This document shows positions 1 to 64,000 of a DNA stretch of 64,000 nt, piece by piece. The position numbers and the translations under genes are program-made. The stretch lies in assembly GCF_000021325.1 (NCBI RefSeq), contig NC_011365.1, positions 2,446,001 to 2,510,000 on the forward strand, given 5' to 3'. The stretch is from Gluconacetobacter diazotrophicus PA1 5 (GTDB lineage: Bacteria > Pseudomonadota > Alphaproteobacteria > Acetobacterales > Acetobacteraceae). Each line of letters opens with the position of its first letter. The stretch's first letter is position 1. The notes beneath the pieces are model-generated. The model worked only from the letters and a program-made list of their open reading frames with translations. It was not told the origin of the DNA and did not search any database.

Positions 1-669
1 ATTTCGGTGCTGGGGGCGATCGCGGTGGCGGCCCTGTCCCTCGCCCTTCCATTGGCCGAGGCCGGCCCCAGGCCGGACGCAGCGGCCGAGATGAAGGCCA
101 TCATGCGCCCGAATGTGTTGATGGCACTGGGCGTCACGGTGATTGGCGCCGGGGCGATGTTCGAACTCTACACCTATATCGTGCCGATGCTGGAGCATAT
201 CACCCGGGCGGGGCCGGTCCTGACGACCCTGGCGCTGATGCTGATCGGCGTCGGCTTCAGCATCGGAAACGTCATCGGCGGCCGTGCGGCGGACCGGTCG
301 CTGGCCGGGACATTGCTGACGTGCTTCCCGATCCTCGGCGTGATCATGCTGGTCTTTCCCTTCGCGGCCCAGACGCCAGCCGGTGCGCTGATCGGGGTGC
401 TGCTATGGGGGACCGCCAGTTTTTCCCTGATGCCGGCCTTGCAGATGCGGACCATGCAGGCGGCGCACGATGCGCCGGGCCTGGCGTCGTCGGTCAATAT
501 CGGCGCGTTCAATCTGGGCAATGCCCTGGGGGCGGCCTTGGGCGGAACGGTTCTGTCCCTGGGGTTCGGATATCCGATGGTTTCGGCTGCGGGACTGGGA
601 ATCAGCCTGCTTGGTGTGGTGCTGGTTCTGCTGTCCCGTGCGGGGCGTCTGTCGCCGCAGGCCGGATAA
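1..669 (+). CDS. MFS transporter, C-terminal part (cut by window edge)
   Basis: The reading frame is open from the first base, so the N-terminus lies outside the window. About 222 residues remain. They show alternating hydrophobic segments typical of the last six helices of a major facilitator superfamily permease, including a helix with GAGAMFELYTYIVPMLEH and the loop GNVIGGRAADRSLAG between helices, which resembles the conserved MFS loop motif. The layout suits the drug/arabinose-efflux type (DHA1 group), but the substrate cannot be read from this half. It ends 12 bases before the stop of the convergent sensor kinase gene. Confidence 0.85.
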   Translation: MSVLGAIAVAALSLALPLAEAGPRPDAAAEMKAIMRPNVLMALGVTVIGAGAMFELYTYIVPMLEHITRAGPVLTTLALMLIGVGFSIGNVIGGRAADRSLAGTLLTCFPILGVIMLVFPFAAQTPAGALIGVLLWGTASFSLMPALQMRTMQAAHDAPGLASSVNIGAFNLGNALGAALGGTVLSLGFGYPMVSAAGLGISLLGVVLVLLSRAGRLSPQAG

Positions 670-681
670 GGCGTCCGGAGG

Positions 682-2067
682 TCAGCAAGTGGCTTCTTCT
701 TCTTCAGAAAAAGAGGCCACGTCCTTCACCGCCACACGCACCCGAAATTCCCCCGGAACGGGTGATGCAATGTCCAGCCGCGCGCCCATCTGGCCCGCGA
801 TGCTGGCCACGATGGCCAGGCCCAGCCCGCTGCCGTCCGCCCCGCTGCCGCCGCGCACGAACGGTTCCGTCAGGTGCCCCAGGATATCGGGCGGCAGGGG
901 CGCGCAGTCGTTGATAATCTCGACCACGCCCCCACGGGTCAGCATGACGGTGATGGGGGTGCCGGGCGTGCCGTGATGGGCGGCGTTTTCGATCAGGTTG
1001 CGGAACAGGATGCCCGCCGCGTCCATGTCGCCGCGCACGAACAGCGCCTCTATCCCGTCGCAGGTCACGATGACCTCGCGAAAGGCGGGGGGCATGTCCT
1101 GGAATTCCTCGGCCAGGATCTGCAACACCGCGACAAGGTCGAACCGGTCGTCGGCCATCGCCGCGCCCGACGAGGCGCGCGAGAGCTGCAGCAGCTTTTC
1201 CGTCATCCGGCCCAGCCGGCGGATCTGCGCGATCATGGCGGCGGCGCGGGCGGGGGCCTCGGGTTCGTGCAACTGCTCGCGCAGCATCTGCGCCTGCCCC
1301 AGCAGGGCGCCGATCGGGTTGCGCAGTTCGTGCGCCGCGTTGGCCGCGAACGCGCGTTCCGACGACAGCGCCTTCTTCAGCCGGTCCAGCAGCGAATTGA
1401 CCGCCGCATGGATGGCCGACAGTTCGCCGGGCAGGTCAAGCGCTGGAATGGGCGCCAGGTTGCCGCCGCCGCGCACGCGGATTTCGGCCTGCAGGTCGGT
1501 CAGCGGGCGCAGGGCGCGACGCACCACCCAGCGCACCAGCAGCCACACGCAGGGCAGGAACACCACCATCGGCAGGACCGAAATCAGCGTCGCCCGCCGC
1601 ACGGCCTCGCGCCGGTGGAAGGTCGGCTCGCCCACCAGGATGGTATGCCCGCCATCCGACGATTTCACGACATAGACGCGAAAGCGCGGCCGGTCATAGA
1701 AACCGGGCCGCAGCGACGGCACGAACACCGAAGCCGGCGCGTTCTGCGACCGCAGCACCAGATGCCCGTCCGCGGCCGCGATCTGGTAGGCCAGGGTGCG
1801 CGGCCCGACCTGGGGCAGCAGGGCCACGTCGCCGGCTGTGCCGCCATGCGGGCGGGGGGCCACGGCGGCAATGACGAATTCCAGCCGCTCGGCCACTTCC
1901 TGAAGGGAATTGTCCAGCCGTTCCGTGACCTCGTAGCGCGTGAAGCCGGCGACCAGCACGCTCAGCAGCATCAGGCAGCCCAGAACGACCACCAGCACCC
2001 CGGCCATGATGCGGGTGGCCAGGCTCCATCGTCCTCCGGTGGGGCGTCCCCCGGCGGGGCGCGTCAC
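682..2067 (-). CDS. Two-component sensor histidine kinase of the metal-efflux operon
   Basis: Inner-membrane sensor kinase, about 461 residues. A first membrane helix (about residues 24-42) and a second (about 161-180) enclose a periplasmic sensing region. A HAMP-like linker follows, then the H-box AANAAHELRNPIGAL (phospho-acceptor His about 246), the N-box NLIENAAHHG and the G-box GSGLGLAI. The GTG start is chosen because it overlaps the stop of the upstream response regulator as GTGA; the longer upstream frame lies inside the regulator gene. It is the last gene of the efflux operon, so it probably senses the exported metal in the periplasm. Confidence 0.9.
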   Translation of the reverse strand: MTRPAGGRPTGGRWSLATRIMAGVLVVVLGCLMLLSVLVAGFTRYEVTERLDNSLQEVAERLEFVIAAVAPRPHGGTAGDVALLPQVGPRTLAYQIAAADGHLVLRSQNAPASVFVPSLRPGFYDRPRFRVYVVKSSDGGHTILVGEPTFHRREAVRRATLISVLPMVVFLPCVWLLVRWVVRRALRPLTDLQAEIRVRGGGNLAPIPALDLPGELSAIHAAVNSLLDRLKKALSSERAFAANAAHELRNPIGALLGQAQMLREQLHEPEAPARAAAMIAQIRRLGRMTEKLLQLSRASSGAAMADDRFDLVAVLQILAEEFQDMPPAFREVIVTCDGIEALFVRGDMDAAGILFRNLIENAAHHGTPGTPITVMLTRGGVVEIINDCAPLPPDILGHLTEPFVRGGSGADGSGLGLAIVASIAGQMGARLDIASPVPGEFRVRVAVKDVASFSEEEEATC

Positions 2068-2762
2068 GCGCCGTCCTCGCGCGCCAGGCGATAGCCACGT
2101 CCGCGCACCGTCCGGATCAGCCCGGCCCCGACCTTCTTGCGCACGCGGCTGATGAAGACCTCGATCGCGTTGCTCTCGATTTCCTCGCCCAGGCCGTAGA
2201 GCGCGTCCTCGATCTGCTCGCGCGAGCAGATCGCGCCGGCGCGGCGGGCCAGCAGTTCGATCACCGCCCATTCGCGCGCCGTCAGGTCCACTTCCGCGCC
2301 CAGGCGGGACAGGCGGCGGCGGGACAGGTCGATCTCGACCTCGCCCAGCGCCAGGCGATTATCGACCAGCGCGACATAGCGGCGCGACACGGCATCCAGC
2401 CGCGCCAGCAATTCGTCGAAATCGTAGGGTTTGACGATATAATCGTCCGCCCCGTCCGACAGGCCGGCGATGCGGTCGCTGATCTGGTCCTGCGCGGTGG
2501 TGATCAGGATCGCCATCGCGGACCCGTTCCCCCCCAGGCCGTTTCCCCCATGACCATTTCGGCGGATCTCGCGTAGCAGGTCGCGGCCGCTGCCGTCGGG
2601 CAGGCCCAGATCCAGCAGCAGGACGTCATAGGATGCGGCGGCCAGGGCGGCACGGGCATCGCCCAGCGTGGTGAACCAGTCGGCGGCATGCCTGGCCCGG
2701 CGCAGCCGTTCCTGCACGGCCGATCCCAGCGGGGCTTCGTCCTCGATGATCAGGATTCGCAC
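2064..2762 (-). CDS. OmpR-family response regulator
   Basis: 232 residues: a receiver domain (acidic pair E7/D8, phospho-acceptor D51 in LLLDLGLPDGSG, T89, K111 in YIVKPYDF) and a C-terminal winged helix ending in ISRVRKKVG...RTVRGRGYRLA. It should be phosphorylated by the kinase encoded directly downstream and regulate the efflux genes. Its start lies 13 bases inside the end of the RND pump gene, so pump, regulator and kinase are probably translationally coupled. Oddity: a glycine/asparagine-rich insertion (GHGGNGLGGNG, residues 70-80) sits before the strand carrying the switch Thr, where relatives have a short loop. Confidence 0.93.
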   Translation of the reverse strand: MRILIIEDEAPLGSAVQERLRRARHAADWFTTLGDARAALAAASYDVLLLDLGLPDGSGRDLLREIRRNGHGGNGLGGNGSAMAILITTAQDQISDRIAGLSDGADDYIVKPYDFDELLARLDAVSRRYVALVDNRLALGEVEIDLSRRRLSRLGAEVDLTAREWAVIELLARRAGAICSREQIEDALYGLGEEIESNAIEVFISRVRKKVGAGLIRTVRGRGYRLAREDGA

Positions 2763-5700
2763 CGGTCATTCCGCTCCCGCATGACGCGCGCATAAAGCGA
2801 CGGCAGCACCAGCAAAGTCAGCAACGTGGACGATACCAGTCCCCCGATCACCACGGTGGCCAGCGGCCGTTCGACCTCGGCCCCGGCACTGGTGGAAAAC
2901 GCCATGGGAAAGAAGCCCAGGCTGGCCACCAGCGCGGTGGCGATCACCGGCCGGAACCGCTCTTCCGCCGCTTCGAACGCCGCGCGGGCCACGTCCATTC
3001 CCGTGCGGCGCAGATGCTGGATGGCGCTGACCAGCACCACGCCGTTCAGGATCGCGACGCCGAACAGGGCGATGAAGCCGATCCCGGCCGAAATGCTGAA
3101 CGGCAGGCCGCGCACCGTCAAGGCGATGATTCCCCCCGTGGCCGCCATCGGCAGGTTGACGAACACCAGCATTGCCGCCCGCACCGACCCCAGGGCCACC
3201 ACCAGCAGCGCGAAGATCAGCGCCAGCGCGATCGGCACCACGATATCCAGCCGCGCCATGGCGGATTGCAGGTTGCGGAACTGCCCTTCCCACGTCAGGC
3301 GATAACCGGGGGGCAGGTGGATCTTCGCCGCCACCGCCGCCTGCGCCGCCGCGACGTAGGAACTCAGGTCCCGCCCGCGCACGTTGGCCTGCACGATCAG
3401 CCGGCGCTGGATCCGGTCGCGGCTGATGCGCGGCGGTCCGTCCACGACGGAAATCGTCGCCACCTGCGACAGCAGTACCGTTCCCCTGCCGTCGGCGCGG
3501 CGCACGCGCAGGCGCGCGATCTGCCCGCGTGACGCCGCCTGGGCGGGGTCGAAGCGGACCTGGGTGTTCATCACCGCGTTCTCGACGATGACGGGGCGGC
3601 CGATATGGCCGCCCACGGCCTCGACCGTGTCCAGGATGTCGGCCATCGGCACGCCCAGCCGCGCCGCGCGGTCGCGGTCGACATCGACATGGATGAAGGG
3701 CAGCGTGCCGTCGCCCTGCGGGGCCACGTCGGCGGCGCCGGGCACGCCCTTCAGCACCGCCGCCACCTGGTCGCCCAGACGGGACAGCATGTCCAGGTCG
3801 GGACCGTAGATCGACACCGCGATTTCGCTGCGCACGCCGGACAGCAGGTCGTCCATGCGCATCTGCACCGGCTGGCTCCAGGAAAACTGCGCGTCGGGCA
3901 GTTGCGCGCGCAGGGTGGCGTCGATGGCGGTGACCAGCCCCTCCTGCGTGTGGGCGGTGCGCCAGTGCGACGGGTCCTTCAGGAACACGAAGCTGTCGGT
4001 CTCGTTCACCCCCATCGGGTCGGTGGGAATCGCCGAGGTGCCGGTATTGCTGACGACGGTGGCGACCTCGGGGAAGCCCATCAGGATCTGCTCCTCCTTC
4101 CGCACCGACTGCAGCACGGTGGGTAGCGACGCACTGGGCAGGCGCGTGCTGGTGACGACCAGCGCACCTTCGCCAAGCTGGGGGATGAACTCCCCGCCCA
4201 GCCGCGTGGCCAGGAAGACCGAGACAAGGAAGATCGCGGCCGTCGCGCCGAACAGCCGGCCGGGATGGGTCTCGCCCCACAGCACCATCGGGCCGTAGCC
4301 GCGGCGCAGGGCCGCGACCAGGCGCGTGTCGCCGTGCGCGGGGGCCCGGCGCAGCGCCAGCGCCGCGATCACCGGCACGCAGACCACGCAGTACGCCAGC
4401 GAGGCCAGAAGCGCCATGATGACGGTCTGGGCCATCGGCCGGAACATCTTGCCCTCGATTCCCTGCAACGTCAGGATCGGCAGATAGACCATGACGATGA
4501 CCAGGATGGCGAAGGTCACGGGCCGGATTACCTGCATGACCGAGGACACGACCAACGTCCGCAGGTCCTCCGTCTCGCCCCTCTGGCGGTGGGCCATCAG
4601 GTTTTCGACCACCACCAGCGAACTGTCCACGATCATCCCGAAATCGATCGCGCCCAGGCTCAGCAGGTTGGCCGATATGCCGAACTGCCGCATGCCCGCC
4701 ATGGCGCAGACCAGCGCGAAGGGAATGACCGAGGCAATGACCAGCGACGCCCGCCAGTCCCCGATCACCACGACCAGGACCAGGACCACCAGCGCCGCGC
4801 CGATCAGCAGGTTCTCGCGCACCGTGGCGATGGTGCGGTTGGTCAGGTCGGACCGGCTGTAATACGGGTCCAGCGTGACCCCGGCGGGCAGGGTGCGCCG
4901 GATGCCCGGCAGCGCCGCGCGGATCGCGGCCAGGGTCGCATCCGAACTGGCGCCCATGCGCATCAGCACCACGCCGTTGACGATCTCGCCATCCCCGTCG
5001 CGCGTGACCGCCCCCAGGCGGGTGCGCGGGCCCATCGATACCGCGCCCACGTCACGCAGGCGGATGGCCGTGCCGTCCGGGTTCAGCCGCACCGGCAGGG
5101 CGGCGAAATCGTCCAGGCCGCGCACCAGCCCCCGCCCGACGACGATCTGCTGTTCCGCGTGGTGTTCGATCCAGCCGCCGCCCGATGCCGCGTTGTTGCC
5201 GTCCACGGCGCGATAGACGTCGCTGACCGACACGCCGTAGGCGACCAGCCGCGCCTGGTCCAGCGCGACCTGATAGGTCTCCTCGGCCCCGCCATTGACG
5301 TTCACGTCCACCACGCCGGGGACCAGCTTCAGTTGCGGCACCACGGTCCAGGTCATCAGCCGGTTCAGGTCCATCAGGGACGGGCGCGCCCCCCCGTTGC
5401 GGACCTGCCCCCTGATTTCGATCTGCATGATCTCGCCCATGCCGGTGGCCAGCGGCCCCATGTTGACCGACAGGCCGGGCACGGCGATCAGCGACCGGGC
5501 CTGCTGGATGCGTTCGTTGACGCGGGTGCGGTCCAGGTCGATGTCGGTGTCGTCGTCGAACTGGACGTAGACCACCGACACGCCGGAACGCGAAACCGAA
5601 CGCAGGTCGTTCATGCCCGGAATGCCGGCCATGCTGGTCTCGATGGGAAAGGTGATCAGCCGCTCCACTTCCTCGGTTGCCAGGCCCGGGGCGGTGACCG

Positions 5701-5845
5701 ACACCAGGACCTGCCGGGGCGAAATGTCGGGCACCGATTCCACCGGCAGGCCGATGACCGCGGCGATGGCCGCCAGCATGATCGCCAGCGCACCCTCCAG
5801 GACGACGAAGCGGTTCGCCTGCAGAAACGTCAGGACGGCGTGCAT
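2750..5845 (-). CDS. Heavy-metal efflux RND pump (CzcA/CusA family)
   Basis: 1031-residue inner-membrane proton-driven pump of the HME-RND family, normal length for it. A first helix near residues 13-32 is followed by a periplasmic porter domain with the family signature VPDISPRQVLVSVTAPG. The proton-relay helix reads DFGMIVDSSLVVVENL (D401, D407, E414). In this family a DFG..VD pattern is typical of divalent-metal pumps (Zn, Co, Cd, Ni types), while CusA-type Cu/Ag pumps have DVGAAVDA, so divalent metals are inferred. It lies between the adaptor gene (1 base apart) and the response regulator (13-base overlap). Confidence 0.93.
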   Translation of the reverse strand: MHAVLTFLQANRFVVLEGALAIMLAAIAAVIGLPVESVPDISPRQVLVSVTAPGLATEEVERLITFPIETSMAGIPGMNDLRSVSRSGVSVVYVQFDDDTDIDLDRTRVNERIQQARSLIAVPGLSVNMGPLATGMGEIMQIEIRGQVRNGGARPSLMDLNRLMTWTVVPQLKLVPGVVDVNVNGGAEETYQVALDQARLVAYGVSVSDVYRAVDGNNAASGGGWIEHHAEQQIVVGRGLVRGLDDFAALPVRLNPDGTAIRLRDVGAVSMGPRTRLGAVTRDGDGEIVNGVVLMRMGASSDATLAAIRAALPGIRRTLPAGVTLDPYYSRSDLTNRTIATVRENLLIGAALVVLVLVVVIGDWRASLVIASVIPFALVCAMAGMRQFGISANLLSLGAIDFGMIVDSSLVVVENLMAHRQRGETEDLRTLVVSSVMQVIRPVTFAILVIVMVYLPILTLQGIEGKMFRPMAQTVIMALLASLAYCVVCVPVIAALALRRAPAHGDTRLVAALRRGYGPMVLWGETHPGRLFGATAAIFLVSVFLATRLGGEFIPQLGEGALVVTSTRLPSASLPTVLQSVRKEEQILMGFPEVATVVSNTGTSAIPTDPMGVNETDSFVFLKDPSHWRTAHTQEGLVTAIDATLRAQLPDAQFSWSQPVQMRMDDLLSGVRSEIAVSIYGPDLDMLSRLGDQVAAVLKGVPGAADVAPQGDGTLPFIHVDVDRDRAARLGVPMADILDTVEAVGGHIGRPVIVENAVMNTQVRFDPAQAASRGQIARLRVRRADGRGTVLLSQVATISVVDGPPRISRDRIQRRLIVQANVRGRDLSSYVAAAQAAVAAKIHLPPGYRLTWEGQFRNLQSAMARLDIVVPIALALIFALLVVALGSVRAAMLVFVNLPMAATGGIIALTVRGLPFSISAGIGFIALFGVAILNGVVLVSAIQHLRRTGMDVARAAFEAAEERFRPVIATALVASLGFFPMAFSTSAGAEVERPLATVVIGGLVSSTLLTLLVLPSLYARVMRERNDRCES

Positions 5846-5846
5846 G

Positions 5847-7010
5847 TCAGTCCCCGCCCAGGCCGGCCAGCAGCAGGATGGATTTCAGCGCGAAACTGCC
5901 CTGGGCCGCGACCGGCTGGCCCGCCGACAGGCCCGACAGGATGACCGTGCCGCCGCCGCTCTCCAGCCCCACCGTGACCGGAACGGGGCGGAAGATCGTG
6001 GCCCCGGCGCTGTCGGTCCCGGCGCGGACGAACACCACGTCGCGGCCCTCGACCTGCTGCACGGCCTCGGACGGGACGACGATGCCCGTGGCGCGGTCGT
6101 CGGTTTCCAGTTCGGCCTCCAGCATCATGCCGGGGCGCAGCGCGCCGTCCGGGTTGGGCACGGCGCTGATCACGCGCACCAGTCCGGTCGCGGGTGACGC
6201 CATGCCGTCGATCGTGCCGATCCGCGACGCCAGGCGCCGCGTGCCCAGGATGGTGGTCTGCGCGCCACCCTGCACCAGCCGCGCCGCGTCCTGCGGCGGC
6301 ACGTCGGACACGATCCAGACCCGGGACAGATCGACCAGCATGGCCGCGGTCTGGCCCGCATTGATGTCGCCCCCGACCGCGACGCCGACCGATTGCACCG
6401 TGCCCTCGACCGGCGCCAGCAGGGACGATGTCTCGTCCTCGCCCTGGCCGCTGCGCTCGGTGACGGAGTTGAATTCCTCGTGGAAGCGATGGGTCATGGT
6501 GCCGACATCGGCCTGCCGCGCCAGGACGGTGTTCCGGGCCTCCTGCAACACCGCCAGGCGCCGGCGGGTCTCGCCTTCCGATACGGTGCTGCCGGACAGG
6601 TCCCGCGCGCGGCGCCAGGCGACATAGGCCTCGTCGCGCGCGGCCAGGGCGGCATCCAGCGCCGCGCGCATCTGCACCGCCTGCAGGCGCGCGACATGCA
6701 GCGAATGATCCAGGTAGTCGACCAGCACGGCATCGCGGGCGACATGCTGGCCCGCCATCACATGGACCCGCAGCACCTTGCCCGATCCCACGGGCTGGAT
6801 CGGCACCACCCGGCTTTCGTCCGGCACCACCCGGGCCAGCGCCGGCAGCACGCGCGACAGGGTCCCGGCCCGGGCGGCCACCACCACCAGCCCCTCGTTA
6901 CGCTGGGCTTCCGCCCCCATCGTCACCGGGGACAGGCCGCCGGGCGCGTCCGCATGGGCCGGGCCACACAGGACGGCCAGCAGCAGGAACAGCGGGCAGG
7001 CCCATTTCAT
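5847..7010 (-). CDS. Periplasmic adaptor (membrane fusion protein) of the RND pump
   Basis: 387 residues. A signal peptide (MKWACPLFLLLAVLCGPAHA) leads into a lipoyl-like region (PVGSGKVLRVHVMAGQHVARDAVLVDYLD), a coiled-coil hairpin (about residues 120-190), the second lipoyl half and a beta-barrel. This is the CzcB/CusB architecture; the protein would bridge the inner-membrane pump and the outer-membrane channel. The ATG at 7010 is chosen because it overlaps the stop of the upstream channel gene as ATGA and is followed at once by a signal peptide. No metal-binding N-terminal histidine or methionine cluster is seen. Confidence 0.9.
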   Translation of the reverse strand: MKWACPLFLLLAVLCGPAHADAPGGLSPVTMGAEAQRNEGLVVVAARAGTLSRVLPALARVVPDESRVVPIQPVGSGKVLRVHVMAGQHVARDAVLVDYLDHSLHVARLQAVQMRAALDAALAARDEAYVAWRRARDLSGSTVSEGETRRRLAVLQEARNTVLARQADVGTMTHRFHEEFNSVTERSGQGEDETSSLLAPVEGTVQSVGVAVGGDINAGQTAAMLVDLSRVWIVSDVPPQDAARLVQGGAQTTILGTRRLASRIGTIDGMASPATGLVRVISAVPNPDGALRPGMMLEAELETDDRATGIVVPSEAVQQVEGRDVVFVRAGTDSAGATIFRPVPVTVGLESGGGTVILSGLSAGQPVAAQGSFALKSILLLAGLGGD

Positions 7011-8302
7011 GGTGTCATGCCCGATGCAATCGCGGCCCGCACGATGGCGGCGTGCCACCCGACATCGGCCGCGTTCAGGGACAGGATGGCGTTATAGGCG
7101 GCCTGCCGCGCGCGCAATGCCTCGATCAGGGTCGTTTCTCCTACCTGCCAGGACCGTTCCATCTCATCGGCGCGCCGGTTCAGCGCGCCGGCCGATGCCC
7201 GGGCGCTGTTCAGGGTCGTGCCGGCGGCGTCCAGCCGGGCGCGCACCTGCGCCAGTTCCACCCGCACCATGCGCCGCGCCTGCACGTCCTGGCTGTTGGC
7301 CGCCGCCAGCTTGTTCCGGGCGTCGGCCATCATCGGCACGCTGCGGGCCTCGCTGGGCAGCGGAACGGTAATGTTGACGCCCACCCGGTTGTCCCACGGG
7401 CTGCCGTACTGGCCTTCATGGATCGCGCCGACGCCGATCTCGGGATTGGGCATGAAGGACGCCCGGGCCAGCCGCACCCCTTCCTCGGCCGCCATCACGC
7501 CCCGGCGGGCGGCGCGCACGCGCGGATCGTTGTCCTCGATCAACTGGGGGGTATCCAGGCGCGTGCGGGCCAGGAAGCGTGCGTCATAGGACAGGATATC
7601 GGGCAGGCCGGGGCGGCCCAGCAAGGTTGTCAGCGCCGCTTCGGCGGCATCGACCTGTTCCTGCGCCAGCCCGATTTCGGTCCGGGACGCGGCCAGTTCG
7701 GCGTCGGCGGCCTGCTGGTCGGCCCGGGGGGATTCCCCGCCCCGCGCCGCCCGGCCCACGGCGGCGTCGATCCGCTGCATGATGCCCAGCATGGACAGCG
7801 CCAGGGCATGGCGCCGCTGGGCGATCACCAGCGTGCCGGTCGCCTCCAGCACCCGCACCGCCACCGCCATGTGCTCGACATTCAGCCGCTCCTGGATGGT
7901 GGCGGATTCGGCCTGCGCCACCCGCGTGGTCGCGGTGCCCTGCCCGGGCAGCCACAGCGGGACCGACACGGTGCCCTGATAGGTCGTGTAGCCGATATTG
8001 CTGCCGATGAAATGATCGTCGAAATACTGCGCCGACACGACGGGGCCACCGGGAAACCAGGATTTCGCGGCATCGGCCCGCGCATCGGCGGACTCGCGGT
8101 TCGTGCTCAGTTCCACCCGGACCGGATCGGCCGTCCAGGCGGCGGTGACCGCGTCATGAAAGGACAGCCCGCCCGCCCGCGCGGCCGGCGCCGTCCCGAT
8201 GGCGGCGGCCAGGGCGGCGGCCACGATGACGGTCCGCCTGCCGGCGGCGCGGCGCGCGGCACCGCGTCCCGGGTGGTCGTGGCCTTGGCAAGCGCTGTCC
8301 AT
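7007..8302 (-). CDS. Outer-membrane efflux channel (TolC/CzcC family)
   Basis: About 431 residues. A hydrophobic export signal (VIVAAALAAAIGTAPAARA) is followed by two repeated outer-membrane-factor halves with long amphipathic helices rich in Ala, Arg and Gln. It should complete the tripartite metal exporter with the downstream adaptor and pump and is the first gene of the five-gene operon. The start is uncertain: ATG at 8302 is given, but ATG at 8338 is equally possible; neither has a strong Shine-Dalgarno sequence. The 5' leader faces lepA. Confidence 0.87.
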   Translation of the reverse strand: MDSACQGHDHPGRGAARRAAGRRTVIVAAALAAAIGTAPAARAGGLSFHDAVTAAWTADPVRVELSTNRESADARADAAKSWFPGGPVVSAQYFDDHFIGSNIGYTTYQGTVSVPLWLPGQGTATTRVAQAESATIQERLNVEHMAVAVRVLEATGTLVIAQRRHALALSMLGIMQRIDAAVGRAARGGESPRADQQAADAELAASRTEIGLAQEQVDAAEAALTTLLGRPGLPDILSYDARFLARTRLDTPQLIEDNDPRVRAARRGVMAAEEGVRLARASFMPNPEIGVGAIHEGQYGSPWDNRVGVNITVPLPSEARSVPMMADARNKLAAANSQDVQARRMVRVELAQVRARLDAAGTTLNSARASAGALNRRADEMERSWQVGETTLIEALRARQAAYNAILSLNAADVGWHAAIVRAAIASGMTP

Positions 8303-8368
8303 GCATCCGTCCGCACGATCCGGACGGCCCGATGCCATCCCTGCCGGACAGGCGATCTAGCACACGAA

Positions 8369-8390
8369 GCTGACAGGACCCTGAACGACC
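8369..8390 (-). promoter_or_regulatory. Weak direct repeat upstream of the metal-efflux operon
   Basis: Between the divergent channel and lepA genes, CTGA recurs 11 bases apart (8369 and 8380), and the two 11-base units agree at about 7 positions. OmpR-type regulators often bind direct repeats at one-helical-turn spacing, so this could be the operon's regulator site. It is short and could be chance. Confidence 0.25.
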
Positions 8391-8471
8391 CCCGGACGGG
8401 GGCAGGGCAGGGGGTAGAAATTCGCATCATGCCCGCTGACTTTCGCGGGTTTTTGGCCTATGTCTCCGCCC

Positions 8472-10277
8472 ATGACCGACACACCGCTCTCGCTGATCCG
8501 CAATTTCTCGATCATCGCCCATATCGACCACGGCAAGTCGACGCTGGCCGACCGGCTGATCCAGGCCTGCGGCGCGCTGACGGCGCGCGAGATGACGAAC
8601 CAGGTCCTGGACAACATGGAGCTGGAGCGCGAGCGCGGCATCACCATCAAGGCGCAGACGGTGCGCCTGTCCTACCCGGCCAAGGACGGCAAGACCTATG
8701 TCCTGAACCTGATGGACACGCCGGGCCACGTCGATTTCGCGTACGAGGTCAGCCGGTCGCTGGCGGCGTGCGAGGGATCGCTGCTGGTCGTCGATGCCTC
8801 CCAGGGGGTCGAGGCGCAGACGCTGGCCAACGTCTACCAGGCCATCGACGCGAACCACGAGATCGTGCCGGTGCTGAACAAGGTGGACCTGCCCGCCGCC
8901 GAGCCCGAGCGGGTCAAGGCGCAGATCGAGGAAGTGATCGGCATTCCGGCCGACGACGCGGTCGAAATCTCGGCCAAGACCGGCCTGAACATCGAAGGCG
9001 TGCTGGAAGCCCTGGTGACGCGCCTGCCGCCGCCGGTCGGTGACGAGAGCAAGCCGCTGCAGGCGCTGCTGGTCGATAGCTGGTACGACCCGTACCTGGG
9101 CGTGATCATCCTGGTGCGCATCAAGGAAGGGCGCCTGCGCAAGGGCTCGCGCATCCGCATGATGTCCAACGGGGCGGTCTATCACGTCGATCAGGTGGGC
9201 GTGTTCGCGCCGCGCATGGTCCCGGTGGACGATCTGGGCCCGGGCGAGATGGGCTATATCAACGCGGCGATCAAGACGGTGGCCGACTGCAATGTCGGCG
9301 ACACGATCACCGACGACCGCCACCCGGCCGAACGCGCGCTGGCCGGCTTCAAGCCGTCGATCCCGGTGGTGTGGTGCGGCCTGTACCCGATCGACGCCGA
9401 CGATTTCGAAAAGCTGCGCGACAGCCTGTCGAAGCTGCGGCTGAACGACGCCTCGTTCCATTACGAGGCCGAGACCTCGGCCGCGCTGGGCTTCGGCTTC
9501 CGCTGCGGCTTCCTGGGGCTGCTGCACCTGGAAATCATCCAGGAACGGCTCAGCCGCGAATTCAACCTGGACCTGATCGCGACCGCGCCGTCGGTGGTCT
9601 ATCGTCTCTACCGCACCAATGGCGGGATGGAGGAACTGCACAACCCCGCCGACATGCCCGACGGCTCGGTGGTGGAAAAGATCGAGGAACCGTGGATCAC
9701 GGCGACGATCATGGTGCCGGACGACTATCTGGGCGCGGTGCTGACCCTGTGCTCCGAACGGCGCGGCATCCAGAAGGACCTGACCTATGTCGGGACCCGG
9801 GCGATGGCGGTCTATCGCCTGCCGCTGAACGAGGTGGTGTTCGATTTCTACGACCGGCTGAAATCGGTCTCGCGCGGTTATGCCAGCTTCGACTACCAGA
9901 TGGACGGGTACGAGGAGAGCGACCTGGTCCGGATCTCGATCCTGGTGAACCAGGAACCGGTGGACGCGCTGGCCTTCATCGCCCACCGCTCGGCGGCCGA
10001 AAGCCGGGGCCGGTCGATCTGCGCCAAGCTGAAGGAACTGATCCCCCGCCAGTTGTTCAAGATCGCGATCCAGGCCGCCATCGGCAGCCGCGTGATCGCG
10101 CGCGAGACGATCGGCGCACTGTCCAAGGATGTCACCGCCAAATGCTATGGCGGCGACATCTCGCGCAAGCGCAAGCTTCTGGAAAAGCAGAAGGAAGGCA
10201 AGAAGCGCATGCGCCAGTTCGGCAAGGTCGAAATCCCGCAGAGCGCCTTCCTGGCTGCGCTGAAGATGGACCACTGA
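8472..10277 (+). CDS. lepA: Elongation factor 4 (LepA), ribosome-associated GTPase
   Basis: 601 residues, the normal length. LepA is a translation GTPase that acts on stalled or mis-translocated ribosomes. Visible motifs are G1 [15 protein letters not shown]2 [16 protein letters not shown]3 [16 protein letters not shown] and G4 NKVDLP, followed by the EF-G-like domains and the LepA-specific basic tail ([23 protein letters not shown]). ATG at 8472 gives the standard N-terminus [20 protein letters not shown]; an in-frame ATG lies four codons upstream at 8460. It is monocistronic here, divergent from the metal-efflux operon and followed by tRNA-Ser. Confidence 0.97.
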
Positions 10278-10405
10278 CCCGCCCCACCCGTCCCGGAACC
10301 AGGACTCGGCGCCACCCGTATTCCCCCTTGCGCCACCCGGAAATGCTGGTATGTTCCGCGCCCAGACGACGCCCCTGCCCAACAGGGGCCACTCGTCCCT
10401 GCGCC

Positions 10406-10496
10406 GGAGAGATGGCCGAGCGGCTTAAGGCGCACGCTTGGAAAGCGTGTGTGCGTTAATAGCGTACCGTGGGTTCGAATCCCACTCTCTCCGCCA
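10406..10496 (+). tRNA. tRNA-Ser (anticodon GGA)
   Basis: Full cloverleaf with a long variable arm, as class II tRNAs have. The acceptor stem GGAGAGA pairs with TCTCTCC, the anticodon loop TTGGAAA carries GGA at 10440-10442, and the T-arm reads GGTTCGAATCC. The discriminator is G and CCA is encoded. The 3' end is the likely attachment site of the decayed element that follows. Confidence 0.97.
10487..10496 (+). repeat. Candidate attL: 3' end of tRNA-Ser
   Basis: The ten bases CTCTCCGCCA at the end of the tRNA gene recur in the same orientation at 11590-11599, bracketing an integrase remnant and an IS remnant. This is what integration into a tRNA 3' end leaves behind, but ten bases is short. 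Confidence 0.4.
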
Positions 10497-10610
10497 TTTA
10501 CTGATGACCGCCAGCGTCAAGCATTGACACACCCCCCGGAGATCTGCGGTTTTTCTGTCACGTGTTGCGACACGGAATGACAGCGAGATACGGGGAATGA
10601 CGCATATGGT

Positions 10611-10649
10611 GGGGGTAGTTCTGGGGGTAGCACGTGCTTGGCGGGGGTA
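10611..10649 (+). repeat. Three GGGGGTA repeats upstream of the integrase remnant
   Basis: GGGGGTA occurs at 10611, 10623 and 10643, directly before the integrase reading frame. G-rich direct repeats of this kind are common just upstream of P4-type integrase genes and probably serve as arm-type binding sites; that role is inferred. Confidence 0.4.
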
Positions 10650-10652
10650 TCG

Positions 10653-10860
10653 TTGTTAAGCGATGCCGCGATACGGCGGGCCAAGCCGCAGGACAAGACC
10701 TATAAGCTGTCCGATTCTGGCGGCCTTTTCCTTTTGATTCAACCGAATGGCTCTCGCCTGTGGCGGCTGGGGGGCGGACGGCGCTGGTCCAGCGCCAGCA
10801 GGCGGTCATGACCCTCGGCCGGTCGTATGCGGTCGCGGGCAAGTTGGCCGTCGCTTACGA
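10653..10860 (+). pseudogene. P4-type tyrosine integrase, N-terminal remnant
   Basis: From TTG at 10653 the translation starts LLSDAAIRRAKPQDKTYKLS and continues DSGGLFLLIQPNGSRLWRL. This is the signature N-terminus of P4-like integrases (arm DNA-binding domain, DUF4102). The frame then degenerates and stops near 10807. A neighbouring frame carries QRQQAVMTLGRSYAVAG, resembling the next integrase segment (...LTLGSYPAVSL...), so at least one frameshift plus internal loss is likely. The catalytic domain is absent. It sits directly downstream of tRNA-Ser, the usual position for such an integrase. Confidence 0.75.
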
Positions 10861-10878
10861 GCATAGCGCGGCCGCTGA

Positions 10879-11544
10879 TCCCCCGCCCTGGGCGTGCGCG
10901 CCGACGGCACGAAGGAGGTCCTCGGCCTGTGGATCGAGCAGAACGAGGGCGCCAAATTCTGGCTCCGCGTCATGAACGAACTGCGCCATCGCGGCGTCGA
11001 GGATATCCTGCTGGCCGTGGTCGACGGGCTCAAGGGGTTCCCGGACGCCATCCGTGCCGTCTTCCCCGATGCCCTGGTGCAAACCTGCATCGTTCATCTG
11101 CTGCGTCATTCGCTGGATTTCGTCGCCTGGAAAGACCGTAAATCCGTGGCCACGGCATTGAAGGATATCTACCGGGCGGTGGATGCCGAAGCCGGAAAAG
11201 CGGCCCTCGCCGCCTTTGCCGAAAGCGCCTGGGGCCGGAAATACGCGGCGATCGTCCAGTCCTGGGAGCGGGCCTGGGAAGAGGTCATACCCTTCTATGC
11301 CTTTCCCGCCGAAGTCCGGAAATTGATCTACACCACCAATGCCATAGAGGCGCTGAACGCCAAACTGAGGCGGGCCGTCCGGGCCAGGGGGCATTTCCCC
11401 AATGACGACGCGGCCCTCAAGCTTCTCTTCCTGGCCTTGAACCGGGCCGAGAAAGAATGGACTATGCCGCCAAGGGAATGGTCCATGGCAAAAGCACAGT
11501 TCGCCATTCTCTTCGGTGACCGCTTCGCCCGCGCCACCGTCTGA
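10879..11544 (+). pseudogene. Truncated IS256-family transposase
   Basis: About 220 C-terminal residues of a normally roughly 400-residue transposase: LGVRADGTKEVLGLW, VVDGLKGFPDAI, a CIVHLLRH motif and the conserved end segment YTTNAIEALNAKLRRAVRARG carrying the last catalytic Glu. An in-frame TGA at 10876 precedes the first recognisable residues and the N-terminal part with the first catalytic Asp is missing, so it cannot act alone. It follows the integrase remnant directly, which suggests a deletion joined the two. Confidence 0.85.
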
Positions 11545-11590
11545 TCAACAACGTAAACAACGCCTCGCACACGAAATTCCTGACAGTCCC
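10879..11590 (+). mobile_element. IS256-family element remnant (right part only)
   Basis: The 3' portion of an IS256-family (Mutator-type) element. It holds a transposase lacking its N-terminal half and, after its stop, a tail ending ACACGAAATTCCTGACAGTCCC, which looks like an IS256-group terminal repeat. No matching left terminus is visible before 10879. It belongs to a different subgroup from the complete element at 22857-24212. Confidence 0.7.
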
Positions 11591-11599
11591 TCTCCGCCA
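11590..11599 (+). repeat. Candidate attR: second copy of the tRNA-Ser 3' end
   Basis: CTCTCCGCCA, identical to 10487-10496 and directly abutting the IS256 remnant's end. If real, the element spans about 1.1 kb today. Chance identity or a relic of IS insertion cannot be excluded. Confidence 0.35.
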
Positions 11600-11646
11600 C
11601 GCCATACAAGGCTCTTAGCCGCAATATCGGATAGATATACCTTCCG

Positions 11647-12570
11647 TCAGGCGGCTGACCGCCGCGCGGCCATCGGCCATATGAACCACAGGCCGATCAG
11701 GACGAATATCGAGGCCACCGCCACGGTCAGGCCGATAGTGCGGGAACCGATGATGCGCGTGGCCACTACGTAGCTTTCCCCGGACAGGCCGAGGGCCAGC
11801 GGCACCAGCGCGGTTGCGGTCAGGCCCCCGCCGATGCGCAGAAGCCGTTCGGTGTTCTCGCCCGCCCAGACGATGCGGTGAAGCGCGGCCGGCATGATCA
11901 GCAGGATAACGGCCATCGCCACGCACAGCAGTGCCCCGCCGTGCACCAGGCGCGACGGGGCAGGAAGTTTCTCGAACGCGGTGGTCAGGACCATCGTGAG
12001 CTGGAACCCCAGAAGCGCCTGCGCGCCCGGCAGAATGACCCGTGCCTCGGTCAGCATCTGTTCGACCCGTGCATGCAGCGGGGCGACGTCGCACAGGTTC
12101 TGCTCCGCGCGTGCCGTCTGCCGTTCCGGGACACCGGTCCGTTGTCTCATCAGCATGCCTGCTCCGTACCAGCCGGCCAGGGCCGCGGCGGTCAGGCCCG
12201 TGCCGGCCATGATCCCTGTCCGGAGGCCGCCGCCCGTTATAGGGTCGGTCGCGATCGCGACATCCAGACCGAAGGCGGCGGCGAAGGGCAGCAGCGCCGC
12301 GGCGGCCAGGCGGCCGATCAGCATATGGATGCGCCCGGTGCTGCGGCCGTGCTCCGCGATGCGGTGAAACGCGGAAGGGGCGATCAGCAGGCCCACGGTG
12401 ACCAGCATCAGGCCCAGCGCCCCGGTCGCCATGATACGCGCGGGCGGGGGCAACGTATCGAACCGCTCCTGAAAGGCCGCTTGGTATTGAAAGCCGAGAA
12501 GAATCTGTGCGCCCAGGATCAAGGTGCGCGCCTCATCCAGCGCCGTCTTCACCCGGTCGTGCAGTGCCAT
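11647..12570 (-). CDS. Membrane protein with two tandem DUF6328-like domains
   Basis: 307 residues built as an internal duplication. The first half starts ALDEARTLILGAQILLGFQY and the second MLTEARVILPGAQALLGFQL; each continues to an (A)LHRI/FHRI segment and further membrane helices. Each half has about four hydrophobic segments (roughly eight in total). DUF6328 proteins usually carry one such unit, so this is a fused tandem form. Function unknown. A good ribosome binding site (GAGGACCTGAA) precedes the ATG. It follows the decayed tRNA-Ser insertion and is the last of a run of minus-strand envelope proteins. Confidence 0.75.
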   Translation of the reverse strand: MALHDRVKTALDEARTLILGAQILLGFQYQAAFQERFDTLPPPARIMATGALGLMLVTVGLLIAPSAFHRIAEHGRSTGRIHMLIGRLAAAALLPFAAAFGLDVAIATDPITGGGLRTGIMAGTGLTAAALAGWYGAGMLMRQRTGVPERQTARAEQNLCDVAPLHARVEQMLTEARVILPGAQALLGFQLTMVLTTAFEKLPAPSRLVHGGALLCVAMAVILLIMPAALHRIVWAGENTERLLRIGGGLTATALVPLALGLSGESYVVATRIIGSRTIGLTVAVASIFVLIGLWFIWPMAARRSAA

Positions 12571-12650
12571 TTCAGGTCCTCGGCGGCCTGCCGGGTGCGA
12601 CCCTCAGGTTTCTTCACCCGGCCGGTCCCGTTTCGATCGTCGGCCGGGAT

Positions 12651-13478
12651 CTAGAAAGCGTCCCGCTGCCGACTGCCGATCGCGCCGGACACGCAGGAAA
12701 TGAGGGCCCCGACAAGCATGGAAAAGAACGTATAGAGCGCGAAGGACGAGACGGCCTTCCGGGTGACATCGGCAATATGCCTGGCCTTTGCGACGGCGTC
12801 CTTTTCGCTGGCAATCGCCTGGTCCAGCCGTTTTCCCGCGTCCTCGGGCGAAATGCCCGTGCGGGCGGCGATCATCTGAACCAGATAATCGTGATCTGCC
12901 GGCGTGACGTCGCCGGTGGCGGCGGTGGCCAGGATCCGTCCCGCCTCGGATTTCACGTCCTGGCTGGAAGAGGACGTATTCGGCTGGGACGTGCGAAACA
13001 GGGTATCAAGCATGTAGTCGCTCGGATTCGAGGCCGCATGGGCGATCGCACCGGCGCCCAGGCTGCCCGCCGTCTGCGTGGCGGTCTTTCCCACGGACCA
13101 TGCGCTGGAACCCACCAGTCCGACGATCAGCACGGCGGCGACCGCCCAGGCGACGAAACCGGCCGCCGTGTCGCGAAAGGTGACCTCGTGACGATGAACG
13201 TCGCCCAGGGCGGGGCGCAGCCGACCGGCAAGATATCCCCCGAAGAACGAGGACACCCACTGCACGACGATCAGCCAGATGGCGGTCACCACGGTAAACG
13301 TCATGCCGGACGGGTTGTTTCCGGAAACAGGCGAAACCCACGCCAGGCCCAGACCCGAGCCAAGTGATAGAAGCATGATGGCCACTGCCGTTGCGACGAT
13401 GGCCCCCGCGAGAACGGCTGCCCACGATATCCCCGCACGCGGTGATACTGCAGCCACATCATCCCTTGCGATGGGCAT
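12651..13478 (-). CDS. Four-helix membrane protein ('PhnA-like' hypothetical)
   Basis: 275 residues. Three hydrophobic segments in the N-terminal half (about residues 15-45, 60-85, 105-125) are followed by a hydrophilic Ser/Asp-rich stretch of about 100 residues and a final helix near the C-terminus (ALYTFFSMLVGALISCVSGAIG). Similar proteins in rhizobia and acetic acid bacteria carry the uninformative name PhnA-like. The ATG at 13478 is chosen because conservation-like sequence (MPIARDDVAAVSPRAGISWA) begins there; longer frames upstream cover a separate small gene. Function unknown. Confidence 0.7.
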   Translation of the reverse strand: MPIARDDVAAVSPRAGISWAAVLAGAIVATAVAIMLLSLGSGLGLAWVSPVSGNNPSGMTFTVVTAIWLIVVQWVSSFFGGYLAGRLRPALGDVHRHEVTFRDTAAGFVAWAVAAVLIVGLVGSSAWSVGKTATQTAGSLGAGAIAHAASNPSDYMLDTLFRTSQPNTSSSSQDVKSEAGRILATAATGDVTPADHDYLVQMIAARTGISPEDAGKRLDQAIASEKDAVAKARHIADVTRKAVSSFALYTFFSMLVGALISCVSGAIGSRQRDAF

Positions 13479-13489
13479 GGCGGATTCTT

Positions 13490-13561
13490 TCAATGATAAA
13501 AGAGAAGAAGAAGAATGATGAGCGGAATGGGAACGCCCAGCAGCCAGAGCAGAATTGGCAT
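13490..13561 (-). CDS. 23-residue single-helix membrane microprotein
   Basis: Encodes MPILLWLLGVPIPLIILLLL followed by FYH and a stop. AGAAGGA lies seven bases before the ATG, an ideal Shine-Dalgarno spacing. Almost every residue is hydrophobic, with a central GVPIP hinge, so it is predicted to span the membrane once. It ends 11 bases before the start of the 275-residue membrane protein and is probably co-transcribed with it. Very short proteins with this LLGVPIP..ILL pattern occur in other alphaproteobacteria as far as I recall; no function is known. Confidence 0.6.
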   Translation of the reverse strand: MPILLWLLGVPIPLIILLLLFYH

Positions 13562-13663
13562 GGTATGATCCTTCTGTGAGGATTGTGCCAACGTGCCATC
13601 TTCTTCGAAGTTCAGTGAAAAATCCTGCCATTCATGAAAAGGCCTCCGCCGGACGCCGATGCG

Positions 13664-13837
13664 TCATGGGGGGCCGTCGAAGCCATAGTTGCCCTTGGCA
13701 CTGGGGCCGACATCGCCGTACCCGTGGCCACGGAATTTCTGCGTGCCGCGATCACCGTAATTGGGCCCGCAGGCCGCCAGCAGAAGCATGCCGGCCAGGG
13801 CCAGCACCGAAACCGTCTTCCCTGTATTGGTCGTCAT
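13664..13837 (-). CDS. Small lipoprotein, glycine-rich tail
   Basis: 57 residues with a lipoprotein signal (VLALAGMLLLAAC, lipobox LAAC) and a short hydrophilic mature part (GPNYGDRGTQKFRGHGYGDVG...) rich in Gly. AAAGGA lies at the right distance from the ATG at 13837, so this start is preferred over ATG codons further upstream (13843, 13885). The +2 residue is Gly, so outer-membrane sorting is likely. Function unknown; it lies in a run of small envelope proteins on the same strand. Confidence 0.65.
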   Translation of the reverse strand: MTTNTGKTVSVLALAGMLLLAACGPNYGDRGTQKFRGHGYGDVGPSAKGNYGFDGPP

Positions 13838-13931
13838 CGACATATCCTTTCGCACCGGCGGTGCGCCCACCACAGAGGCGGGCACATCCGGGCCGGGCGC
13901 GGTCTGGTTTCGAGGGTTTTTGACCCGGCCG

Positions 13932-14231
13932 TTATTGCGGGCTGTTATCGGGTTTCAGGATCGGGGGTGTCAGCATCCGATCCGCCTCATGCTCGCCCCG
14001 GGACACGTTCAGGGATGAAGGCGACGGGGGTGTTTTCGTGTGTGGAAGGTTGTCCCCCTGCTTCGAGCCAGCGGGCGGCGTGCCGGGTTTGTGCGTGTGG
14101 GTCCTGGAAGGCTGGGAGGATGGGCTTTGGTTATTCGTGCTGGACGGGGAGGTCGGGGCGGGCTGACCCCACGCCGCACCGCTACCCGCGACCAGGGCAA
14201 CTGAAAGGGGGACGAACAGAAACGCACGCAT
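13932..14231 (-). CDS. Small secreted Pro/Ser/Thr-rich protein
   Basis: 99 residues. A signal peptide (MRAFLFVPLSVALVAGSGAAWG) leads into a low-complexity chain dominated by Pro, Ser, Thr, Asn and His with no predicted fold. It is likely periplasmic or extracellular; no family recognised. Its composition resembles the 107-residue secreted protein at 40187. Confidence 0.55.
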   Translation of the reverse strand: MRAFLFVPLSVALVAGSGAAWGQPAPTSPSSTNNQSPSSQPSRTHTHKPGTPPAGSKQGDNLPHTKTPPSPSSLNVSRGEHEADRMLTPPILKPDNSPQ

Positions 14232-14409
14232 GGCTGTTCTCTTTACCTGTGTTCGAACAGAGGGTCAGCCGATGTTAACTCCCCGCGGCGCGATGGGTTC
14301 ACGTTTCCGACAACATTTTCGTGATTTCATGCGTCCATCGTGCGAAAACTGCGCGATATGGACAGGATATTCTCAAATAATATCCTCGCCGGAGTTGCGC
14401 GCGGCGGTG

Positions 14410-14589
14410 TCACATCTGACCCGTGCCGCGGAACAGCAGGAACAGCGCAACGATGATCAGGATGATCGGCAACAGGCCCAGCCCGTTGAAGCGCCCGCCC
14501 TGCCCGCCACCATACCAGCCCGAGCGAATACCGTAGCCGCCGCCCCCGATGGCGAAGATGATGAGGATGATCACGAGAAGGGTCAGCAT
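14410..14589 (-). CDS. 59-residue membrane protein with glycine-rich loop
   Basis: MLTLLVIILIIFAIGGGGYG starts the protein; a Gly/Tyr-rich linker (GIRSGWYGGGQGG) and a second hydrophobic helix (LGLLPIILIIVALFLLFRG) follow. GGAG lies seven bases before the ATG at 14589. This helix/Gly-linker/helix pattern is seen in unnamed small proteins of alphaproteobacteria. Function unknown. It is the first member of the minus-strand small-protein series after the PfpI gene. Confidence 0.6.
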   Translation of the reverse strand: MLTLLVIILIIFAIGGGGYGIRSGWYGGGQGGRFNGLGLLPIILIIVALFLLFRGTGQM

Positions 14590-14658
14590 CGGACAACTCC
14601 GCAGGAGGGAATCCCGTTAACACTTTATGGTTCGGATTGGATGCGCCGGCGGCGCCGG

Positions 14659-15219
14659 TTACAGCGCGTGCGCCGCCGGCGTGTCCGCGAACAGCGTGAT
14701 CATGGCCGAACAGAACGCCTTCAGGTCACCGGGATTGCGTGACGTGACCAGCGTTCCGTCCGTGACGACCGTCTCGTTCACCCATTGGGCGCCCGCATTG
14801 GTCAGGTCGGTCCGCAGGGACGGCCATGACGTCATGCGGTGGCCCGCCACGCCGCCTGCGTCGATCAGCGTCCATGGTCCGTGGCATATGGCGGCCATGG
14901 GCTTGCCGGACTCCACGAATTCCCGCACGAAGCGCACGGATTCCGCATCGATGCGCAGATGATCCGGATTCGTGGTGCCCCCCGGCAGGACCAGCCCGTC
15001 GAATTCCGACGCCGCCGCCTGGGCGACCGGGCGATCGACGTCATAGTGGCCAGCCGGATTGACATCCTCCTTCATGGCCTGGATCCGTCCGGTCTTCGGC
15101 GACACCAGGACGGTACGCGCCCCCGCATCGCGCAGCGCCTCGACCGGTTGCGTCAGTTCGACTTCTTCGACGCCGTCCGTGGCCAGTACGGCAATCGTTC
15201 TGCCATCCAACATTCCCAT
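14659..15219 (-). CDS. DJ-1/PfpI family protein (class I glutamine amidotransferase-like)
   Basis: 186 residues, the usual size. The nucleophile elbow reads MAAICHGPW with the conserved Cys, and the upstream motif DGLVLPGGTTNPDHLR fits the PfpI/YhbO-type branch. Members have been described as proteases, glyoxalases III or deglycases that limit glyoxal damage; which activity applies here is open. A Shine-Dalgarno sequence (GGAAGGA) precedes the start. It is divergent from the MFS gene at 15549 and heads a run of small stress-like envelope genes. Confidence 0.88.
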   Translation of the reverse strand: MGMLDGRTIAVLATDGVEEVELTQPVEALRDAGARTVLVSPKTGRIQAMKEDVNPAGHYDVDRPVAQAAASEFDGLVLPGGTTNPDHLRIDAESVRFVREFVESGKPMAAICHGPWTLIDAGGVAGHRMTSWPSLRTDLTNAGAQWVNETVVTDGTLVTSRNPGDLKAFCSAMITLFADTPAAHAL

Positions 15220-15548
15220 TGTCGTGGTCCTTCCTTGATCGGTTCGGTGGGACTTTCACGCCCCGCCCGGCCTGACTGGTGTCAGCGCCTCTCTCGGGGG
15301 CCATGTTCCCTCACATCGGTGTGAGAGCGGCACCGATGAAGAGGCGAGGGCCCGCACCGTTCCGAAGAGTACCCCGCACATTCCGGGATAGTGCCGATCA
15401 TCCTGGCCTGGCCGTTCCGTAGGCCGCGGATCCCCCTCGGGACCGTTCCCCTGGCTGCGCCGTCTGTAATGATGCGATCAAAGCCGGACAAGGTCCTTCT
15501 CTTCCTGTCGCTCGTCTCCGAAAAAACAAGAAAATACCGGAGGACGTC
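15220..15548. other. Divergent intergenic region, 329 bases
   Basis: Lies between the divergent PfpI-like and MFS genes and should hold both promoters. I see no convincing gene, tRNA or strong repeat. The only clear element is the Shine-Dalgarno sequence CGGAGGACGTC just before the MFS start. Confidence 0.5.
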
Positions 15549-16874
15549 ATGCTCGCAAGGCAACGCTGGCTGATCTGCAGTCTTCTTTTTGCCGCCACGA
15601 CCATCAACTATGTGGATCGTCAGGTCCTGAGCCTGCTGAAGCCGCTTCTGGAGAAAACATTCGACTGGACCGAGAAGGATTACAGTTATCTGGTGATTGC
15701 CTTCCAGGCCTGCTACATGCTCGGGTTCCTGTCTTTCGGCAAACTGGTCGACAGGATCGGGACACGTCTGGGCTATGCGGTCTGCATGGTGGTGTGGAGC
15801 GTGGCCTCGATCGGGCATGCCCTGGTCGGCGGAACGGTCAGCTTCGCGGCGGTACGCGGGCTTCTGGGATTTGGTGAATCCGGAAATTTTCCCTCGGCGC
15901 TGAAGGCGATTTCGGAATGGTTTCCCGCACGCGAGCGGACCCTGGCGGTGGGTATCGTGACGGCGGGGACCAGCATCGGGGCGATCATGGCGCCGGCGAC
16001 GGTGCCCTGGCTGGCGGTGACGTGGGGCTGGAAGGCGACGTTCATTATCACCGGCCTGTCCGGGTTCGTCTGGCTGGCGGTCTGGCTTTGTCTCTATCGC
16101 ATTCCCGAGGAGAAGGCGTCCCTCTCGCCGGAGGAACTGCGTTATATCCGCCAGGATACGAAACCGGACGCAATGCCGGTATTCGCGGGGCGGTGGATCG
16201 ACCTGCTCCGGATGAAGGTGACGTGGGCGTTCGCAATCGGAAAGTTCATGACGGACCCGATCTGGTTCTTCATCCTGTTCTGGCTGCCGTCCTATTTTTC
16301 CGACCGGTATCACCTCAACCTGCAGCATCTGGGGCTGCCGCTGATGGCCGTTTACCTGTCGACCTCGGTGGGCAGCGTCGGGGGGGGATGGCTGTCGTCC
16401 TTTCTGGTCCACAAGGGCTGGTCGGTGGCCCACGCCCGGCGGGCGGTCATGCTGCTGACGGCCCTGCTGGTCGTGCCGCTGGCATTTTCCGCGCAGGTCG
16501 GGGCGATGTGGCTGATGATCGGGCTCCTGAGCCTGGCCGCGGCGGCGCATCAGGGATGGTCGGCGAATATCTATTCCCTGCCGGCGGACCATTTCCCCAA
16601 GGAGATCATTGCCTCGGTCCAGGGCATCGGCGGCATGGCGGGGTCGATCGGCGGGATGCTGTTCCCGCTGGGGGTCGGTGTCCTGCTCGATCATTACCGG
16701 CACCTGCACAGGATCGAGGAAGGCTATGACATCCTGTTCGTCGTCTGCGGCGGTGCGTATCTGACGGCCTGGTGCATCATCCAGGTCCTGACCCGTGATC
16801 CGCCCAGGGGCCGGGTTCTGCCCGAACCCGGCAAGGGCCAGTCCCCGCCGTCCCCTTATGTCGGCGCGATCTGA
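15549..16874 (+). CDS. MFS transporter, anion:cation symporter (hexuronate/sugar-acid) type
   Basis: 441 residues with twelve hydrophobic segments. The N-terminal signature INYVDRQVLSLLKPLLEKTF and loop KLVDRIGTRLGY are typical of the ACS family (ExuT/GudP-like), which imports sugar acids and related organic anions. CGGAGG is well placed before the ATG. Its end overlaps the end of the convergent alcohol dehydrogenase gene by 19 bases. The substrate is inferred only from family: a sugar acid or carboxylate. Confidence 0.88.
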   Translation: MLARQRWLICSLLFAATTINYVDRQVLSLLKPLLEKTFDWTEKDYSYLVIAFQACYMLGFLSFGKLVDRIGTRLGYAVCMVVWSVASIGHALVGGTVSFAAVRGLLGFGESGNFPSALKAISEWFPARERTLAVGIVTAGTSIGAIMAPATVPWLAVTWGWKATFIITGLSGFVWLAVWLCLYRIPEEKASLSPEELRYIRQDTKPDAMPVFAGRWIDLLRMKVTWAFAIGKFMTDPIWFFILFWLPSYFSDRYHLNLQHLGLPLMAVYLSTSVGSVGGGWLSSFLVHKGWSVAHARRAVMLLTALLVVPLAFSAQVGAMWLMIGLLSLAAAAHQGWSANIYSLPADHFPKEIIASVQGIGGMAGSIGGMLFPLGVGVLLDHYRHLHRIEEGYDILFVVCGGAYLTAWCIIQVLTRDPPRGRVLPEPGKGQSPPSPYVGAI

Positions 16875-17887
16875 ATCTTGAGCACCTCCGGCCGGTCCCT
16901 GATCGTGTCGAAGGTCTGCTGGATATCGGCCAGCGGCACGACGGTGCCGATGAAGGGCGCCACGCGGAACCGGTCATGTACCAGAAGCGTCAGCGCGTCA
17001 TGGACATCCTGCCCCATGCCGGCCACAGATCCGGCCATCGACGTTTCCTTCAGGATCATGTCGACGATGCCCACGGGCACGGTGGCGTCCGGCCCGGTCA
17101 GGCCGAACGCCGCCACATGGCCGCCCGGGCGGATCAGGTCGAACGCACGCGCATACAGTGCCGGCACGCCCACGCTTTCGATCACGATATCGGCGCCGCG
17201 GCCGCCGGTATGGGCGCGCACGATGTCCTGCATCCGGTCGGGATCGGTCACCACCACGTCGGCCCCGGCCTCCGCCGCCAGCCGCGCGCGCTCGGGCGAC
17301 AGTTCGACGACGATGATCGGCGCGGCCCCGGCCAGCCGCATCATCTGGACGTGCAGGTTGCCGATCGGCCCGGCCCCCAGGATCACGACCGACTGCCCGA
17401 AGGTCGCGCCCGCCTTGCGCGCGGCGCGCACGACACAGGAAACGGGTTCGGTCAGGGCCAGGATTTCAGCCGCCACGCCGGCCGGCGCCGGGACGATCTG
17501 CCGCGCCGGAATCGCGACATATTCGGCGAAGGCGCCGTCACGATGGATGCCGACCTGCCACGCCGCCCGGCAATTGAGCACCTCGTTGCGCCGGCAGTAG
17601 AAGCAGTGGCCGCATCCCACATTGATGTCGGCCACGACCCGTTGTCCCGGCTCCAGGCCGGTGACGCGCTCGCCCATCCGCGCGATCGTCCCCGTGAATT
17701 CGTGACCGGGGACCAGCGGCAGCCGGTCGGCCGCGTAGTGGCCTGCGAAAATATGCAGGTCGGTGCCGCATATACCGCAGCGATCGACCTTGACCAGCAC
17801 GTCGTCGGGGCCGACCGGGGGAAGCAGCACGGCCCTGACTTCGAACCTGTGGGGGGCGACCAGGACGGCCGCGCGCATCGTATCCAT
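16856..17887 (-). CDS. Zinc-dependent medium-chain alcohol/polyol dehydrogenase
   Basis: About 343 residues. Catalytic-zinc motif CGICGTDLHIFAGHY, structural-zinc cysteines in CGHCFYCRRNEVLNC, and the NAD-binding VVILGAGPIGNLHVQ place it among sorbitol/threonine-dehydrogenase-like MDR enzymes that oxidise a secondary alcohol with NAD(P)+. The ATG at 17887 follows AAGGATATC; a GTG at 17902 directly after the upstream stop is an alternative. It follows the truncated sugar ABC permease gene with no gap and was probably in one operon with it, suggesting oxidation of the imported sugar or polyol. Confidence 0.9.
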   Translation of the reverse strand: MDTMRAAVLVAPHRFEVRAVLLPPVGPDDVLVKVDRCGICGTDLHIFAGHYAADRLPLVPGHEFTGTIARMGERVTGLEPGQRVVADINVGCGHCFYCRRNEVLNCRAAWQVGIHRDGAFAEYVAIPARQIVPAPAGVAAEILALTEPVSCVVRAARKAGATFGQSVVILGAGPIGNLHVQMMRLAGAAPIIVVELSPERARLAAEAGADVVVTDPDRMQDIVRAHTGGRGADIVIESVGVPALYARAFDLIRPGGHVAAFGLTGPDATVPVGIVDMILKETSMAGSVAGMGQDVHDALTLLVHDRFRVAPFIGTVVPLADIQQTFDTIRDRPEVLKIQIAPT

Positions 17888-17902
17888 GATATCCTTCGTC
17901 AC

Positions 17903-18523
17903 CTATTTGACGACGCGCATCTTCGACCGGTCGATGGTGGTCGCGATGGCGGTGATCAGCACAAGACCGAAGAAAATCTGCTGTCCCGTCGCGGGAATGT
18001 TCAGATAGAGCATGCTGGCGCGTACCACCGCCACGATCAGCGCGCCGATCAGCGTGTTCAGCACGCCGCCCACGCCCTCGGTCAGTGGCGTGCCGCCCAC
18101 CAGCACGGCCACGATCGCCGGCAGCAGAAACCCCTCCGCCAGGGTCGGCGATCCGCCCGACAGCCGGACCGAGAACATCACCCCGGCGATGGCGGCGAAC
18201 ATGCCGGACAGCGCGAAGGCCAGGATCTTGTAGCGGCCGACGCGGATGCCCGACGCGACCGCCACCGGTTCGGCCGTGCCGATCGCCTTGAAGATACGCC
18301 CCGCCGTCATCCGCGTCTGGACGAACCAGGCGATGGCGCCAGGGACGAGGGCGACCAGCAATTCGTGCGGCACGCCCGCGCTGCGCCCCACCATCCAGCC
18401 GAAGGCATGGCGGCGCATTTCGGCATCCATGTGCAGCGCCCGCTGGCCCGAGGCGAACTGGGCCACCGACAGGGCGATGCCGCCCACCGCCAGTGTCGAA
18501 ATGAAGGACGGCACCAGCGCCAC
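17903..18523 (-). pseudogene. Sugar ABC transporter permease (RbsC-like), N-terminus lost
   Basis: About 206 residues of a normally roughly 320-residue RbsC/XylH-type inner-membrane permease. Conserved segments remain: PSFISTLAVGGIA, FKAIGTAEPVAVASGIRVGRYK (the EAA-like loop), LSGMFAAIAGVMFSVRL and TEGVGGVLNTLIGALIV. Everything upstream of PSFISTL, at least two helices, is missing because the sequence changes into an aldehyde dehydrogenase on the other strand at about 18510-18530. No ATPase or binding-protein gene is nearby. Almost certainly non-functional. Confidence 0.85.
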
Positions 18524-19442
18524 GACGCTGATTCTGGCGGATATCCTGCAGCAGGCGGGCCTGCCGGCCGGGGTCTATAACGTCGTGACCGGCGCGGGCC
18601 GCGTGATCGGCCAGGCGCTGGCCGAACATCCGGATGTGGACATGCTGTCCTTCACGGGCTCGACCGCCGTCGGACGTACCTGCGTGCAGGCGTCGGCGGC
18701 CAGCAACCTGAAGAAGCTGGGGCTGGAACTGGGGGGCAAGAACCCCATCGTCGTCTTTGCCGATTCCAACCTGGACGATGCGGCGGGCGGCGCGGCCTTC
18801 GGCATCAGCTTCAACACCGGGCAGTGCTGCGTCTCCTCCAGTCGCCTGATCGTCGAACGGTCGGTCGCCCCGGAATTCGAACGCATCCTGGCCCGGAAGA
18901 TGGCGCAGATCCGGGTCGGCGACCCGCTCGATCCGCGCACGCAGGTCGGTGCCATCACGACCGCCGCGCAGAACGATACCATCCTGGGCTATATCGAAAA
19001 AGGCAAGCAGGAAGGGGCGAAGATCGTGTACGGCGGGGGGCCGCTCGATCTGGGACGCGGGCAGTTCATCCAGCCGACGCTGTTCTCGGGCGTCGCGCCG
19101 TCCATGTCGATCGCCCGCGATGAAATTTTCGGGCCCGTCCTGTCATCCTTCCATTTCGACACCATCGAGGAAGCTATCACGCTGGCCAACGACACGGTCT
19201 ACGGGCTGGCCGCCTCGGTCTGGACCAGCAACCTGAACAAGGCCCTGACGGTCACGCGCCGCGTGCGGGCCGGCCGGTTCTGGGTCAACACCATCATGGC
19301 GGGCGGCCCGGAAACGCCGGCCGGCGGCTTCAAGCAGTCGGGCTGGGGGCGCGAGACCGGCGTCCTGGGGGTCGAGGAATATACGCAGGTCAAGGCCGTC
19401 CACGTGGATATCGGCCCGCGCGCGCACTGGATCGAATCATGA
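18510..19442 (+). pseudogene. Aldehyde dehydrogenase, N-terminal third missing
   Basis: About 310 residues of a normally 480-500-residue NAD(P)-dependent aldehyde dehydrogenase. Present: AGLPAGVYNVVTGAG, FTGSTAVGR, the general-base segment LGLELGGKNPIVVF, the catalytic Cys region FNTGQCCVSSSRL, DEIFGPVL, and the C-terminal GGFKQSGWGRE. Missing: roughly 170-180 residues including the first part of the cofactor fold and the oxyanion Asn. The frame is open further upstream only because it runs antisense through the permease gene. Its TGA overlaps the next gene's ATG (ATGA), so it once headed an operon with the GMC oxidoreductase. Confidence 0.85.
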
Positions 19443-21034
19443 CCGAAAGCTGTGACTATCTCGTCATCGGCGGGGGGTCGGCGGGCTGCGTCATGGCGGC
19501 GCTGCTGTCGGAAAATCCGGCGGCGCGCGTATGCATGATCGAGGCCGGCGGCCCCGATACCAATCCCCTGATCCACATCCCGATCGGCTTCGCCAAGATG
19601 ACGACGGGACCGCTGACCTGGGGGCTGGCCACTGCGCCGCAGAAGCACGCCAACAATCGTGAAATCCCTTATGTGCAGGCCAAGGTCCTGGGCGGTGGGT
19701 CCTCGATCAATGCCGAAGTCTTCACGCGCGGCGTTCCGTCGGATTATGACCGCTGGGTGGAGGAAGGCGCCGAGGGCTGGGCCTTCAAGGACATCCAGAA
19801 ATACCTGATCCGGTCCGAGGGCAATACGGCGCTGTCGGGCGAATGGCATGGCACGAACGGCCCGCTGGGCGTGTCCAACCCGACCTCGCCCAATCCGCTC
19901 AGCCTCGCCTTCGTGCAGAGCTGCCAGGAATACGGCATTCCGTACAATCCCGACTTCAACGGCCCCAGGCAGGAAGGGGCCGGATTCTACCAGTTGACGG
20001 TCCGCAACAGCCGGCGCTGCTCGGCGGCGGTCGGCTATCTGCGTCCGGCGCGCAAGCGCGCCAACCTGCATGTCATCACCAGGGCGCAGGTCCTGCGCAT
20101 CGCCTTCGAGGGCAAGCGCGCGAAGGGCGTCGTCTATGCGGTGGATGGCCAGGTCCGGGAAGTGCGGGCGGAACAGGAAGTCATCGTCACCTCCGGCGCC
20201 ATCGGCACGCCGAAACTGCTGATGCTGTCGGGCATCGGGCCGGCCGCGCACCTGCAGGCCCATGACGTTCCGGTGGTGCATGACCTGCCGGGCGTCGGCC
20301 AGAACCTGCAGGACCATTTCGGCGTGGATATCGTCGCCGAACTGAAAGATCACGAAAGCTACAACCGGTACAACAAATATCACTGGGCGGCGTGGGCCGG
20401 CCTGCAATACGCGCTGTTCCGCTCGGGTCCGCTGGCGTCCAACGTCGTGGAAGGCGGCGCGTTCTGGTATGCGGACCGCAACGCGCGCACGCCCGACCTG
20501 CAATTCCACTTCCTGGCCGGCGCGGGGGCGGAAGCCGGGGTGGTCTCGGTGCCGAAGGGCGCGTCCGGCATTACCCTCAACAGCTACACGCTGCGCCCGA
20601 AATCGCGTGGCACGGTCACGCTGCGGTCGTCCGACCCCCGGGACAACCCGATCGTCGATCCGAACTTCCTGGCCGACCCCGACGACCTGCGCATCTCGGC
20701 CGAAGGCGTGAAGATCAGCGTGGAGATGTTCCGCCAACCGTCGCTGCAGAAATACATCAAGTCGATCAACCTGTTCGACGAGATCCGGCCGACGGCCCGC
20801 ACCTACGAGGACTACACCCGGCAGAACGGCCGGACATCCTATCACCCCACCTGCACCTGCAAGATGGGCAAGGACCCGATGGCGGTGGTCGATTCGCAGC
20901 TTCGCATCCACGGGCTGGACGGCATCCGCATCTGCGACAGCTCGGTCATGCCGTCGCTGATCGGATCGAATACCAACGCGCCGACGATCATGATCGCCGA
21001 GCGCGCCGCCGACCTGATCCGGGGCAATGCCTAG
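19439..21034 (+). CDS. GMC-family FAD oxidoreductase (choline/alcohol dehydrogenase-like)
   Basis: 531 residues, full length. An FAD-binding Rossmann motif (DYLVIGGGSAGCVMAALLSE), the GMC signature GGGSSINAEVFTRG, a second signature SGAIGTPKLLMLSGIGP, and the C-terminal catalytic region YHPTCTCKMG...GSNTNAPTIMIAERAA with the active-site His and Asn are all present. GMC enzymes oxidise alcohols to aldehydes, which fits its overlap (ATGA) with an aldehyde dehydrogenase. The CoA-transferase gene follows 55 bases later. Loss of the aldehyde dehydrogenase N-terminus probably also removed the native promoter, so expression is uncertain. Confidence 0.9.
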   Translation: MTESCDYLVIGGGSAGCVMAALLSENPAARVCMIEAGGPDTNPLIHIPIGFAKMTTGPLTWGLATAPQKHANNREIPYVQAKVLGGGSSINAEVFTRGVPSDYDRWVEEGAEGWAFKDIQKYLIRSEGNTALSGEWHGTNGPLGVSNPTSPNPLSLAFVQSCQEYGIPYNPDFNGPRQEGAGFYQLTVRNSRRCSAAVGYLRPARKRANLHVITRAQVLRIAFEGKRAKGVVYAVDGQVREVRAEQEVIVTSGAIGTPKLLMLSGIGPAAHLQAHDVPVVHDLPGVGQNLQDHFGVDIVAELKDHESYNRYNKYHWAAWAGLQYALFRSGPLASNVVEGGAFWYADRNARTPDLQFHFLAGAGAEAGVVSVPKGASGITLNSYTLRPKSRGTVTLRSSDPRDNPIVDPNFLADPDDLRISAEGVKISVEMFRQPSLQKYIKSINLFDEIRPTARTYEDYTRQNGRTSYHPTCTCKMGKDPMAVVDSQLRIHGLDGIRICDSSVMPSLIGSNTNAPTIMIAERAADLIRGNA

Positions 21035-21089
21035 GCTCGGTCGGGTCCGGTAAAGTATCTAACCAGATAGTTTTCAAGAGAGACGCACC

Positions 21090-22685
21090 ATGTCGAAAGT
21101 CAAGCAGGCCGCGGACGTCGCAACGCTGATCAGGGACGGCGCCGTGATCGCGGTCAATTCGTCCAGCGGGCTCTGCTGCCCGGATGCGGTGCTGGCCGCG
21201 ATCGGCGCGCAGTACCGCGATCATGGCACGCCCCGGAACGTCACCATGATCCATCCCATCGCGGCGGGCGACATGTTCGGCACCAAGGGCGTCGATCACC
21301 TGGCCCAGCCCGGCCTGATCGCGACCATCATCGGCGGGTCCTATCCGTCCGGTCCGTCCAGCGCGGAACCGCCGGTGATCCGCCAGATGATCGCCCGCAA
21401 CGAGGTCGCGGCCTATAACGTGCCCAGCGGCATCATCTTCGACCTGCTGCGCGAGGGCGCGGCCAGGCGTCCCGGCGTGATGACGCAGGTCGGCATGGAT
21501 ACGTTCGTCGATCCGGACCAGGAGGGCTGCGCGATGAACGACGCGGCGCGCGAGAAGCCGATCGTGCGCCGTATTGCCTTCGAAGGCGAGGACTGGCTGT
21601 ATTTCCAGGCCATCCATCCCGACGTCGCGGTGATCCGTGCCAGCACCGCCGACGAACGCGGCAACCTGACCTTTGAAAACGAGGGCGCCTATCTGGGTGC
21701 GATGGAACTGGCCCTTGCGGCGCACAACAATGGCGGCATGGTGATCGCGCAGGTCAAGCGCGTGGCCCAGTCCGGCACGCTCAAGCCGCACGACGTGCGT
21801 GTGCCCGGCATCCTGGTCGATTACGTGATCGAGGCGCCGGACCAGTTGCAGACCACGGCCACCCCGTACGATCCGGCGATTTCCGGCGAAATCTTCCGCC
21901 CGCTCGACAGTTTCGAACTGCCGCCCTTCGACGTCGCGAAGGTCATGGCGCGCCGCGTCGCCTGCGAACTGCAAACCGGGTGGGCGGTGAATATCGGCTT
22001 CGGCATCTGCGCCGTCGTTCCGCGCGTGCTGCTGGAACAGGGCCGCCACGGCGACGTGACATGGGTCATCGAACAGGGCGCCGTGGGCGGCGTGCCCCTG
22101 CTGGACTTCAAGTTCGGATGCTCGTCCAATGCCGAGGCCTTCGTCGCCTCGCCGCACCAGTTCACCTATTTCCAGGCCGGGGGGTTCGATGTCTCGCTGC
22201 TGTCCTTCCTGCAGATCGATCGCCATGGCTCGGTCAATGTCTCGAAACTCTCGGCCCGGCCGCACGTGACGGCGGGGTCGGGCGGCTTCGTCGACATCAC
22301 CTCGCGCGCACGCCGCATCATCTTCACCGGCTATTTCAACGCCGGGGCCAGACTGAGTATCGCCGACGGCAAGGTCTCCATCGACCGCGAGGGAAAGATC
22401 GCGAAGATCGTCGAAAAGCTGGAGCAGGTCTCCTTCTCCGGAAAACGCGCCATCGCGCAGGGGCAGGAGGTGATGTACGTCACCGAACGCTGCGTGATGA
22501 AGCTGACGCCGGACGGGCTGATGGTCACGGAAATCGCGCCCGGCATCGATCTGCAGACGCAGATCCTCGACCAGGCGGAAATCCCGCTGCTGGTCGCGCC
22601 CGACCTGCGCGTGATGGACGCGGCGCTGTTCCGGCCCGACGGCAAGGCGCCGGTGTCCGAACCCGCCAAGCAGGCCGCCGCCTGA
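21090..22685 (+). CDS. Acetate/propionate CoA-transferase (YdiF/Pct family)
   Basis: 531 residues carrying both halves of a class I CoA-transferase in one chain: the N-terminal GAVIAVNSSSGLCCPDAVLAA region and a C-terminal half with GFGICAVVPRVLLEQG and VIEQGAVGGVPL, whose Glu should form the glutamyl-CoA intermediate. Such enzymes move CoA between short acyl-CoAs and carboxylates. It lies downstream of the GMC oxidoreductase in the same direction, consistent with an alcohol to aldehyde to acid to acyl-CoA route. A hairpin follows the stop codon. Confidence 0.88.
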   Translation: MSKVKQAADVATLIRDGAVIAVNSSSGLCCPDAVLAAIGAQYRDHGTPRNVTMIHPIAAGDMFGTKGVDHLAQPGLIATIIGGSYPSGPSSAEPPVIRQMIARNEVAAYNVPSGIIFDLLREGAARRPGVMTQVGMDTFVDPDQEGCAMNDAAREKPIVRRIAFEGEDWLYFQAIHPDVAVIRASTADERGNLTFENEGAYLGAMELALAAHNNGGMVIAQVKRVAQSGTLKPHDVRVPGILVDYVIEAPDQLQTTATPYDPAISGEIFRPLDSFELPPFDVAKVMARRVACELQTGWAVNIGFGICAVVPRVLLEQGRHGDVTWVIEQGAVGGVPLLDFKFGCSSNAEAFVASPHQFTYFQAGGFDVSLLSFLQIDRHGSVNVSKLSARPHVTAGSGGFVDITSRARRIIFTGYFNAGARLSIADGKVSIDREGKIAKIVEKLEQVSFSGKRAIAQGQEVMYVTERCVMKLTPDGLMVTEIAPGIDLQTQILDQAEIPLLVAPDLRVMDAALFRPDGKAPVSEPAKQAAA

Positions 22686-22706
22686 ACCCGAGGACCGCCC
22701 CCGCCG

Positions 22707-22725
22707 GATGCCCGGCCGGGGCATC
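22707..22725 (+). terminator. Hairpin after the CoA-transferase gene
   Basis: GATGCCC and GGGCATC form a perfect 7-bp stem with a 5-base loop, 21 bases after the stop. No T-run follows, so it may be a weak terminator or an mRNA 3' stabiliser. Confidence 0.35.
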
Positions 22726-22848
22726 TGGCGCGGAGCTATATAAATATCCTGTTACTTCATGAAAAATGATAGGTCTTATGCATCCAGGGTCGGACAACCC
22801 GCGATACTGTGGGCGGAATTTTTTGCTCCCGAAAGGAATGCATGGTGC

Positions 22849-22856
22849 TGATGGAA
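22849..22856 (+). repeat. Left target-site duplication of the IS element
   Basis: TGATGGAA here and at 24213-24220 flank the IS exactly; 8 bp is the usual duplication size for the IS256 family. Rejoined, the flanks restore a TetR gene start (ATGGTGCTGATGGAAAGC). Confidence 0.92.
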
Positions 22857-24212
22857 GGCTGTGTCCCGAGGTGTGGTGTAGGAGCGAGTCTGGCTGCTGA
22901 GGCGGCCATCGCCGGTCTTTGATAGGGTTCGGGTGCGAACTGAACCTGAAGGACCTGACGATGACCGACGAGAAGATGGCGCTGCTGGAGCTTGTGGAGC
23001 AAGCGTCGGATGGCGATTTTGTTCGTGAGATGCTGGCGTTCGCTGCCGATCGGATGATGGAGATGGAGGTTGAGGCCGGGACCGGTGCGCCGCTTGGCGC
23101 GCGTTCGGCCTCCCGCTCGACCCAACGCAACGGCTACCGCGCTCGGAACTGGGACACCCGGGCGGGCACGGTGGAGCTTGCGATCCCGAAGCTACGCAAG
23201 GGCAGCTATTTCCCGACCTTCCTGGAGCCGCGGAAAACGGCGGAAAAGGCACTGCTGGCGGTCATCCAGGAAGCCTACGTCCAGGGTATTTCCACGCGAT
23301 CGGTCGATGATCTCGTCCGCGCGATGGGCGCCGGGGGCATCTCCAAAAGCCAGGTCAGTCGTCTGGTGGGCGAGATCGACGAACGGGTCAACAGCTTCCT
23401 GTCTCGGCCGATCGAGGGCGAATGGCCGTATCTCTGGATCGACGCCACCTATCTGAAACTGCGCCAGGGTGGCCGGATTGTCTCGATTGCCGTGATAATC
23501 GCCGTGGGCGTAAATACGGACGGCCGTCGTGAGGTGCTCGGCGTGGCGACGGGACCGTCCGAAGCGGAAGCGTTCTGGACGGATTTCCTGCGCTCCCTGG
23601 CCGATCGCGGCCTGCGCGGCGTGAAGTTGGTGGTGGCCGACGCGCATGCCGGACTGCGGGCCGCGGCCGGTCGCGTGTTCAATGCGACCCTGCAACGCTG
23701 CCGGGTGCACTGGCTGCGCAATGCGCTCGCCCATGCCCATGCGAAGCAGCGTCCTGCCATCTCGGCCCTGTTGCGCACGATCTTCACGCAGGAAACCGCC
23801 GAGGATGCGTCACGCCAATGGCGGCACGTCACCGACAAGCTGCGCGAAGGCTTTCCGAAGCTGGCCGAATTCATGAAGCGGACGGAAGTGGACGTGCTTG
23901 CCTACATGGGCTTTCCTCGGGAGCATTGGACGCAAATCTCGTCGACGAACCCGATCGAGCGGGTGAACAGGGAGATCAAGCGTCGCTGCGACGTCATCGG
24001 CATTTTCCCCAACGATGCCGCCATTATCCGCCTCGTCGGCGCGCTGATGCTCGAACAGAACGACGAGTGGGCGGTCTGCCGACGTTACATGACGCTGGAA
24101 GGACTGGCCGCCATCAGCCATAATCCCACAATCAGCCTGCCCGCCGTGGCCGCCTGATAACCTCGAACCCTTCGAGGAACGGTGCTCCTACACCACACCT
24201 CGGGACACAGCC
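22857..24212 (+). mobile_element. Complete IS256-family insertion sequence, 1356 bp
   Basis: Bounded by perfect 29-bp inverted repeats (22857-22885 and 24184-24212, beginning GGCTGTGTCCCGAGGTGTGG) and by an 8-bp direct target duplication. It contains one intact transposase gene. The perfect repeats and the intact duplication indicate a recent, possibly still mobile copy. It is inserted in the 5' end of a TetR-type regulator gene. Confidence 0.95.
22961..24157 (+). CDS. IS256-family transposase
   Basis: 398 residues, full length for this Mutator-like DDE family. Motifs: [15 protein letters not shown] with the first catalytic Asp, [14 protein letters not shown] with the second, the Cys/His segment [13 protein letters not shown], and [20 protein letters not shown] with the final Glu. 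ATG at 22961 is chosen for the AAGGA eight bases upstream; an in-frame ATG at 22919 would add 14 residues. No frameshift or internal stop, so probably active. Confidence 0.95.
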
Positions 24213-24220
24213 TGATGGAA
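24213..24220 (+). repeat. Right target-site duplication of the IS element
   Basis: Second TGATGGAA copy. It contains the ATG (24215) used here as the start of the interrupted TetR gene. Confidence 0.92.
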
Positions 24221-24886
24221 AGCAGGAAAAAGCGGGGCAATCCAGACGGGCAGGCCGATCCGACCGGTCCCCGCAAGCGAGACGCCGAAGCAACCCAGAA
24301 GCGCATTCTGTCATCGGCCAGGCGTGAATTCGCAACCAGCGGCCTGGCCGGCGCGCGCGTCGATATCATCGCGGAGAAAGCCGAAGCCAAAAAAAGGATG
24401 ATCTATCATTATTTCGGGAACAAGGAGGCGCTGTTCACCCGGATCCTGGAAGATGCCTATATCGATCTCTACCAGGCCGAGCAGAAACTGGATCTCGACC
24501 ATCTCGATCCCAGGTCGGCGCTGGATCATTTCGTCAGGTTCACGTGGAACTATTACCTGAAGAATCCCGATTTCATCACCCTCGTCAACAGCGAGAACCT
24601 GCACTGCGGCGTGCATCTGCAGGATTCGGCCGTCCTGCGCAGCGTCAGCCAGAACCGCCTGCGCATGCTGGAAAACCTCCTGAAACGCGGCGAGAAGGAC
24701 GGTGTCTTCCGTCCCGGAATCGATGCCATGCAGTTGCATATTTCCATCGCCGCGGTCGGATATTATTATATAACCAACCGATATACCGGAATCATTATTT
24801 TCAAGCGCGATTTCATGTCCAAGGACATGCTGGACAAGCGCGTCGATTTCAATGTCGAGAGTATCTTGCGCATCGTCCAGGCATGA
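24215..24886 (+). CDS. TetR-family regulator, 5' end interrupted by an IS
   Basis: 223 residues from ATG 24215. The helix-turn-helix region reads RILSSARREFATSGLAGARV and continues DIIAEKAEAKKRMIYHYFGNKEALF; the ligand domain is helical and unrecognised. Before the IS insertion the gene started at ATG 22842 (MVLMESRKK...), preceded by GAAAGGAATGC. That start now reads 26 codons into the IS and stops. The remaining frame keeps an ATG only inside the target duplication, without its Shine-Dalgarno sequence. A GTG at 24182 inside the IS, shortly after GAGGA, could give a 234-residue fusion. Expression is doubtful; it may have controlled the upstream catabolic genes. Confidence 0.8.
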   Translation: MESRKKRGNPDGQADPTGPRKRDAEATQKRILSSARREFATSGLAGARVDIIAEKAEAKKRMIYHYFGNKEALFTRILEDAYIDLYQAEQKLDLDHLDPRSALDHFVRFTWNYYLKNPDFITLVNSENLHCGVHLQDSAVLRSVSQNRLRMLENLLKRGEKDGVFRPGIDAMQLHISIAAVGYYYITNRYTGIIIFKRDFMSKDMLDKRVDFNVESILRIVQA

Positions 24887-24891
24887 TCCGC

Positions 24892-26604
24892 CTATTGTCC
24901 CTGCCCGGGCATGCAATCAAGATACGCCTCGCTGGCATAGCGTCGCATCATGCGGTGACTGGTAAAGATCGACCCGCATTTCGAGACCGCCCCGGCCATC
25001 ACGCGCGCCCAGCCGGCCCGGTCATCGTGGAACAGCGGCAGGATCACGTGCTCCAGCTTGTCCAGCATGGCGTGTCCATGCTCTGACGGGGGCATGTCGG
25101 GCGTGCCGATCGCCCATCCCGTAACGCCTTCCATGCATCCCTCGACCCACCAGCCATCCAGCACGCTCAGGCTGGGAACGCCGTTCAGCGCCGCCTTCAT
25201 GCCGCTGGTTCCCGATGCCTCCATCGGGGGCAGGGGCGTATTCACCCAGAGGTCGGCGCCGGCGACCAGGTTCCTGGCCAGCGAAAAATCATAGTCCGGA
25301 AGAAAGACGATCGGCACCTTGCCTTTCAGAAGGCGCGCCCGGTCTATGATCCGGGCGATCAGCCGCTTGCCGTCCCGGTCATGGGGATGGGTCTTGCCGG
25401 CGAAGACGATCTGGAACGGCCGGTGCGCCGCGATGCGCGCCAGTCGCTGCGGATCGTCCAGGATCAGGGTCGCGCGCTTGTAGGCCGTCATGCGCCGGGC
25501 GAAGCCCAGGGTCGGAAGCGACGGGTCGAGGGACTGGCCCGTCAGGTCGCGGACCCGGTCCAGCAACGCCGCCTTCGCGGCATCGTGGGCGGTGAACCAG
25601 TCCTGCCTGTCCAGTGTATCGACGGAGCAGAGGAATTCGGGTTCGTGCCGCCAGCGCGGGCATGTCCGGTCGTACAGGTCGGCGAACGCCGGATGGACCC
25701 ATGTTTCGGGATGGACGCCGTTGGTGATCGACCGGATCGCATAGCCGGGGAACATGCGCTGGGTGGTCTCGCCATGGCGTTCCGCCACCCCGTTGACATA
25801 CCCGCTCAGGTTGAGCGCCAGCCGCGTCATGTTCAGCCTGTCCGTGCCGGCAAGCTGCTGCAGCACCGGCATCTCGACGAAATCGCCCAGCATCCGGCGT
25901 ACCAGGTCGTAGGAAAACTGGTCGTGCCCGGCTTCCACCGGCGTATGAGTAGTGAAGACGCAACGTTCCAGAACCCGTTCCCGGTCATAGGGGAACATGT
26001 CCCCCGCGACATGGCTGGGGGGCCGGGAATGCCGGCGCAGCAGGGCGAGGGGCAGCAGGGCGCCGTGCCCCTCGTTCATATGATAGGTCCGGATGGAAAA
26101 CCCCAGCGCGGTCAGCATCTTCTCGCCGCCGATTCCCAGGACGATCTCCTGGCACAGGCGCCAGGCATCGTCGCCACCGTACAGCCGGTCCGTGATGGGG
26201 CGGTCCGCGCGGTCGTTTTCCGCCAGCCGGGTGTCGAGCAGCAGGATGGGAATCGCGCCGCCAGGCCGTTCCAGCACATACAGCCAGGGACGAATCCAGA
26301 CCTAGCGCCCGTCGATGGTGACGGCGATCATCGCCGACAGCGGCTCGGCCATTCCGGCCGGGTCCCAGGGCTGCGGGTGATCGTGCTGCACGCCCTTCGC
26401 GTCGACCACCTGGTGCAGATATCCGGCGCGCGAGGCCAGTGTCACGAACACCATGGGCAGACCCAGGTCGGCGGCCGACCGGGCGGCATCGCCGGCCAGG
26501 ATGCCCAGGCCGCCGCTGTAACTCGGAACCGCCGGATCGAAAGCGATCTCCATCGTGAAATAGGCGACCGACACCCTGCCTGTGAAACGACGGACCCGAT
26601 CCAT
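24892..26604 (-). pseudogene. Alpha-glucan (glycogen) phosphorylase broken by one in-frame TAG
   Basis: Two open segments in the same frame, 26604-26305 and 26301-24892, are separated only by TAG (26304-26302) after codon 100. Together they form a full phosphorylase of the short alpha-glucan phosphorylase type: FTMEIAFDPAVPSYSGGLGILAGD near the N-terminus, RLCQEIVLGIGGEKML, YHMNEGHGALLPLALL, FAGKTHPHD and the PLP/phosphate region SGTSGMKAALNGVPSLSVLDGWWVEGC. It would release glucose-1-phosphate from glucans. The stop lies within GRxVWIRPW and could come from CAG or GAG by one substitution. No other damage is visible, so the lesion is recent, a sequencing error, or read through. Confidence 0.85.
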
Positions 26605-26667
26605 GCCGACCTCGCGACTGCAAGCCGGCGTGTAACGCGGAAGATCCGTCCGCGTTCTTCGATCCGT

Positions 26668-27744
26668 TCAGGACGCGCGTGCCGGGTGCAGGACGCGCGC
26701 CTGCTGCGCCCGGATCAGCCGGTACACGGCCGCGTCCAGCGCGCCCAGCGCCTTGACCTCTTCCAGGCAGTCCTCGAATTCCGCCACGTCGGCCTGCTGC
26801 CGGACGATGTCGGAGCTGTTGTGGCGTTTGACCATGCCGGGCCGGGACCGAAGCAGTCCCACGGTCCGGTTGACGAAGGGTTCGATCGCGTCCGACGTCA
26901 TGAAGACATGAAGCGGATGGCGCAGATACTGTCTGATGGAATCGAAGATGTCGCCGTCCAGGCTCTCCTGGTAGTGTTCGCGAAACGAAAAGCCAAGCAT
27001 CAGGGATTGTTGCGAGACCTCCATGCGCGCGTCGGGGCGTTTGAGGAATTCGCGAAGCGGCATGTCCCTCATGGCCCGCATGACCGGGGTAAAGGTGGCG
27101 GGGTCCTCGTCCGGCCGCCGGCTGTGCAGGAACGCGGACCTGAACCGGCTGACGGGTTCGCGGAACAGGCACGTGACGACGTCGTCGGGACGGATGCGCG
27201 GTTCCATCACCCGCAACGGGATATGGCCCCCGACAAGGTCGTATTCCCCCGCCGCGGGGGGATTGGCGATAAAGGCCGAGTACATCTCGTAATAGATCTT
27301 GGACGGCACGTGTGCGGCCATCGCCCTCCAGGCCGACGTCCCGGCGGTCTTCGGCAGATGGACGAAGAACATGGTCCGGTCCGTGCGCTTCCGGCGTCCG
27401 GAATCGAGATACCGCGTCAGGACCCCGACATGGCGCGAATGTGCCATGCCCCGGAACAGGGGCAGGAACGGACGACGTTTCCGGAAACAGATGAAGACTT
27501 CATTGGCGTGGAAGATGTGCCACGTGCGGAAAACCTGCCGAAGCGCCGACCTGTCGATGCAGCCCATGCGCCCCTTGTGCAGGAAAAAGATCGTGGCGTC
27601 GCCCAGGTCAATGGCATCGTCGTAACACCGGATATCGCCGGCGGCCCCGCCGGGCCAGTCGCCCCGCGGCAACAGAAGCCTGTCGTCCCGGCCGACATGT
27701 CGCTGGGCGGCGACCCAGGCGTCATGCCAGTACGGGTCTTGCAT
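26668..27744 (-). CDS. Sulfotransferase-family protein
   Basis: 358 residues. FFVHLPKTAGTS (about residue 127) matches the 5'-phosphosulfate-binding loop of the type 2 sulfotransferase family, and CLFREPVSRFRSAFLHS matches the 3'-phosphate-binding segment, so a PAPS-dependent transferase is likely. The acceptor is unknown; bacterial members modify cell-surface glycans or small molecules. The N-terminal 120 residues are not recognised. It stands alone, upstream of the phosphorylase remnant. Its leader can fold so that the Shine-Dalgarno region is paired (see 27750-27772). Confidence 0.75.
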   Translation of the reverse strand: MQDPYWHDAWVAAQRHVGRDDRLLLPRGDWPGGAAGDIRCYDDAIDLGDATIFFLHKGRMGCIDRSALRQVFRTWHIFHANEVFICFRKRRPFLPLFRGMAHSRHVGVLTRYLDSGRRKRTDRTMFFVHLPKTAGTSAWRAMAAHVPSKIYYEMYSAFIANPPAAGEYDLVGGHIPLRVMEPRIRPDDVVTCLFREPVSRFRSAFLHSRRPDEDPATFTPVMRAMRDMPLREFLKRPDARMEVSQQSLMLGFSFREHYQESLDGDIFDSIRQYLRHPLHVFMTSDAIEPFVNRTVGLLRSRPGMVKRHNSSDIVRQQADVAEFEDCLEEVKALGALDAAVYRLIRAQQARVLHPARAS

Positions 27745-27749
27745 CTTCT

Positions 27750-27772
27750 CTCTCGCTCATCGCAAACGAGAG
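27750..27772 (-). promoter_or_regulatory. Inverted repeat overlapping the sulfotransferase ribosome binding site
   Basis: CTCTCG (27750-27755) and CGAGAG (27767-27772) are complementary with an 11-base spacer. On the transcript the downstream arm contains the GAGAG Shine-Dalgarno sequence six bases before the ATG, so the hairpin could hide it. The stem is only 6 bp. Confidence 0.3.
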
Positions 27773-27843
27773 TATAGAGACGCGGTTTCGGCTTTAGTTA
27801 TATAATCGAAACAAATTGTATCATTGACCCGGCGGTCGAAGGG

Positions 27844-28827
27844 TCACGGCAGGCGCACGACGATCCGCCCGCGCACGTGGCCGTCCAGCAGGGCCGCCGC
27901 CCTGGCGGGCGCGTCCGTCAGCGGAATTTCAGTGACCATCTTCTCCAGAATCGCCGGGTCGATCAGGTCGGCCAGCCGGCGCCATGCGTCCAGGCGCCGC
28001 GCGCGGGGGCACATCACGCTGTCGATGCCGACCAGCGTGACCCCGCGCAGGATGAAGGGGGCGACGGTCGCGGGGAAATCCATCCCGGCCGCCAGCCCGC
28101 ATGCGGTGACCACGCCGTCGGGCAGCATGGCGGCGCAGACATTCGCCAGCACCACGCCGCCCGCGACATCCACCGCCCCGGCCCAGCGGGCCTTTTCCAG
28201 CGGGCGTCCCGGTCTGGAAAACGCGTCGCGCGGCAGGATCTCGGCGGCGCCCAGGCCGGTCAGGTACTCTCGTTCGCCCGGGCGGCCGGTCACCGCCGCG
28301 ACGCGATAGCCCAGGCGCGCCAGCAGCAGGACGGCCACGCTGCCCACACCCCCGGCCGCCCCGGTTACCAGCACGGGGCCATGGTCGGGCGCGACACCCT
28401 GGCGTTCCAGCGCCAGCACGCACAGCATGGCGGTATAGCCCGCGGTACCAATGGCCATCGCCTGCCGCGTGGTAAAGGCATCGGGCAGCGGTACCAGCCA
28501 GTCGCCGTTCACGCGGGCGCGCCCGGCCAGTCCGCCCCACTGTTTCTCGCCCACGCCCCAGCCGTTCAGCACCACACGGTCACCGGGGCGGATAGCGGGA
28601 TGGGCGGACGTTTCGACCGTGCCGGCGAAATCGATTCCGGGCACCATCGGGAACTGCCGCACGATGGGGCCCCGTCCGGTAATGGCCAGCGCGTCCTTGT
28701 AGTTCAGCGTCGACCATTCGACGCGGACCGTCACGTCGCCTTCGGGCAGCCGGTCATCGGCCACCGGGCCGACATGGACCGATTGCGTGCCGTCGGCGGC
28801 TTTTTCGATCATCAGGGCGTCGAACAT
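27844..28827 (-). CDS. Zinc-independent MDR oxidoreductase (AcuI/YhdH quinone-reductase type)
   Basis: 327 residues. Hallmarks of the acrylyl-CoA reductase AcuI/YhdH subfamily: [51 protein letters not shown] and the NADPH-binding [20 protein letters not shown]. No zinc ligands are present. These enzymes reduce acryloyl-CoA or related alpha,beta-unsaturated compounds with NADPH. Monocistronic; 54 bases separate it from the next gene on the same strand. Confidence 0.9.
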
Positions 28828-28881
28828 CGTCTCGGCTTTCCTCGTTGGTGGGATCGATCCGTTCGGGGAAGGGGAAGACCT

Positions 28882-29535
28882 TCACAGGAACGCCATCATG
28901 ATCCGGTGCAGGTGGTCGGTTGGCCCGGTTTCGATTTCCATGCCGTCCCGCGCGCCGATTCCGCCCAGCAGCGGCCCGGGATCGTACGCGCCCGGGCGGG
29001 GGTCCAGCACCACGGCGCACAGGGTGGCGTCCGCCCGGTGCAGGATCACCCGATCCTGCCGGCGGATCGCGGCGGCGGACGAGACGACCAGGAACGCCCC
29101 GGCGCGAAAGACCGGCTCGAACGCATCGGTATCGACCATGACGGCATACAGCTCGGCGTCGCCCAGCCCGGGCACGTCCCACGACTCCCAATGCCGCCCG
29201 ACCGGCAGGCCCGCCGCGTCGAACATGCCGCCCTGTTCCAGGTGCGACAGCGCCGACAGGCGCAGGCGCGACCGGCCGGCGGCGCGGGACGCGCGCGGCA
29301 GCGCCTGGCCGGCCATCAGCCGGCCGAACGATTCCAGGGTCAGGCCGGTCGCGTCCAGCACCCGGGCCAGGCTCTCGGTCCCCGGCCAGCGCGGCCGGCC
29401 GGCCGGCGTCACGCGCTTGGACGGGTTGAAGCTGGTGCTGTCCAGCCCCGCCGCCCGCGCCAGGCCCGACGGCGTCAGCCCGCGCTCGGCGGCCAGGTTG
29501 TCCAGCGCCTGCCACAGATCGTCGTGCCGCATCAT
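28882..29535 (-). CDS. HTH/S24-peptidase-like transcriptional regulator
   Basis: 217 residues. An N-terminal helix-turn-helix (LTPSGLARAAGLDSTSFNPS) is followed by a C-terminal LexA/phage-repressor-like region (FEPVFRAGAFLVVSSAAAIRRQDRVI...). The usual autoproteolytic Ser appears absent at the expected place (VFRAGAFL rather than ...GDSM.P), so self-cleavage is doubtful. The start overlaps the stop of the upstream 71-residue gene (ATGA), so the two are coupled. Gene pairs like this next to hflX occur in related Acetobacteraceae as far as I recall. Confidence 0.78.
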   Translation of the reverse strand: MMRHDDLWQALDNLAAERGLTPSGLARAAGLDSTSFNPSKRVTPAGRPRWPGTESLARVLDATGLTLESFGRLMAGQALPRASRAAGRSRLRLSALSHLEQGGMFDAAGLPVGRHWESWDVPGLGDAELYAVMVDTDAFEPVFRAGAFLVVSSAAAIRRQDRVILHRADATLCAVVLDPRPGAYDPGPLLGGIGARDGMEIETGPTDHLHRIMMAFL

Positions 29536-29747
29536 GGCGGATTCAGGATCTCGGCATCGTGCCGGGCCACGCCTTCGCCGGTGGCGTGGTAGCGCCCGGC
29601 CGCGTCCCGCGCCGCCAGTCCCATCCGGTCCAGCCGCTCCAGGCAGGGCTGGTCCTTCAGTCCCGCCGGCCGCCCGGCGGCGCCGCTCAGGATCAGCCGG
29701 TGCAGCGCCGACCGGCAGCAGGTTTCCAGATACGGTTCGGTCCACAT
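29532..29747 (-). CDS. Small conserved-looking protein coupled to the HTH/S24 regulator
   Basis: 71 residues (MWTEPYLETCCRSALHRLIL...), no signal peptide and no recognised family. The predicted winged-helix-like run LERLDRMGLAARDAAGRYHATGEGVARH hints at a small DNA-binding or adaptor protein, but this is weak. Its stop overlaps the regulator start by four bases. The start is 74 bases from the divergent hflX ATG. Confidence 0.5.
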   Translation of the reverse strand: MWTEPYLETCCRSALHRLILSGAAGRPAGLKDQPCLERLDRMGLAARDAAGRYHATGEGVARHDAEILNPP

Positions 29748-29820
29748 GGGCCCGAGGATCGGCGTTTCGCGGCCGGCTTGCAACCGAACAGCGGGCCGCA
29801 TCCGTGCTATGTCACCATCC

Positions 29821-31173
29821 ATGGAGACCAAACCCCCGATTCCGCTCGCCGTCCTCGTCGGCATCCAGACGCCGGACGTCGATGATATCGCGCACGAGGC
29901 CAGCCTGGCCGAACTGGGGCGCCTGGTGAAGACGCTGGGCTACGCGGTCGTCGGCACCGTGTCGCAGAAGCGCGAAGGCACCGGCGCCGCATTGCTGCTG
30001 GGCAGCGGCAAGCTGGCGGAACTGGCCGCGCTGACCGGCGGCACCGGTGTCGTGACCTCGATGGCACCGCCCCCGAAATCCAAGGCCCGGCAGCGGTTCG
30101 AAGGCGCGGCCGAGGGCGCCGCGCCGGCCGAGGCCGACCCGGACGCCGCCCGCAGGCCCGAATTCGTCATCGTCGACCATGAACTCTCGCCCAGCCAGAT
30201 CCGCAACCTGGAACGCGCCACCGGCGCCCAGGTGCTGGACCGCACTGGCGTCATCGTCGAGATCTTCCACCGCCACGCCAACACCCGCGAGGCGCGGCTG
30301 CAGGTGGAAATGGCGCGCCTGAAATACGTGGCCCCCCGCCTGCGTGAAACCTCGGGCGGCGGCGGCCGGCAGCAGGGTCCGGGCGCCGGCGAAAGCACCC
30401 TGGCGCTCGACCGCCGCAAGATCCGCGACCGGCTGGCGGAACTGAAGACCCAGCTTGACGCGGTGCAGCGCGACGGCGACCAGCGCCGGTCCGCCCGCCG
30501 CGACCAGCTCAGGGTGGCGCTGGTCGGCTACACCAATGCGGGCAAGTCCTCCCTGATGCGGGCGCTGACCGGCAGCCAGGTTCTGGTCGAGGACAAGCTG
30601 TTCGCGACCCTGGACACCACCGTCCGCATCCTGCAGCCCGAAACCCGCCCTCGCATCCTGGTTTCCGACACGGTCGGCTTCATCAAGCAGTTGCCGCACG
30701 ACCTGGTGGCCTCGTTCCGCTCCACCCTGGCCGAGGCGCTGGAGGCCTCGCTGCTGCTGTTCGTGGTCGATGCGTCGGACCCGACCTATGAATCGCAACT
30801 GGAGGTGACGCGTGGCGTGCTGCGGGAAATCGGGGCCGACACCGTGCCGTCCCGCCTGGTCCTGAACAAGATGGACCGGCTGGACCCCGCCGCCCGTGCC
30901 GCGCTGCGGGACAAACACCCCGACGCCATCATGCTCTCCGCCCATACGCCCGCGGACGTCAGCGCATTGCGCGACACCCTGATCGCGTTCTTCGAGGCCG
31001 AGATGGTGGAGGACACCCTGGTGCTGCCCTACGCGAAACAGGGCCTGATCGGCGAAATCTATGAAAGCGCCCGCGTCCTGTCCGAAGACCATGACGAGAC
31101 CGGCCGCGTGCTGAAGGTCCGCGCCCTGCCCGCCGCCATCACCCGCCTGAAGCGAAGCCTCGCCGCGCGCTGA
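29821..31173 (+). CDS. hflX: GTPase HflX
   Basis: About 450 residues. HflX is a ribosome-binding GTPase that splits stalled ribosomes after heat or antibiotic stress. The N-terminal domain (LVGIQTP..., LLLGSGKLAEL, VIVDHELSPSQIRNLE, RHANTREARLQVEMARLKY) is followed by a glycine-rich linker, the G domain (G1 GYTNAGKSSL, G3 DTVGFIKQLPH, G4 NKMDRL) and a short C-terminal domain. An insertion rich in Ala, Glu and Pro (about residues 83-110) splits the first domain. The ATG at 29821 lacks a good Shine-Dalgarno sequence; an in-frame ATG at 29809 is possible. Confidence 0.95.
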   Translation: METKPPIPLAVLVGIQTPDVDDIAHEASLAELGRLVKTLGYAVVGTVSQKREGTGAALLLGSGKLAELAALTGGTGVVTSMAPPPKSKARQRFEGAAEGAAPAEADPDAARRPEFVIVDHELSPSQIRNLERATGAQVLDRTGVIVEIFHRHANTREARLQVEMARLKYVAPRLRETSGGGGRQQGPGAGESTLALDRRKIRDRLAELKTQLDAVQRDGDQRRSARRDQLRVALVGYTNAGKSSLMRALTGSQVLVEDKLFATLDTTVRILQPETRPRILVSDTVGFIKQLPHDLVASFRSTLAEALEASLLLFVVDASDPTYESQLEVTRGVLREIGADTVPSRLVLNKMDRLDPAARAALRDKHPDAIMLSAHTPADVSALRDTLIAFFEAEMVEDTLVLPYAKQGLIGEIYESARVLSEDHDETGRVLKVRALPAAITRLKRSLAAR

Positions 31174-31197
31174 AGCATCGATGCGGCCCGGGTTGCG

Positions 31198-32370
31198 CTA
31201 CGCCGCCGGGTGGAAGGCGCCCGCGCTGGCGAATTCGATGCGGTTTCGGCCGAGGGTCTTCGCCTGGTACAGGGCGCCGTCTGCCGCGGCCAGAAGGTCG
31301 TCCAGCGTTATCCGGCTGGTCCGGACCTCCGTCAGGCCGATGCTCACCGTCACGTGCAGGGGCGGCCGGAAGTCCTGAGCCGCGAGGGCGGTGAAGCGCC
31401 GTGCGATATTCTGGCCTGCCGCACGCGCCGTGGCCCTGTCGCTTCCCGGCAGCAGCATCGCGAACTCCTCGCCGCCCAGGCGGCCCATGATCGCCTCCTG
31501 GCCCACCTCCTCGCCCATGGCACGGGCGAAGAGCTTCAGCACGGCGTCGCCCATTGCGTGACCGTGGATGTCATTGATGGACTTGAAATGGTCTATGTCG
31601 AAGATCAGCAGGGAAACCGGCTGGCCGACCGTCTGGCCGGACAGGCATTTCTGGCCGGCCTGATAGAAAAAATGGCGGTTTCCGATATTCGTCAGGAAGT
31701 CCGTCTGTGCGATTTTCAGCATGGCGAGGCGGCTCTCCTCCCTGACCACGGACAGCAGCGCGACCGGCATCGCAACGGAATACAGAACGCCCTCGTACAT
31801 CGTGACCTCGGCAAAAACCGAGGAAGCATGCTGTCCCTTCCAAAGGACCATAAGGGGCATGACGGCGCCGCGGAACAGATAGAACACCCCGTGTCCCCAC
31901 GCGATCGCCGCGACCACCGGCCGCGAACGCGGGGCCTGGATGCCGGACCGATACTGGATATGCCAGGCCGTGAGGCCGCACATCAGGGCGATGGGGAACG
32001 CGGCGCCATAATCCCACATGATCCGGCATATCGCGGGCCCGCCGATGATCCACACGAGGGACACGGCGACGAGCAGGGTGATCGAAGTCGCGACGTATCG
32101 CCGATGATCGAGTTGCCCGACCCCGTTCAGGACCAGGGCATAGCCTGCCGTGAACAGCACGTTGCTGACGGCCCATCCGGAAACACCGGGCAGGTCCGGC
32201 CGCAGGAGGGTGATGACGCACCCGATCGCATAACATGCATAGGCCGCCGCCCAGCAGAGGAGCGGGACGCGCCGGCCGGGCTGTTCGTGAAGCTCCCACA
32301 GCGTCGCGCCGCATCCGATGACGAGCGTGCCGATCGCCAGGCAATAGAGGGTCAATAGGCCAGCCTGCAT
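31198..32370 (-). CDS. Membrane-anchored diguanylate cyclase (GGDEF)
   Basis: 390 residues. The first half has about seven hydrophobic segments, an integral-membrane sensor of unrecognised type; the second half (from about residue 220) is a GGDEF domain with DFLTNIGNRHFF, FDIDHFKSINDIHGHAMGD and the active-site loop RLGGEEFAM. GGEEF is a catalytically competent variant, so it should make cyclic di-GMP. I do not see a clear RxxD inhibitory site directly upstream of GGEEF. A perfect palindrome lies 44-65 bases upstream of the start. Confidence 0.9.
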   Translation of the reverse strand: MQAGLLTLYCLAIGTLVIGCGATLWELHEQPGRRVPLLCWAAAYACYAIGCVITLLRPDLPGVSGWAVSNVLFTAGYALVLNGVGQLDHRRYVATSITLLVAVSLVWIIGGPAICRIMWDYGAAFPIALMCGLTAWHIQYRSGIQAPRSRPVVAAIAWGHGVFYLFRGAVMPLMVLWKGQHASSVFAEVTMYEGVLYSVAMPVALLSVVREESRLAMLKIAQTDFLTNIGNRHFFYQAGQKCLSGQTVGQPVSLLIFDIDHFKSINDIHGHAMGDAVLKLFARAMGEEVGQEAIMGRLGGEEFAMLLPGSDRATARAAGQNIARRFTALAAQDFRPPLHVTVSIGLTEVRTSRITLDDLLAAADGALYQAKTLGRNRIEFASAGAFHPAA

Positions 32371-32413
32371 GGATGCTTTCCGGGTATCACGGTGCGAAAT
32401 TTCGGTACAACCC

Positions 32414-32435
32414 TCGCATGACCAGGTTCATGCGA
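32414..32435. promoter_or_regulatory. Perfect 8-bp palindrome upstream of the diguanylate cyclase gene
   Basis: TCGCATGA, six-base spacer, TCATGCGA. The symmetry and its distance (44-65 bases upstream of the cyclase ATG) suit an operator for a dimeric regulator. The rest of the 263-base gap to the next gene shows only that gene's Shine-Dalgarno sequence. Confidence 0.5.
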
Positions 32436-32633
32436 AGGCCTTCACTGTAAGGGAGCGGCCTGTCTGCGGGGACCCGCCCCTCCATCAGCGATGGTCGCCG
32501 AACCAATCTAGCGGGCCGGCACGTCCGCCGCCACGGTGAAACTGCGCGGTCCCGGCGGGGTGCCGCCGGCGCGTCCCGGTTGCGAAAACCGATCGTCGCG
32601 GTAGGCTGCCCGGCAGGGTTCAGGAGGTCCGCG

Positions 32634-33020
32634 ATGCTCAAGATCGACGATCCGGCCATCGTGGCGGAAGTGACCGCCATGTCGGACCGGTACGAGGCCG
32701 CGCTGATGGCCAATGACGTGGCGGTGCTGGACGCGCTGTTCCGCGATGCGCCGGAGACGATCCGCTATGGCGTGGGCGAGGTCCTGTATGGCTTTGCCGA
32801 GATCGCGGCCTTCCGCGTGGGCCGTGCCGGCGGGTCGCCGCAGCGGCGGGTGCTGCGGCGGGTGGTCACCACGTTCGGCACCGACATGGCGACCGTGAAC
32901 CTGGAATTCCAGCGCGAGGGCGCGACCCGCATCGGACGGCAGAGCCAGACCTGGCTGCGGACCGAGGCCGGCTGGAAGATCACCTGCGCCCATGTCTCGC
33001 TGATGGCCGACATCTCGTAG
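32634..33020 (+). CDS. AtzH/SnoaL-like small protein (DUF3225 type)
   Basis: 128 residues, cystatin/NTF2-like fold expected: NDVAVLDALFRDAPETIRYGVGE, FRVGRAGGSPQRRVLRRVVTTFG and SQTWLRTEAGWKITCAHVS. Members such as AtzH accompany amide or urea-derivative hydrolases (allophanate pathway) and may bind or process small amides; no such hydrolase is adjacent here. A perfect AGGAGG lies seven bases before the ATG at 32634, so the in-frame ATG at 32580 is not used. Convergent with cysG, 20 bases apart. Confidence 0.75.
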   Translation: MLKIDDPAIVAEVTAMSDRYEAALMANDVAVLDALFRDAPETIRYGVGEVLYGFAEIAAFRVGRAGGSPQRRVLRRVVTTFGTDMATVNLEFQREGATRIGRQSQTWLRTEAGWKITCAHVSLMADIS

Positions 33021-33040
33021 GATGCCTGCGAGGCAGCCTT

Positions 33041-34453
33041 TCACGTACCGGACAGGGGCGGCGGCGTGACGACGCGATGCCGCACCACCTGGCCCACCAG
33101 CACCAGCGCCGGGCTGCCCACGGCATGGGCGCGCGCCAGCGCCGGCAGGTCGGCCAGGGTTCCCGTCAGCACGCGCTGGTCGGGCCGGGTGCCGCGCTCC
33201 ACCACGGCGGCGGGCCAGTCGGGCGGCAGGCCGTGGCGCACCAGCATGGTGCACAGGTCCGGCAGCGCGGTGACGCCCATATAGATCGCGATGGTCTGCC
33301 CCGGCCGGGCCATGCTGTCCCACGGCAGGTCCAGCGTGCCGTCGCGGCGGGCGTGACCGGTGACGAACAGGCAGGACTGGGCGCAGTCCCGGTGGGTCAG
33401 CGGAATGCCGGCATAGGCGGCGCAGCCGCTGGCCGCCGTGATGCCCGGCACGACCTGGAACGGAATTCCCGCCGCCATCAGGGCCTCGATCTCCTCGCCG
33501 CCGCGACCGAAGATGAACGGGTCCCCGCCCTTCAGGCGCAGCACCCGCTCGCCCGCCCGCGCGCGGCGGATCAGTTCGGCATTGATGTCGTCCTGCGGCA
33601 TGGTGTGGCGGTCGCGCTGCTTGCCCACGAACACCCGCTCGGCATCGCGGCGCACCCGGTCCATCAACGCGGGCGGCAGCAACTGGTCGTACAGCACCGA
33701 ATCCGCGTTCTGCATCAGGTGCAGCGCCCGCAGGGTCAGCAGGTCCGGGTCCCCCGGCCCGGCGCCGACCAGCCAGACCTCGCCCCCGGTCTGCGCGCCG
33801 GCCAGCAGGTGGTCCAGTACCTGTCGCGCGGCCGCGTGTTCGCCGCGCTGCGCCGCCTCGCCGCCTGGGCCGTCCAGGAAATCCTCCCATACCCGGCGGC
33901 GGCGGCCGATATCGGGGCAGGCAGCCACGACATGAGCGCGCTCGGCCTGCAGGAAGCGCGCCAGCGCGTCGAGCCCGGCCGGCATCACGGCCTCGATCCG
34001 CTCGCGCAGGCGCCGGGCCAGCACCGGGGCCGCGCCGCCGGTGGAAATCGCGATCCGCACCGGCCCGCGATGGATCTGCGCGGGCGTGATGAAGGAAGAC
34101 GGCTCCGGGTCGTCCACCGCGCAGACCGGGATATTCAGCGCATCGGCCTGCGCCGCGACGGCGCGGTTCACCGCCCGGTCGTCGGTCGCGGCATAGACCA
34201 GGCGGCTGCCGGGCAGCAGCGCACGCACCCGGTCGGGCGTCGCCTCGCCCGCGATGTGGGTGATCCGCCCTTCGGCCTGCCAGGCGGCCAGCGTGTCCTC
34301 CAGCCGGGGGGCCAGGATGTCGATCCGCGCGGCGTGGGCCAGCAGCAGCCGGACCTTGTTCAGCGCGATCCCGCCGCCGCCCACCACCACCACCCGCGCG
34401 CCGCGCAGCCGCAGCGCCAGCGGGAACCAGCCGGGGTCGGTCGCATCGCTCAT
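33041..34453 (-). CDS. cysG: Siroheme synthase, trifunctional CysG
   Basis: 470 residues. The N-terminal half is the NAD-dependent precorrin-2 dehydrogenase/ferrochelatase (RVVVVGGGGIALNKVRLLL); the C-terminal half is the uroporphyrinogen-III C-methyltransferase (VWLVGAGPGDPDLLTLRALH, LRLKGGDPFIFGRGGEE). It makes siroheme for sulfite and nitrite reductases. The ATG at 34453 overlaps the mobB stop as ATGA, so the two are co-translated; pairing siroheme with molybdenum-cofactor genes fits nitrate assimilation. Confidence 0.95.
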   Translation of the reverse strand: MSDATDPGWFPLALRLRGARVVVVGGGGIALNKVRLLLAHAARIDILAPRLEDTLAAWQAEGRITHIAGEATPDRVRALLPGSRLVYAATDDRAVNRAVAAQADALNIPVCAVDDPEPSSFITPAQIHRGPVRIAISTGGAAPVLARRLRERIEAVMPAGLDALARFLQAERAHVVAACPDIGRRRRVWEDFLDGPGGEAAQRGEHAAARQVLDHLLAGAQTGGEVWLVGAGPGDPDLLTLRALHLMQNADSVLYDQLLPPALMDRVRRDAERVFVGKQRDRHTMPQDDINAELIRRARAGERVLRLKGGDPFIFGRGGEEIEALMAAGIPFQVVPGITAASGCAAYAGIPLTHRDCAQSCLFVTGHARRDGTLDLPWDSMARPGQTIAIYMGVTALPDLCTMLVRHGLPPDWPAAVVERGTRPDQRVLTGTLADLPALARAHAVGSPALVLVGQVVRHRVVTPPPLSGT

Positions 34454-34983
34454 GCCGCACCTGCCGGGGCGGGCAGGGGGCAGGCCCGCGCCAGGATGAA
34501 ATCGGTGATGGCGGCGGTATCCGCCAGGTCCAGCCGCGCCAGGCCCGGCGGCAGGGGCAGCGCCGCCGCGTCGGTGGCAACGGCGGCGATGTGCGGGGTG
34601 GCGGGCCACAGCGCGTCCTTGCCCACGTCGGGCCGATACACCTCGATCGCCACGGGCAGCGCGGCACGGAAGCCCTCGACCAGGATCAGGTCCACCGGTG
34701 CCATGCGCGCGATCAGGTCGGGCAGCGCCGGCTCGCCCGGGGCGGCGCATTCATGCAGCAGCGCCCAGCGCGTGCCCGACGCCACCATGACCTCCCGCGC
34801 TCCGGCCTCGCGATGACGGTGGGAATCCTTGCCCGGCTGGTCCATGTCGAACCCATGATGCGCGTGCTTGACGGTCGAGACCCGCAGCCCCCGCGCGCCC
34901 AGCGCCGCCAGAAGCCGGACGACCAGCGTCGTCTTGCCCGCGCCGCTGCGCCCGGTAATTCCCATGATGGCGGGTGTCCGCAT
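34450..34983 (-). CDS. mobB: Molybdopterin-guanine dinucleotide biosynthesis adaptor MobB
   Basis: 177 residues, normal size. Walker A GITGRSGAGKTTLV, then VSTVKHAHHGFDMDQPGKDS and LILVEGFRAALPVAIEVYRP are diagnostic. MobB binds GTP and assists MobA in attaching GMP to molybdopterin. ATG at 34983 is chosen for the standard N-terminus. It is the first gene of the mobB-cysG operon and divergent from mobA, 112 bases apart. Confidence 0.95.
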   Translation of the reverse strand: MRTPAIMGITGRSGAGKTTLVVRLLAALGARGLRVSTVKHAHHGFDMDQPGKDSHRHREAGAREVMVASGTRWALLHECAAPGEPALPDLIARMAPVDLILVEGFRAALPVAIEVYRPDVGKDALWPATPHIAAVATDAAALPLPPGLARLDLADTAAITDFILARACPLPAPAGAA

Positions 34984-35095
34984 CTGTCCGCCCGTCTTCC
35001 CTGCTGTGGTGCCTGATGGCCCTGGTGGTCGTGTCGTCGGGGCGTACAGGTGCCTATAATCCCCGGTGCTGACAAGATGGGCGGGGCAGGGGAAA

Positions 35096-35728
35096 ATGAT
35101 GCGGTATGCTTGCGTGATCCTGGCGGGGGGGGCCGCCACGCGCATGGGCGGTGGGGACAAGCCGCTGCTGCTGGCCGGCGGGCGGACCCTGCTGGGCCGC
35201 CTGCTGGACCGGCTGGCCGGGGCCGGGGTGCCGATGGCCATCAACACGCGCGGGGATGCCGCGCGCTTCGCCGCCTTCGGCCTGCCGGTGCTGCCGGACG
35301 ATACGGCGGACGGCGTGCCGGATGGCGGGGCCGGGCCGTTGGCCGGCGTGCTGGCGGCAATGGACTGGGCCGCCGGGCTGGGGTGCGACGCGGTGCTGAC
35401 GGTGCCCGGCGACACGCCCTTCGTGCCGCGCGACCTGCTGGCGGCGCTGGCGTCCGCGCCGGCGGTCGCGCTGTCGGGCGGGCGGCGCCACCACCTGGTG
35501 GCGCTGTGGCCGGTGGCGGCGCGTGCGGCGCTGCGTGCCCGGCTGGCCGCCACCCCGGCGGGCGCGCCGCGCGCGGCCTTCGGCGTGCGGGCCTTTGCCG
35601 AGACGATCGGCATGCGGGAGGTCACTTTCCCGGACCAGCCCTTCGACCCGTTCTTCAACGTCAACACGCCCGAGGACCTGGCCGCCGCCCGGCGCATCGC
35701 CGCGACGCAGGACGCCCCACGGGCGTAG
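35096..35728 (+). CDS. mobA: Molybdenum cofactor guanylyltransferase MobA
   Basis: 210 residues. The nucleotidyltransferase signature CVILAGGAATRMGGGDKPLL and GPLAGVLAAMDWA, VPGDTPFVP and FFNVNTPEDLAAA fit MobA, which transfers GMP from GTP to molybdopterin to give the cofactor of DMSO-reductase-type enzymes. ATG 35096 or 35099 (tandem MM) is used. Divergent from mobB. The Ku gene follows 68 bases later in the same direction. Confidence 0.95.
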   Translation: MMRYACVILAGGAATRMGGGDKPLLLAGGRTLLGRLLDRLAGAGVPMAINTRGDAARFAAFGLPVLPDDTADGVPDGGAGPLAGVLAAMDWAAGLGCDAVLTVPGDTPFVPRDLLAALASAPAVALSGGRRHHLVALWPVAARAALRARLAATPAGAPRAAFGVRAFAETIGMREVTFPDQPFDPFFNVNTPEDLAAARRIAATQDAPRA

Positions 35729-35796
35729 ACGGCAACGCCGGCCCGCCCGGTGCGTTGACGGCCGGACAAAGGCGGAAAGAGCGGCGGAGAGACAGG

Positions 35797-36660
35797 ATGA
35801 CCGCACCGGCAAGGATGACCGCGCGGGCGAACTGGCGGGGCATGCTGCGGATCGGCGCATTGCAGTGCCCGGTCGCGCTGTACACCGCCGTCTCGACGTC
35901 GGAGCGCATCCATTTCCACATCATCAACCGCGCTACCGGCCACCGGGTGCGCCGGGATTATATCGACGAGGACACCGGCCGCGTGGTCGAGCGCGACGAC
36001 CAGGTCAAGGGATACGAGACCGACAGCGGCGAGGAGGTGATCCTGACGCCGGAGGACATCGCCGCCGCGATCCCCGACAGCGACAAGACCCTGTCGGTGT
36101 CGGCCTTCCTGCGATGCCGCGACATCGACGACCTCTATCTGGACCGGACCTACTACCTTGCCCCCGGTACCGGACCGGCGGCGGGCGCCTATCCCCTGAT
36201 CCGCGACGCCATCCAGGCGCGGCAGGTCGGGGCGCTGGCGTGCACCGTGCTGTTCCGCCGCATGCGCACCCTCGTGATCCGGGCCGACGGCGCGGGGCTG
36301 GTCGCCTCCACCCTGCATTTCGACTACGAGGTGCGCCCGGCGCAGGCGGCGTTCGAGTCCATTCCCGACTTCACGCCCACGCCCGACATGCTGGACCTGG
36401 CCCGGCATATCATCCGCTCCCGCCAGGGGCGGTTCGATCCGGCCGCGTTCGAGGACCGGTACGAGGCCGCCGTGACGGCCCTGGTCCAGGCCAGGATCGA
36501 AGGCCGGGCCCTGCCGTCCCCACCCGCGAAACCCGCCGCCCCGGCGATCACGCTGATGCAGGCCCTGCGCGAAAGCGCGGGCCAGGTACCCCCCACCCCG
36601 GCCCACCGCCGGGGCGCCGCGCGCGGCAGGGCGGCGGCCGCGCATCGCAAGGCGGGTTGA
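35797..36660 (+). CDS. ku: Ku protein, NHEJ DNA-end binding (copy 1)
   Basis: 287 residues, usual length. The bacterial Ku core shows WRGMLRIGALQCPVALYTAV, FHIINRATGHRVRRDYIDEDTG, KGYETDSGEEVILTPEDI and RTYYLAPG. The basic Ala/Arg tail (GAARGRAAAAHRKAG) fits the DNA-binding C-terminus of bacterial Ku. It forms a ring on double-strand ends and recruits LigD. It is followed three bases later by ligD, so they form one operon. Shine-Dalgarno-like GAGAGACAGG precedes the ATG. Confidence 0.95.
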   Translation: MTAPARMTARANWRGMLRIGALQCPVALYTAVSTSERIHFHIINRATGHRVRRDYIDEDTGRVVERDDQVKGYETDSGEEVILTPEDIAAAIPDSDKTLSVSAFLRCRDIDDLYLDRTYYLAPGTGPAAGAYPLIRDAIQARQVGALACTVLFRRMRTLVIRADGAGLVASTLHFDYEVRPAQAAFESIPDFTPTPDMLDLARHIIRSRQGRFDPAAFEDRYEAAVTALVQARIEGRALPSPPAKPAAPAITLMQALRESAGQVPPTPAHRRGAARGRAAAAHRKAG

Positions 36661-36663
36661 GCC

Positions 36664-39234
36664 ATGGCGCTGGATACCTATCGCAGCAAGCGCGATTTCA
36701 AGGCGACGCCCGAGCCCGAGGGTGCCGAGGCGGCGGAAAAGCCGGATACCGGCGCGGGCCATCTGTTCGTCATCCAGAAACATGCGGCACACCGCCTGCA
36801 TTACGACCTGCGGCTGGAAATGGATGGCGTGCTGAAGAGCTGGGCGGTGACGCGCGGCCCCAGCCTGAACCCGGGCGACAAGCGCCTGGCCGTGCAGGTC
36901 GAGGACCACCCGCTGGATTACGGCACGTTCGAGGGCACGATCCCGAAGGGGCAGTATGGCGGCGGCACGGTCATGCTCTGGGACAAGGGCACGTGGACGC
37001 CGCTGCACGATCCGGTCCGGGGCCTCGCCAAGGGGCATCTCGATTTCGAACTGCGGGGCGAAAAGCTTCACGGACGCTGGAACCTGGTGCGGATGGACGG
37101 ACACCGCGAGGGAACGCATGAGAACTGGCTGCTGATCAAGGCCGCCGATTCCGATGCACGGTCGAAGAACGATGCCGATATCCTCGAAGAGCGGCCGGAA
37201 TCCGTAAAGACCGGCCGTGCGATGGACGACATCGCGGCCGGTGCGCCAGGGAAGGACAGGGTCGGGAAGGCGGCGGCCCAAAAAGCCGTGACGAAGAAAG
37301 CCGCGATACCGAAGGACGCGCCGCAGGCGGACGCGGCCGCGACAGGCGCCGCACCCTGCGCGGGGGCGAAGCCCGGCCCGTTGCCATCCTTCGTCGAGCC
37401 CGAACTGGCCACCCTGGTGCGCGCGGCCCCCACCGGCCCGCAATGGCTGCACGAGGTCAAGTTCGACGGCTACCGCCTGCTGGCGCGGATCGAAGCCGGA
37501 CGGGTCGTGCTGCTGACCCGCACGGGCCTGGACTGGACCGCCCGGTTCGGCGACCAGATCAGTGCCGCGCTGGCGTCCCTGCCGGTGCGGACGGCGCTGA
37601 TCGACGGCGAACTGGTGGTGGAAACCGCAGGCGGGACCTCGGATTTTTCCGCTCTCCAGGCCGATCTCAGCGCCGGCCGCACCGACCGCTTCATCTTCTA
37701 CGTCTTCGATCTGTTGCATCTGGACGGCTACGACCTGCGCGACGCGACGCTGGAGGCGCGCAAGGGCGCGCTGCACGACCTGGTGCCGGACGATGCGGCG
37801 CGGCTGCGCTTCAGCGGCCATTTCGACGAGGCCGGGGGGCAGGTGCTGCGCCATGCCTGCCGCCTGGGCCTGGAGGGAATCGTCTCCAAGCAGCGGGACG
37901 TGCCCTACCGGTCGGGACGGGGCCGGGACTGGGTGAAATCGAAATGCGTGGCGCGGCAGGAATTCGTGATCGGCGGCTACGTGCCCTCGACCGCCAGCCG
38001 GGGGGCGGTCGGCTCGCTGGTCCTTGGGGTCCAGGAAAACGGCAGGCTGGTCCATGTCGGCCGGGTCGGGACCGGCTTCACCGCCGCGACGGCGGCGGAC
38101 CTGCTCCGGCGCCTGCAACCGCTTGATGTTCCCGACAGTCCCTTCGCCGCTGCCCTGACGGCCCGCGAGCGAAAGGGGGTGCGCTATGTCCGCCCCGATT
38201 GCGTGGCGGAAGTGGAATTCCGCGCCTGGACCGCCGACGGCCATCTGCGCCACGCGGCGTTCCTGGGCCTGCGCGAGGACAAGCCGGCGGCCGACATCGT
38301 CCGCGAGGTCGAAGCGCCCGACCCCGTATCCTCCGGCCCTTCATCCAAACCGGTCAAACCGGTTTCCCCGGAACCCGCGCCTGCCCGCCCGGCCCGCACC
38401 CTGACCCATCCCGACCGGTCCTACTGGCCGGATGCCGGCGTGACCAAGCAGGACCTGGCCGATTATTACGCCGCGATCTGGCCGCGAATGGCGCCCTTCA
38501 TCACCGACCGCGCGCTGGCGCTGTTGCGCTGCCCCAACGGCATCGCGGGGCCGCGCTTCTTCCAGAAGAACTTATGGAAGGGCGCCGGCGGTCACCTGGT
38601 GCCGTTGCGGGACCCGGAAGGCGATCCCGGCACGCCGCTGATCGGCCTGCGCGACCGCGACGGGCTGATCGACCTGGCGCAGGCCGCCGCGCTGGAAATC
38701 CATCCCTGGGGCGCGTCCGCCCAGGCGTGGGACCAGCCCGACATGATCGTGATGGACCTCGATCCCGGCGACGGCGTGCCCTGGTCCATGGTGATCGAGG
38801 CGGCGCGGGAAATCCGCGCGCGGCTGGAACGGTCCGGCCTCGCGTCCTTCGTCAAGACGACCGGCGGCAAGGGGCTGCATGTCGTGGCGCCGCTGAAACC
38901 CGGGGCCGACTGGACGGCGGTCAAGGCCTTCACCCGGTCCATGGCCCAGGCGATGGTGTCGGACAGCCCGCAGCGTTACGTGGCCACCATCACCAAATCC
39001 AGGCGCCAGGGCCGTATCCTGGTCGATTACCTGCGCAACCAGCGCGGCGCGACCGCCGTCGCGCCCTATTCCCCCCGTGCCCGCCCCGGCGCGCCGGTCG
39101 CGATGCCGCTGGCCTGGAACGAACTGGGGCCGGATATCGGACCCGCGCATTTCACCATCGGGACGATCGCCGCCCGACTGGCGGTCGCGGACCCGTGGGC
39201 GGAGATCCGTGACGCGGCCCGGCCGCTCCGTTAA
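36664..39234 (+). CDS. ligD: Multifunctional ATP-dependent DNA ligase LigD
   Basis: 856 residues with three domains in the order phosphoesterase (about 30-150; FVIQKHAAHRLHYDLRLEMD, GTIPKGQYGGG), a Lys/Ala-rich linker, ligase (about 240-550; nucleotidyl Lys 266 in EVKFDGYR, IDGELVV, EGIVSKQRD) and archaeo-eukaryotic primase-type polymerase (about 570-856; DLDPGDGVPW, FVKTTGGKGLHVVAP, YLRNQRGATAVAPYSPRARP). This is the Pseudomonas-type order. It trims, fills and seals broken ends brought by Ku. Convergent with the second ku gene. Confidence 0.97.
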   Translation: MALDTYRSKRDFKATPEPEGAEAAEKPDTGAGHLFVIQKHAAHRLHYDLRLEMDGVLKSWAVTRGPSLNPGDKRLAVQVEDHPLDYGTFEGTIPKGQYGGGTVMLWDKGTWTPLHDPVRGLAKGHLDFELRGEKLHGRWNLVRMDGHREGTHENWLLIKAADSDARSKNDADILEERPESVKTGRAMDDIAAGAPGKDRVGKAAAQKAVTKKAAIPKDAPQADAAATGAAPCAGAKPGPLPSFVEPELATLVRAAPTGPQWLHEVKFDGYRLLARIEAGRVVLLTRTGLDWTARFGDQISAALASLPVRTALIDGELVVETAGGTSDFSALQADLSAGRTDRFIFYVFDLLHLDGYDLRDATLEARKGALHDLVPDDAARLRFSGHFDEAGGQVLRHACRLGLEGIVSKQRDVPYRSGRGRDWVKSKCVARQEFVIGGYVPSTASRGAVGSLVLGVQENGRLVHVGRVGTGFTAATAADLLRRLQPLDVPDSPFAAALTARERKGVRYVRPDCVAEVEFRAWTADGHLRHAAFLGLREDKPAADIVREVEAPDPVSSGPSSKPVKPVSPEPAPARPARTLTHPDRSYWPDAGVTKQDLADYYAAIWPRMAPFITDRALALLRCPNGIAGPRFFQKNLWKGAGGHLVPLRDPEGDPGTPLIGLRDRDGLIDLAQAAALEIHPWGASAQAWDQPDMIVMDLDPGDGVPWSMVIEAAREIRARLERSGLASFVKTTGGKGLHVVAPLKPGADWTAVKAFTRSMAQAMVSDSPQRYVATITKSRRQGRILVDYLRNQRGATAVAPYSPRARPGAPVAMPLAWNELGPDIGPAHFTIGTIAARLAVADPWAEIRDAARPLR

Positions 39235-39245
39235 GGGCCGCTCCG

Positions 39246-40052
39246 TCAGGAGGTTCCATCCTGCGCCAGGCTGGCCCGCAACGCATCCAGGATACTGACC
39301 ACATTGCCGGTCTTCGGTTTCGCGGCCTCGCGGGCCGGCGCCCGCTTCCGGCCCTTCTGCCTGGCCGCGATGATGTCCAGCAGCCGTTCCTGCACCGGGT
39401 CGCGGACCATCTCCGGGTCCCAGGGCTGCGTCTGCCGGTCGATCAATGCCGTCAGCAGCTTCATTTCCGGGCTGTCGGCGGACTCGGCCTCGGACGCCGG
39501 CCGGGTCCGTGCGGCGGGGTGGCCGCCATTGCGGACCGCGTTTCCGTCATGCAGGGTCCACAGCACGATCCCCTTGCCGCGCGGTTCCAGCAGCACCGCG
39601 CGTTCGCGCCGGTACAGCACCAGGCGCGCGATGCCGACCATCCCGGCCGCCTCCATCGCGGCCCGGATGACGGCGAAGGCCTCCACGCCGATGGTATCGT
39701 CCGGCATCAGGAAATGCGGCGCGTCATACCAGACCCAGCCGATGCTGCCCGCCGGCACGAAACTTTCGATGTCGATCGTACGAGTGCTGTCCAGGGCGAC
39801 GGATTCCAGCTCCTCGTCCTCCAGCAGCACATAATGGTCGTCGTCGCGCGGATAGCCCAGCACCTGCTCGTCGTCCGCCACGGGCGCGCCGCTCTGCGCA
39901 TCGACATAGCGGCTGACGACGCGGTGGCCAGTCCGCCGGTTGATGGTGTGGAAACGAACCGTCTCGCTGCCGGTCGTCGCCGGCATCATGGTCACGGGAC
40001 AGGTGACCAGCGAGACCTTCAGATAGCCCGTCCAGGATGGTCTGTCCGCCAT
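39246..40052 (-). CDS. ku: Ku protein, NHEJ DNA-end binding (copy 2)
   Basis: 268 residues: PSWTGYLKVSLVTCPVTMMP, FHTINRRTGHRVVSRYVDAQSG and GYPRDDDHYVLLEDEELESV. Clearly diverged from copy 1 (acidic motif, different C-terminus: a basic KGRKRAPAREAAKPK stretch and a short helix LDALRASLAQDG). The start is taken at the common N-terminus MADRPSW; an in-frame ATG at 40070 is possible. It faces ligD tail to tail with 11 bases between. Two divergent Ku proteins suggest a heterodimer or condition-specific homodimers. Confidence 0.93.
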   Translation of the reverse strand: MADRPSWTGYLKVSLVTCPVTMMPATTGSETVRFHTINRRTGHRVVSRYVDAQSGAPVADDEQVLGYPRDDDHYVLLEDEELESVALDSTRTIDIESFVPAGSIGWVWYDAPHFLMPDDTIGVEAFAVIRAAMEAAGMVGIARLVLYRRERAVLLEPRGKGIVLWTLHDGNAVRNGGHPAARTRPASEAESADSPEMKLLTALIDRQTQPWDPEMVRDPVQERLLDIIAARQKGRKRAPAREAAKPKTGNVVSILDALRASLAQDGTS

Positions 40053-40186
40053 GGCGACGCGCCCGTTCATGCCTTTATGCCGGCCGAACGCCCCGCCCGC
40101 GCCGGCGGTTCCCCCGCGCGGGCCGTGCAACTCCCGTATCATCCGGTCGTTCCAGGCGAAGCACGCCTGCGCCCGGGGGGACCGTC

Positions 40187-40510
40187 ATGAAAAGCGCCGT
40201 TCGACTGGCCGCGATCGTCTGCTGCGCGGCGCTGGGCGGCCCGGGCCTTTCGCTGGCCCAGGGCACCCAGCCGCCCAGGATACCGCCCGCGGCCAATCCC
40301 CACGCCGCCGTCCCGCCCGAACGCATGGGCAGCACGCATTCCATGCTCTGCGCCAGCGAAATGACGCCGACGCAGTGCGTCCATCCCGAAAAGCCCGGAC
40401 CGCCCCCCGAACATGCGGCCCCGCCCGGCGCGACCCCGCCATCCAGCGAGGTGCCGAAAAAGCCGAGCCGTCCGCCCTCGGCACCCCCGCCGGTCACCGC
40501 GCCGCCCTGA
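40187..40510 (+). CDS. Small secreted proline-rich protein
   Basis: 107 residues: signal peptide (AAIVCCAALGGPGLSLAQG) and a mature chain very rich in Pro, with two Cys (MLCASEMTPTQCVHPEK) that may form a disulphide. No family recognised. ATG 40187 follows a GGGGGGACC Shine-Dalgarno-like run. Its stop faces the pdc stop with a GC-rich hairpin between. Confidence 0.5.
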   Translation: MKSAVRLAAIVCCAALGGPGLSLAQGTQPPRIPPAANPHAAVPPERMGSTHSMLCASEMTPTQCVHPEKPGPPPEHAAPPGATPPSSEVPKKPSRPPSAPPPVTAPP

Positions 40511-40514
40511 CGGG

Positions 40515-40534
40515 CCGGCGGGGCGGCCCGCCGG
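40515..40534. terminator. GC-rich hairpin between convergent genes
   Basis: CCGGCGGG, loop GCGG, CCCGCCGG: a perfect 8-bp stem exactly filling the gap between the convergent stops of the secreted-protein gene and pdc. No T-run on either side, so termination strength is uncertain. Confidence 0.45.
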
Positions 40535-42211
40535 TCAGCCCGCGCGCGGCGGGCGGGCGTTGGCGGCGGCCACGCGCTTGCCCCACGTGACCAGCTCCTG
40601 CGTGCAGTCGTCGCGGTCCAGCGTGCATTCGATCAGCGTCGGGCCGTTGCGGTTGGCGCGCGCCTGCTCGATGGCGGCGGCCAGTTCCCCCCCGGTGCGG
40701 GCGCGCAGGCCCAGCCCGTTGCCCTCGCCGGCGTTGAAGACCTCCATCAGGCCCGCATAATCCCAGTTCTTGACGTTGTTGTACGGGCCGTCATGAATCA
40801 TGACTTCGATCGTGTAGCCATGATTGTTGATCAGGAAGATGATCACCGGCAGGTCGTGGCGGATCATCTGCGCGACTTCCTGCGCCGTCAGCTGGAACGA
40901 CCCGTCGCCCACCATCAGCACATGCTGCCGCTCGGGGGCGGCCAGGGCATTGCCGAACGCGGCGGGAACCGACCAGCCGATATGGCCCCACTGCATTTCC
41001 AGTTCCACCCGCGCGCCGTACGGCAGCTTCATGCGCACGGCGTTGAACCAGGAATCGCCGGTTTCGGCGGTCAGGGTGGTCCGCGGCGTCAGCAGGGCGC
41101 CGATCTGGCGGGCCATTTCGGCATTGTTCAGCGGCGCGGTCGGGGCTGCGGCCGGCGTCTGCGGCGTCACGTAGGCGCCGCCCCGGGCGGTGGCGTCGCG
41201 CCGCACGGTATGCGCGGCCAGCCGGGTCAGGAAGTCGCGCATGTCGATGCCCGCATAGGCAACGCCGCCCACCGTGACCGCGTGGCGTTCCACCAGCATC
41301 ACATTGTCGCCCTTGGGCCAGGCCGACCAGCCGACGGTCGCGTAATCGTTGAAGACCGGCGCCAGGCAGATCACGCCCTCCGCGCCCTCGACCGCCTGCT
41401 GCGCGCCCGGGCTGCTGACCTCGCCCCAGTAATGGCCGCGATAGCCGGGATGGTCCTCGGGGAAGAAGCTCTTGGCGGCGGCCATGGTGGTGACGGCGCA
41501 GCCCAGCGCGTCGGCCAGGGCCACGGCCTGGGCCTGCGCGCCGGCCGCGCGGATGCGGCTGCCGACCAGCATCGTCACGCTGCCGCGCTGTTCGATGAAG
41601 GCAAGCGCCGCATCCACCGCCGCCTTCAGGCTGGCCTCGTCCGGGGCCGGCGGGCTCAGCAGCGCGTCGATCCCGCCCGGACGCACGCAGGGCGCCCCCG
41701 CGACGTTGCAGGCGATTTCCAGATAGGCGGGCTTCTTCTCGCGCAGGGCGGTACGGATCACATGGTCGATCTTGGCGGGCGCGTCCTCGGCCGACACGAT
41801 GGATTCGGCGGCGCAGGTGATATGCCGCGCCATCTCAAGCTGATAGCCGTAATCGGTGGTGCCCAGCGTATGATGCAGGATGTGCCCGGTGCCGTGGTCG
41901 TTCGCGTTCGGCGCGCCGGAAATCAGGATCACGGGCAGGTTTTCGGCATAGGCGCCGCCCAGCGCGTTGAAGGCCGACAGGGCGCCGACGCTGAAGGTCA
42001 CGATCGCGGCGGCGGCCCCGTTGGCGCGGGCATAGCCCTCGGCGCTGAACCCGCAATTCAGCTCGTTGCTGCAATAGATCTGCTGCATGTCGGTGTTGAG
42101 CAGAAGCTGGTCCAGCAGCACCAGGTTGTAGTCGCCGGCCACCGCGAAATGGTGTTTCAGCCCGATCTGGGCCAGCCGATCCGCGAGATAGCGTCCAACG
42201 GTATAGGTCAT
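40535..42211 (-). CDS. pdc: Pyruvate decarboxylase
   Basis: 558 residues. Thiamine-diphosphate enzyme converting pyruvate to acetaldehyde and CO2 in the cytoplasm. Visible: cofactor Glu in [18 protein letters not shown], active-site His pair in [16 protein letters not shown], and the TPP/Mg motif [11 protein letters not shown]...[10 protein letters not shown]. Bacterial PDC is rare; acetic acid bacteria use it with alcohol and aldehyde dehydrogenases in pyruvate/lactate use. The ATG at 42211 gives the known N-terminus [20 protein letters not shown]. Divergent from a LysR gene with paired inverted repeats between. Confidence 0.97.
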
Positions 42212-42254
42212 CACATGGCTCCTTGCATCGCTGCAGCCATGGTGATCCTGCCTT

Positions 42255-42296
42255 ATACCAACGTCAAATATATGGTATGTGTCGATTCCATACACA
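42255..42296. promoter_or_regulatory. Two inverted repeats in the pdc-lysR divergent promoter
   Basis: ATACCA-N12-TGGTAT (42255-42278) and TGTGT-N9-ACACA (42278-42296) abut each other in the 97-base gap. LysR regulators commonly bind such paired dyads between their own gene and a divergent target, so this is the likely operator for pdc control. Confidence 0.6.
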
Positions 42297-42308
42297 GGAT
42301 ATATGGAT

Positions 42309-43199
42309 ATGGACCTGCGTCACCTGCGCTATTTCGTGGCGGTCGCCGAACGGGGCGGCTTCACCCGCGCGGCCGAAAGCCTGCACATGGAGCAGCCGCC
42401 GCTCAGCCAGCAGATCCGCCAGCTTGAACAGGAACTGGGCGTGACGCTGTTCGAGCGGCTGAGCCGCGGCGTCCGCCTGACCGAGGCCGGGGCCTGCCTG
42501 ATCGACCAGGCGCGGACCATCCTGGCGATGGACGTGCAGTTCCGCACCGATGCCGGCAGCATCGCGCGGGGCGAGCAGGGCCGGCTGCGCATCGGCCTGG
42601 CGGGGGCGGTGTCCCTGCTGCCGCTGATCCCGCAGGCGATCCGGCTGTTTCGCGACCGCTGGCCCGGCATCGTCCTGACGATGGAGGACAGCAACACCCC
42701 CGCGCTGATCGACGCCCTGCGCCAGCGCCGGCTGGACATCGCGATCATCCGCCCCCCGGTCGCCGAGCCCGACATCGCAACGACGCCCCTGCTGGACGAA
42801 CCGACGGTGATCGCCCTGCCCAGCGGCCACCCGGCGGGAGAGGAGGAGGAGATCGACCTGGCGCGCATCGCGGGCGAACCGCTGATCATCTTCGACCGCG
42901 CCCTGGGCCCGGGCTTCTATGACGCGATCCTGTCGGCCTGCCAGGCGGCGGGATTCACGCCCGCATTCGGCCAGGGGGCGCCGCAGATCGCCTCCACCGT
43001 GCCGCTGGTGGCCGCCGGGCTGGGGGTGTCGATCGTGCCGGACTGCCTGCGCCAGATCCATGCCGGCGGCGTCACCTACCACGCCATTCGCGGCACCGCG
43101 CCGCTGGCCTCGCTGGCTATCGCGACGCTGGCGGGCGCATCGGGGCCGCTGGTGCCGCGCTTTGTCGAGACGCTGCGGGAGCGGGTGGTTCTTTTTTGA
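42309..43199 (+). CDS. LysR-family regulator, probably of pdc
   Basis: 296 residues. N-terminal winged helix [20 protein letters not shown], then [20 protein letters not shown], followed by a two-lobed effector domain ([20 protein letters not shown]..., [14 protein letters not shown]). ATG 42309 has AGGAT nine bases upstream; ATG 42303 and 42279 are in frame. The divergent arrangement with pdc and the dyads between them suggest control of pyruvate decarboxylase; the effector is unknown. Confidence 0.9.
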
Positions 43200-43209
43200 A
43201 AAAAGAGCC
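43187..43209. terminator. Hairpin at the end of the LysR gene
   Basis: GGTTCTTTTTT and AAAAAGAGCC pair around the stop codon, giving an AT-rich stem closed by GC pairs, in a 38-base gap between convergent genes. It may terminate in both directions. Such A/T-core hairpins next to stops are, as I recall, frequent in acetic acid bacteria. Confidence 0.5.
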
Positions 43210-43237
43210 AAAAAACTTTTGATTTATTCAGGTCTTT

Positions 43238-44281
43238 TCAGGACTGGCTTTGGGTCTGGTTCTGGCCTTGGTCGGGCGGGGCTTCGGGCATCGTGGGCGG
43301 CCAGAAGGCCTGGGCGATCTCGCCCTGCACCAGGCGCAGTTCGCGCTGCACCCAGTCCAGGAATTCGTGCAGGCCGCGCAGGATGATGTCCTGCACCGTC
43401 TGTTCGGCCAGGGTCGCGCGCAGTTCCTCGATCCGCTCGGCGGCGGCGTAGCCGTTCTTCAGCCCGTAATCGGTGCGCAGATGCCCCACCGCCCAGTGCA
43501 ACTGGCGCAGGCTGGTCGACAGCGCGCGCGGGAAGCCGTCATTCTTCAGCAGGAAGCCCACGACGCGGCCGGGCGTGATCTCGCCCGACGCGGTGCGGCG
43601 GAAGGCGTGATAGGCGGCGGCGGCACGCAGCACGGCGGACCATTGGCCGATATCGACCTCCGACCCCACGCCGGTCCCGCTGGGCAGCAGCGTGTGGTAT
43701 TTGATGTCGATCAGCCGGGTGATCTGGTCGCCGCGTTCCAGCGTGCGGCCCATCAGGTAGAACAGCCACGCCTGGTCGCGATAGAACGTGCCCTCGGTAA
43801 TGCCGTGATGGGTCTGGCAATCCTGCTTCAGCCGGGCGCACAGGCCGGACAGGTTCGACGACCGGATATCGCTGGGCCCCAGCGCGCGGATCGAATTGGT
43901 GAAGATGTTGAGCTGCGTCCACATCTCGGTCGAAATCAGCGGGCGCAGCGCGCGGGCGTTCTCGCGCGCCGCATGGGCGATCGAGGCGATGGAGTTCGGA
44001 TTCTCGCGGTCGGTGACGTAGAAATCGACGACATTCTGCTCGGACGCCGTGTCGTGCCGTGCGAAGAACCGCTCCTCGTCCGCGTTGATCTGCACGATCG
44101 ACAGCCAGCCGGTGGCGGTGCTGCGCGTGCGCACGAACGTCTCGGTCACGTCGATCAGCCGGGCCAGGTTCTCGATCCGCTCCATGTACCGCGCCAGCCA
44201 GATCGTGCATTCGGCATAGCGCGACAGCAGGTTGGGCATCGCGATGCCCCCGGGCGGAAGATCGACGACGATATGGCTCAT
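43238..44281 (-). CDS. Alpha-E domain protein (DUF403)
   Basis: 347 residues, nearly all alpha-helical. Diagnostic N-terminal motif LLSRYAECTIWLARYMERIENLARLID and C-terminal LIDIKYHTLLPSG, HAFRRTASGEITPG regions. Alpha-E proteins nearly always accompany a circularly permuted ATP-grasp ligase and a transglutaminase-like protein; their role, perhaps a scaffold or carrier in peptide ligation, is not established. The ATG at 44281 overlaps the upstream ATP-grasp stop (ATGA); ATG 44239 would remove 14 residues. The C-terminal tail is Pro/Gln-rich (PPDQGQNQTQSQS). Confidence 0.85.
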   Translation of the reverse strand: MSHIVVDLPPGGIAMPNLLSRYAECTIWLARYMERIENLARLIDVTETFVRTRSTATGWLSIVQINADEERFFARHDTASEQNVVDFYVTDRENPNSIASIAHAARENARALRPLISTEMWTQLNIFTNSIRALGPSDIRSSNLSGLCARLKQDCQTHHGITEGTFYRDQAWLFYLMGRTLERGDQITRLIDIKYHTLLPSGTGVGSEVDIGQWSAVLRAAAAYHAFRRTASGEITPGRVVGFLLKNDGFPRALSTSLRQLHWAVGHLRTDYGLKNGYAAAERIEELRATLAEQTVQDIILRGLHEFLDWVQRELRLVQGEIAQAFWPPTMPEAPPDQGQNQTQSQS

Positions 44282-45750
44282 GATGCCAGCACCCATGTAT
44301 CCTTCGACCCCCCGCCCTGCGAGGAGTTGACGACCAGCGATCCCTTGCGCAGCGCCACGCGCGACAGCCCCCCCGGCAGCACCCAGGTCGATCGCCCCGT
44401 CACGGCGAAGGGCCGCAGGTCGACATGCCGCGCCTCGATCCCGGCCTCGCACAGGGTCGGGCAGACCGACAGGTCGATGACCGGCTGGCTGATGTAATTG
44501 GCCGGATCGGCCAGCAGCTTGGCGCGGAATTCCTCCAGCTCGGTCTTCGTCGCGTGCGGGCCGATGATCAGGCCGTACCCGCCGGATTCCCCCACCGGCT
44601 TGACCACCAGCCGCTCCAGGTTGGCCAGCGTGTAGGCCAGGCCCTCGGCCTCGGCGCAGATATGCGTCTCGACATTCGACAGGATCGGCTCTTCCGACAG
44701 GTAATAGCGGATGATGCGCGGCATGTAGGCGTACACCGCCTTGTCGTCCGCCACCCCGGTGCCGATCGCGTTGGCGATGGTCACGTTGCCCCGGCGATAG
44801 GCGTCCACCAGGCCGGGCACGCCCAGCATGCTGTCGGGGTTGAAGACCCGCGGGTCCAGGAAATCGTCGTTCAGGCGCCGGTAGATCGAATGGACCGGGC
44901 GCAGGCCGGCGACCGTGCGCATGAACACGCGCCCGCCCTCGACCACCAGGTCGCGGCCCTCGACCAGCGGCACGCCCATCTCGCGCGCCAGGAACACATG
45001 CTCGAAATAGGCGGAATTGTAGATCCCGGGTGACAGCAGCACGACTTCGGGGTCCGCCACGCCCTGGGGGGCGACCTCGGCCAGCGCGTGGCGCAGGCGC
45101 GGCCCGTACTCGTCCACCGGCATCAGGTCCAGCCCGGCGGCCAGGTCGGGCATGACGCGCAGCATCATGTGCCGGCTCTCGATGACGTAGGACACGCCGG
45201 ACGGCGTGCGCGCATTGTCCTCCAGCACCAGGAAGGTGCCGTTGCCGTCACGGACCAGGTCGGTGCCGTTGATATGGACATAGACCCCGCCCGGCACGTC
45301 CAGCCCTTCCATCTCGGGCCGGTAGTTGGCGTTGCCCAGCACCAGGTCGGCCGGGATGATCCCGTCCCTGAGGATGCGGCGTTCGTGATAGATGTCCCAC
45401 AGGAAATGGTTCAGCGCCGTGACCCGCTGCTGCACGCCGCGATTGACATGGTCCCACTCGGCGGCGGTCAGCACGCGCGGGATCAGGTCGAAGGGCAGGA
45501 TGCGGTCGATCGCGTCGCGGTCGGTATAGACGGTGAAGGTGATGCCCAGGTTGTACAGTCCGGCCTCGGCCGCGCGGGCCCTCTGCCGCAGTTCCGTCAG
45601 GCCGAACTGCGACAGCCGTTCGCGCACCAGGGCCAGGCTGTCGGGCGGGGCGTCCCTGCGGTTCATCAGTTCGCAGAAGAAATCCGGCTTGTCATAGGAC
45701 ACGAACAGGCCCGGCCCCTGCGGGGCGTTGTGCTCCGTCAGGTCGCTCAT
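44278..45750 (-). CDS. Circularly permuted ATP-grasp protein type 2 (DUF404/DUF407)
   Basis: 490 residues. Motifs of the family: VLEDNARTPSGVSYVIESR, LLSPGIYNSAYFEHVFLA, SIYRRLNDDFLDP, IGTGVADDKAVYAYMPRII and the nucleotide-binding loop LVVKPVGESGGYG. ATP-grasp enzymes join a carboxylate to an amine through an acyl phosphate, so a peptide or amide ligase is inferred; the substrate is unknown. First gene of a two-gene operon with the alpha-E protein, divergent from the transglutaminase/DUF2126 gene. The start follows GGGGGAAAACGGGACA. Confidence 0.88.
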   Translation of the reverse strand: MSDLTEHNAPQGPGLFVSYDKPDFFCELMNRRDAPPDSLALVRERLSQFGLTELRQRARAAEAGLYNLGITFTVYTDRDAIDRILPFDLIPRVLTAAEWDHVNRGVQQRVTALNHFLWDIYHERRILRDGIIPADLVLGNANYRPEMEGLDVPGGVYVHINGTDLVRDGNGTFLVLEDNARTPSGVSYVIESRHMMLRVMPDLAAGLDLMPVDEYGPRLRHALAEVAPQGVADPEVVLLSPGIYNSAYFEHVFLAREMGVPLVEGRDLVVEGGRVFMRTVAGLRPVHSIYRRLNDDFLDPRVFNPDSMLGVPGLVDAYRRGNVTIANAIGTGVADDKAVYAYMPRIIRYYLSEEPILSNVETHICAEAEGLAYTLANLERLVVKPVGESGGYGLIIGPHATKTELEEFRAKLLADPANYISQPVIDLSVCPTLCEAGIEARHVDLRPFAVTGRSTWVLPGGLSRVALRKGSLVVNSSQGGGSKDTWVLAS

Positions 45751-45996
45751 TGTCCCGTTTTCCCCCCTGCGAGGCAGGAGATCAGGCGCGAAGGAATCAT
45801 TTTCACCACCTGCTGGTCCGTTTCCGTTACAGCCAAGCAAGAAATCGCCCCGCCGCCAAGACACAATCCGTATACTCTTCCGGCCACGATGATTTCATGG
45901 CGGGCCGGGCCGAATTACGGTGTTTCCCTCTGGTCGCGGACGGGAAAGCTGGCTAGCGTTCCCGGGCGGAATTTCCATTTACCTCAAGGTCGATGC

Positions 45997-48900
45997 ATGA
46001 CCCTGCATGTCGCGCTGACACATCGCACACGGTACCGCTACGACCGCCCGGTCTCGCTCGGTCCGCAGACGATCCGGCTTCGTCCCGCCCCGCATGCCCG
46101 CACGCCCATCGTGTCGTACGCCCTGCGGATCGAACCCAAACCCCATTTCATCAACTGGATGCAGGACCCGTCGGGCAATTACCAGGCCCGGATCGTCTTT
46201 CCCGAACGCGTCACGCATTTCGATGTCGCGGTAGATCTGGTGGCCGACATGGCCACAATCAATCCGTTCGACTTCTTTCTGGAGCCCGAGGCCGAGCACT
46301 GGCCCTTCGCCTACGACCCCGTCCTGGCGGGCGAACTGGCGCCGTACCGCGTCCGCGAAACCCCGGGCCCGCTGCTGCAGGCCCTGCTGGACGGGCTGGA
46401 CCGGACCGAACAGCGCACGGTGGACATGCTGGTCGCGCTGAACCAGCAGATCCAGCACCGCATCGCCTATGTGGTGCGCATGGAACCGGGCGTCTGGACG
46501 CCCGAGGAAACGCTGGCACGCGGGCAGGGCTCGTGCCGCGACAGCGCATGGCTGCTGGTGCAGATCCTGCGGCACCTGGGCTTCGCCGCGCGTTTCGTGT
46601 CCGGCTACCTGATTCAGCTCGTCGCGGACCAGAAGCCCGTGACCGGGCCCGAGGGCCCGACCGAGGATTTCACCGACCTGCACGCCTGGGCCGAAATCTA
46701 CCTGCCCGGCGCGGGCTGGGTCGGGCTGGACGCGACATCGGGCCTGCTGACGGGCGAGGGGCACATTCCCCTGGCCGCGACGCCCGAACCGGCCTCGGCC
46801 GCGGCGATTTCCGGGCTGGTCGAACCGTGCGAGACCGAGTTCGATTTTTCCATGGCGGTGACGCGGGTGCTGGAAACCCCGCGCACCACCCGCCCGTACG
46901 ACGACGCGCAATGGCAGGCGATCCTGGAGGCCGGCCGGGCGGTGGACGCCACGCTGGCGGCGGGCCATGTCGGCCTGACCATGGGGGGCGAGCCCACCTT
47001 CATCGCCGCCGCCGACATGGACGCGCCGGAATGGAACATCGACGCGCTGGGTCCGACCAAGCGCGCCTATGCCGGCCGCCTGCTGCGGCGCCTGCTGCCG
47101 CTGTGGTCGAAGGGGGCGGCGATCCAGCACGTGCTGGGCAAGCACTACCCCGGCGAGCAACTGCCGCGCTGGGCGCTGCTGTGCCACTGGCGGCGGGACG
47201 GCGAGCCGGTGTGGACCGACCCGGAACTGCTGGCCTCGGACGACGACACCGACACCGCGACCGAGCGTGACGCCGCCGCCTTCTGCGCCGCGCTGGCCGA
47301 ACGGCTGCAGGTCGATCCCGGCCTGGTCAGCCCGGCCTACGAGGATATCCACTACTATCTGTGGCGCGAGCACCGCCTGCCGGCCAACGTGGTGGTCGAG
47401 GACGCGAAGCTGCGCGACCCGCTGGAGCGCGAACGCCTGGCGCGGGTCTATGGCCACGGGCTGAACGTGCCGGTGGGCAGCGTGCTGCCGCTGCGGGTGG
47501 TGGTGCGCGACGGGGTGCGCCGCTGGCAGTCCGGCCGCTGGTTCTTCCGTGGCGACCTGATGTTCCTGGTCCCGGGCGATGCCCCGCTGGGCTTCCGCCT
47601 GCCGTTGCAGAGCCTGCTGTGGGCCAGCGACGCCAGCATCGACCACGACGTGGAACGCGACCCGTTCGCGCCCGTGGCCCCGCTGCCGCCCCATCCGGCG
47701 CTGGCGCGGCGGACGGGCCCCGCCCTGGATGGCATCGCCCCCGAATGGACCCGCCAGGGCGTTCCCGGCCGCGACCACGGCAGCATTCCGGGCGGCGCGG
47801 CCGCCGAGGGGCCGGCCCTGTCCGACCTGCCGGCCCTGCCGCCCTATCCCGGCGGCGGGCTGGGCCGTATGTCGCTGGACCGGGCGATGGCCGATCACCT
47901 GGTCGCCGTGGGGCAGGAGGAGCCGGAACTGGTCCGCACCGCCCTGGCGGTCGAGGCAAGGGGCGGGATCCTGCATGTGTTCTTCCCGCCGCTCTACGCG
48001 GCCGAGGACTGGCTGGACCTGTGCGCGGCGGTCGAGGATACGGCTCGCGCCTTCGGCCGCAAGGTGGTGCTGGAAGGCTACCAGCCGCCACGCGACTCCA
48101 GGCTGCTGAATTTCTCGATCACGCCCGACCCGGGGGTGATCGAAGTCAACATCCACCCCGCCGCAAGCTGGGACGAACACGTCACCCGCAGCGATCAACT
48201 GTACGACCAGGCGCGGCAGGTCGGGCTGATCGCCGAGAAATTCATGGTCGACGGGCGCCATGTCGGCACCGGCGGCGGCAACCACGTGGTGATGGGCGCG
48301 GCCCGCGCGGCCGACAGCCCGTTCCTGCGCCGGCCGGACCTGCTGAAATCGCTGCTGGGCTTCTGGCACAACCACCCGTCGCTGTCCTATCTGTTCAGCG
48401 GCCTGTTCATCGGCCCGTCCTCGCAGCACCCACGGGTGGACGAGGCCCGGGACGACAGCATTGCGGAACTGGAAATCGCCTTCGCCCAGGTGCGGCCCGG
48501 CCAGCATACGCCCCCCTGGCTGACGGACCGGCTGTTCCGCAACCTGCTGGCGGACATCACCGGCAATACCCATCGCACCGAATTCTGCATCGACAAGCTC
48601 TACGCCCCCGAAAGCGCGTCCGGCCGGCTGGGGCTGGTGGAATACCGCGCCTTCGAAATGCCGCCGCACCCCCAGATGGCGGCGGCGCAGATGCTGCTGA
48701 TGCGCGCCGCGGTCGCCGCGTTCTGGAACCGGCCCTATGACCGCCGCCTGGTGCGCTGGGGCACGCGCCTGCATGACGATTTCATGCTGCCGTACTACGT
48801 CCGCCAGGATTTCGAGGACGCGATCGCCGAACTGCGCACCCTGGGCGCGCCGCTCGATCCCGCGTGGTTCGCCCCCCACCTGGCCTTCCGCTTCCCCGAA

Positions 48901-49434
48901 ATCGGCGCGATCTCGCTGCTGGGCATGACGGTCGAGCTGCGCCACGCGCTGGAACCGTGGCACACCCTGGCCGAGGAACCGGGCTCGGGCGGCACCGTCC
49001 GCTATGTCGACAGTTCCGCCGAACGGGTGCAGGTCCAGGTCACGGGCTGGGTGGACGAACGCTACGTCCTGGCCTGCAACGGCGTGGGCGTTCCCCTGAC
49101 CCGGACGGAACGGCAGGGCGAATATGTCGGCGGCGTGCGCTTCAAGGCGTGGAATCCCCCCAGCGCCCTGCATCCCACCGTGGGCGTGCAGTCGCCGCTG
49201 GTCTTCGACGTCTACGATAGCTGGACGGGGCGTAGCCTCGGCGGCCTGACCTATCACGTCGCCCACCCGGGCGGCCGCAATTACGAAACCCGCCCCGTGA
49301 ACGCGAACGAGGCCGAGGCCCGGCGCCGCACGCGCTTCTTCCCCTTCGGCCACACGGTGGGGGCGATGGCGGCGCCGGCGCTCCGGCGCTCGCTGGAACA
49401 GCCGCGCACGCTGGACCTGCGCCGCTTTCCCTGA
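45997..49434 (+). CDS. Transglutaminase-DUF2126 fusion protein
   Basis: 1145 residues. Residues 1-90 are the bacterial transglutaminase-like N-terminal domain (HRTRYRYDRPVSLGPQTIRL), and 150-250 the transglutaminase/cysteine-protease core with C180 (GQGSCRDSAWLL), H229 (DLHAWAEIYLPG) and D245 (GLDATSG). From about 320 to the end lies a large DUF2126 region (GLTMGGEPTFIAAADMDAPEW, HPAASWDEHVTRSDQLYDQA, RHVGTGGGNHVVMG), proposed in the literature to be glutamine-synthetase-like. The protein could cleave or re-form isopeptide bonds. AAGGT lies before the ATG; the long open frame further upstream is antisense to the ATP-grasp gene. Confidence 0.88.
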   Translation: MTLHVALTHRTRYRYDRPVSLGPQTIRLRPAPHARTPIVSYALRIEPKPHFINWMQDPSGNYQARIVFPERVTHFDVAVDLVADMATINPFDFFLEPEAEHWPFAYDPVLAGELAPYRVRETPGPLLQALLDGLDRTEQRTVDMLVALNQQIQHRIAYVVRMEPGVWTPEETLARGQGSCRDSAWLLVQILRHLGFAARFVSGYLIQLVADQKPVTGPEGPTEDFTDLHAWAEIYLPGAGWVGLDATSGLLTGEGHIPLAATPEPASAAAISGLVEPCETEFDFSMAVTRVLETPRTTRPYDDAQWQAILEAGRAVDATLAAGHVGLTMGGEPTFIAAADMDAPEWNIDALGPTKRAYAGRLLRRLLPLWSKGAAIQHVLGKHYPGEQLPRWALLCHWRRDGEPVWTDPELLASDDDTDTATERDAAAFCAALAERLQVDPGLVSPAYEDIHYYLWREHRLPANVVVEDAKLRDPLERERLARVYGHGLNVPVGSVLPLRVVVRDGVRRWQSGRWFFRGDLMFLVPGDAPLGFRLPLQSLLWASDASIDHDVERDPFAPVAPLPPHPALARRTGPALDGIAPEWTRQGVPGRDHGSIPGGAAAEGPALSDLPALPPYPGGGLGRMSLDRAMADHLVAVGQEEPELVRTALAVEARGGILHVFFPPLYAAEDWLDLCAAVEDTARAFGRKVVLEGYQPPRDSRLLNFSITPDPGVIEVNIHPAASWDEHVTRSDQLYDQARQVGLIAEKFMVDGRHVGTGGGNHVVMGAARAADSPFLRRPDLLKSLLGFWHNHPSLSYLFSGLFIGPSSQHPRVDEARDDSIAELEIAFAQVRPGQHTPPWLTDRLFRNLLADITGNTHRTEFCIDKLYAPESASGRLGLVEYRAFEMPPHPQMAAAQMLLMRAAVAAFWNRPYDRRLVRWGTRLHDDFMLPYYVRQDFEDAIAELRTLGAPLDPAWFAPHLAFRFPEIGAISLLGMTVELRHALEPWHTLAEEPGSGGTVRYVDSSAERVQVQVTGWVDERYVLACNGVGVPLTRTERQGEYVGGVRFKAWNPPSALHPTVGVQSPLVFDVYDSWTGRSLGGLTYHVAHPGGRNYETRPVNANEAEARRRTRFFPFGHTVGAMAAPALRRSLEQPRTLDLRRFP

Positions 49435-49454
49435 CCGTTCCCGCTGACCGTTCT

Positions 49455-49486
49455 CCCTGCGGCGCGGCTCGACCGGGGCCGCAGGG
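49455..49486. terminator. Hairpin after the transglutaminase-DUF2126 gene
   Basis: CCCTGCGGC (49455-49463) and GCCGCAGGG (49478-49486) form a perfect 9-bp stem with a 14-base loop, 20 bases after the stop. No T-run follows; it may attenuate or protect rather than fully terminate, since the next gene runs in the same direction. Confidence 0.4.
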
Positions 49487-49550
49487 GGAACGGCGGCCGT
49501 GCCGCGGGCGTTAGTCCGGACTGTGAAACAACGTCCCGGAGGCCCTCGCC

Positions 49551-50642
49551 GTGAAGCTGTTCGCCTGCCAGTCCTGCGACCAGACCCTGTTCTTCGAGAA
49601 CACGATGTGCGAACGCTGCCATCACGTCCTCGGCTATCTGGCGGATTGCGACGACCTCAGCGCCCTGGAACCGGCCGAGGATGCGGACGCGGACCAGGAT
49701 ACGGCCACGCGCCTGTGGCGCCCCCTGGCGGCCGGCGCGGCCGGCGGACTCTACCGGTTCTGCGTCAATGCCGAACACGGCGTGTGCAACTGGCTGGTGC
49801 CCGATGGCGGCGACGCCTTCTGCATCGCCTGCCGCCATAACCGGGTGATCCCCGACCTGTCGATCGAAGGCAACGGCGAGCGCTGGCGCCGCCTGGAAAC
49901 GGCCAAGCACCGGCTGATCTACACGCTGCTGCGCCTGAACCTGCCGGTGAAGACCCGCCAGGAGGACCCGCAGGGCGGCCTGGCCTTCGATTTCCTGGAG
50001 GACGCGCCGGACGGGACCCACGCGATGACGGGCCACCAGGACGGCGTCGTCACCATCGCGGTGCGCGAGGCCGACGATGCCGCGCGCGAGACGATGCGCG
50101 TGGAAATGGGCGAGCATTACCGCACCCTGCTGGGCCATTTCCGGCACGAGGTCGGGCATTATTACTGGAACGTCCTGGTGCGCGACGGCGGACGGCTGGA
50201 AGAATGCCGGGCGGTGTTCGGCGACGACACCGCCGATTACCAGGCGGCGCTGCGGCACCATTACGACTCCGGGCCGCCCCCGGGCTGGCAGGATCTTTAC
50301 GTCAGCGAATACGCCACCACCCACCCGTGGGAGGATTTCGCCGAGACCTGGGCGCACTACCTGCACATCGTCGCCACGCTGGAAACGGCGCGGGCCTACG
50401 GCCTGTCGGTCGACGTGCGGGTGTCCCACGATCCCTCGCTGCAGACCGACATCGGCTTCGATCCCTATGAAGTCGATTCCTTCGCGCCGATCGCGCGGGC
50501 GTGGCTGCCCCTGACCTATGCCGTCAACAGCCTGAACCGCTCGATGGGCCAGGGGGATTTCTATCCCTTCGTCCTGCCGCCCGCGGTGCTGGAAAAACTG
50601 GCCTTCATCCACGCCCTGGTCCACGGCGCCCGCACCGCCTGA
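49551..50642 (+). CDS. Zinc-ribbon HExxH metallopeptidase-like protein
   Basis: 363 residues. Cysteine pairs C6/C9 and C20/C23 (FACQSCDQT...MCERCHHVLG) form a zinc ribbon, a second set lies at C71/C79/C91/C94, and HEVGH at 199-203 within LLGHFRHEVGHYYWNVLV is a zincin active site. Downstream YATTHPWEDFAETWAHYLHI supplies likely further ligands. The family (putative zinc-binding metallopeptidase) is uncharacterised. It lies between the two transglutaminase/ATP-grasp parts of the cluster, so it may process the ligated product. GTG- or ATG-preceded starts nearby are not needed; ATG 49551 begins at the ribbon. Confidence 0.82.
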   Translation: MKLFACQSCDQTLFFENTMCERCHHVLGYLADCDDLSALEPAEDADADQDTATRLWRPLAAGAAGGLYRFCVNAEHGVCNWLVPDGGDAFCIACRHNRVIPDLSIEGNGERWRRLETAKHRLIYTLLRLNLPVKTRQEDPQGGLAFDFLEDAPDGTHAMTGHQDGVVTIAVREADDAARETMRVEMGEHYRTLLGHFRHEVGHYYWNVLVRDGGRLEECRAVFGDDTADYQAALRHHYDSGPPPGWQDLYVSEYATTHPWEDFAETWAHYLHIVATLETARAYGLSVDVRVSHDPSLQTDIGFDPYEVDSFAPIARAWLPLTYAVNSLNRSMGQGDFYPFVLPPAVLEKLAFIHALVHGARTA

Positions 50643-50726
50643 ATCGCGCGTCCCACCGGGGCGGCCGCGCCCGGCCGGCGCAAAGCCGTTTACTGTTGAC
50701 CGTCCTTCGCCCATACATCCTGCATC

Positions 50727-53300
50727 ATGGACATGGCGCAGATCCCTGTGGACGAGATGGTGGACGGCCGTGGCGGCGTCCGGCCCCATTGGCGCGGCCT
50801 GCTCAGCATGATCAGCGACCTCGGCCATCGCGAACTGCTCGAACGGGGCAGGCTGATGGCGCGCGCCCTGCACGACCAGACGGGGGCCGCCACCGCCGGC
50901 CACCCCGGCGGCTGCGACCCGATCCCGCTGCTGCTGACGGCGCAGGAATTCGCCGGCCTGGCCGATGGCCTGGTCCAGCGCGCCGGCCTGCTGGAGGCGG
51001 TGCTGCGCGACCTGTACGGCCCGCGCACCCTGCTGGCCGACGGGGTGCTGCCGCCGTCTCTGGTCTATCCCGCGCCGGGCTTCCTGCGCATGGGGCAGGG
51101 GCATGGTCCCGGCGCGCCCCCCGGCACGCATCCCGGGGGGCGTGCCGCACCCTTCATGACCTTCTATTCGGCGGACCTGATCCGCGGGCCGGACGGGGCC
51201 TGGCGCGTGGTGGCCGACCGGGTGGCGCGCGCCAACGGGGTCGGCCAGGCGCTGGAAAACCGGCGGCAGATGATCCGCATGCTGCCCGAACTGTTTTCGG
51301 GGCGTCAGGTCCGGTCCCTGTCCCCGTTCTTCGACGCATGGCAGGACAGCCTGCAACGGCTGGCGGACCTGCCGGACCGTAATCCCGGCCTGGTGCTGCT
51401 GACCCCCCGCCCGCGCGGCATGCTGTGGGCGGAACACGTCATCCTGGCGCGCGAACTGGGCTGCGCACTGGCCGAAGCCGGCGACCTGGCGGTGCGCGAC
51501 GGCGCCCTGTGGCTGAAGACCGTGCGCGGCCTGCGGCGGGTGGACGTGCTGCTGCTGCGCCAGGATGGCTGGACGGTCGATCCGCTGGAACTGGAAGGCG
51601 GCTCCACGCCTGGAATCGCGGGCCTGCTGGACGCGGCGCGCGGCGGGGCGGTCCATCTGGTCAACCACCCCGCCGCAGGCGTGGTCGAGGCCCCGGGCCT
51701 GGCCGCGTTCCTGCCGTCCCTGGCCCGGACCCTGCTGGGCCAGGACCTGAAGCTGGCGGATGTACGGACGGTCTGGCCGGCGGCGCCCGGCGGCGTCGAC
51801 AGCCTGCTGTCCGGCGACCGGTCGGCCTGGTGGCTGCGCGACGCGACCGACCCGATGGCGCCGATCCGCCGCCTGGACCGCGCGGGGGGCGACATGATCG
51901 CCGCCCTGCGCGACCGGCCGGACCGCTTCGTGGCGGTCAAGGCCGTGGCGCCGTCGCTCGCGCCCTCGGTCCAGCCGGGCGGGATCGAACCCGCGTCGAT
52001 CGTCCTGCGGCTGTTCGCCCTGTTTGACGGGACGGACTGGCAGGTCGTGCCGGGCGGGCTGGCCCGCCTGCTGCCCGACGCCGAGACCCCGCCGGGCAGT
52101 CCGATGCACCGCCCCCGCGACGGCCACGTCGTCACCAAGGATGTCTGGGTCATGGTCGAGGACACGGCCGACCTGGTCGGTACCGCCGCCATCCGCACCC
52201 CCATCCTGGCCATCCGGCGGGGGCAGGGCGACCTGCCCAGCCGCGCCGCCGACGATTTCTTCTGGCTGGGCCGCTACCTGGAGCAACTGGAGGACGCCGG
52301 CCGCGTACTGCGTGTGGTGACCCGCCGCGTCGGCCGGGTCGACGGGTCGCCCCGCGACCGCGCGGAACTGGAAACCGTGCTGCACCTCGCCCGCCGCGTC
52401 GGCCTGCTGCAGGGCGACGTCACGGTGGGGGCCGGGTTCGCGACCCTGGTGCGCGCGCTGTCGGCGGTCACGTTCGATTCCGGCCTGCTGCAGCGCCTGC
52501 TGTCCGAAATCGCGCGGGTCGCCGGCGGCCTGCGCGACCGCCTGACGGCCGAAACCTTCGACACCATCATCGAGGGGACCGACACCCTGCGCATCCAGAT
52601 GCAGGACGCGCGCGTGCCCGGCGACCCGGGCCGCACGCTGGAACGGATCGGCCGCGTCACCGACAGCCTGCTGCGCTATGGCGCGACGATATCCGGGCTG
52701 ACGGCGGAAAACATGGTCCGCAGCGGCGGGCGCCAGTTCCTCGACCTGGGGCGCCGGGTGGAACGGGCTGGCGCGATCCTGACCTCGGTCGCGCTGGTCC
52801 TGCGGCAGAAGGACGTCGACCAGCGGGGCCGGATGGAGGGCGCGCTGCGGCTGATGCTGGAACTCAGCGATTGCGCCATCACCTATCGCTCGCGCTATTT
52901 CGCGGTGCTGCAGCCCGCCCCGGTGCTGGACCTGCTGCTGCTGGACGAGGGCAATCCCCGCGGCGTCGCCTGCCAGATGGCGATGATCACCGAGTCCCTG
53001 GCCGACCTGGAAGGGGGCGGCGGGGACGCTGGCGGCGCGGACGGGGGCCTGGCCGGAACGGCGCGGGCGGTCATGGACCGGCTGCGCGCCCTGGTCGCGG
53101 ACATGCTGGCATCCCCGCAGCAGGACGTCGCGGCGGCGGCGCTGCCCGACCGGATTCAGGATATCCATGATACGCTGCGCAGCCTGGGCCGGCAGATCGC
53201 CCGGCGCTATTTCGTCGTGCTGACCCCCCCGCGCGCGGTGGGCGGCCTGCGCGGCGCGGACCGTTCCGGCGCGATGGACGGGACGATGGACGAATCATGA
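50727..53300 (+). CDS. Fused circularly permuted ATP-grasp / alpha-E protein
   Basis: 857 residues. Residues 1-480 are the DUF404/DUF407 ATP-grasp part (FMTFYSADLIRGPDGAWRVV, ARANGVGQALENRRQM, LLTPRPRGMLWAEHVILAR, DRFVAVKAVAPS); from about 509 an alpha-E domain begins (FFWLGRYLEQLEDAGRVLRV) and ends near QFLDLGRRVERAGAILTSVA. It is a single-chain version of the two genes at 43238-45750. The glycine-rich loop of the split paralogue (GESGGYG) is not conserved here, so its catalysis may differ. The stop overlaps the next transglutaminase start (ATGA). Confidence 0.88.
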   Translation: MDMAQIPVDEMVDGRGGVRPHWRGLLSMISDLGHRELLERGRLMARALHDQTGAATAGHPGGCDPIPLLLTAQEFAGLADGLVQRAGLLEAVLRDLYGPRTLLADGVLPPSLVYPAPGFLRMGQGHGPGAPPGTHPGGRAAPFMTFYSADLIRGPDGAWRVVADRVARANGVGQALENRRQMIRMLPELFSGRQVRSLSPFFDAWQDSLQRLADLPDRNPGLVLLTPRPRGMLWAEHVILARELGCALAEAGDLAVRDGALWLKTVRGLRRVDVLLLRQDGWTVDPLELEGGSTPGIAGLLDAARGGAVHLVNHPAAGVVEAPGLAAFLPSLARTLLGQDLKLADVRTVWPAAPGGVDSLLSGDRSAWWLRDATDPMAPIRRLDRAGGDMIAALRDRPDRFVAVKAVAPSLAPSVQPGGIEPASIVLRLFALFDGTDWQVVPGGLARLLPDAETPPGSPMHRPRDGHVVTKDVWVMVEDTADLVGTAAIRTPILAIRRGQGDLPSRAADDFFWLGRYLEQLEDAGRVLRVVTRRVGRVDGSPRDRAELETVLHLARRVGLLQGDVTVGAGFATLVRALSAVTFDSGLLQRLLSEIARVAGGLRDRLTAETFDTIIEGTDTLRIQMQDARVPGDPGRTLERIGRVTDSLLRYGATISGLTAENMVRSGGRQFLDLGRRVERAGAILTSVALVLRQKDVDQRGRMEGALRLMLELSDCAITYRSRYFAVLQPAPVLDLLLLDEGNPRGVACQMAMITESLADLEGGGGDAGGADGGLAGTARAVMDRLRALVADMLASPQQDVAAAALPDRIQDIHDTLRSLGRQIARRYFVVLTPPRAVGGLRGADRSGAMDGTMDES

Positions 53301-54199
53301 TCTACCGCGTCCGCCACCTGACCCGCTACGCCTATGGCAGCCCGGTCGACCTCGCCGCCCACATCGTGCATGTCACGCCGCGCGACCTGCCGGGGCAGGT
53401 GGTGTGCTGGACCCGGCTGGACGTCACGCCGGCCCCGGCCCGGCGGGTGGACGGCCTGGATTACTTCGGCAACCGCATCGCCTGGCTGTATCACGAGGCC
53501 CCGCACCGCACGTTCGACGTCCTGGCGGATTCCGAAGTCGACGTCTCCTTCGCCCCGCCGCCGCCGGACGGCGCGACCCCGGCATGGGAGGACCTGGTCG
53601 CCATCGCCCGTGGCGGCGGCGATCCGGTTTGGGACGTGGCCGAATTCCTGTTCGACAGCCCGATGTGCGCGGCCAACCGCGCGGCGGGGGATTACGCGGC
53701 CCTGTCGTTCACGCCCGGCCGGCCGGTCCTGGCGGCGCTGCTGGAGCTCAACCGGCGGATCTATACCGAATTCCGCTTTCGCGCCGGTGTCACCACCCTC
53801 TCGACCCCGATCGAACAGACCCTCACCCGGCGCGAGGGTGTCTGCCAGGACTTCACCCACCTGATGGTCAGCGCCCTGCGCTGGATCGGCGTGCCGGCCC
53901 GCTACATGTCCGGCTATATCCGCACGCGCCCCCCGCCGGGCCAGAAGCGGCGGCTGGGCGCCGACCAGTCCCATGCCTGGGTCGCGGCCTGGCTGGGGCC
54001 GGACCATGGCTGGGTCGGGCTGGACCCGACGAACGGAATCGTGGTGCGGGACGAACATGTCGTCCTGGGCTGGGGGCGCGACTATGCCGACATCAGCCCG
54101 GTGCACGGGCTGATCCTGGGGGGCGGCAACGACGTGCTGACGGTGGGCGTGGACCTGGTTCCGGCCGACGAATGGCCGGATGACCTGGCCGGCGGCTGA
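53297..54199 (+). CDS. Transglutaminase-like cysteine protease/transferase
   Basis: 300 residues. N-terminal domain YRVRHLTRYAYGSPVDLAAH and core triad C183 (REGVCQDFTHLMVSAL), H227 (GADQSHAWVAAWLG) and D243 (WVGLDPTNG). No signal peptide, so probably cytoplasmic. Translationally coupled (ATGA) to the fused ATP-grasp/alpha-E gene. It corresponds to the N-terminal third of the 1145-residue protein without DUF2126. It may cleave or exchange the bond made by the ligase. Confidence 0.9.
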   Translation: MIYRVRHLTRYAYGSPVDLAAHIVHVTPRDLPGQVVCWTRLDVTPAPARRVDGLDYFGNRIAWLYHEAPHRTFDVLADSEVDVSFAPPPPDGATPAWEDLVAIARGGGDPVWDVAEFLFDSPMCAANRAAGDYAALSFTPGRPVLAALLELNRRIYTEFRFRAGVTTLSTPIEQTLTRREGVCQDFTHLMVSALRWIGVPARYMSGYIRTRPPPGQKRRLGADQSHAWVAAWLGPDHGWVGLDPTNGIVVRDEHVVLGWGRDYADISPVHGLILGGGNDVLTVGVDLVPADEWPDDLAGG

Positions 54200-54254
54200 C
54201 GGGGCTTCGCCCCACGTCCCGCCACAGGCCGGGGGCCTTGGGAAACCGATTCGG

Positions 54255-54407
54255 TCAGGGGCTGGATTTCTGCAGGCCGGACTCGAAGCCCATGCTCTGC
54301 CAGACTTCCTTCTGGGTCATCGGGTGTTTCTTCCTGCCCCCGCCGCCGCAGGCAGCGACCGACAGAAGCAGGGCAGCCAAGCCTAAAAGCCGAATAGTCT
54401 GGAACAA
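54255..54407 (-). CDS. 50-residue lipoprotein with TTG start
   Basis: Signal IRLLGLAALLLSVAAC with lipobox VAAC, then GGGGRKKHPMTQKEVWQSMGFESG. The TTG at 54407 follows GGGAGG by five bases, a strong Shine-Dalgarno; the longer upstream frame with an ATG has no support. A short conserved-looking tail suggests a small outer-membrane lipoprotein of acetic acid bacteria. Function unknown. Confidence 0.6.
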   Translation of the reverse strand: MFQTIRLLGLAALLLSVAACGGGGRKKHPMTQKEVWQSMGFESGLQKSSP

Positions 54408-54563
54408 CGATGCCTCCCGCCTGGACAGGCGGCGTTCATAGCAGGAAATCCGCCCCGCGCGGAAGATCCGGCGTCCCATACGGGGCAGGGGCTTTCCTTG
54501 CCGGGGAAACGGGCCGATATAACCGGTCGTAACCCGTCAGGTCACAGGAAGCGGCAGGACAGA

Positions 54564-55487
54564 ATGCTGAAGACCCTTACGCCGGAACCGATGCGCATCC
54601 TCCATACCGTCGCCGACCTGCGGCACGTCGTGCGCGCCTGGAAGCAGGACGGGCTGACGGTCGGGCTGGTGCCCACGATGGGCGCGCTGCATGACGGGCA
54701 CCTCAGCCTGGTGCGGGCGGCCCAGCAGGAAATGGACCGGGTGATCGTCTCGATCTTCGTCAACCCCACGCAATTCGACAATCCGGCCGACCTGGACAGC
54801 TACCCCCAGACCCTGGACGAGGATTCGCGCCTGCTGGCCGACGCCGGCACGCATATCCTCTACGCCCCCACGGTGGCCGAGATGTATCCGCCCGGCTTTT
54901 CGACCACGATCTCGGTGGCCGGCGTATCCGAAGGGCTGTGCGGCGCCCACCGTCCCGGCCATTTCGACGGGGTGGCCACGGTGGTGTGCAAGCTGTTCCT
55001 GCAAAGCCAGGCCGACGCCGCCTTTTTCGGCGAGAAGGATTTCCAGCAGGTCCATGTCGTGCGCCGCATGGCCGCCGACCTCGACATCCCGATCCGCCTG
55101 GTGGCCTGCCCGACCCGGCGCGAGGATGACGGGCTGGCCATGTCGTCGCGCAATCGCCGCCTGACCGCCCCCGGCGAACGCGATCGCGCCCGCGCCCTGC
55201 CGCGGGCCCTGGGCGACGCCGCGCGGGACATCGCCGCCGGCCGTCCCGTGGGACCGGTGCTGGCGGCGACGCGGACGCGCCTGCTGGATGCCGGCTTCGC
55301 CGAAATCGAGTATCTGGAATTGCGGCGCGATTCCGACCTGGCCCCCATGGCGCAGCGCGACGACCAGCCGGCGCGCCTGCTGGTGGCCGGCCGGCTGGGC
55401 ACGGTCCGCCTGATCGACAACGTGCCGGTAGCTGGGGAAGAAGAGCCGGGCCCGGCCCGGGCCGGCAAGGGGTTGGGGACCCCTTGA
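54564..55487 (+). CDS. panC: Pantothenate synthetase
   Basis: 307 residues. ATP-dependent ligation of pantoate and beta-alanine, last step of pantothenate synthesis. Motifs: LVPTMGALHDGHLSLVRAA (HIGH-like), SIFVNPTQFDNPADLDSYP, AAFFGEKDFQQVHVVRRM and the KMSKS-equivalent LAMSSRNRRL. The C-terminus has an extra Pro/Gly-rich tail of about 20 residues. ATG 54564 follows CAGGACAG; ATG 54591 is a shorter alternative. Monocistronic here; no panB beside it. Confidence 0.95.
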   Translation: MLKTLTPEPMRILHTVADLRHVVRAWKQDGLTVGLVPTMGALHDGHLSLVRAAQQEMDRVIVSIFVNPTQFDNPADLDSYPQTLDEDSRLLADAGTHILYAPTVAEMYPPGFSTTISVAGVSEGLCGAHRPGHFDGVATVVCKLFLQSQADAAFFGEKDFQQVHVVRRMAADLDIPIRLVACPTRREDDGLAMSSRNRRLTAPGERDRARALPRALGDAARDIAAGRPVGPVLAATRTRLLDAGFAEIEYLELRRDSDLAPMAQRDDQPARLLVAGRLGTVRLIDNVPVAGEEEPGPARAGKGLGTP

Positions 55488-55502
55488 CCCCAATTCGTCT
55501 TC

Positions 55503-55694
55503 CTACACGTCCAGCGGGCGGGCTTCGTCCGGCAGCATGATGGGAATCCCGTCGCGGATCGGGAAGGCCAGGCCGGCCTGGCGGCTGATCAGCTCGCCGG
55601 CCTCGCGGTCATAGATCAGCGGCCCCTTGGTGACGGGGCAGACCAGGACGGACAGCAGGCGGGGGTCCAGGGGGGCTTGGGCGGTTTCGGTCAT
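55503..55694 (-). CDS. Trm112/UPF0434-family small protein
   Basis: 63 residues: [21 protein letters not shown] and [17 protein letters not shown] define the family (YcaR type). It may be a zinc-ribbon-derived activator of methyltransferases, though only one Cys remains. Start at ATG 55694 with GAGAGGA upstream; ATG 55718 is in frame. Third gene of the cnoX-LON-Trm112 series. Confidence 0.9.
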
Positions 55695-55720
55695 CGGATC
55701 GGTCCTCTCTCCTGCCATCC

Positions 55721-56395
55721 TTACGACGGCGGGTGGTCAGATGCACCCTCCTCGGGCTCATGTCCAGCCAGGTCCAGCAGGGTCTGCAACGTTCGGGCCC
55801 TGTCGTTCAGCGACCCGGATTCCAGCAGCGCCTGCTTTTCGGCCGCCGGGAAGGGGCAGATCATCGGCAGGGTGATCAGCAGGGCTTCGTCGTCCATCTG
55901 CTCGATCACGCTCCAGCGGGCGCCGAAGCCCCGCCGGCGGCAATAGCGGCGCAGCGCCGTGATCATGCGGGGCCGGTCATAGAACGGGTCCTCGCCATCG
56001 GTCAGGTCGCTGGCGAAGGATGACGCGTCGATCCGCGCCCGGCGGTATCCCCGATGCAGCCCGGTTTCGCGCAACAGCCGGAATCGCACCATTCCCAGCA
56101 GCGTCACGGCATAGGTGCCGTCCGACCGCTCGGTCATCGACGTGATGCGCCCGGCGCACCCGATATCGTACAGGGCGGGCAGCGGCGCCGGCTGCATCTC
56201 GTCGCCGTTATCCTCGTCCATCGCATCGCGGCGGGGCTGGATCATGCCGATCAGGCGCGACCCGGCCATCGCGTCCTCGACCAGGGCGATATAGCGCGGT
56301 TCGAAGATATTCAGCGGCAGCTTGGCCCGGGGCAGCAGCACCGTATCGCGCAGCGGGAACAATCCCAGTTCGGGCGGCAGGTCCGCCAGCGTCAT
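55721..56395 (-). CDS. LON substrate-binding-domain protein
   Basis: 224 residues: [35 protein letters not shown] and [19 protein letters not shown] are typical of the Lon N-terminal (PUA-like) domain standing alone without ATPase or protease. Probably an adaptor or substrate-recognition protein. The start is set at ATG 56395, where the conserved sequence begins; an upstream extension would overlap the thioredoxin gene. Lies between that gene and the Trm112-like gene, an order common in alphaproteobacteria. Confidence 0.9.
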
Positions 56396-56459
56396 GTCGT
56401 GCGGGCGCGGCACGGCGCGCGGAATATCGTCGCCGCTCAATGCCGTGCCGCCCCCCGCA

Positions 56460-57476
56460 TCATGAAAACAGCAGCGCGGACATACGCCGCCGGGCCTGCA
56501 GGGTCGCCGGGTCGTCATGGCCCCAGGACTCGAACAGCCGGATCAATTGCAGCCGCGCCGCATCGTCGTTCCAGGCACGGTCCTGGCGCATGATGGTCAG
56601 CAGTTCGTCGGCGGCTTCCTGCCGGTGGCCGGCCGCGTTCAGGGCGGCGGCCAGTTCGTAGCGGGCCTCGTGGTCCGCCGGATTCGCGGCCAGCCGCCGG
56701 CGCAGCCCTTCGGATGCCTCGGCGGCCTTGCGGCCCTCGCGCTTCAGGTCCAGCGCGGCGCGGGCGCCGGTGATCTCGGCATGGTCGGCAATCCTGGCCG
56801 GCACGTCGGCCAGTGCGGCCTCGGCGGCGTCCTCGTCCCCCATCACGATCAGCGCCCGCACCAGGCCGCCCCAGGCGGCGGCGTTTTCGGGTTCGATCTC
56901 CAGGGTCTGGGCATACAGGCCGGCCGCTTCCTCGGCGCTGCCGGCCTCCAGCGCCGCGCGGGCCGCGACGATCAGGTCCGCCGCCGGCATGCTGCCGCCG
57001 CCCGCGGCCTTCAGCAGTCCTTCGACGAAGCGCTTGATCTCGCTTTCCGGCTGCGCGCCCTGGAACAGGTCCAGGATCTGCCCCTGCCAGAAGGCGGCCA
57101 CCAGCGGGATGGACTGCAGCGGCAGCCCGACCTGGGTCAGTTGCTGGGCCAGGGCCCGGTTGGCGTCGACATCGATCTTGACCAGCTTCACGCGGCCGCC
57201 GGCCGACCGGACGATCTTTTCCAGCACCGGGGTCAACTGGCGGCACGGCCCGCACCAGGTGGCCCAGAAATCGACCAGGACCGGCAGGGTACGGCTGGCC
57301 TCCAGGACATCCTGCATGAAGGTGTCCTGGGTGCCGTCGACGATCATCGCACCATTCCCGCCGGGCCCGGCCGGCGCTCCGGCCATCCCCGACGGCGCGG
57401 CGGGAACGCCTGCCTCGTCCACCAGGCCGCCGGTAGCGCGCTGGCCGCCGCGGGACTGACCGATGATGTAATCCAT
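56460..57476 (-). CDS. cnoX: Thioredoxin-TPR co-chaperone (CnoX/YbbN type)
   Basis: 338 residues. After a Gly/Ala/Pro-rich N-terminus comes a thioredoxin domain with redox-active C75/C78 (VDFWATWCGPCRQLTPVL), then TPR-like repeats (AAADELLTIMRQDRAWNDDAA region). The E. coli protein lacks a CxxC pair, but many alphaproteobacterial ones keep it, as here. It protects folding proteins from oxidation. The start MDYIIGQSRGG is typical. First gene of the minus-strand operon ending at 55503. Confidence 0.9.
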   Translation of the reverse strand: MDYIIGQSRGGQRATGGLVDEAGVPAAPSGMAGAPAGPGGNGAMIVDGTQDTFMQDVLEASRTLPVLVDFWATWCGPCRQLTPVLEKIVRSAGGRVKLVKIDVDANRALAQQLTQVGLPLQSIPLVAAFWQGQILDLFQGAQPESEIKRFVEGLLKAAGGGSMPAADLIVAARAALEAGSAEEAAGLYAQTLEIEPENAAAWGGLVRALIVMGDEDAAEAALADVPARIADHAEITGARAALDLKREGRKAAEASEGLRRRLAANPADHEARYELAAALNAAGHRQEAADELLTIMRQDRAWNDDAARLQLIRLFESWGHDDPATLQARRRMSALLFS

Positions 57477-57675
57477 AGAACCCGATCCTGCCTGTTTGTC
57501 TTGTTCCAGCCGCCGACCCGCGGCCCGGCGCCGTATGAAACCAAGACCTAACATTGTCATCCCCCGCCTGTCCCACAAGCCGCAGCACCCCCCACGCGCA
57601 AAAAACGCAAAAGATGAATTTTCCCCCCTTGTCAGGCAGTTCGCTTTCCCTTACACCCCCCTCCACCGACACGGT

Positions 57676-57750
57676 GCGGGCGTAGCTCAGGGGTAGAGCA
57701 CAACCTTGCCAAGGTTGGGGTCGTGGGTTCGAATCCCATCGCCCGCTCCA
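57676..57750 (+). tRNA. tRNA-Gly (anticodon GCC)
   Basis: Complete cloverleaf: acceptor GCGGGCG with CGCCCGC, D-arm GCTCAGGGGTAGAGC, anticodon loop CTTGCCA with GCC at 57708-57710, T-arm GGGTTCGAATCCC, discriminator T and encoded CCA. Confidence 0.97.
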
Positions 57751-57781
57751 GATTTTCTATGGAAAGTCAGTCGGTTACGGG

Positions 57782-57801
57782 AAGCCGCCGCAAGGCGGCT
57801 T
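57782..57801 (+). terminator. Terminator after tRNA-Gly
   Basis: AAGCCGCC, loop GCAA, GGCGGCTT: an 8-bp stem with a tetraloop, 32 bases after the tRNA, followed by a short pyrimidine-rich stretch. Likely intrinsic terminator despite the weak T-run. Confidence 0.6.
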
Positions 57802-57883
57802 TCGTCGTATTGGGCCTGGCCGACACCAGGCCGGCACGCTCCCGCGCGCACAGCCCCTCATTTTCTGCGTGCGGATCATCTGC

Positions 57884-58294
57884 TCAGGAACGGCACGCGG
57901 GCCAGCTATCCGGTGGTCCTGCCCCTGTCCCGCCAGTGGCACGATCTGCCGAAGCAGGATCGAAGCTGGTATGCGCATCGCCCCAGCTTTTCAGCGCCAT
58001 GATGACGGGCTCAAGGCTCCGGCCGCGCTCGGTGAGGGTGTATTCCACCTTGGGCGGTACTTCGGCGTAGACCGTCCGTAGAACGAACCCATCGTGCTCC
58101 AGTTCGCGTAATTGCGCTGTCAGCATGCGCGGCGTGACGTTCGGCAAACGCTTTCGGATGGCGTTGAAGCGCATGGTTCCCTGCAGAAGATGGAAAAGGA
58201 TGACTCCTTTCCACTTCCCGTCGATCAGTTCGAGCGTCGCTTCCACGGCGCAGCCGGGGCTGCAGTCGAGGCGCCTGTGACGAATGCGGGGCAT
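57884..58294 (-). CDS. HxlR-family transcriptional regulator
   Basis: 136 residues: CSPGCAVEATLELIDGKWKG, ILFHLLQGTMRFNAIRKRLP and VTPRMLTAQLRELEHDGFVLR make up the MarR-like winged helix of HxlR proteins, which often respond to aldehydes, quinones or oxidants through the N-terminal Cys. The C-terminal tail of about 25 residues is variable. ATG 58294 gives the conserved N-terminus. Divergent from an alcohol-dehydrogenase-family gene, its probable target, with a palindrome just outside its start. Confidence 0.9.
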   Translation of the reverse strand: MPRIRHRRLDCSPGCAVEATLELIDGKWKGVILFHLLQGTMRFNAIRKRLPNVTPRMLTAQLRELEHDGFVLRTVYAEVPPKVEYTLTERGRSLEPVIMALKSWGDAHTSFDPASADRATGGTGAGPPDSWPACRS

Positions 58295-58298
58295 GACG

Positions 58299-58314
58299 GT
58301 ATCATTTCCGATAC
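58299..58314. promoter_or_regulatory. Palindrome in the HxlR/dehydrogenase divergent promoter
   Basis: GTATC-N6-GATAC, 5-bp arms, five bases upstream of the HxlR ATG within the 100-base gap. HxlR regulators bind inverted repeats in such gaps, so this is a likely operator controlling both genes. Confidence 0.5.
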
Positions 58315-58394
58315 TATGAGCATTATATGTGCGTTCTTGCGTATGCCGAACATAACGCTCCATCTTCCCTCCATTCAACGATGGAGCGAAACCC

Positions 58395-59414
58395 ATGCGT
58401 GCCGTTGGTTATCAATCCCCCCTTCCGATCGACGATCCCGATGCGTTGCAGGACATCGAACTCCCCGAACCCGTGCCGACCGGACATGACCTCCTGGTCG
58501 AGGTCCGGGCTGTTTCGGTCAATCCCGTCGACACCAAGGTGCGACGGAGTGCCGCACCCGAACCGGGCCAATGGCGCGTGCTGGGCTGGGACGCGGCAGG
58601 CGTCGTCACAGCGACGGGGCCGGACGTCCGTGACTTCACGGCAGGGGATGAAGTCTTCTATGCCGGATCTCTGCACCGATCGGGCACGAATGCCCAGTTC
58701 CATCTGGTCGACGAGCGGATCGTGGGCCACAAGCCGAAATCGCTGGACTGGGCGCAGGCCGCGGCACTTCCGCTGACCGCGATCACGGCGTGGGAGATGT
58801 TGTTCGACCGGCTCGATATCCGGCGGCCGGTCCCCGGCACCGTCCCGTCCCTGCTGATCGTGGGCGGCGCGGGTGGCGTCGGCTCGATGGCGATCCAGCT
58901 TGCCCGCGCGCTGACGGACCTGACAATCATCGCCACGGCGTCGCGCCCCGAGACGCAGGAGTGGGTCCGCAGCCTGGGCGCGCATCATGTGATCGACCAT
59001 CGGAACGCCCTCGCCGGACAGGTGGCTAACCTGCCGACCGGCGCGCCCGGCTTCGTCTTCTCCACGACCCAGACGGACCAGCACTTCGCCGACATCGTGG
59101 AGTTGCTGGCGCCACAGGGCCACCTGGGACTGATCGACGATCCGGAAGAACTCAGCGCGTTGCCGCTCAAGCGCAAAAGCCTGTCGCTGCATTGGGAACT
59201 GATGTTCACCCGTCCGATGTTCGAAACAGCCGACATGGCCAAGCAAGGCACGCTGCTGAACGAGATCGCAGCGCTCGTGGACAGCGGGCGCATCCACACG
59301 ACGCTGGGCGAGAATTTCGGCCCGATCAACGCGAACAACCTGCGCCGCGCGCACGCCCTGATCGAGAGCGGGCGGGCAAAGGGGAAAATCGTTCTCACCG
59401 GCTTCGGTCAATAA
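58395..59414 (+). CDS. Zinc-binding-alcohol-dehydrogenase-family oxidoreductase (quinone-reductase like)
   Basis: 339 residues. MDR fold with NPVDTKVRR, VLGWDAAGVVTATG, AAALPLTAITAWEMLFDRL and the nucleotide loop LLIVGGAGGVGSMAIQLAR. Despite the family name no catalytic zinc ligands are visible, which fits NADPH-dependent quinone or enone reductases. GGAG lies nine bases before the ATG. Divergent HxlR regulator upstream; the pair looks like an electrophile-response module. Confidence 0.88.
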   Translation: MRAVGYQSPLPIDDPDALQDIELPEPVPTGHDLLVEVRAVSVNPVDTKVRRSAAPEPGQWRVLGWDAAGVVTATGPDVRDFTAGDEVFYAGSLHRSGTNAQFHLVDERIVGHKPKSLDWAQAAALPLTAITAWEMLFDRLDIRRPVPGTVPSLLIVGGAGGVGSMAIQLARALTDLTIIATASRPETQEWVRSLGAHHVIDHRNALAGQVANLPTGAPGFVFSTTQTDQHFADIVELLAPQGHLGLIDDPEELSALPLKRKSLSLHWELMFTRPMFETADMAKQGTLLNEIAALVDSGRIHTTLGENFGPINANNLRRAHALIESGRAKGKIVLTGFGQ

Positions 59415-59631
59415 GCAGGGTTATCACACACGGTGCGACGAAATCCGGCCTGTGCCGCGCTGCTGTCTCCCTGAGTGGAATAAATATTGATAATGGGTTT
59501 TTACATATAAAATCCGGACTTCTTGCGAATAGTCCTGTGGCCACGGGCGGCTGTGCGGAGAGAGGCTTATCTTTGGCGTGCCGACCGGTCCCTGTGATAT
59601 AAACGCGCCTTATAGGCAGGGATCGGGTGCG

Positions 59632-60522
59632 ATGGACTTGAAGAGTCTGGAGGCCGTGCTGTGGATCGACAGGCTGGGCGGCTTCAAGGCGGCGGCCGAG
59701 GCGCTGCGCATGACGCAGCCCGCGATCTCGATCCGGGTGTCGCAGCTGGAGGCCATGCTGGAGACGCGGATCTTCCATCGCTCCGGCAAGCGTGTCGTGC
59801 CCACGCCCGTCGGCGTGACGCTGATCCACTACGCCGAGCGCATCCTGCAGCTGCGGGACGAGGCACTTCTGACCATCAAGGGCCATAACGAGGAAAACGG
59901 TATCCTGCGCCTCGGGACCGTGGAAACGACCGCGCATACCTGGCTGGCGCAACTGCTCTGCCGCATCGACGAGAAATACCCCAATATCACGGTCGATCTC
60001 GATATCGGCATTTCCGACGATATCCAGCGCAAGGTCGCGAAGGGCATGCTGGATGTCGGCCTGTTCATGGGGCCGGTCAATTCTCCGATGATGATCGAGA
60101 CGCCGGTCTGCAGCTTCGAGGTCGCGCTGCTGGCGCATCGCACGGTCGTGGGCCAGCGCGGTGGGCGCACGGATCTGGGCAGCCTGCCCGCGCTTCCGAT
60201 CATGACCTTCTCACGCAATACCGTTCCGCATTCGATGCTGCACCGCCTGCTGGGCAGGGAAGGGGGCAGCCACCATCGCGTTCATGCCATGAGTTCGGTA
60301 CCGACGATCGTCAGCATGCTCCTCAGCGGCGCGGGACTGGCCCTGTTGCCGCCGGATGTCGTGCGCGAACATCTGGATTCGGGTGCATTGTGCAGACTCG
60401 ATGTCGGGCAGGCGCTGCCGCCTCTCAATTGCGTCGCCGGCCGGCTGATGAAGTACAGCTCGGGCCTGGTGGAGGATGTCGTCGCCATGGCGCGGAACGT
60501 GGCGCAAAGCGCAGGGGCCTGA
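59632..60522 (+). CDS. LysR-family regulator
   Basis: 296 residues: MDLKSLEAVLWIDRLGGFKA, ALRMTQPAISIRVSQLEAML winged helix, then effector domain (ILRLGTVETTAHTWLAQLLC..., GAGLALLPPDVVREHL). ATG 59632 is used; an upstream ATG would add 18 residues without family match. The 217-base region upstream is AT-rich and shows no gene. Same strand as the DUF1445 and MFS genes, which it may control. Confidence 0.88.
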   Translation: MDLKSLEAVLWIDRLGGFKAAAEALRMTQPAISIRVSQLEAMLETRIFHRSGKRVVPTPVGVTLIHYAERILQLRDEALLTIKGHNEENGILRLGTVETTAHTWLAQLLCRIDEKYPNITVDLDIGISDDIQRKVAKGMLDVGLFMGPVNSPMMIETPVCSFEVALLAHRTVVGQRGGRTDLGSLPALPIMTFSRNTVPHSMLHRLLGREGGSHHRVHAMSSVPTIVSMLLSGAGLALLPPDVVREHLDSGALCRLDVGQALPPLNCVAGRLMKYSSGLVEDVVAMARNVAQSAGA

Positions 60523-60785
60523 CGCAGGTGACGCTCCGGCGACGGCCGAAGCCGCGCATGACACAAGAACCGGGAATGACACGGGAAATCGAGCGGTATC
60601 GTGGCGGACGATACGAAGAAATCCCGCTATAAAATATCCTTATACGCGAACATATACATTACTCATTTGCAATTTTCGGCACCGGGCAGATAGTCGTTTC
60701 TGTGTGGATACGGATCGGCACGCGATACGCGGCGTTGCGTGTCGCAGGGATGGCCCGCTCCGATGTCACGAAAGGGATGCGAATC

Positions 60786-61625
60786 ATGGTCGATTCCGAT
60801 TCGGCGAGATTGCCCTATTTCAATGCCTCTCCTGCCGAAGTCCGCCGGCTTTGCCGGGCGGGCGAGAGCGGTCCGGTGACCGCCGGCATGGCCGCGGGAT
60901 ATATCCAGGCCAATATTGTCATGCTGCCCGCCAGCCTCGCGGATGCATTCCATGAATTCTGCCTCAGGAACCCCAAGCCGTGTCCGCTGGTCGGCATGTC
61001 GCGTCCGGGGGACTACCGGCTTTCGTCGCTGGGTGCGGACCTGGACCTCCGGACCGACCTGCCGCTTTATCGCGTATGGCGCGACGGCAACATGGTGGCC
61101 GAAACCGGTGATATCCGGGACCAGTGGCGCGACGATCTGGTCACGTTCGCGCTCGGCTGTTCCTTCTCGTTCGAGAACGCCCTGACGGCCTGTGACGTGC
61201 CCATGCGGCACCTGCAGCTCGGCCGCGGCGTGCCGGTCTATCGGACGAATATCGCCTGCACGCCGGTCGGCCCGTTCGCGGGGCCGGTGGTCGTGTCCAT
61301 GCGGCCGTTCCGGTCGCATGACGCCATTCGGGCCGTGCAGATCAGTTCGCTGATCCCGCTGGCCCATGGTGCGCCGATACAGATCGGCTTTCCGGAAGAA
61401 ATCGGCATTGCCGACATCGACAGCCCCGATTACGGCGACCCTACGGAAGTGGCTGACGATGAACTTCCGGTCTTCTGGGCCTGCGGGGTCACGCCGCAGG
61501 CGGTTCTGGCCGCCAGCAAGCCGGAATTCGCCATCACCCACGCGCCGGGCGCGATGCTGGTCACGGACATGCCCATAGAAGGCTACGAGGACCTGGTGGC
61601 GAGCCATCGGGGCAGGATTATCTGA
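60786..61625 (+). CDS. DUF1445 / D-glutamate cyclase-like hydro-lyase
   Basis: 279 residues, full length. Signature segments: [78 protein letters not shown] and TH(A)PGAMLVTD. A relative is the mitochondrial D-glutamate cyclase, which forms 5-oxo-D-proline; bacterial members are annotated putative hydro-lyases (UPF0317). AAGGG lies nine bases before ATG 60786. Followed by an MFS permease, so import and conversion of one carboxylate are likely linked. Confidence 0.87.
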
Positions 61626-61764
61626 TCGGCCATTCGCCAGGTGTCCGGCGGGCGTGCGCGGCCCGGTATCGTTCCCGCTTCCATATCGTTTCGCACATAA
61701 AATAAGATCGGGGGCGTATTTCCGCGCCCCCGCCGGGGGTGGGCTACAGGAGAAGGATCAGCTG

Positions 61765-63111
61765 TTGACCGACCATGCCACAGGGGCAAGTGACGCGATC
61801 TCCGTGACCGAGCAGGCGGTATTCCGGGCGGCAGCCTGGCGCATCATTCCGCTGCTCGTCGTCTGCTACATGTTTTCCTATCTCGATCGGATCAATCTCA
61901 GTTTCGCCCGCGTTCCGATGGAAAACAGCCTTCATTTTTCCGACGCAACGTTCGGGCTGGGGGCGGGCCTGTTCTTCATCGGCTATATTGCCTTTCAGGT
62001 GCCCTCGTCCCTGTTGCTGGCCCGTTTCGGGGTCAGGCGCACCATCGCGGCCATCATGATAGGCTGGAGCCTGATCTCGTTCCTGTTCACGATCGTGGGG
62101 ACCGACTGGCAGTTCTGCCTGCTGCGCGTGTCGCTGGGCGTGGCGGAGGCCGGGTTCTACCCGGCCGTGCTCTATTACCTGGCGATATGGTTCTCGCGGC
62201 AGATGATCGCGCGGGTCACGGCGGCTTTCCTGATCGCCATTCCGGCTTCCGGCGCCATCGGCGGTCCGGTTTCCGTCGCCATCCTGGCGCATTTTGATGG
62301 CGTACTCTCCATTCCCGGGTGGAAATGGATGTTCCTCCTGGAAGCCGTGCCCCCCCTTCTGCTGGGCCTGGTGGTATGGCGGCGTCTGGATGACGGTCCG
62401 GAAGACGCACGATGGCTCGGCGCGGCGGAGCGGCGGATCGTCCTTGCACGCGTGCATGCGGGATGGGGGGCTGCCGGCGCGGCGTCGGCACCGGTCGGCA
62501 GGGCGCGACCCTTCGCCGCGTTGTCGCGCCCGATCGTCCGGTTGCTGATCCTGATCTGCTTCTGCCAGGCGGTGTGCAATTACGGCATTGTCTTCTGGAT
62601 CCCTACCTTCGTCGCGCAGGTGCTTGCGGCATCGTCCGCGACTATCGGCCTGTACATGATTATTCCCTTCGCGACGGCAATGGTGGCGATGACCCTGAAT
62701 GCGCGCAGTTCCGACCGGCATCAGGAGCGACGCTGGCATATGGCGGCCCCGTTCCTGATCGTGTCGGTCACGCTTGTGCTGGCTTTCCTGTGCCAGGGGA
62801 GCGGCATGCTGGCCCTGCTGCTTCTGACGGCCGCGCTGGCGGCCGCGCTGTGCGTGACGGGCATGATCTTCACCATTCCCACCCTGGTGCTGGGTCAGGA
62901 GGTGCTGGCGACCGGGCTGGCGTGGATCAACAGTCTCGGAGCGCTCGGGGGGCTGGTCGGTCCGTATGGGATCGGTTGGCTGCGCGTCCATACCGGCCAG
63001 CCGCTGGCGGGTCTGTTTCTGGTGGCGTTCTGTGCGCTCGTCGGGGCGATTGCCACATTGTGCCTGCCGCGACGGGCAACGGATGCGGCCCGGGTCGCGA
63101 CGCCGGCGTGA
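61765..63111 (+). CDS. MFS transporter, anion:cation symporter family, TTG start
   Basis: About 448 residues and twelve helices. CYMFSYLDRINLSFARVPME, GYIAFQVPSSLLLARFGVRR and RVSLGVAEAGFYPAVLYYLA are typical of the ACS family (tartrate/phthalate/hexuronate-like carboxylate importers). TTG 61765 is chosen for AGGAGAAGG eight bases upstream; no ATG fits before the first helix. Directly downstream of DUF1445, suggesting that both handle the same acid. Confidence 0.88.
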   Translation: MTDHATGASDAISVTEQAVFRAAAWRIIPLLVVCYMFSYLDRINLSFARVPMENSLHFSDATFGLGAGLFFIGYIAFQVPSSLLLARFGVRRTIAAIMIGWSLISFLFTIVGTDWQFCLLRVSLGVAEAGFYPAVLYYLAIWFSRQMIARVTAAFLIAIPASGAIGGPVSVAILAHFDGVLSIPGWKWMFLLEAVPPLLLGLVVWRRLDDGPEDARWLGAAERRIVLARVHAGWGAAGAASAPVGRARPFAALSRPIVRLLILICFCQAVCNYGIVFWIPTFVAQVLAASSATIGLYMIIPFATAMVAMTLNARSSDRHQERRWHMAAPFLIVSVTLVLAFLCQGSGMLALLLLTAALAAALCVTGMIFTIPTLVLGQEVLATGLAWINSLGALGGLVGPYGIGWLRVHTGQPLAGLFLVAFCALVGAIATLCLPRRATDAARVATPA

Positions 63112-63480
63112 CAGCGGCAGGCGGGAGGCCGCGGACCCTGCGCTGATGAATCTGCGCCGCGAAATCGGACGCGGCAATGCCGGATGGGTGCCGTTGAGCG
63201 GTTATAATATATTTTTATGACGAACTATAATCACAATATTATTGAAAAATTGCGACATCGTTATTATTCCGAATCAGACGCGAAGCCAGATCGGAAAAAG
63301 TCAGTCGCTCGACTGCAATTTGTCTCGGTATAGACACAATACCGGTTCCTGCTCACAGTGCGGTGTAAACCTGACCTTTCTCGAAGAAGCATCAATAAGC
63401 GTAGGAGTTTTTTTTGAATGGCTGGTAGTCCGAGGCGATTTACTGGTCGCCAAGGGTGTGGTGGAAAATGGAGAATACAT
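63112..63480. other. AT-rich intergenic region before the TonB receptor, 369 bases
   Basis: From about 63200 the base composition turns AT-rich, unlike the flanks, as expected of a regulated promoter. An inverted repeat CGGTAT-N7-ATACCG lies at 63326-63344. A 99-codon open frame here (63242-63541) overlaps the receptor start and looks spurious. No RNA gene recognised. Confidence 0.5.
63326..63344. promoter_or_regulatory. Inverted repeat upstream of the TonB-dependent receptor
   Basis: CGGTAT, seven-base spacer, ATACCG, centred about 146 bases before the receptor ATG. Possible operator; the binding protein is unknown. Confidence 0.35.
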
Positions 63481-64000
63481 ATGTCGGAAAACTCGCGATG
63501 CCCGCAGATATATTGGTATATCTGCATTACGTCATGTGTAGTCGGGGCAGGGATGCTTCTGCCCAGCCACACGGCACAAGCGCAAGCTGTAAGCCAGGCC
63601 CCGGACCAGGCGACATTCACGTCGAAAAGCAACCGGCATATCAATAAACCGAATCCGGCGTCGCCTTCCGCCAGGAATGTGGTGAAGCAGGCGGAAGCGA
63701 TCACCGTCAGCGGTACGGCCACGCCGGGAAATTCCGCCCTGTCCATTTCGACCCGCGAACACAGTACCGTACAGGTATTCCGTTACAGCGCCGAACAGTT
63801 GCGGGAAACCGGGCAGACCAGCATCTATGCGGCCATCGCGCAGCTCTCGCCGGCCGTGACCTCCACCCCGTTCGCGGGCATCGGCGGCAACGGCCTCAAC
63901 AAGTCGATGCAGTTGCGGAATCTCGGCGCAGACCAGACCCTGATGCTGGTCAATGGAAAACGCCGCCACGTCGACGCCAATTTCAATTATTACCAGTCGG
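63481..64000 (+). CDS. TonB-dependent receptor, N-terminal part (cut by window edge)
   Basis: The frame from ATG 63481 (GGAG seven bases upstream) stays open to the window end, about 173 residues. A signal peptide-like segment (WYICITSCVVGAGMLLPSHTAQAQA) and an unstructured stretch are followed by a TonB-plug domain: AEAITVSGTATPGNSALSIS, YSAEQLRETGQTSIYAAIAQ, LSPAVTSTPFAGIGGNGLNKSMQLRNLGADQTLMLVNGKRR. The variable NGKRRHVDAN end of the plug motif suits sugar or organic-ligand receptors rather than classic siderophore ones. It may bring the ligand taken up by the neighbouring MFS carrier. Confidence 0.85.
   Translation, partial: MSENSRCPQIYWYICITSCVVGAGMLLPSHTAQAQAVSQAPDQATFTSKSNRHINKPNPASPSARNVVKQAEAITVSGTATPGNSALSISTREHSTVQVFRYSAEQLRETGQTSIYAAIAQLSPAVTSTPFAGIGGNGLNKSMQLRNLGADQTLMLVNGKRRHVDANFNYYQS

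What the first reader, a model, noticed from the sequence alone, without database searches (positions are those of the whole stretch)
18495..18535. Rearrangement junction joining two decapitated genes
At about 18510-18530 a sugar ABC permease (minus strand) and an aldehyde dehydrogenase (plus strand) meet head to head, each without its N-terminus. The same bases read VALVPSFI on one strand and GTSATTL on the other. A deletion or inversion with short homology in GGCACCAGCGCCACGACG would explain this. It removed the start of both genes and probably the binding-protein and ATPase genes.
Basis: partly seen in the sequence, partly recalled or inferred. Interest (0 to 1): 0.65.

Follow-up and report, generated by a model that had tools for sequence, protein, structure and literature searches.

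The report
A 12-kb deletion scar
The chromosome of this sugarcane-dwelling bacterium has lost a 12,000-base block of sugar-uptake and breakdown genes that its closest relatives still carry, leaving two gene stumps facing away from each other; it is a real but ordinary gene loss.

Summary
At window 18513-18515 the 5'-truncated end of a minus-strand sugar ABC permease gene abuts the 5'-truncated end of a plus-strand aldehyde dehydrogenase (ALDH) gene. A second group's assembly of the same strain has the identical junction, so an assembly error is very unlikely. Six of twelve other-species Gluconacetobacter genomes hold both genes whole, same strands and order, with 10.2-16.6 kb between the breakpoints (12,006 and 12,220 bp in the two closest). 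It is a simple deletion, not an inversion. In relatives the block carries the ATPase, a second permease, the binding protein, an aldo/keto reductase, ETF alpha and beta, a TIM-barrel isomerase-like protein, DUF993, an SDR, an acyl-CoA dehydrogenase-like protein, both missing gene starts and the divergent intergenic region. Only 3 bp (ACC) are shared at the breakpoints; random breakpoints share as much in about 6% of draws. The genome encodes two Ku proteins and LigD, 17-22 kb from the junction, so end joining is plausible but not shown. Both stumps remain open and conserved, which suggests a recent loss. Ordinary gene loss; low interest.

The parts
18513..18515 (.). Deletion junction; 3-bp microhomology ACC shared by both ends of the lost segment in the two closest relatives
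17903..18515 (-). 3' remnant of a sugar ABC permease gene (last 203 codons kept, no stop or frameshift; about 135 codons lost if the johannae start is residue 99 of its open frame)
18516..19442 (+). 3' remnant of an aldehyde dehydrogenase gene (last 308 codons kept, no stop or frameshift; about 190 of 499 lost)
16856..17902 (-). Zinc alcohol dehydrogenase gene downstream of the permease remnant, colinear in six relatives; cut off from the start of its presumed former operon
19439..21034 (+). GMC oxidoreductase gene whose ATG overlaps the ALDH stop codon; cut off from the region upstream of ALDH
21090..22685 (+). CoA-transferase gene, next on the same strand
22857..24212 (+). Insertion sequence with a Mutator-family transposase (IS256-type by recalled label), perfect 30-bp inverted ends and 8-bp target duplication TGATGGAA, absent at this place in azotocaptans and johannae: a second lesion of the same locus, not at the deletion junction
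24182..24886 (+). TetR-family regulator open frame; the insertion sequence lies within what are the first codons of the johannae gene

Best explanation
In the lineage leading to G. diazotrophicus PAl 5 a single deletion of about 12 kb removed the middle of a divergently transcribed sugar-uptake and catabolism locus, from inside the permease gene to inside the aldehyde dehydrogenase gene. SHOWN: the intact order in relatives, the ends, the gene content of the block in relatives, presence of the junction in two assemblies of the strain. INFERRED: that the two ends were joined by illegitimate end joining at ACC (Ku/LigD-dependent or not), that the remaining genes of both arms lost their promoter and the pathway is dead, and that the event is recent because both stumps are still open and well conserved.
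For: All six congeners that hold the locus have full-length permease and ALDH genes (ALDH 490-499 of 499 residues matched, no stop; permease 436 of 436, the one stop, in azotocaptans, lies at residue 35, upstream of the presumed start at 99), same strands and order, 10,221-16,641 bp between breakpoints (12,006 in johannae, 12,220 in azotocaptans). Of eleven johannae proteins of the block searched by tblastn against 19 kb of the RioGene assembly around the junction, nine had no match, the second permease had a 36% cross-hit to the permease stump, and the cut permease matched only by residues 234-436. DNA searches of the whole JGI genome with both halves of the johannae block found no relocated orthologue; the best matches are a 75% binding-protein gene and a 67% ETF pair elsewhere. 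The junction is the same in the second assembly, with no difference from window 11142 to 23871. No stop codon in either stump; dN/dS to the two closest species is 0.04-0.05 (permease) and 0.10-0.11 (ALDH). Two Ku genes and LigD are in the genome.
Against: Both assemblies are of one strain from one source, so it is not shown that the species as a whole carries the deletion. Three shared base pairs are weak evidence for any joining mechanism (chance 0.065). The test for relaxed constraint on the stumps was inconclusive: ALDH and GMC show more amino-acid change on the G. diazotrophicus branch with three of four outgroups, the permease stump shows none, and one of ten other frames, an intact conserved gene, shows the same effect.
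Confidence: 0.95

Rival explanations
1. Assembly artefact: two unlinked or collapsed contigs were joined.
For: The two PAl 5 assemblies are known to differ widely in arrangement (PMC3035290, text parts 1 and 2 of 3 read).
Against: Both assemblies have the same junction to the base; the block was not found anywhere in the JGI genome; the two sides are neighbours in relatives, which a random false join would not produce; the paper reports that the JGI assembly agrees well with an optical map.
Confidence: 0.02
2. Inversion or translocation rather than deletion: the missing gene starts lie elsewhere in the genome.
Against: Flanks are colinear with relatives on both sides, and no orthologue of the lost block was found in the JGI genome. 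The RioGene genome was searched with the block only over 19 kb around the junction.
Confidence: 0.01
3. The short genes are functional derived proteins (a half permease and a short ALDH) and the arrangement is under selection.
For: Both stumps are open, with low dN/dS to relatives; the permease stump has a GTG in frame at 18523 and the ALDH frame runs on upstream to an ATG at 18246.
Against: Each lacks a large part of its family profile (whole in johannae); the partner ATPase and binding protein are gone from the locus; low dN/dS is what a recent deletion leaves behind; no promoter-like site was found before the ALDH stump (a consensus scan that does not cover all promoter types).
Confidence: 0.03

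Closest known systems
Illegitimate (microhomology or end-joining) deletion of a chromosomal catabolic gene block in bacteria (kind recalled, not from a call)
   Same: Loss of one contiguous block, no inserted bases, 3-bp overlap at the ends, gene stumps on both sides
   Different: Nothing essential; the joining mechanism is not demonstrated
The intact locus of Gluconacetobacter azotocaptans, johannae, takamatsuzukensis and liquefaciens, and the related locus of Paracoccus versutus pTAV3
   Same: Same kinds of genes on both sides and, with the block: ATPase, two permeases, binding protein, aldo/keto reductase, ETF, TIM barrel, DUF993 (in Paracoccus a dihydrodipicolinate-synthase-family gene by annotation, not tested as DUF993), SDR, acyl-CoA dehydrogenase-like
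   Different: In PAl 5 the central block is missing; in Paracoccus the genes are ordered differently

Membership tests
Simple chromosomal deletion | Relatives keep both truncated genes whole, same order and orientation, with the lost block between | tested here: met
   six of six congeners that hold the locus; the other six of twelve other-species genomes gave only weak or short matches to the 1,541-base query (one of them, G012, is 87% complete in 1310 contigs)
Simple chromosomal deletion | Lost block not elsewhere in the genome | tested here: met
   (JGI genome): best matches a 75% binding-protein gene and a 67% ETF pair, both below the 84-88% seen for orthologues at this locus
Microhomology-mediated or NHEJ deletion | Short shared sequence or none at the ends, no long repeat | tested here: inconclusive
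   3 bp ACC; P(at least 3) = 0.065 and 0.063 for random breakpoint pairs in johannae and azotocaptans; longest exact repeat within 60 bp of both ends 9 bp, not at the breakpoints
Microhomology-mediated or NHEJ deletion | Ku and LigD encoded in the genome | tested here: met
   Ku matches at window 35854-36396 (+; only) and 39516-40013 (-), LigD 36664-39234 (+)
Microhomology-mediated or NHEJ deletion | The join depends on Ku/LigD | not testable with these tools
   needs a knock-out experiment
Insertion-sequence-mediated deletion | Insertion sequence or its end at the junction | tested here: not met
   the junction is a direct join of two chromosomal sequences; the one insertion sequence identified nearby starts 4.3 kb away at 22857
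Homologous-recombination deletion between repeats | Long direct repeats at the ends in the ancestor | tested here: not met
   no exact repeat over 9 bp within 60 bp of both ends in the two closest relatives; the ancestor itself cannot be seen

The most novel reading that the evidence does not exclude
The loss of this sugar locus is adaptive in the sugarcane endophyte: a Ku-LigD-Ku cassette 17-22 kb away made the deletion, an insertion sequence hit the adjacent regulator gene, and an orphan binding protein plus GMC oxidoreductase (the pair was found in none of the twelve other-species Gluconacetobacter genomes searched) took over part of its role.
Probability: 0.05. Interest if true: 0.35.

Novelty: new member of a known kind. 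Interest (0 to 1): 0.15.

Why it matters
It explains two short open frames in a widely used nitrogen-fixing endophyte as gene stumps rather than whole proteins, predicts that PAl 5 cannot use the still unidentified substrate of this locus, and offers a PCR marker to see whether wild G. diazotrophicus strains share the loss. It is otherwise a routine case of gene loss.

Tried and rejected
Relaxed-selection test: lineage-specific non-synonymous versus synonymous changes on the G. diazotrophicus branch against the azotocaptans+johannae branch. With takamatsuzukensis as outgroup the ALDH stump gave 11:14 against 2:22 (p 0.008) and GMC 34:34 against 13:54 (p 0.0003); similar with liquefaciens and G002; weaker with tumulisoli (ALDH p 0.77, GMC p 0.04). 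Permease stump, ADH, CoA-transferase and MFS gene were not significant with any outgroup used. Pooled: both stumps p 0.07; ADH+GMC+CoA-transferase p 0.04. Of eleven further frames in the window tried as controls or additions ten gave counts (TetR had no outgroup match); one of these ten, a conserved intact frame at 8460-10277, gave 12:30 against 2:41 (p 0.003), the other nine gave p 0.07 or more. Several of the ten are opposite-strand frames of one another and so cannot all be coding. The effect is therefore not specific to the stumps, nor general; dropped as evidence.

The 18-bp string as a homology: rejected, only 3 bp are shared. Phage origin of the region: no match to window 17000-20500 in 50,697 phage records in the near mode. 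Promoter and terminator scan of 17800-19500: one promoter-like site before the ADH gene (0.1 expected), one terminator-like site at the junction (0.8 expected); not used. A moved copy of the lost binding-protein gene: the 75% copy at G000:C1 2635768-2636907 is nearer to the takamatsuzukensis, G002 and liquefaciens genes (83-84%) than to johannae or azotocaptans (75-76%), so it is probably a paralogue or acquired copy, not the lost gene. Substrate of the pathway: no paper in the library names DUF993; not identified. Print: searches (listings and abstract starts seen) and term searches within PMC2765452 and PMC9368920 (passages only) gave no description of this deletion; supplements were not read. 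(end joining and microhomology) was seen as a listing only and is not relied on. A Pfam scan of the frame 35523-36657 gave nothing; it is not the frame of the first Ku match.

Full report
What was checked. The window is G000:C1:2446001-2510000 of a genome of 3,914,947 bp in two contigs. Contig C1 is 3,887,492 bp and the same-species genome G004 has a contig of 3,944,163 bp; these are the lengths printed for the JGI (CP001189) and RioGene (AM889285) chromosomes of Gluconacetobacter diazotrophicus PAl 5 in PMC3035290 (text parts 1 and 2 of 3 read). Both groups worked from ATCC 49037 according to that paper.

The junction. The minus-strand permease remnant covers only profile positions 100-268 of BPD_transp_2, the plus-strand ALDH remnant only 163-461 of Aldedh. 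A whole-genome search of the 14 Gluconacetobacter genomes held (the own one, one of the same species, twelve of other species) with window 17900-19440 gave a full-length 100% match in G000 and G004, and two separate same-strand matches (query up to 616, and from 613 or 614) in G002, G003, G006, G007, G009 and G011; the other six (G001, G005, G008, G010, G012, G013) gave only weak or short matches. Alignment of the junction with the six puts the break after window 18515. ACC at 18513-18515 is common to both sides in johannae (G006), azotocaptans (G003) and G002; four bases are shared in takamatsuzukensis (G009), none in liquefaciens (G007) and tumulisoli (G011). The segment between the breakpoints is 12,006 (johannae), 12,220 (azotocaptans), 12,174 (takamatsuzukensis), 16,641 (G002), 15,206 (liquefaciens) and 10,221 bp (tumulisoli). 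Random breakpoint pairs in the two closest relatives share at least 3 bp in 6.5% and 6.3% of draws. In the six relatives the ALDH gene matches over 490-499 of 499 residues without a stop, and the permease over its whole length (the one stop seen, in azotocaptans, lies upstream of the presumed start).

Not an assembly error. In the 14,805 bp over which the two PAl 5 assemblies align without a gap they differ at 16 positions: 15 at 10319-11141 and one at 23872; none around the junction. PMC3035290 reports that the JGI assembly agrees well with an optical map while RioGene is rearranged in large blocks; the RioGene junction at 1.537 Mb is outside the inversions and translocations tabulated there, though the paper also counts unaligned RioGene regions for which the parts read give no positions.

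What was lost. In johannae (L104) the block holds, on the permease strand, the rest of the permease, an ATPase (5141-6646), a second permease (6653-7639), a binding protein (7705-8937), an aldo/keto reductase (8962-9978), ETF alpha and beta (10121-11811), a xylose-isomerase-like TIM barrel (11828-12697), DUF993 (12678-13841), an SDR (13844-14611) and an acyl-CoA dehydrogenase-like protein (14608-15750), then the divergent intergenic region and the start of ALDH. Order and content are the same in azotocaptans, takamatsuzukensis, G002 and liquefaciens (the last two have extra DNA between the aldo/keto reductase and ETF genes); tumulisoli has no match to the ETF and acyl-CoA dehydrogenase-like proteins in this stretch. 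No NCBIfam transporter model reaches its cut-off, so the substrate is unnamed. By annotated names, a similar gene set, ordered otherwise, lies on Paracoccus versutus pTAV3 and on a plasmid labelled Roseateles. Searches of the JGI genome with both halves of the block found no relocated copy.

Consequences, inferred. What remains on the left (permease stump, zinc ADH) and right (ALDH stump, GMC oxidoreductase, CoA-transferase) has lost the shared divergent region in which promoters would be expected. The locus carries a second lesion: an insertion sequence at 22857-24212 with a Mutator-family transposase, 30-bp perfect inverted ends and an 8-bp duplication, which sits within the first codons of a TetR-family regulator gene; azotocaptans and johannae lack it there. 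Both stumps remain open and close to relatives (permease 95%, ALDH 91% amino-acid identity to azotocaptans and johannae), which fits a recent event; the test for relaxed constraint was inconclusive.

Mechanism. No insertion sequence lies at the junction, and no exact repeat longer than 9 bp lies within 60 bp of both ends in the two closest relatives. The genome encodes two Ku proteins and a LigD with ligase, phosphoesterase and primase-polymerase domains, inside this window at 35.9-40.1 kb, so bacterial non-homologous end joining is likely to be available; that it made this join is an inference from its presence alone.

Verdict. Ordinary gene loss, seen in one strain; interest low.

Noticed in passing
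window 22857-24212: Insertion sequence with Mutator-family transposase, perfect 30-bp ends and 8-bp target duplication inside the first codons of a TetR gene; five near-full-length copies in the JGI genome, this one included. The RioGene assembly departs from the JGI assembly inside this element at window 23908, so it is one of the points where the two PAl 5 assemblies are joined differently.
   Followed up: partly
window 35854-40142: Two Ku genes flanking a LigD gene (Ku + / LigD + / Ku -), an end-joining gene group with two Ku genes.
   Followed up: partly
L161 6287-8907 (G000:C1 2634287-2636907): Pair of a GMC oxidoreductase and a sugar-binding protein; no ABC ATPase or permease among the ten frames of the neighbourhood scanned, the pair included. 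In the genus only the binding-protein half matches well, and then the binding protein of the locus deleted here, 75-84%.
   Followed up: partly
window 10319-11141: Fifteen of the sixteen differences between the JGI and RioGene assemblies over 14.8 kb fall in these 0.8 kb, fourteen of them in 10947-11141, as if one assembly took a repeat copy.
   Followed up: no
window 24895-26277: Open frame with only part of the carbohydrate phosphorylase profile (319-583 of 713).
   Followed up: no
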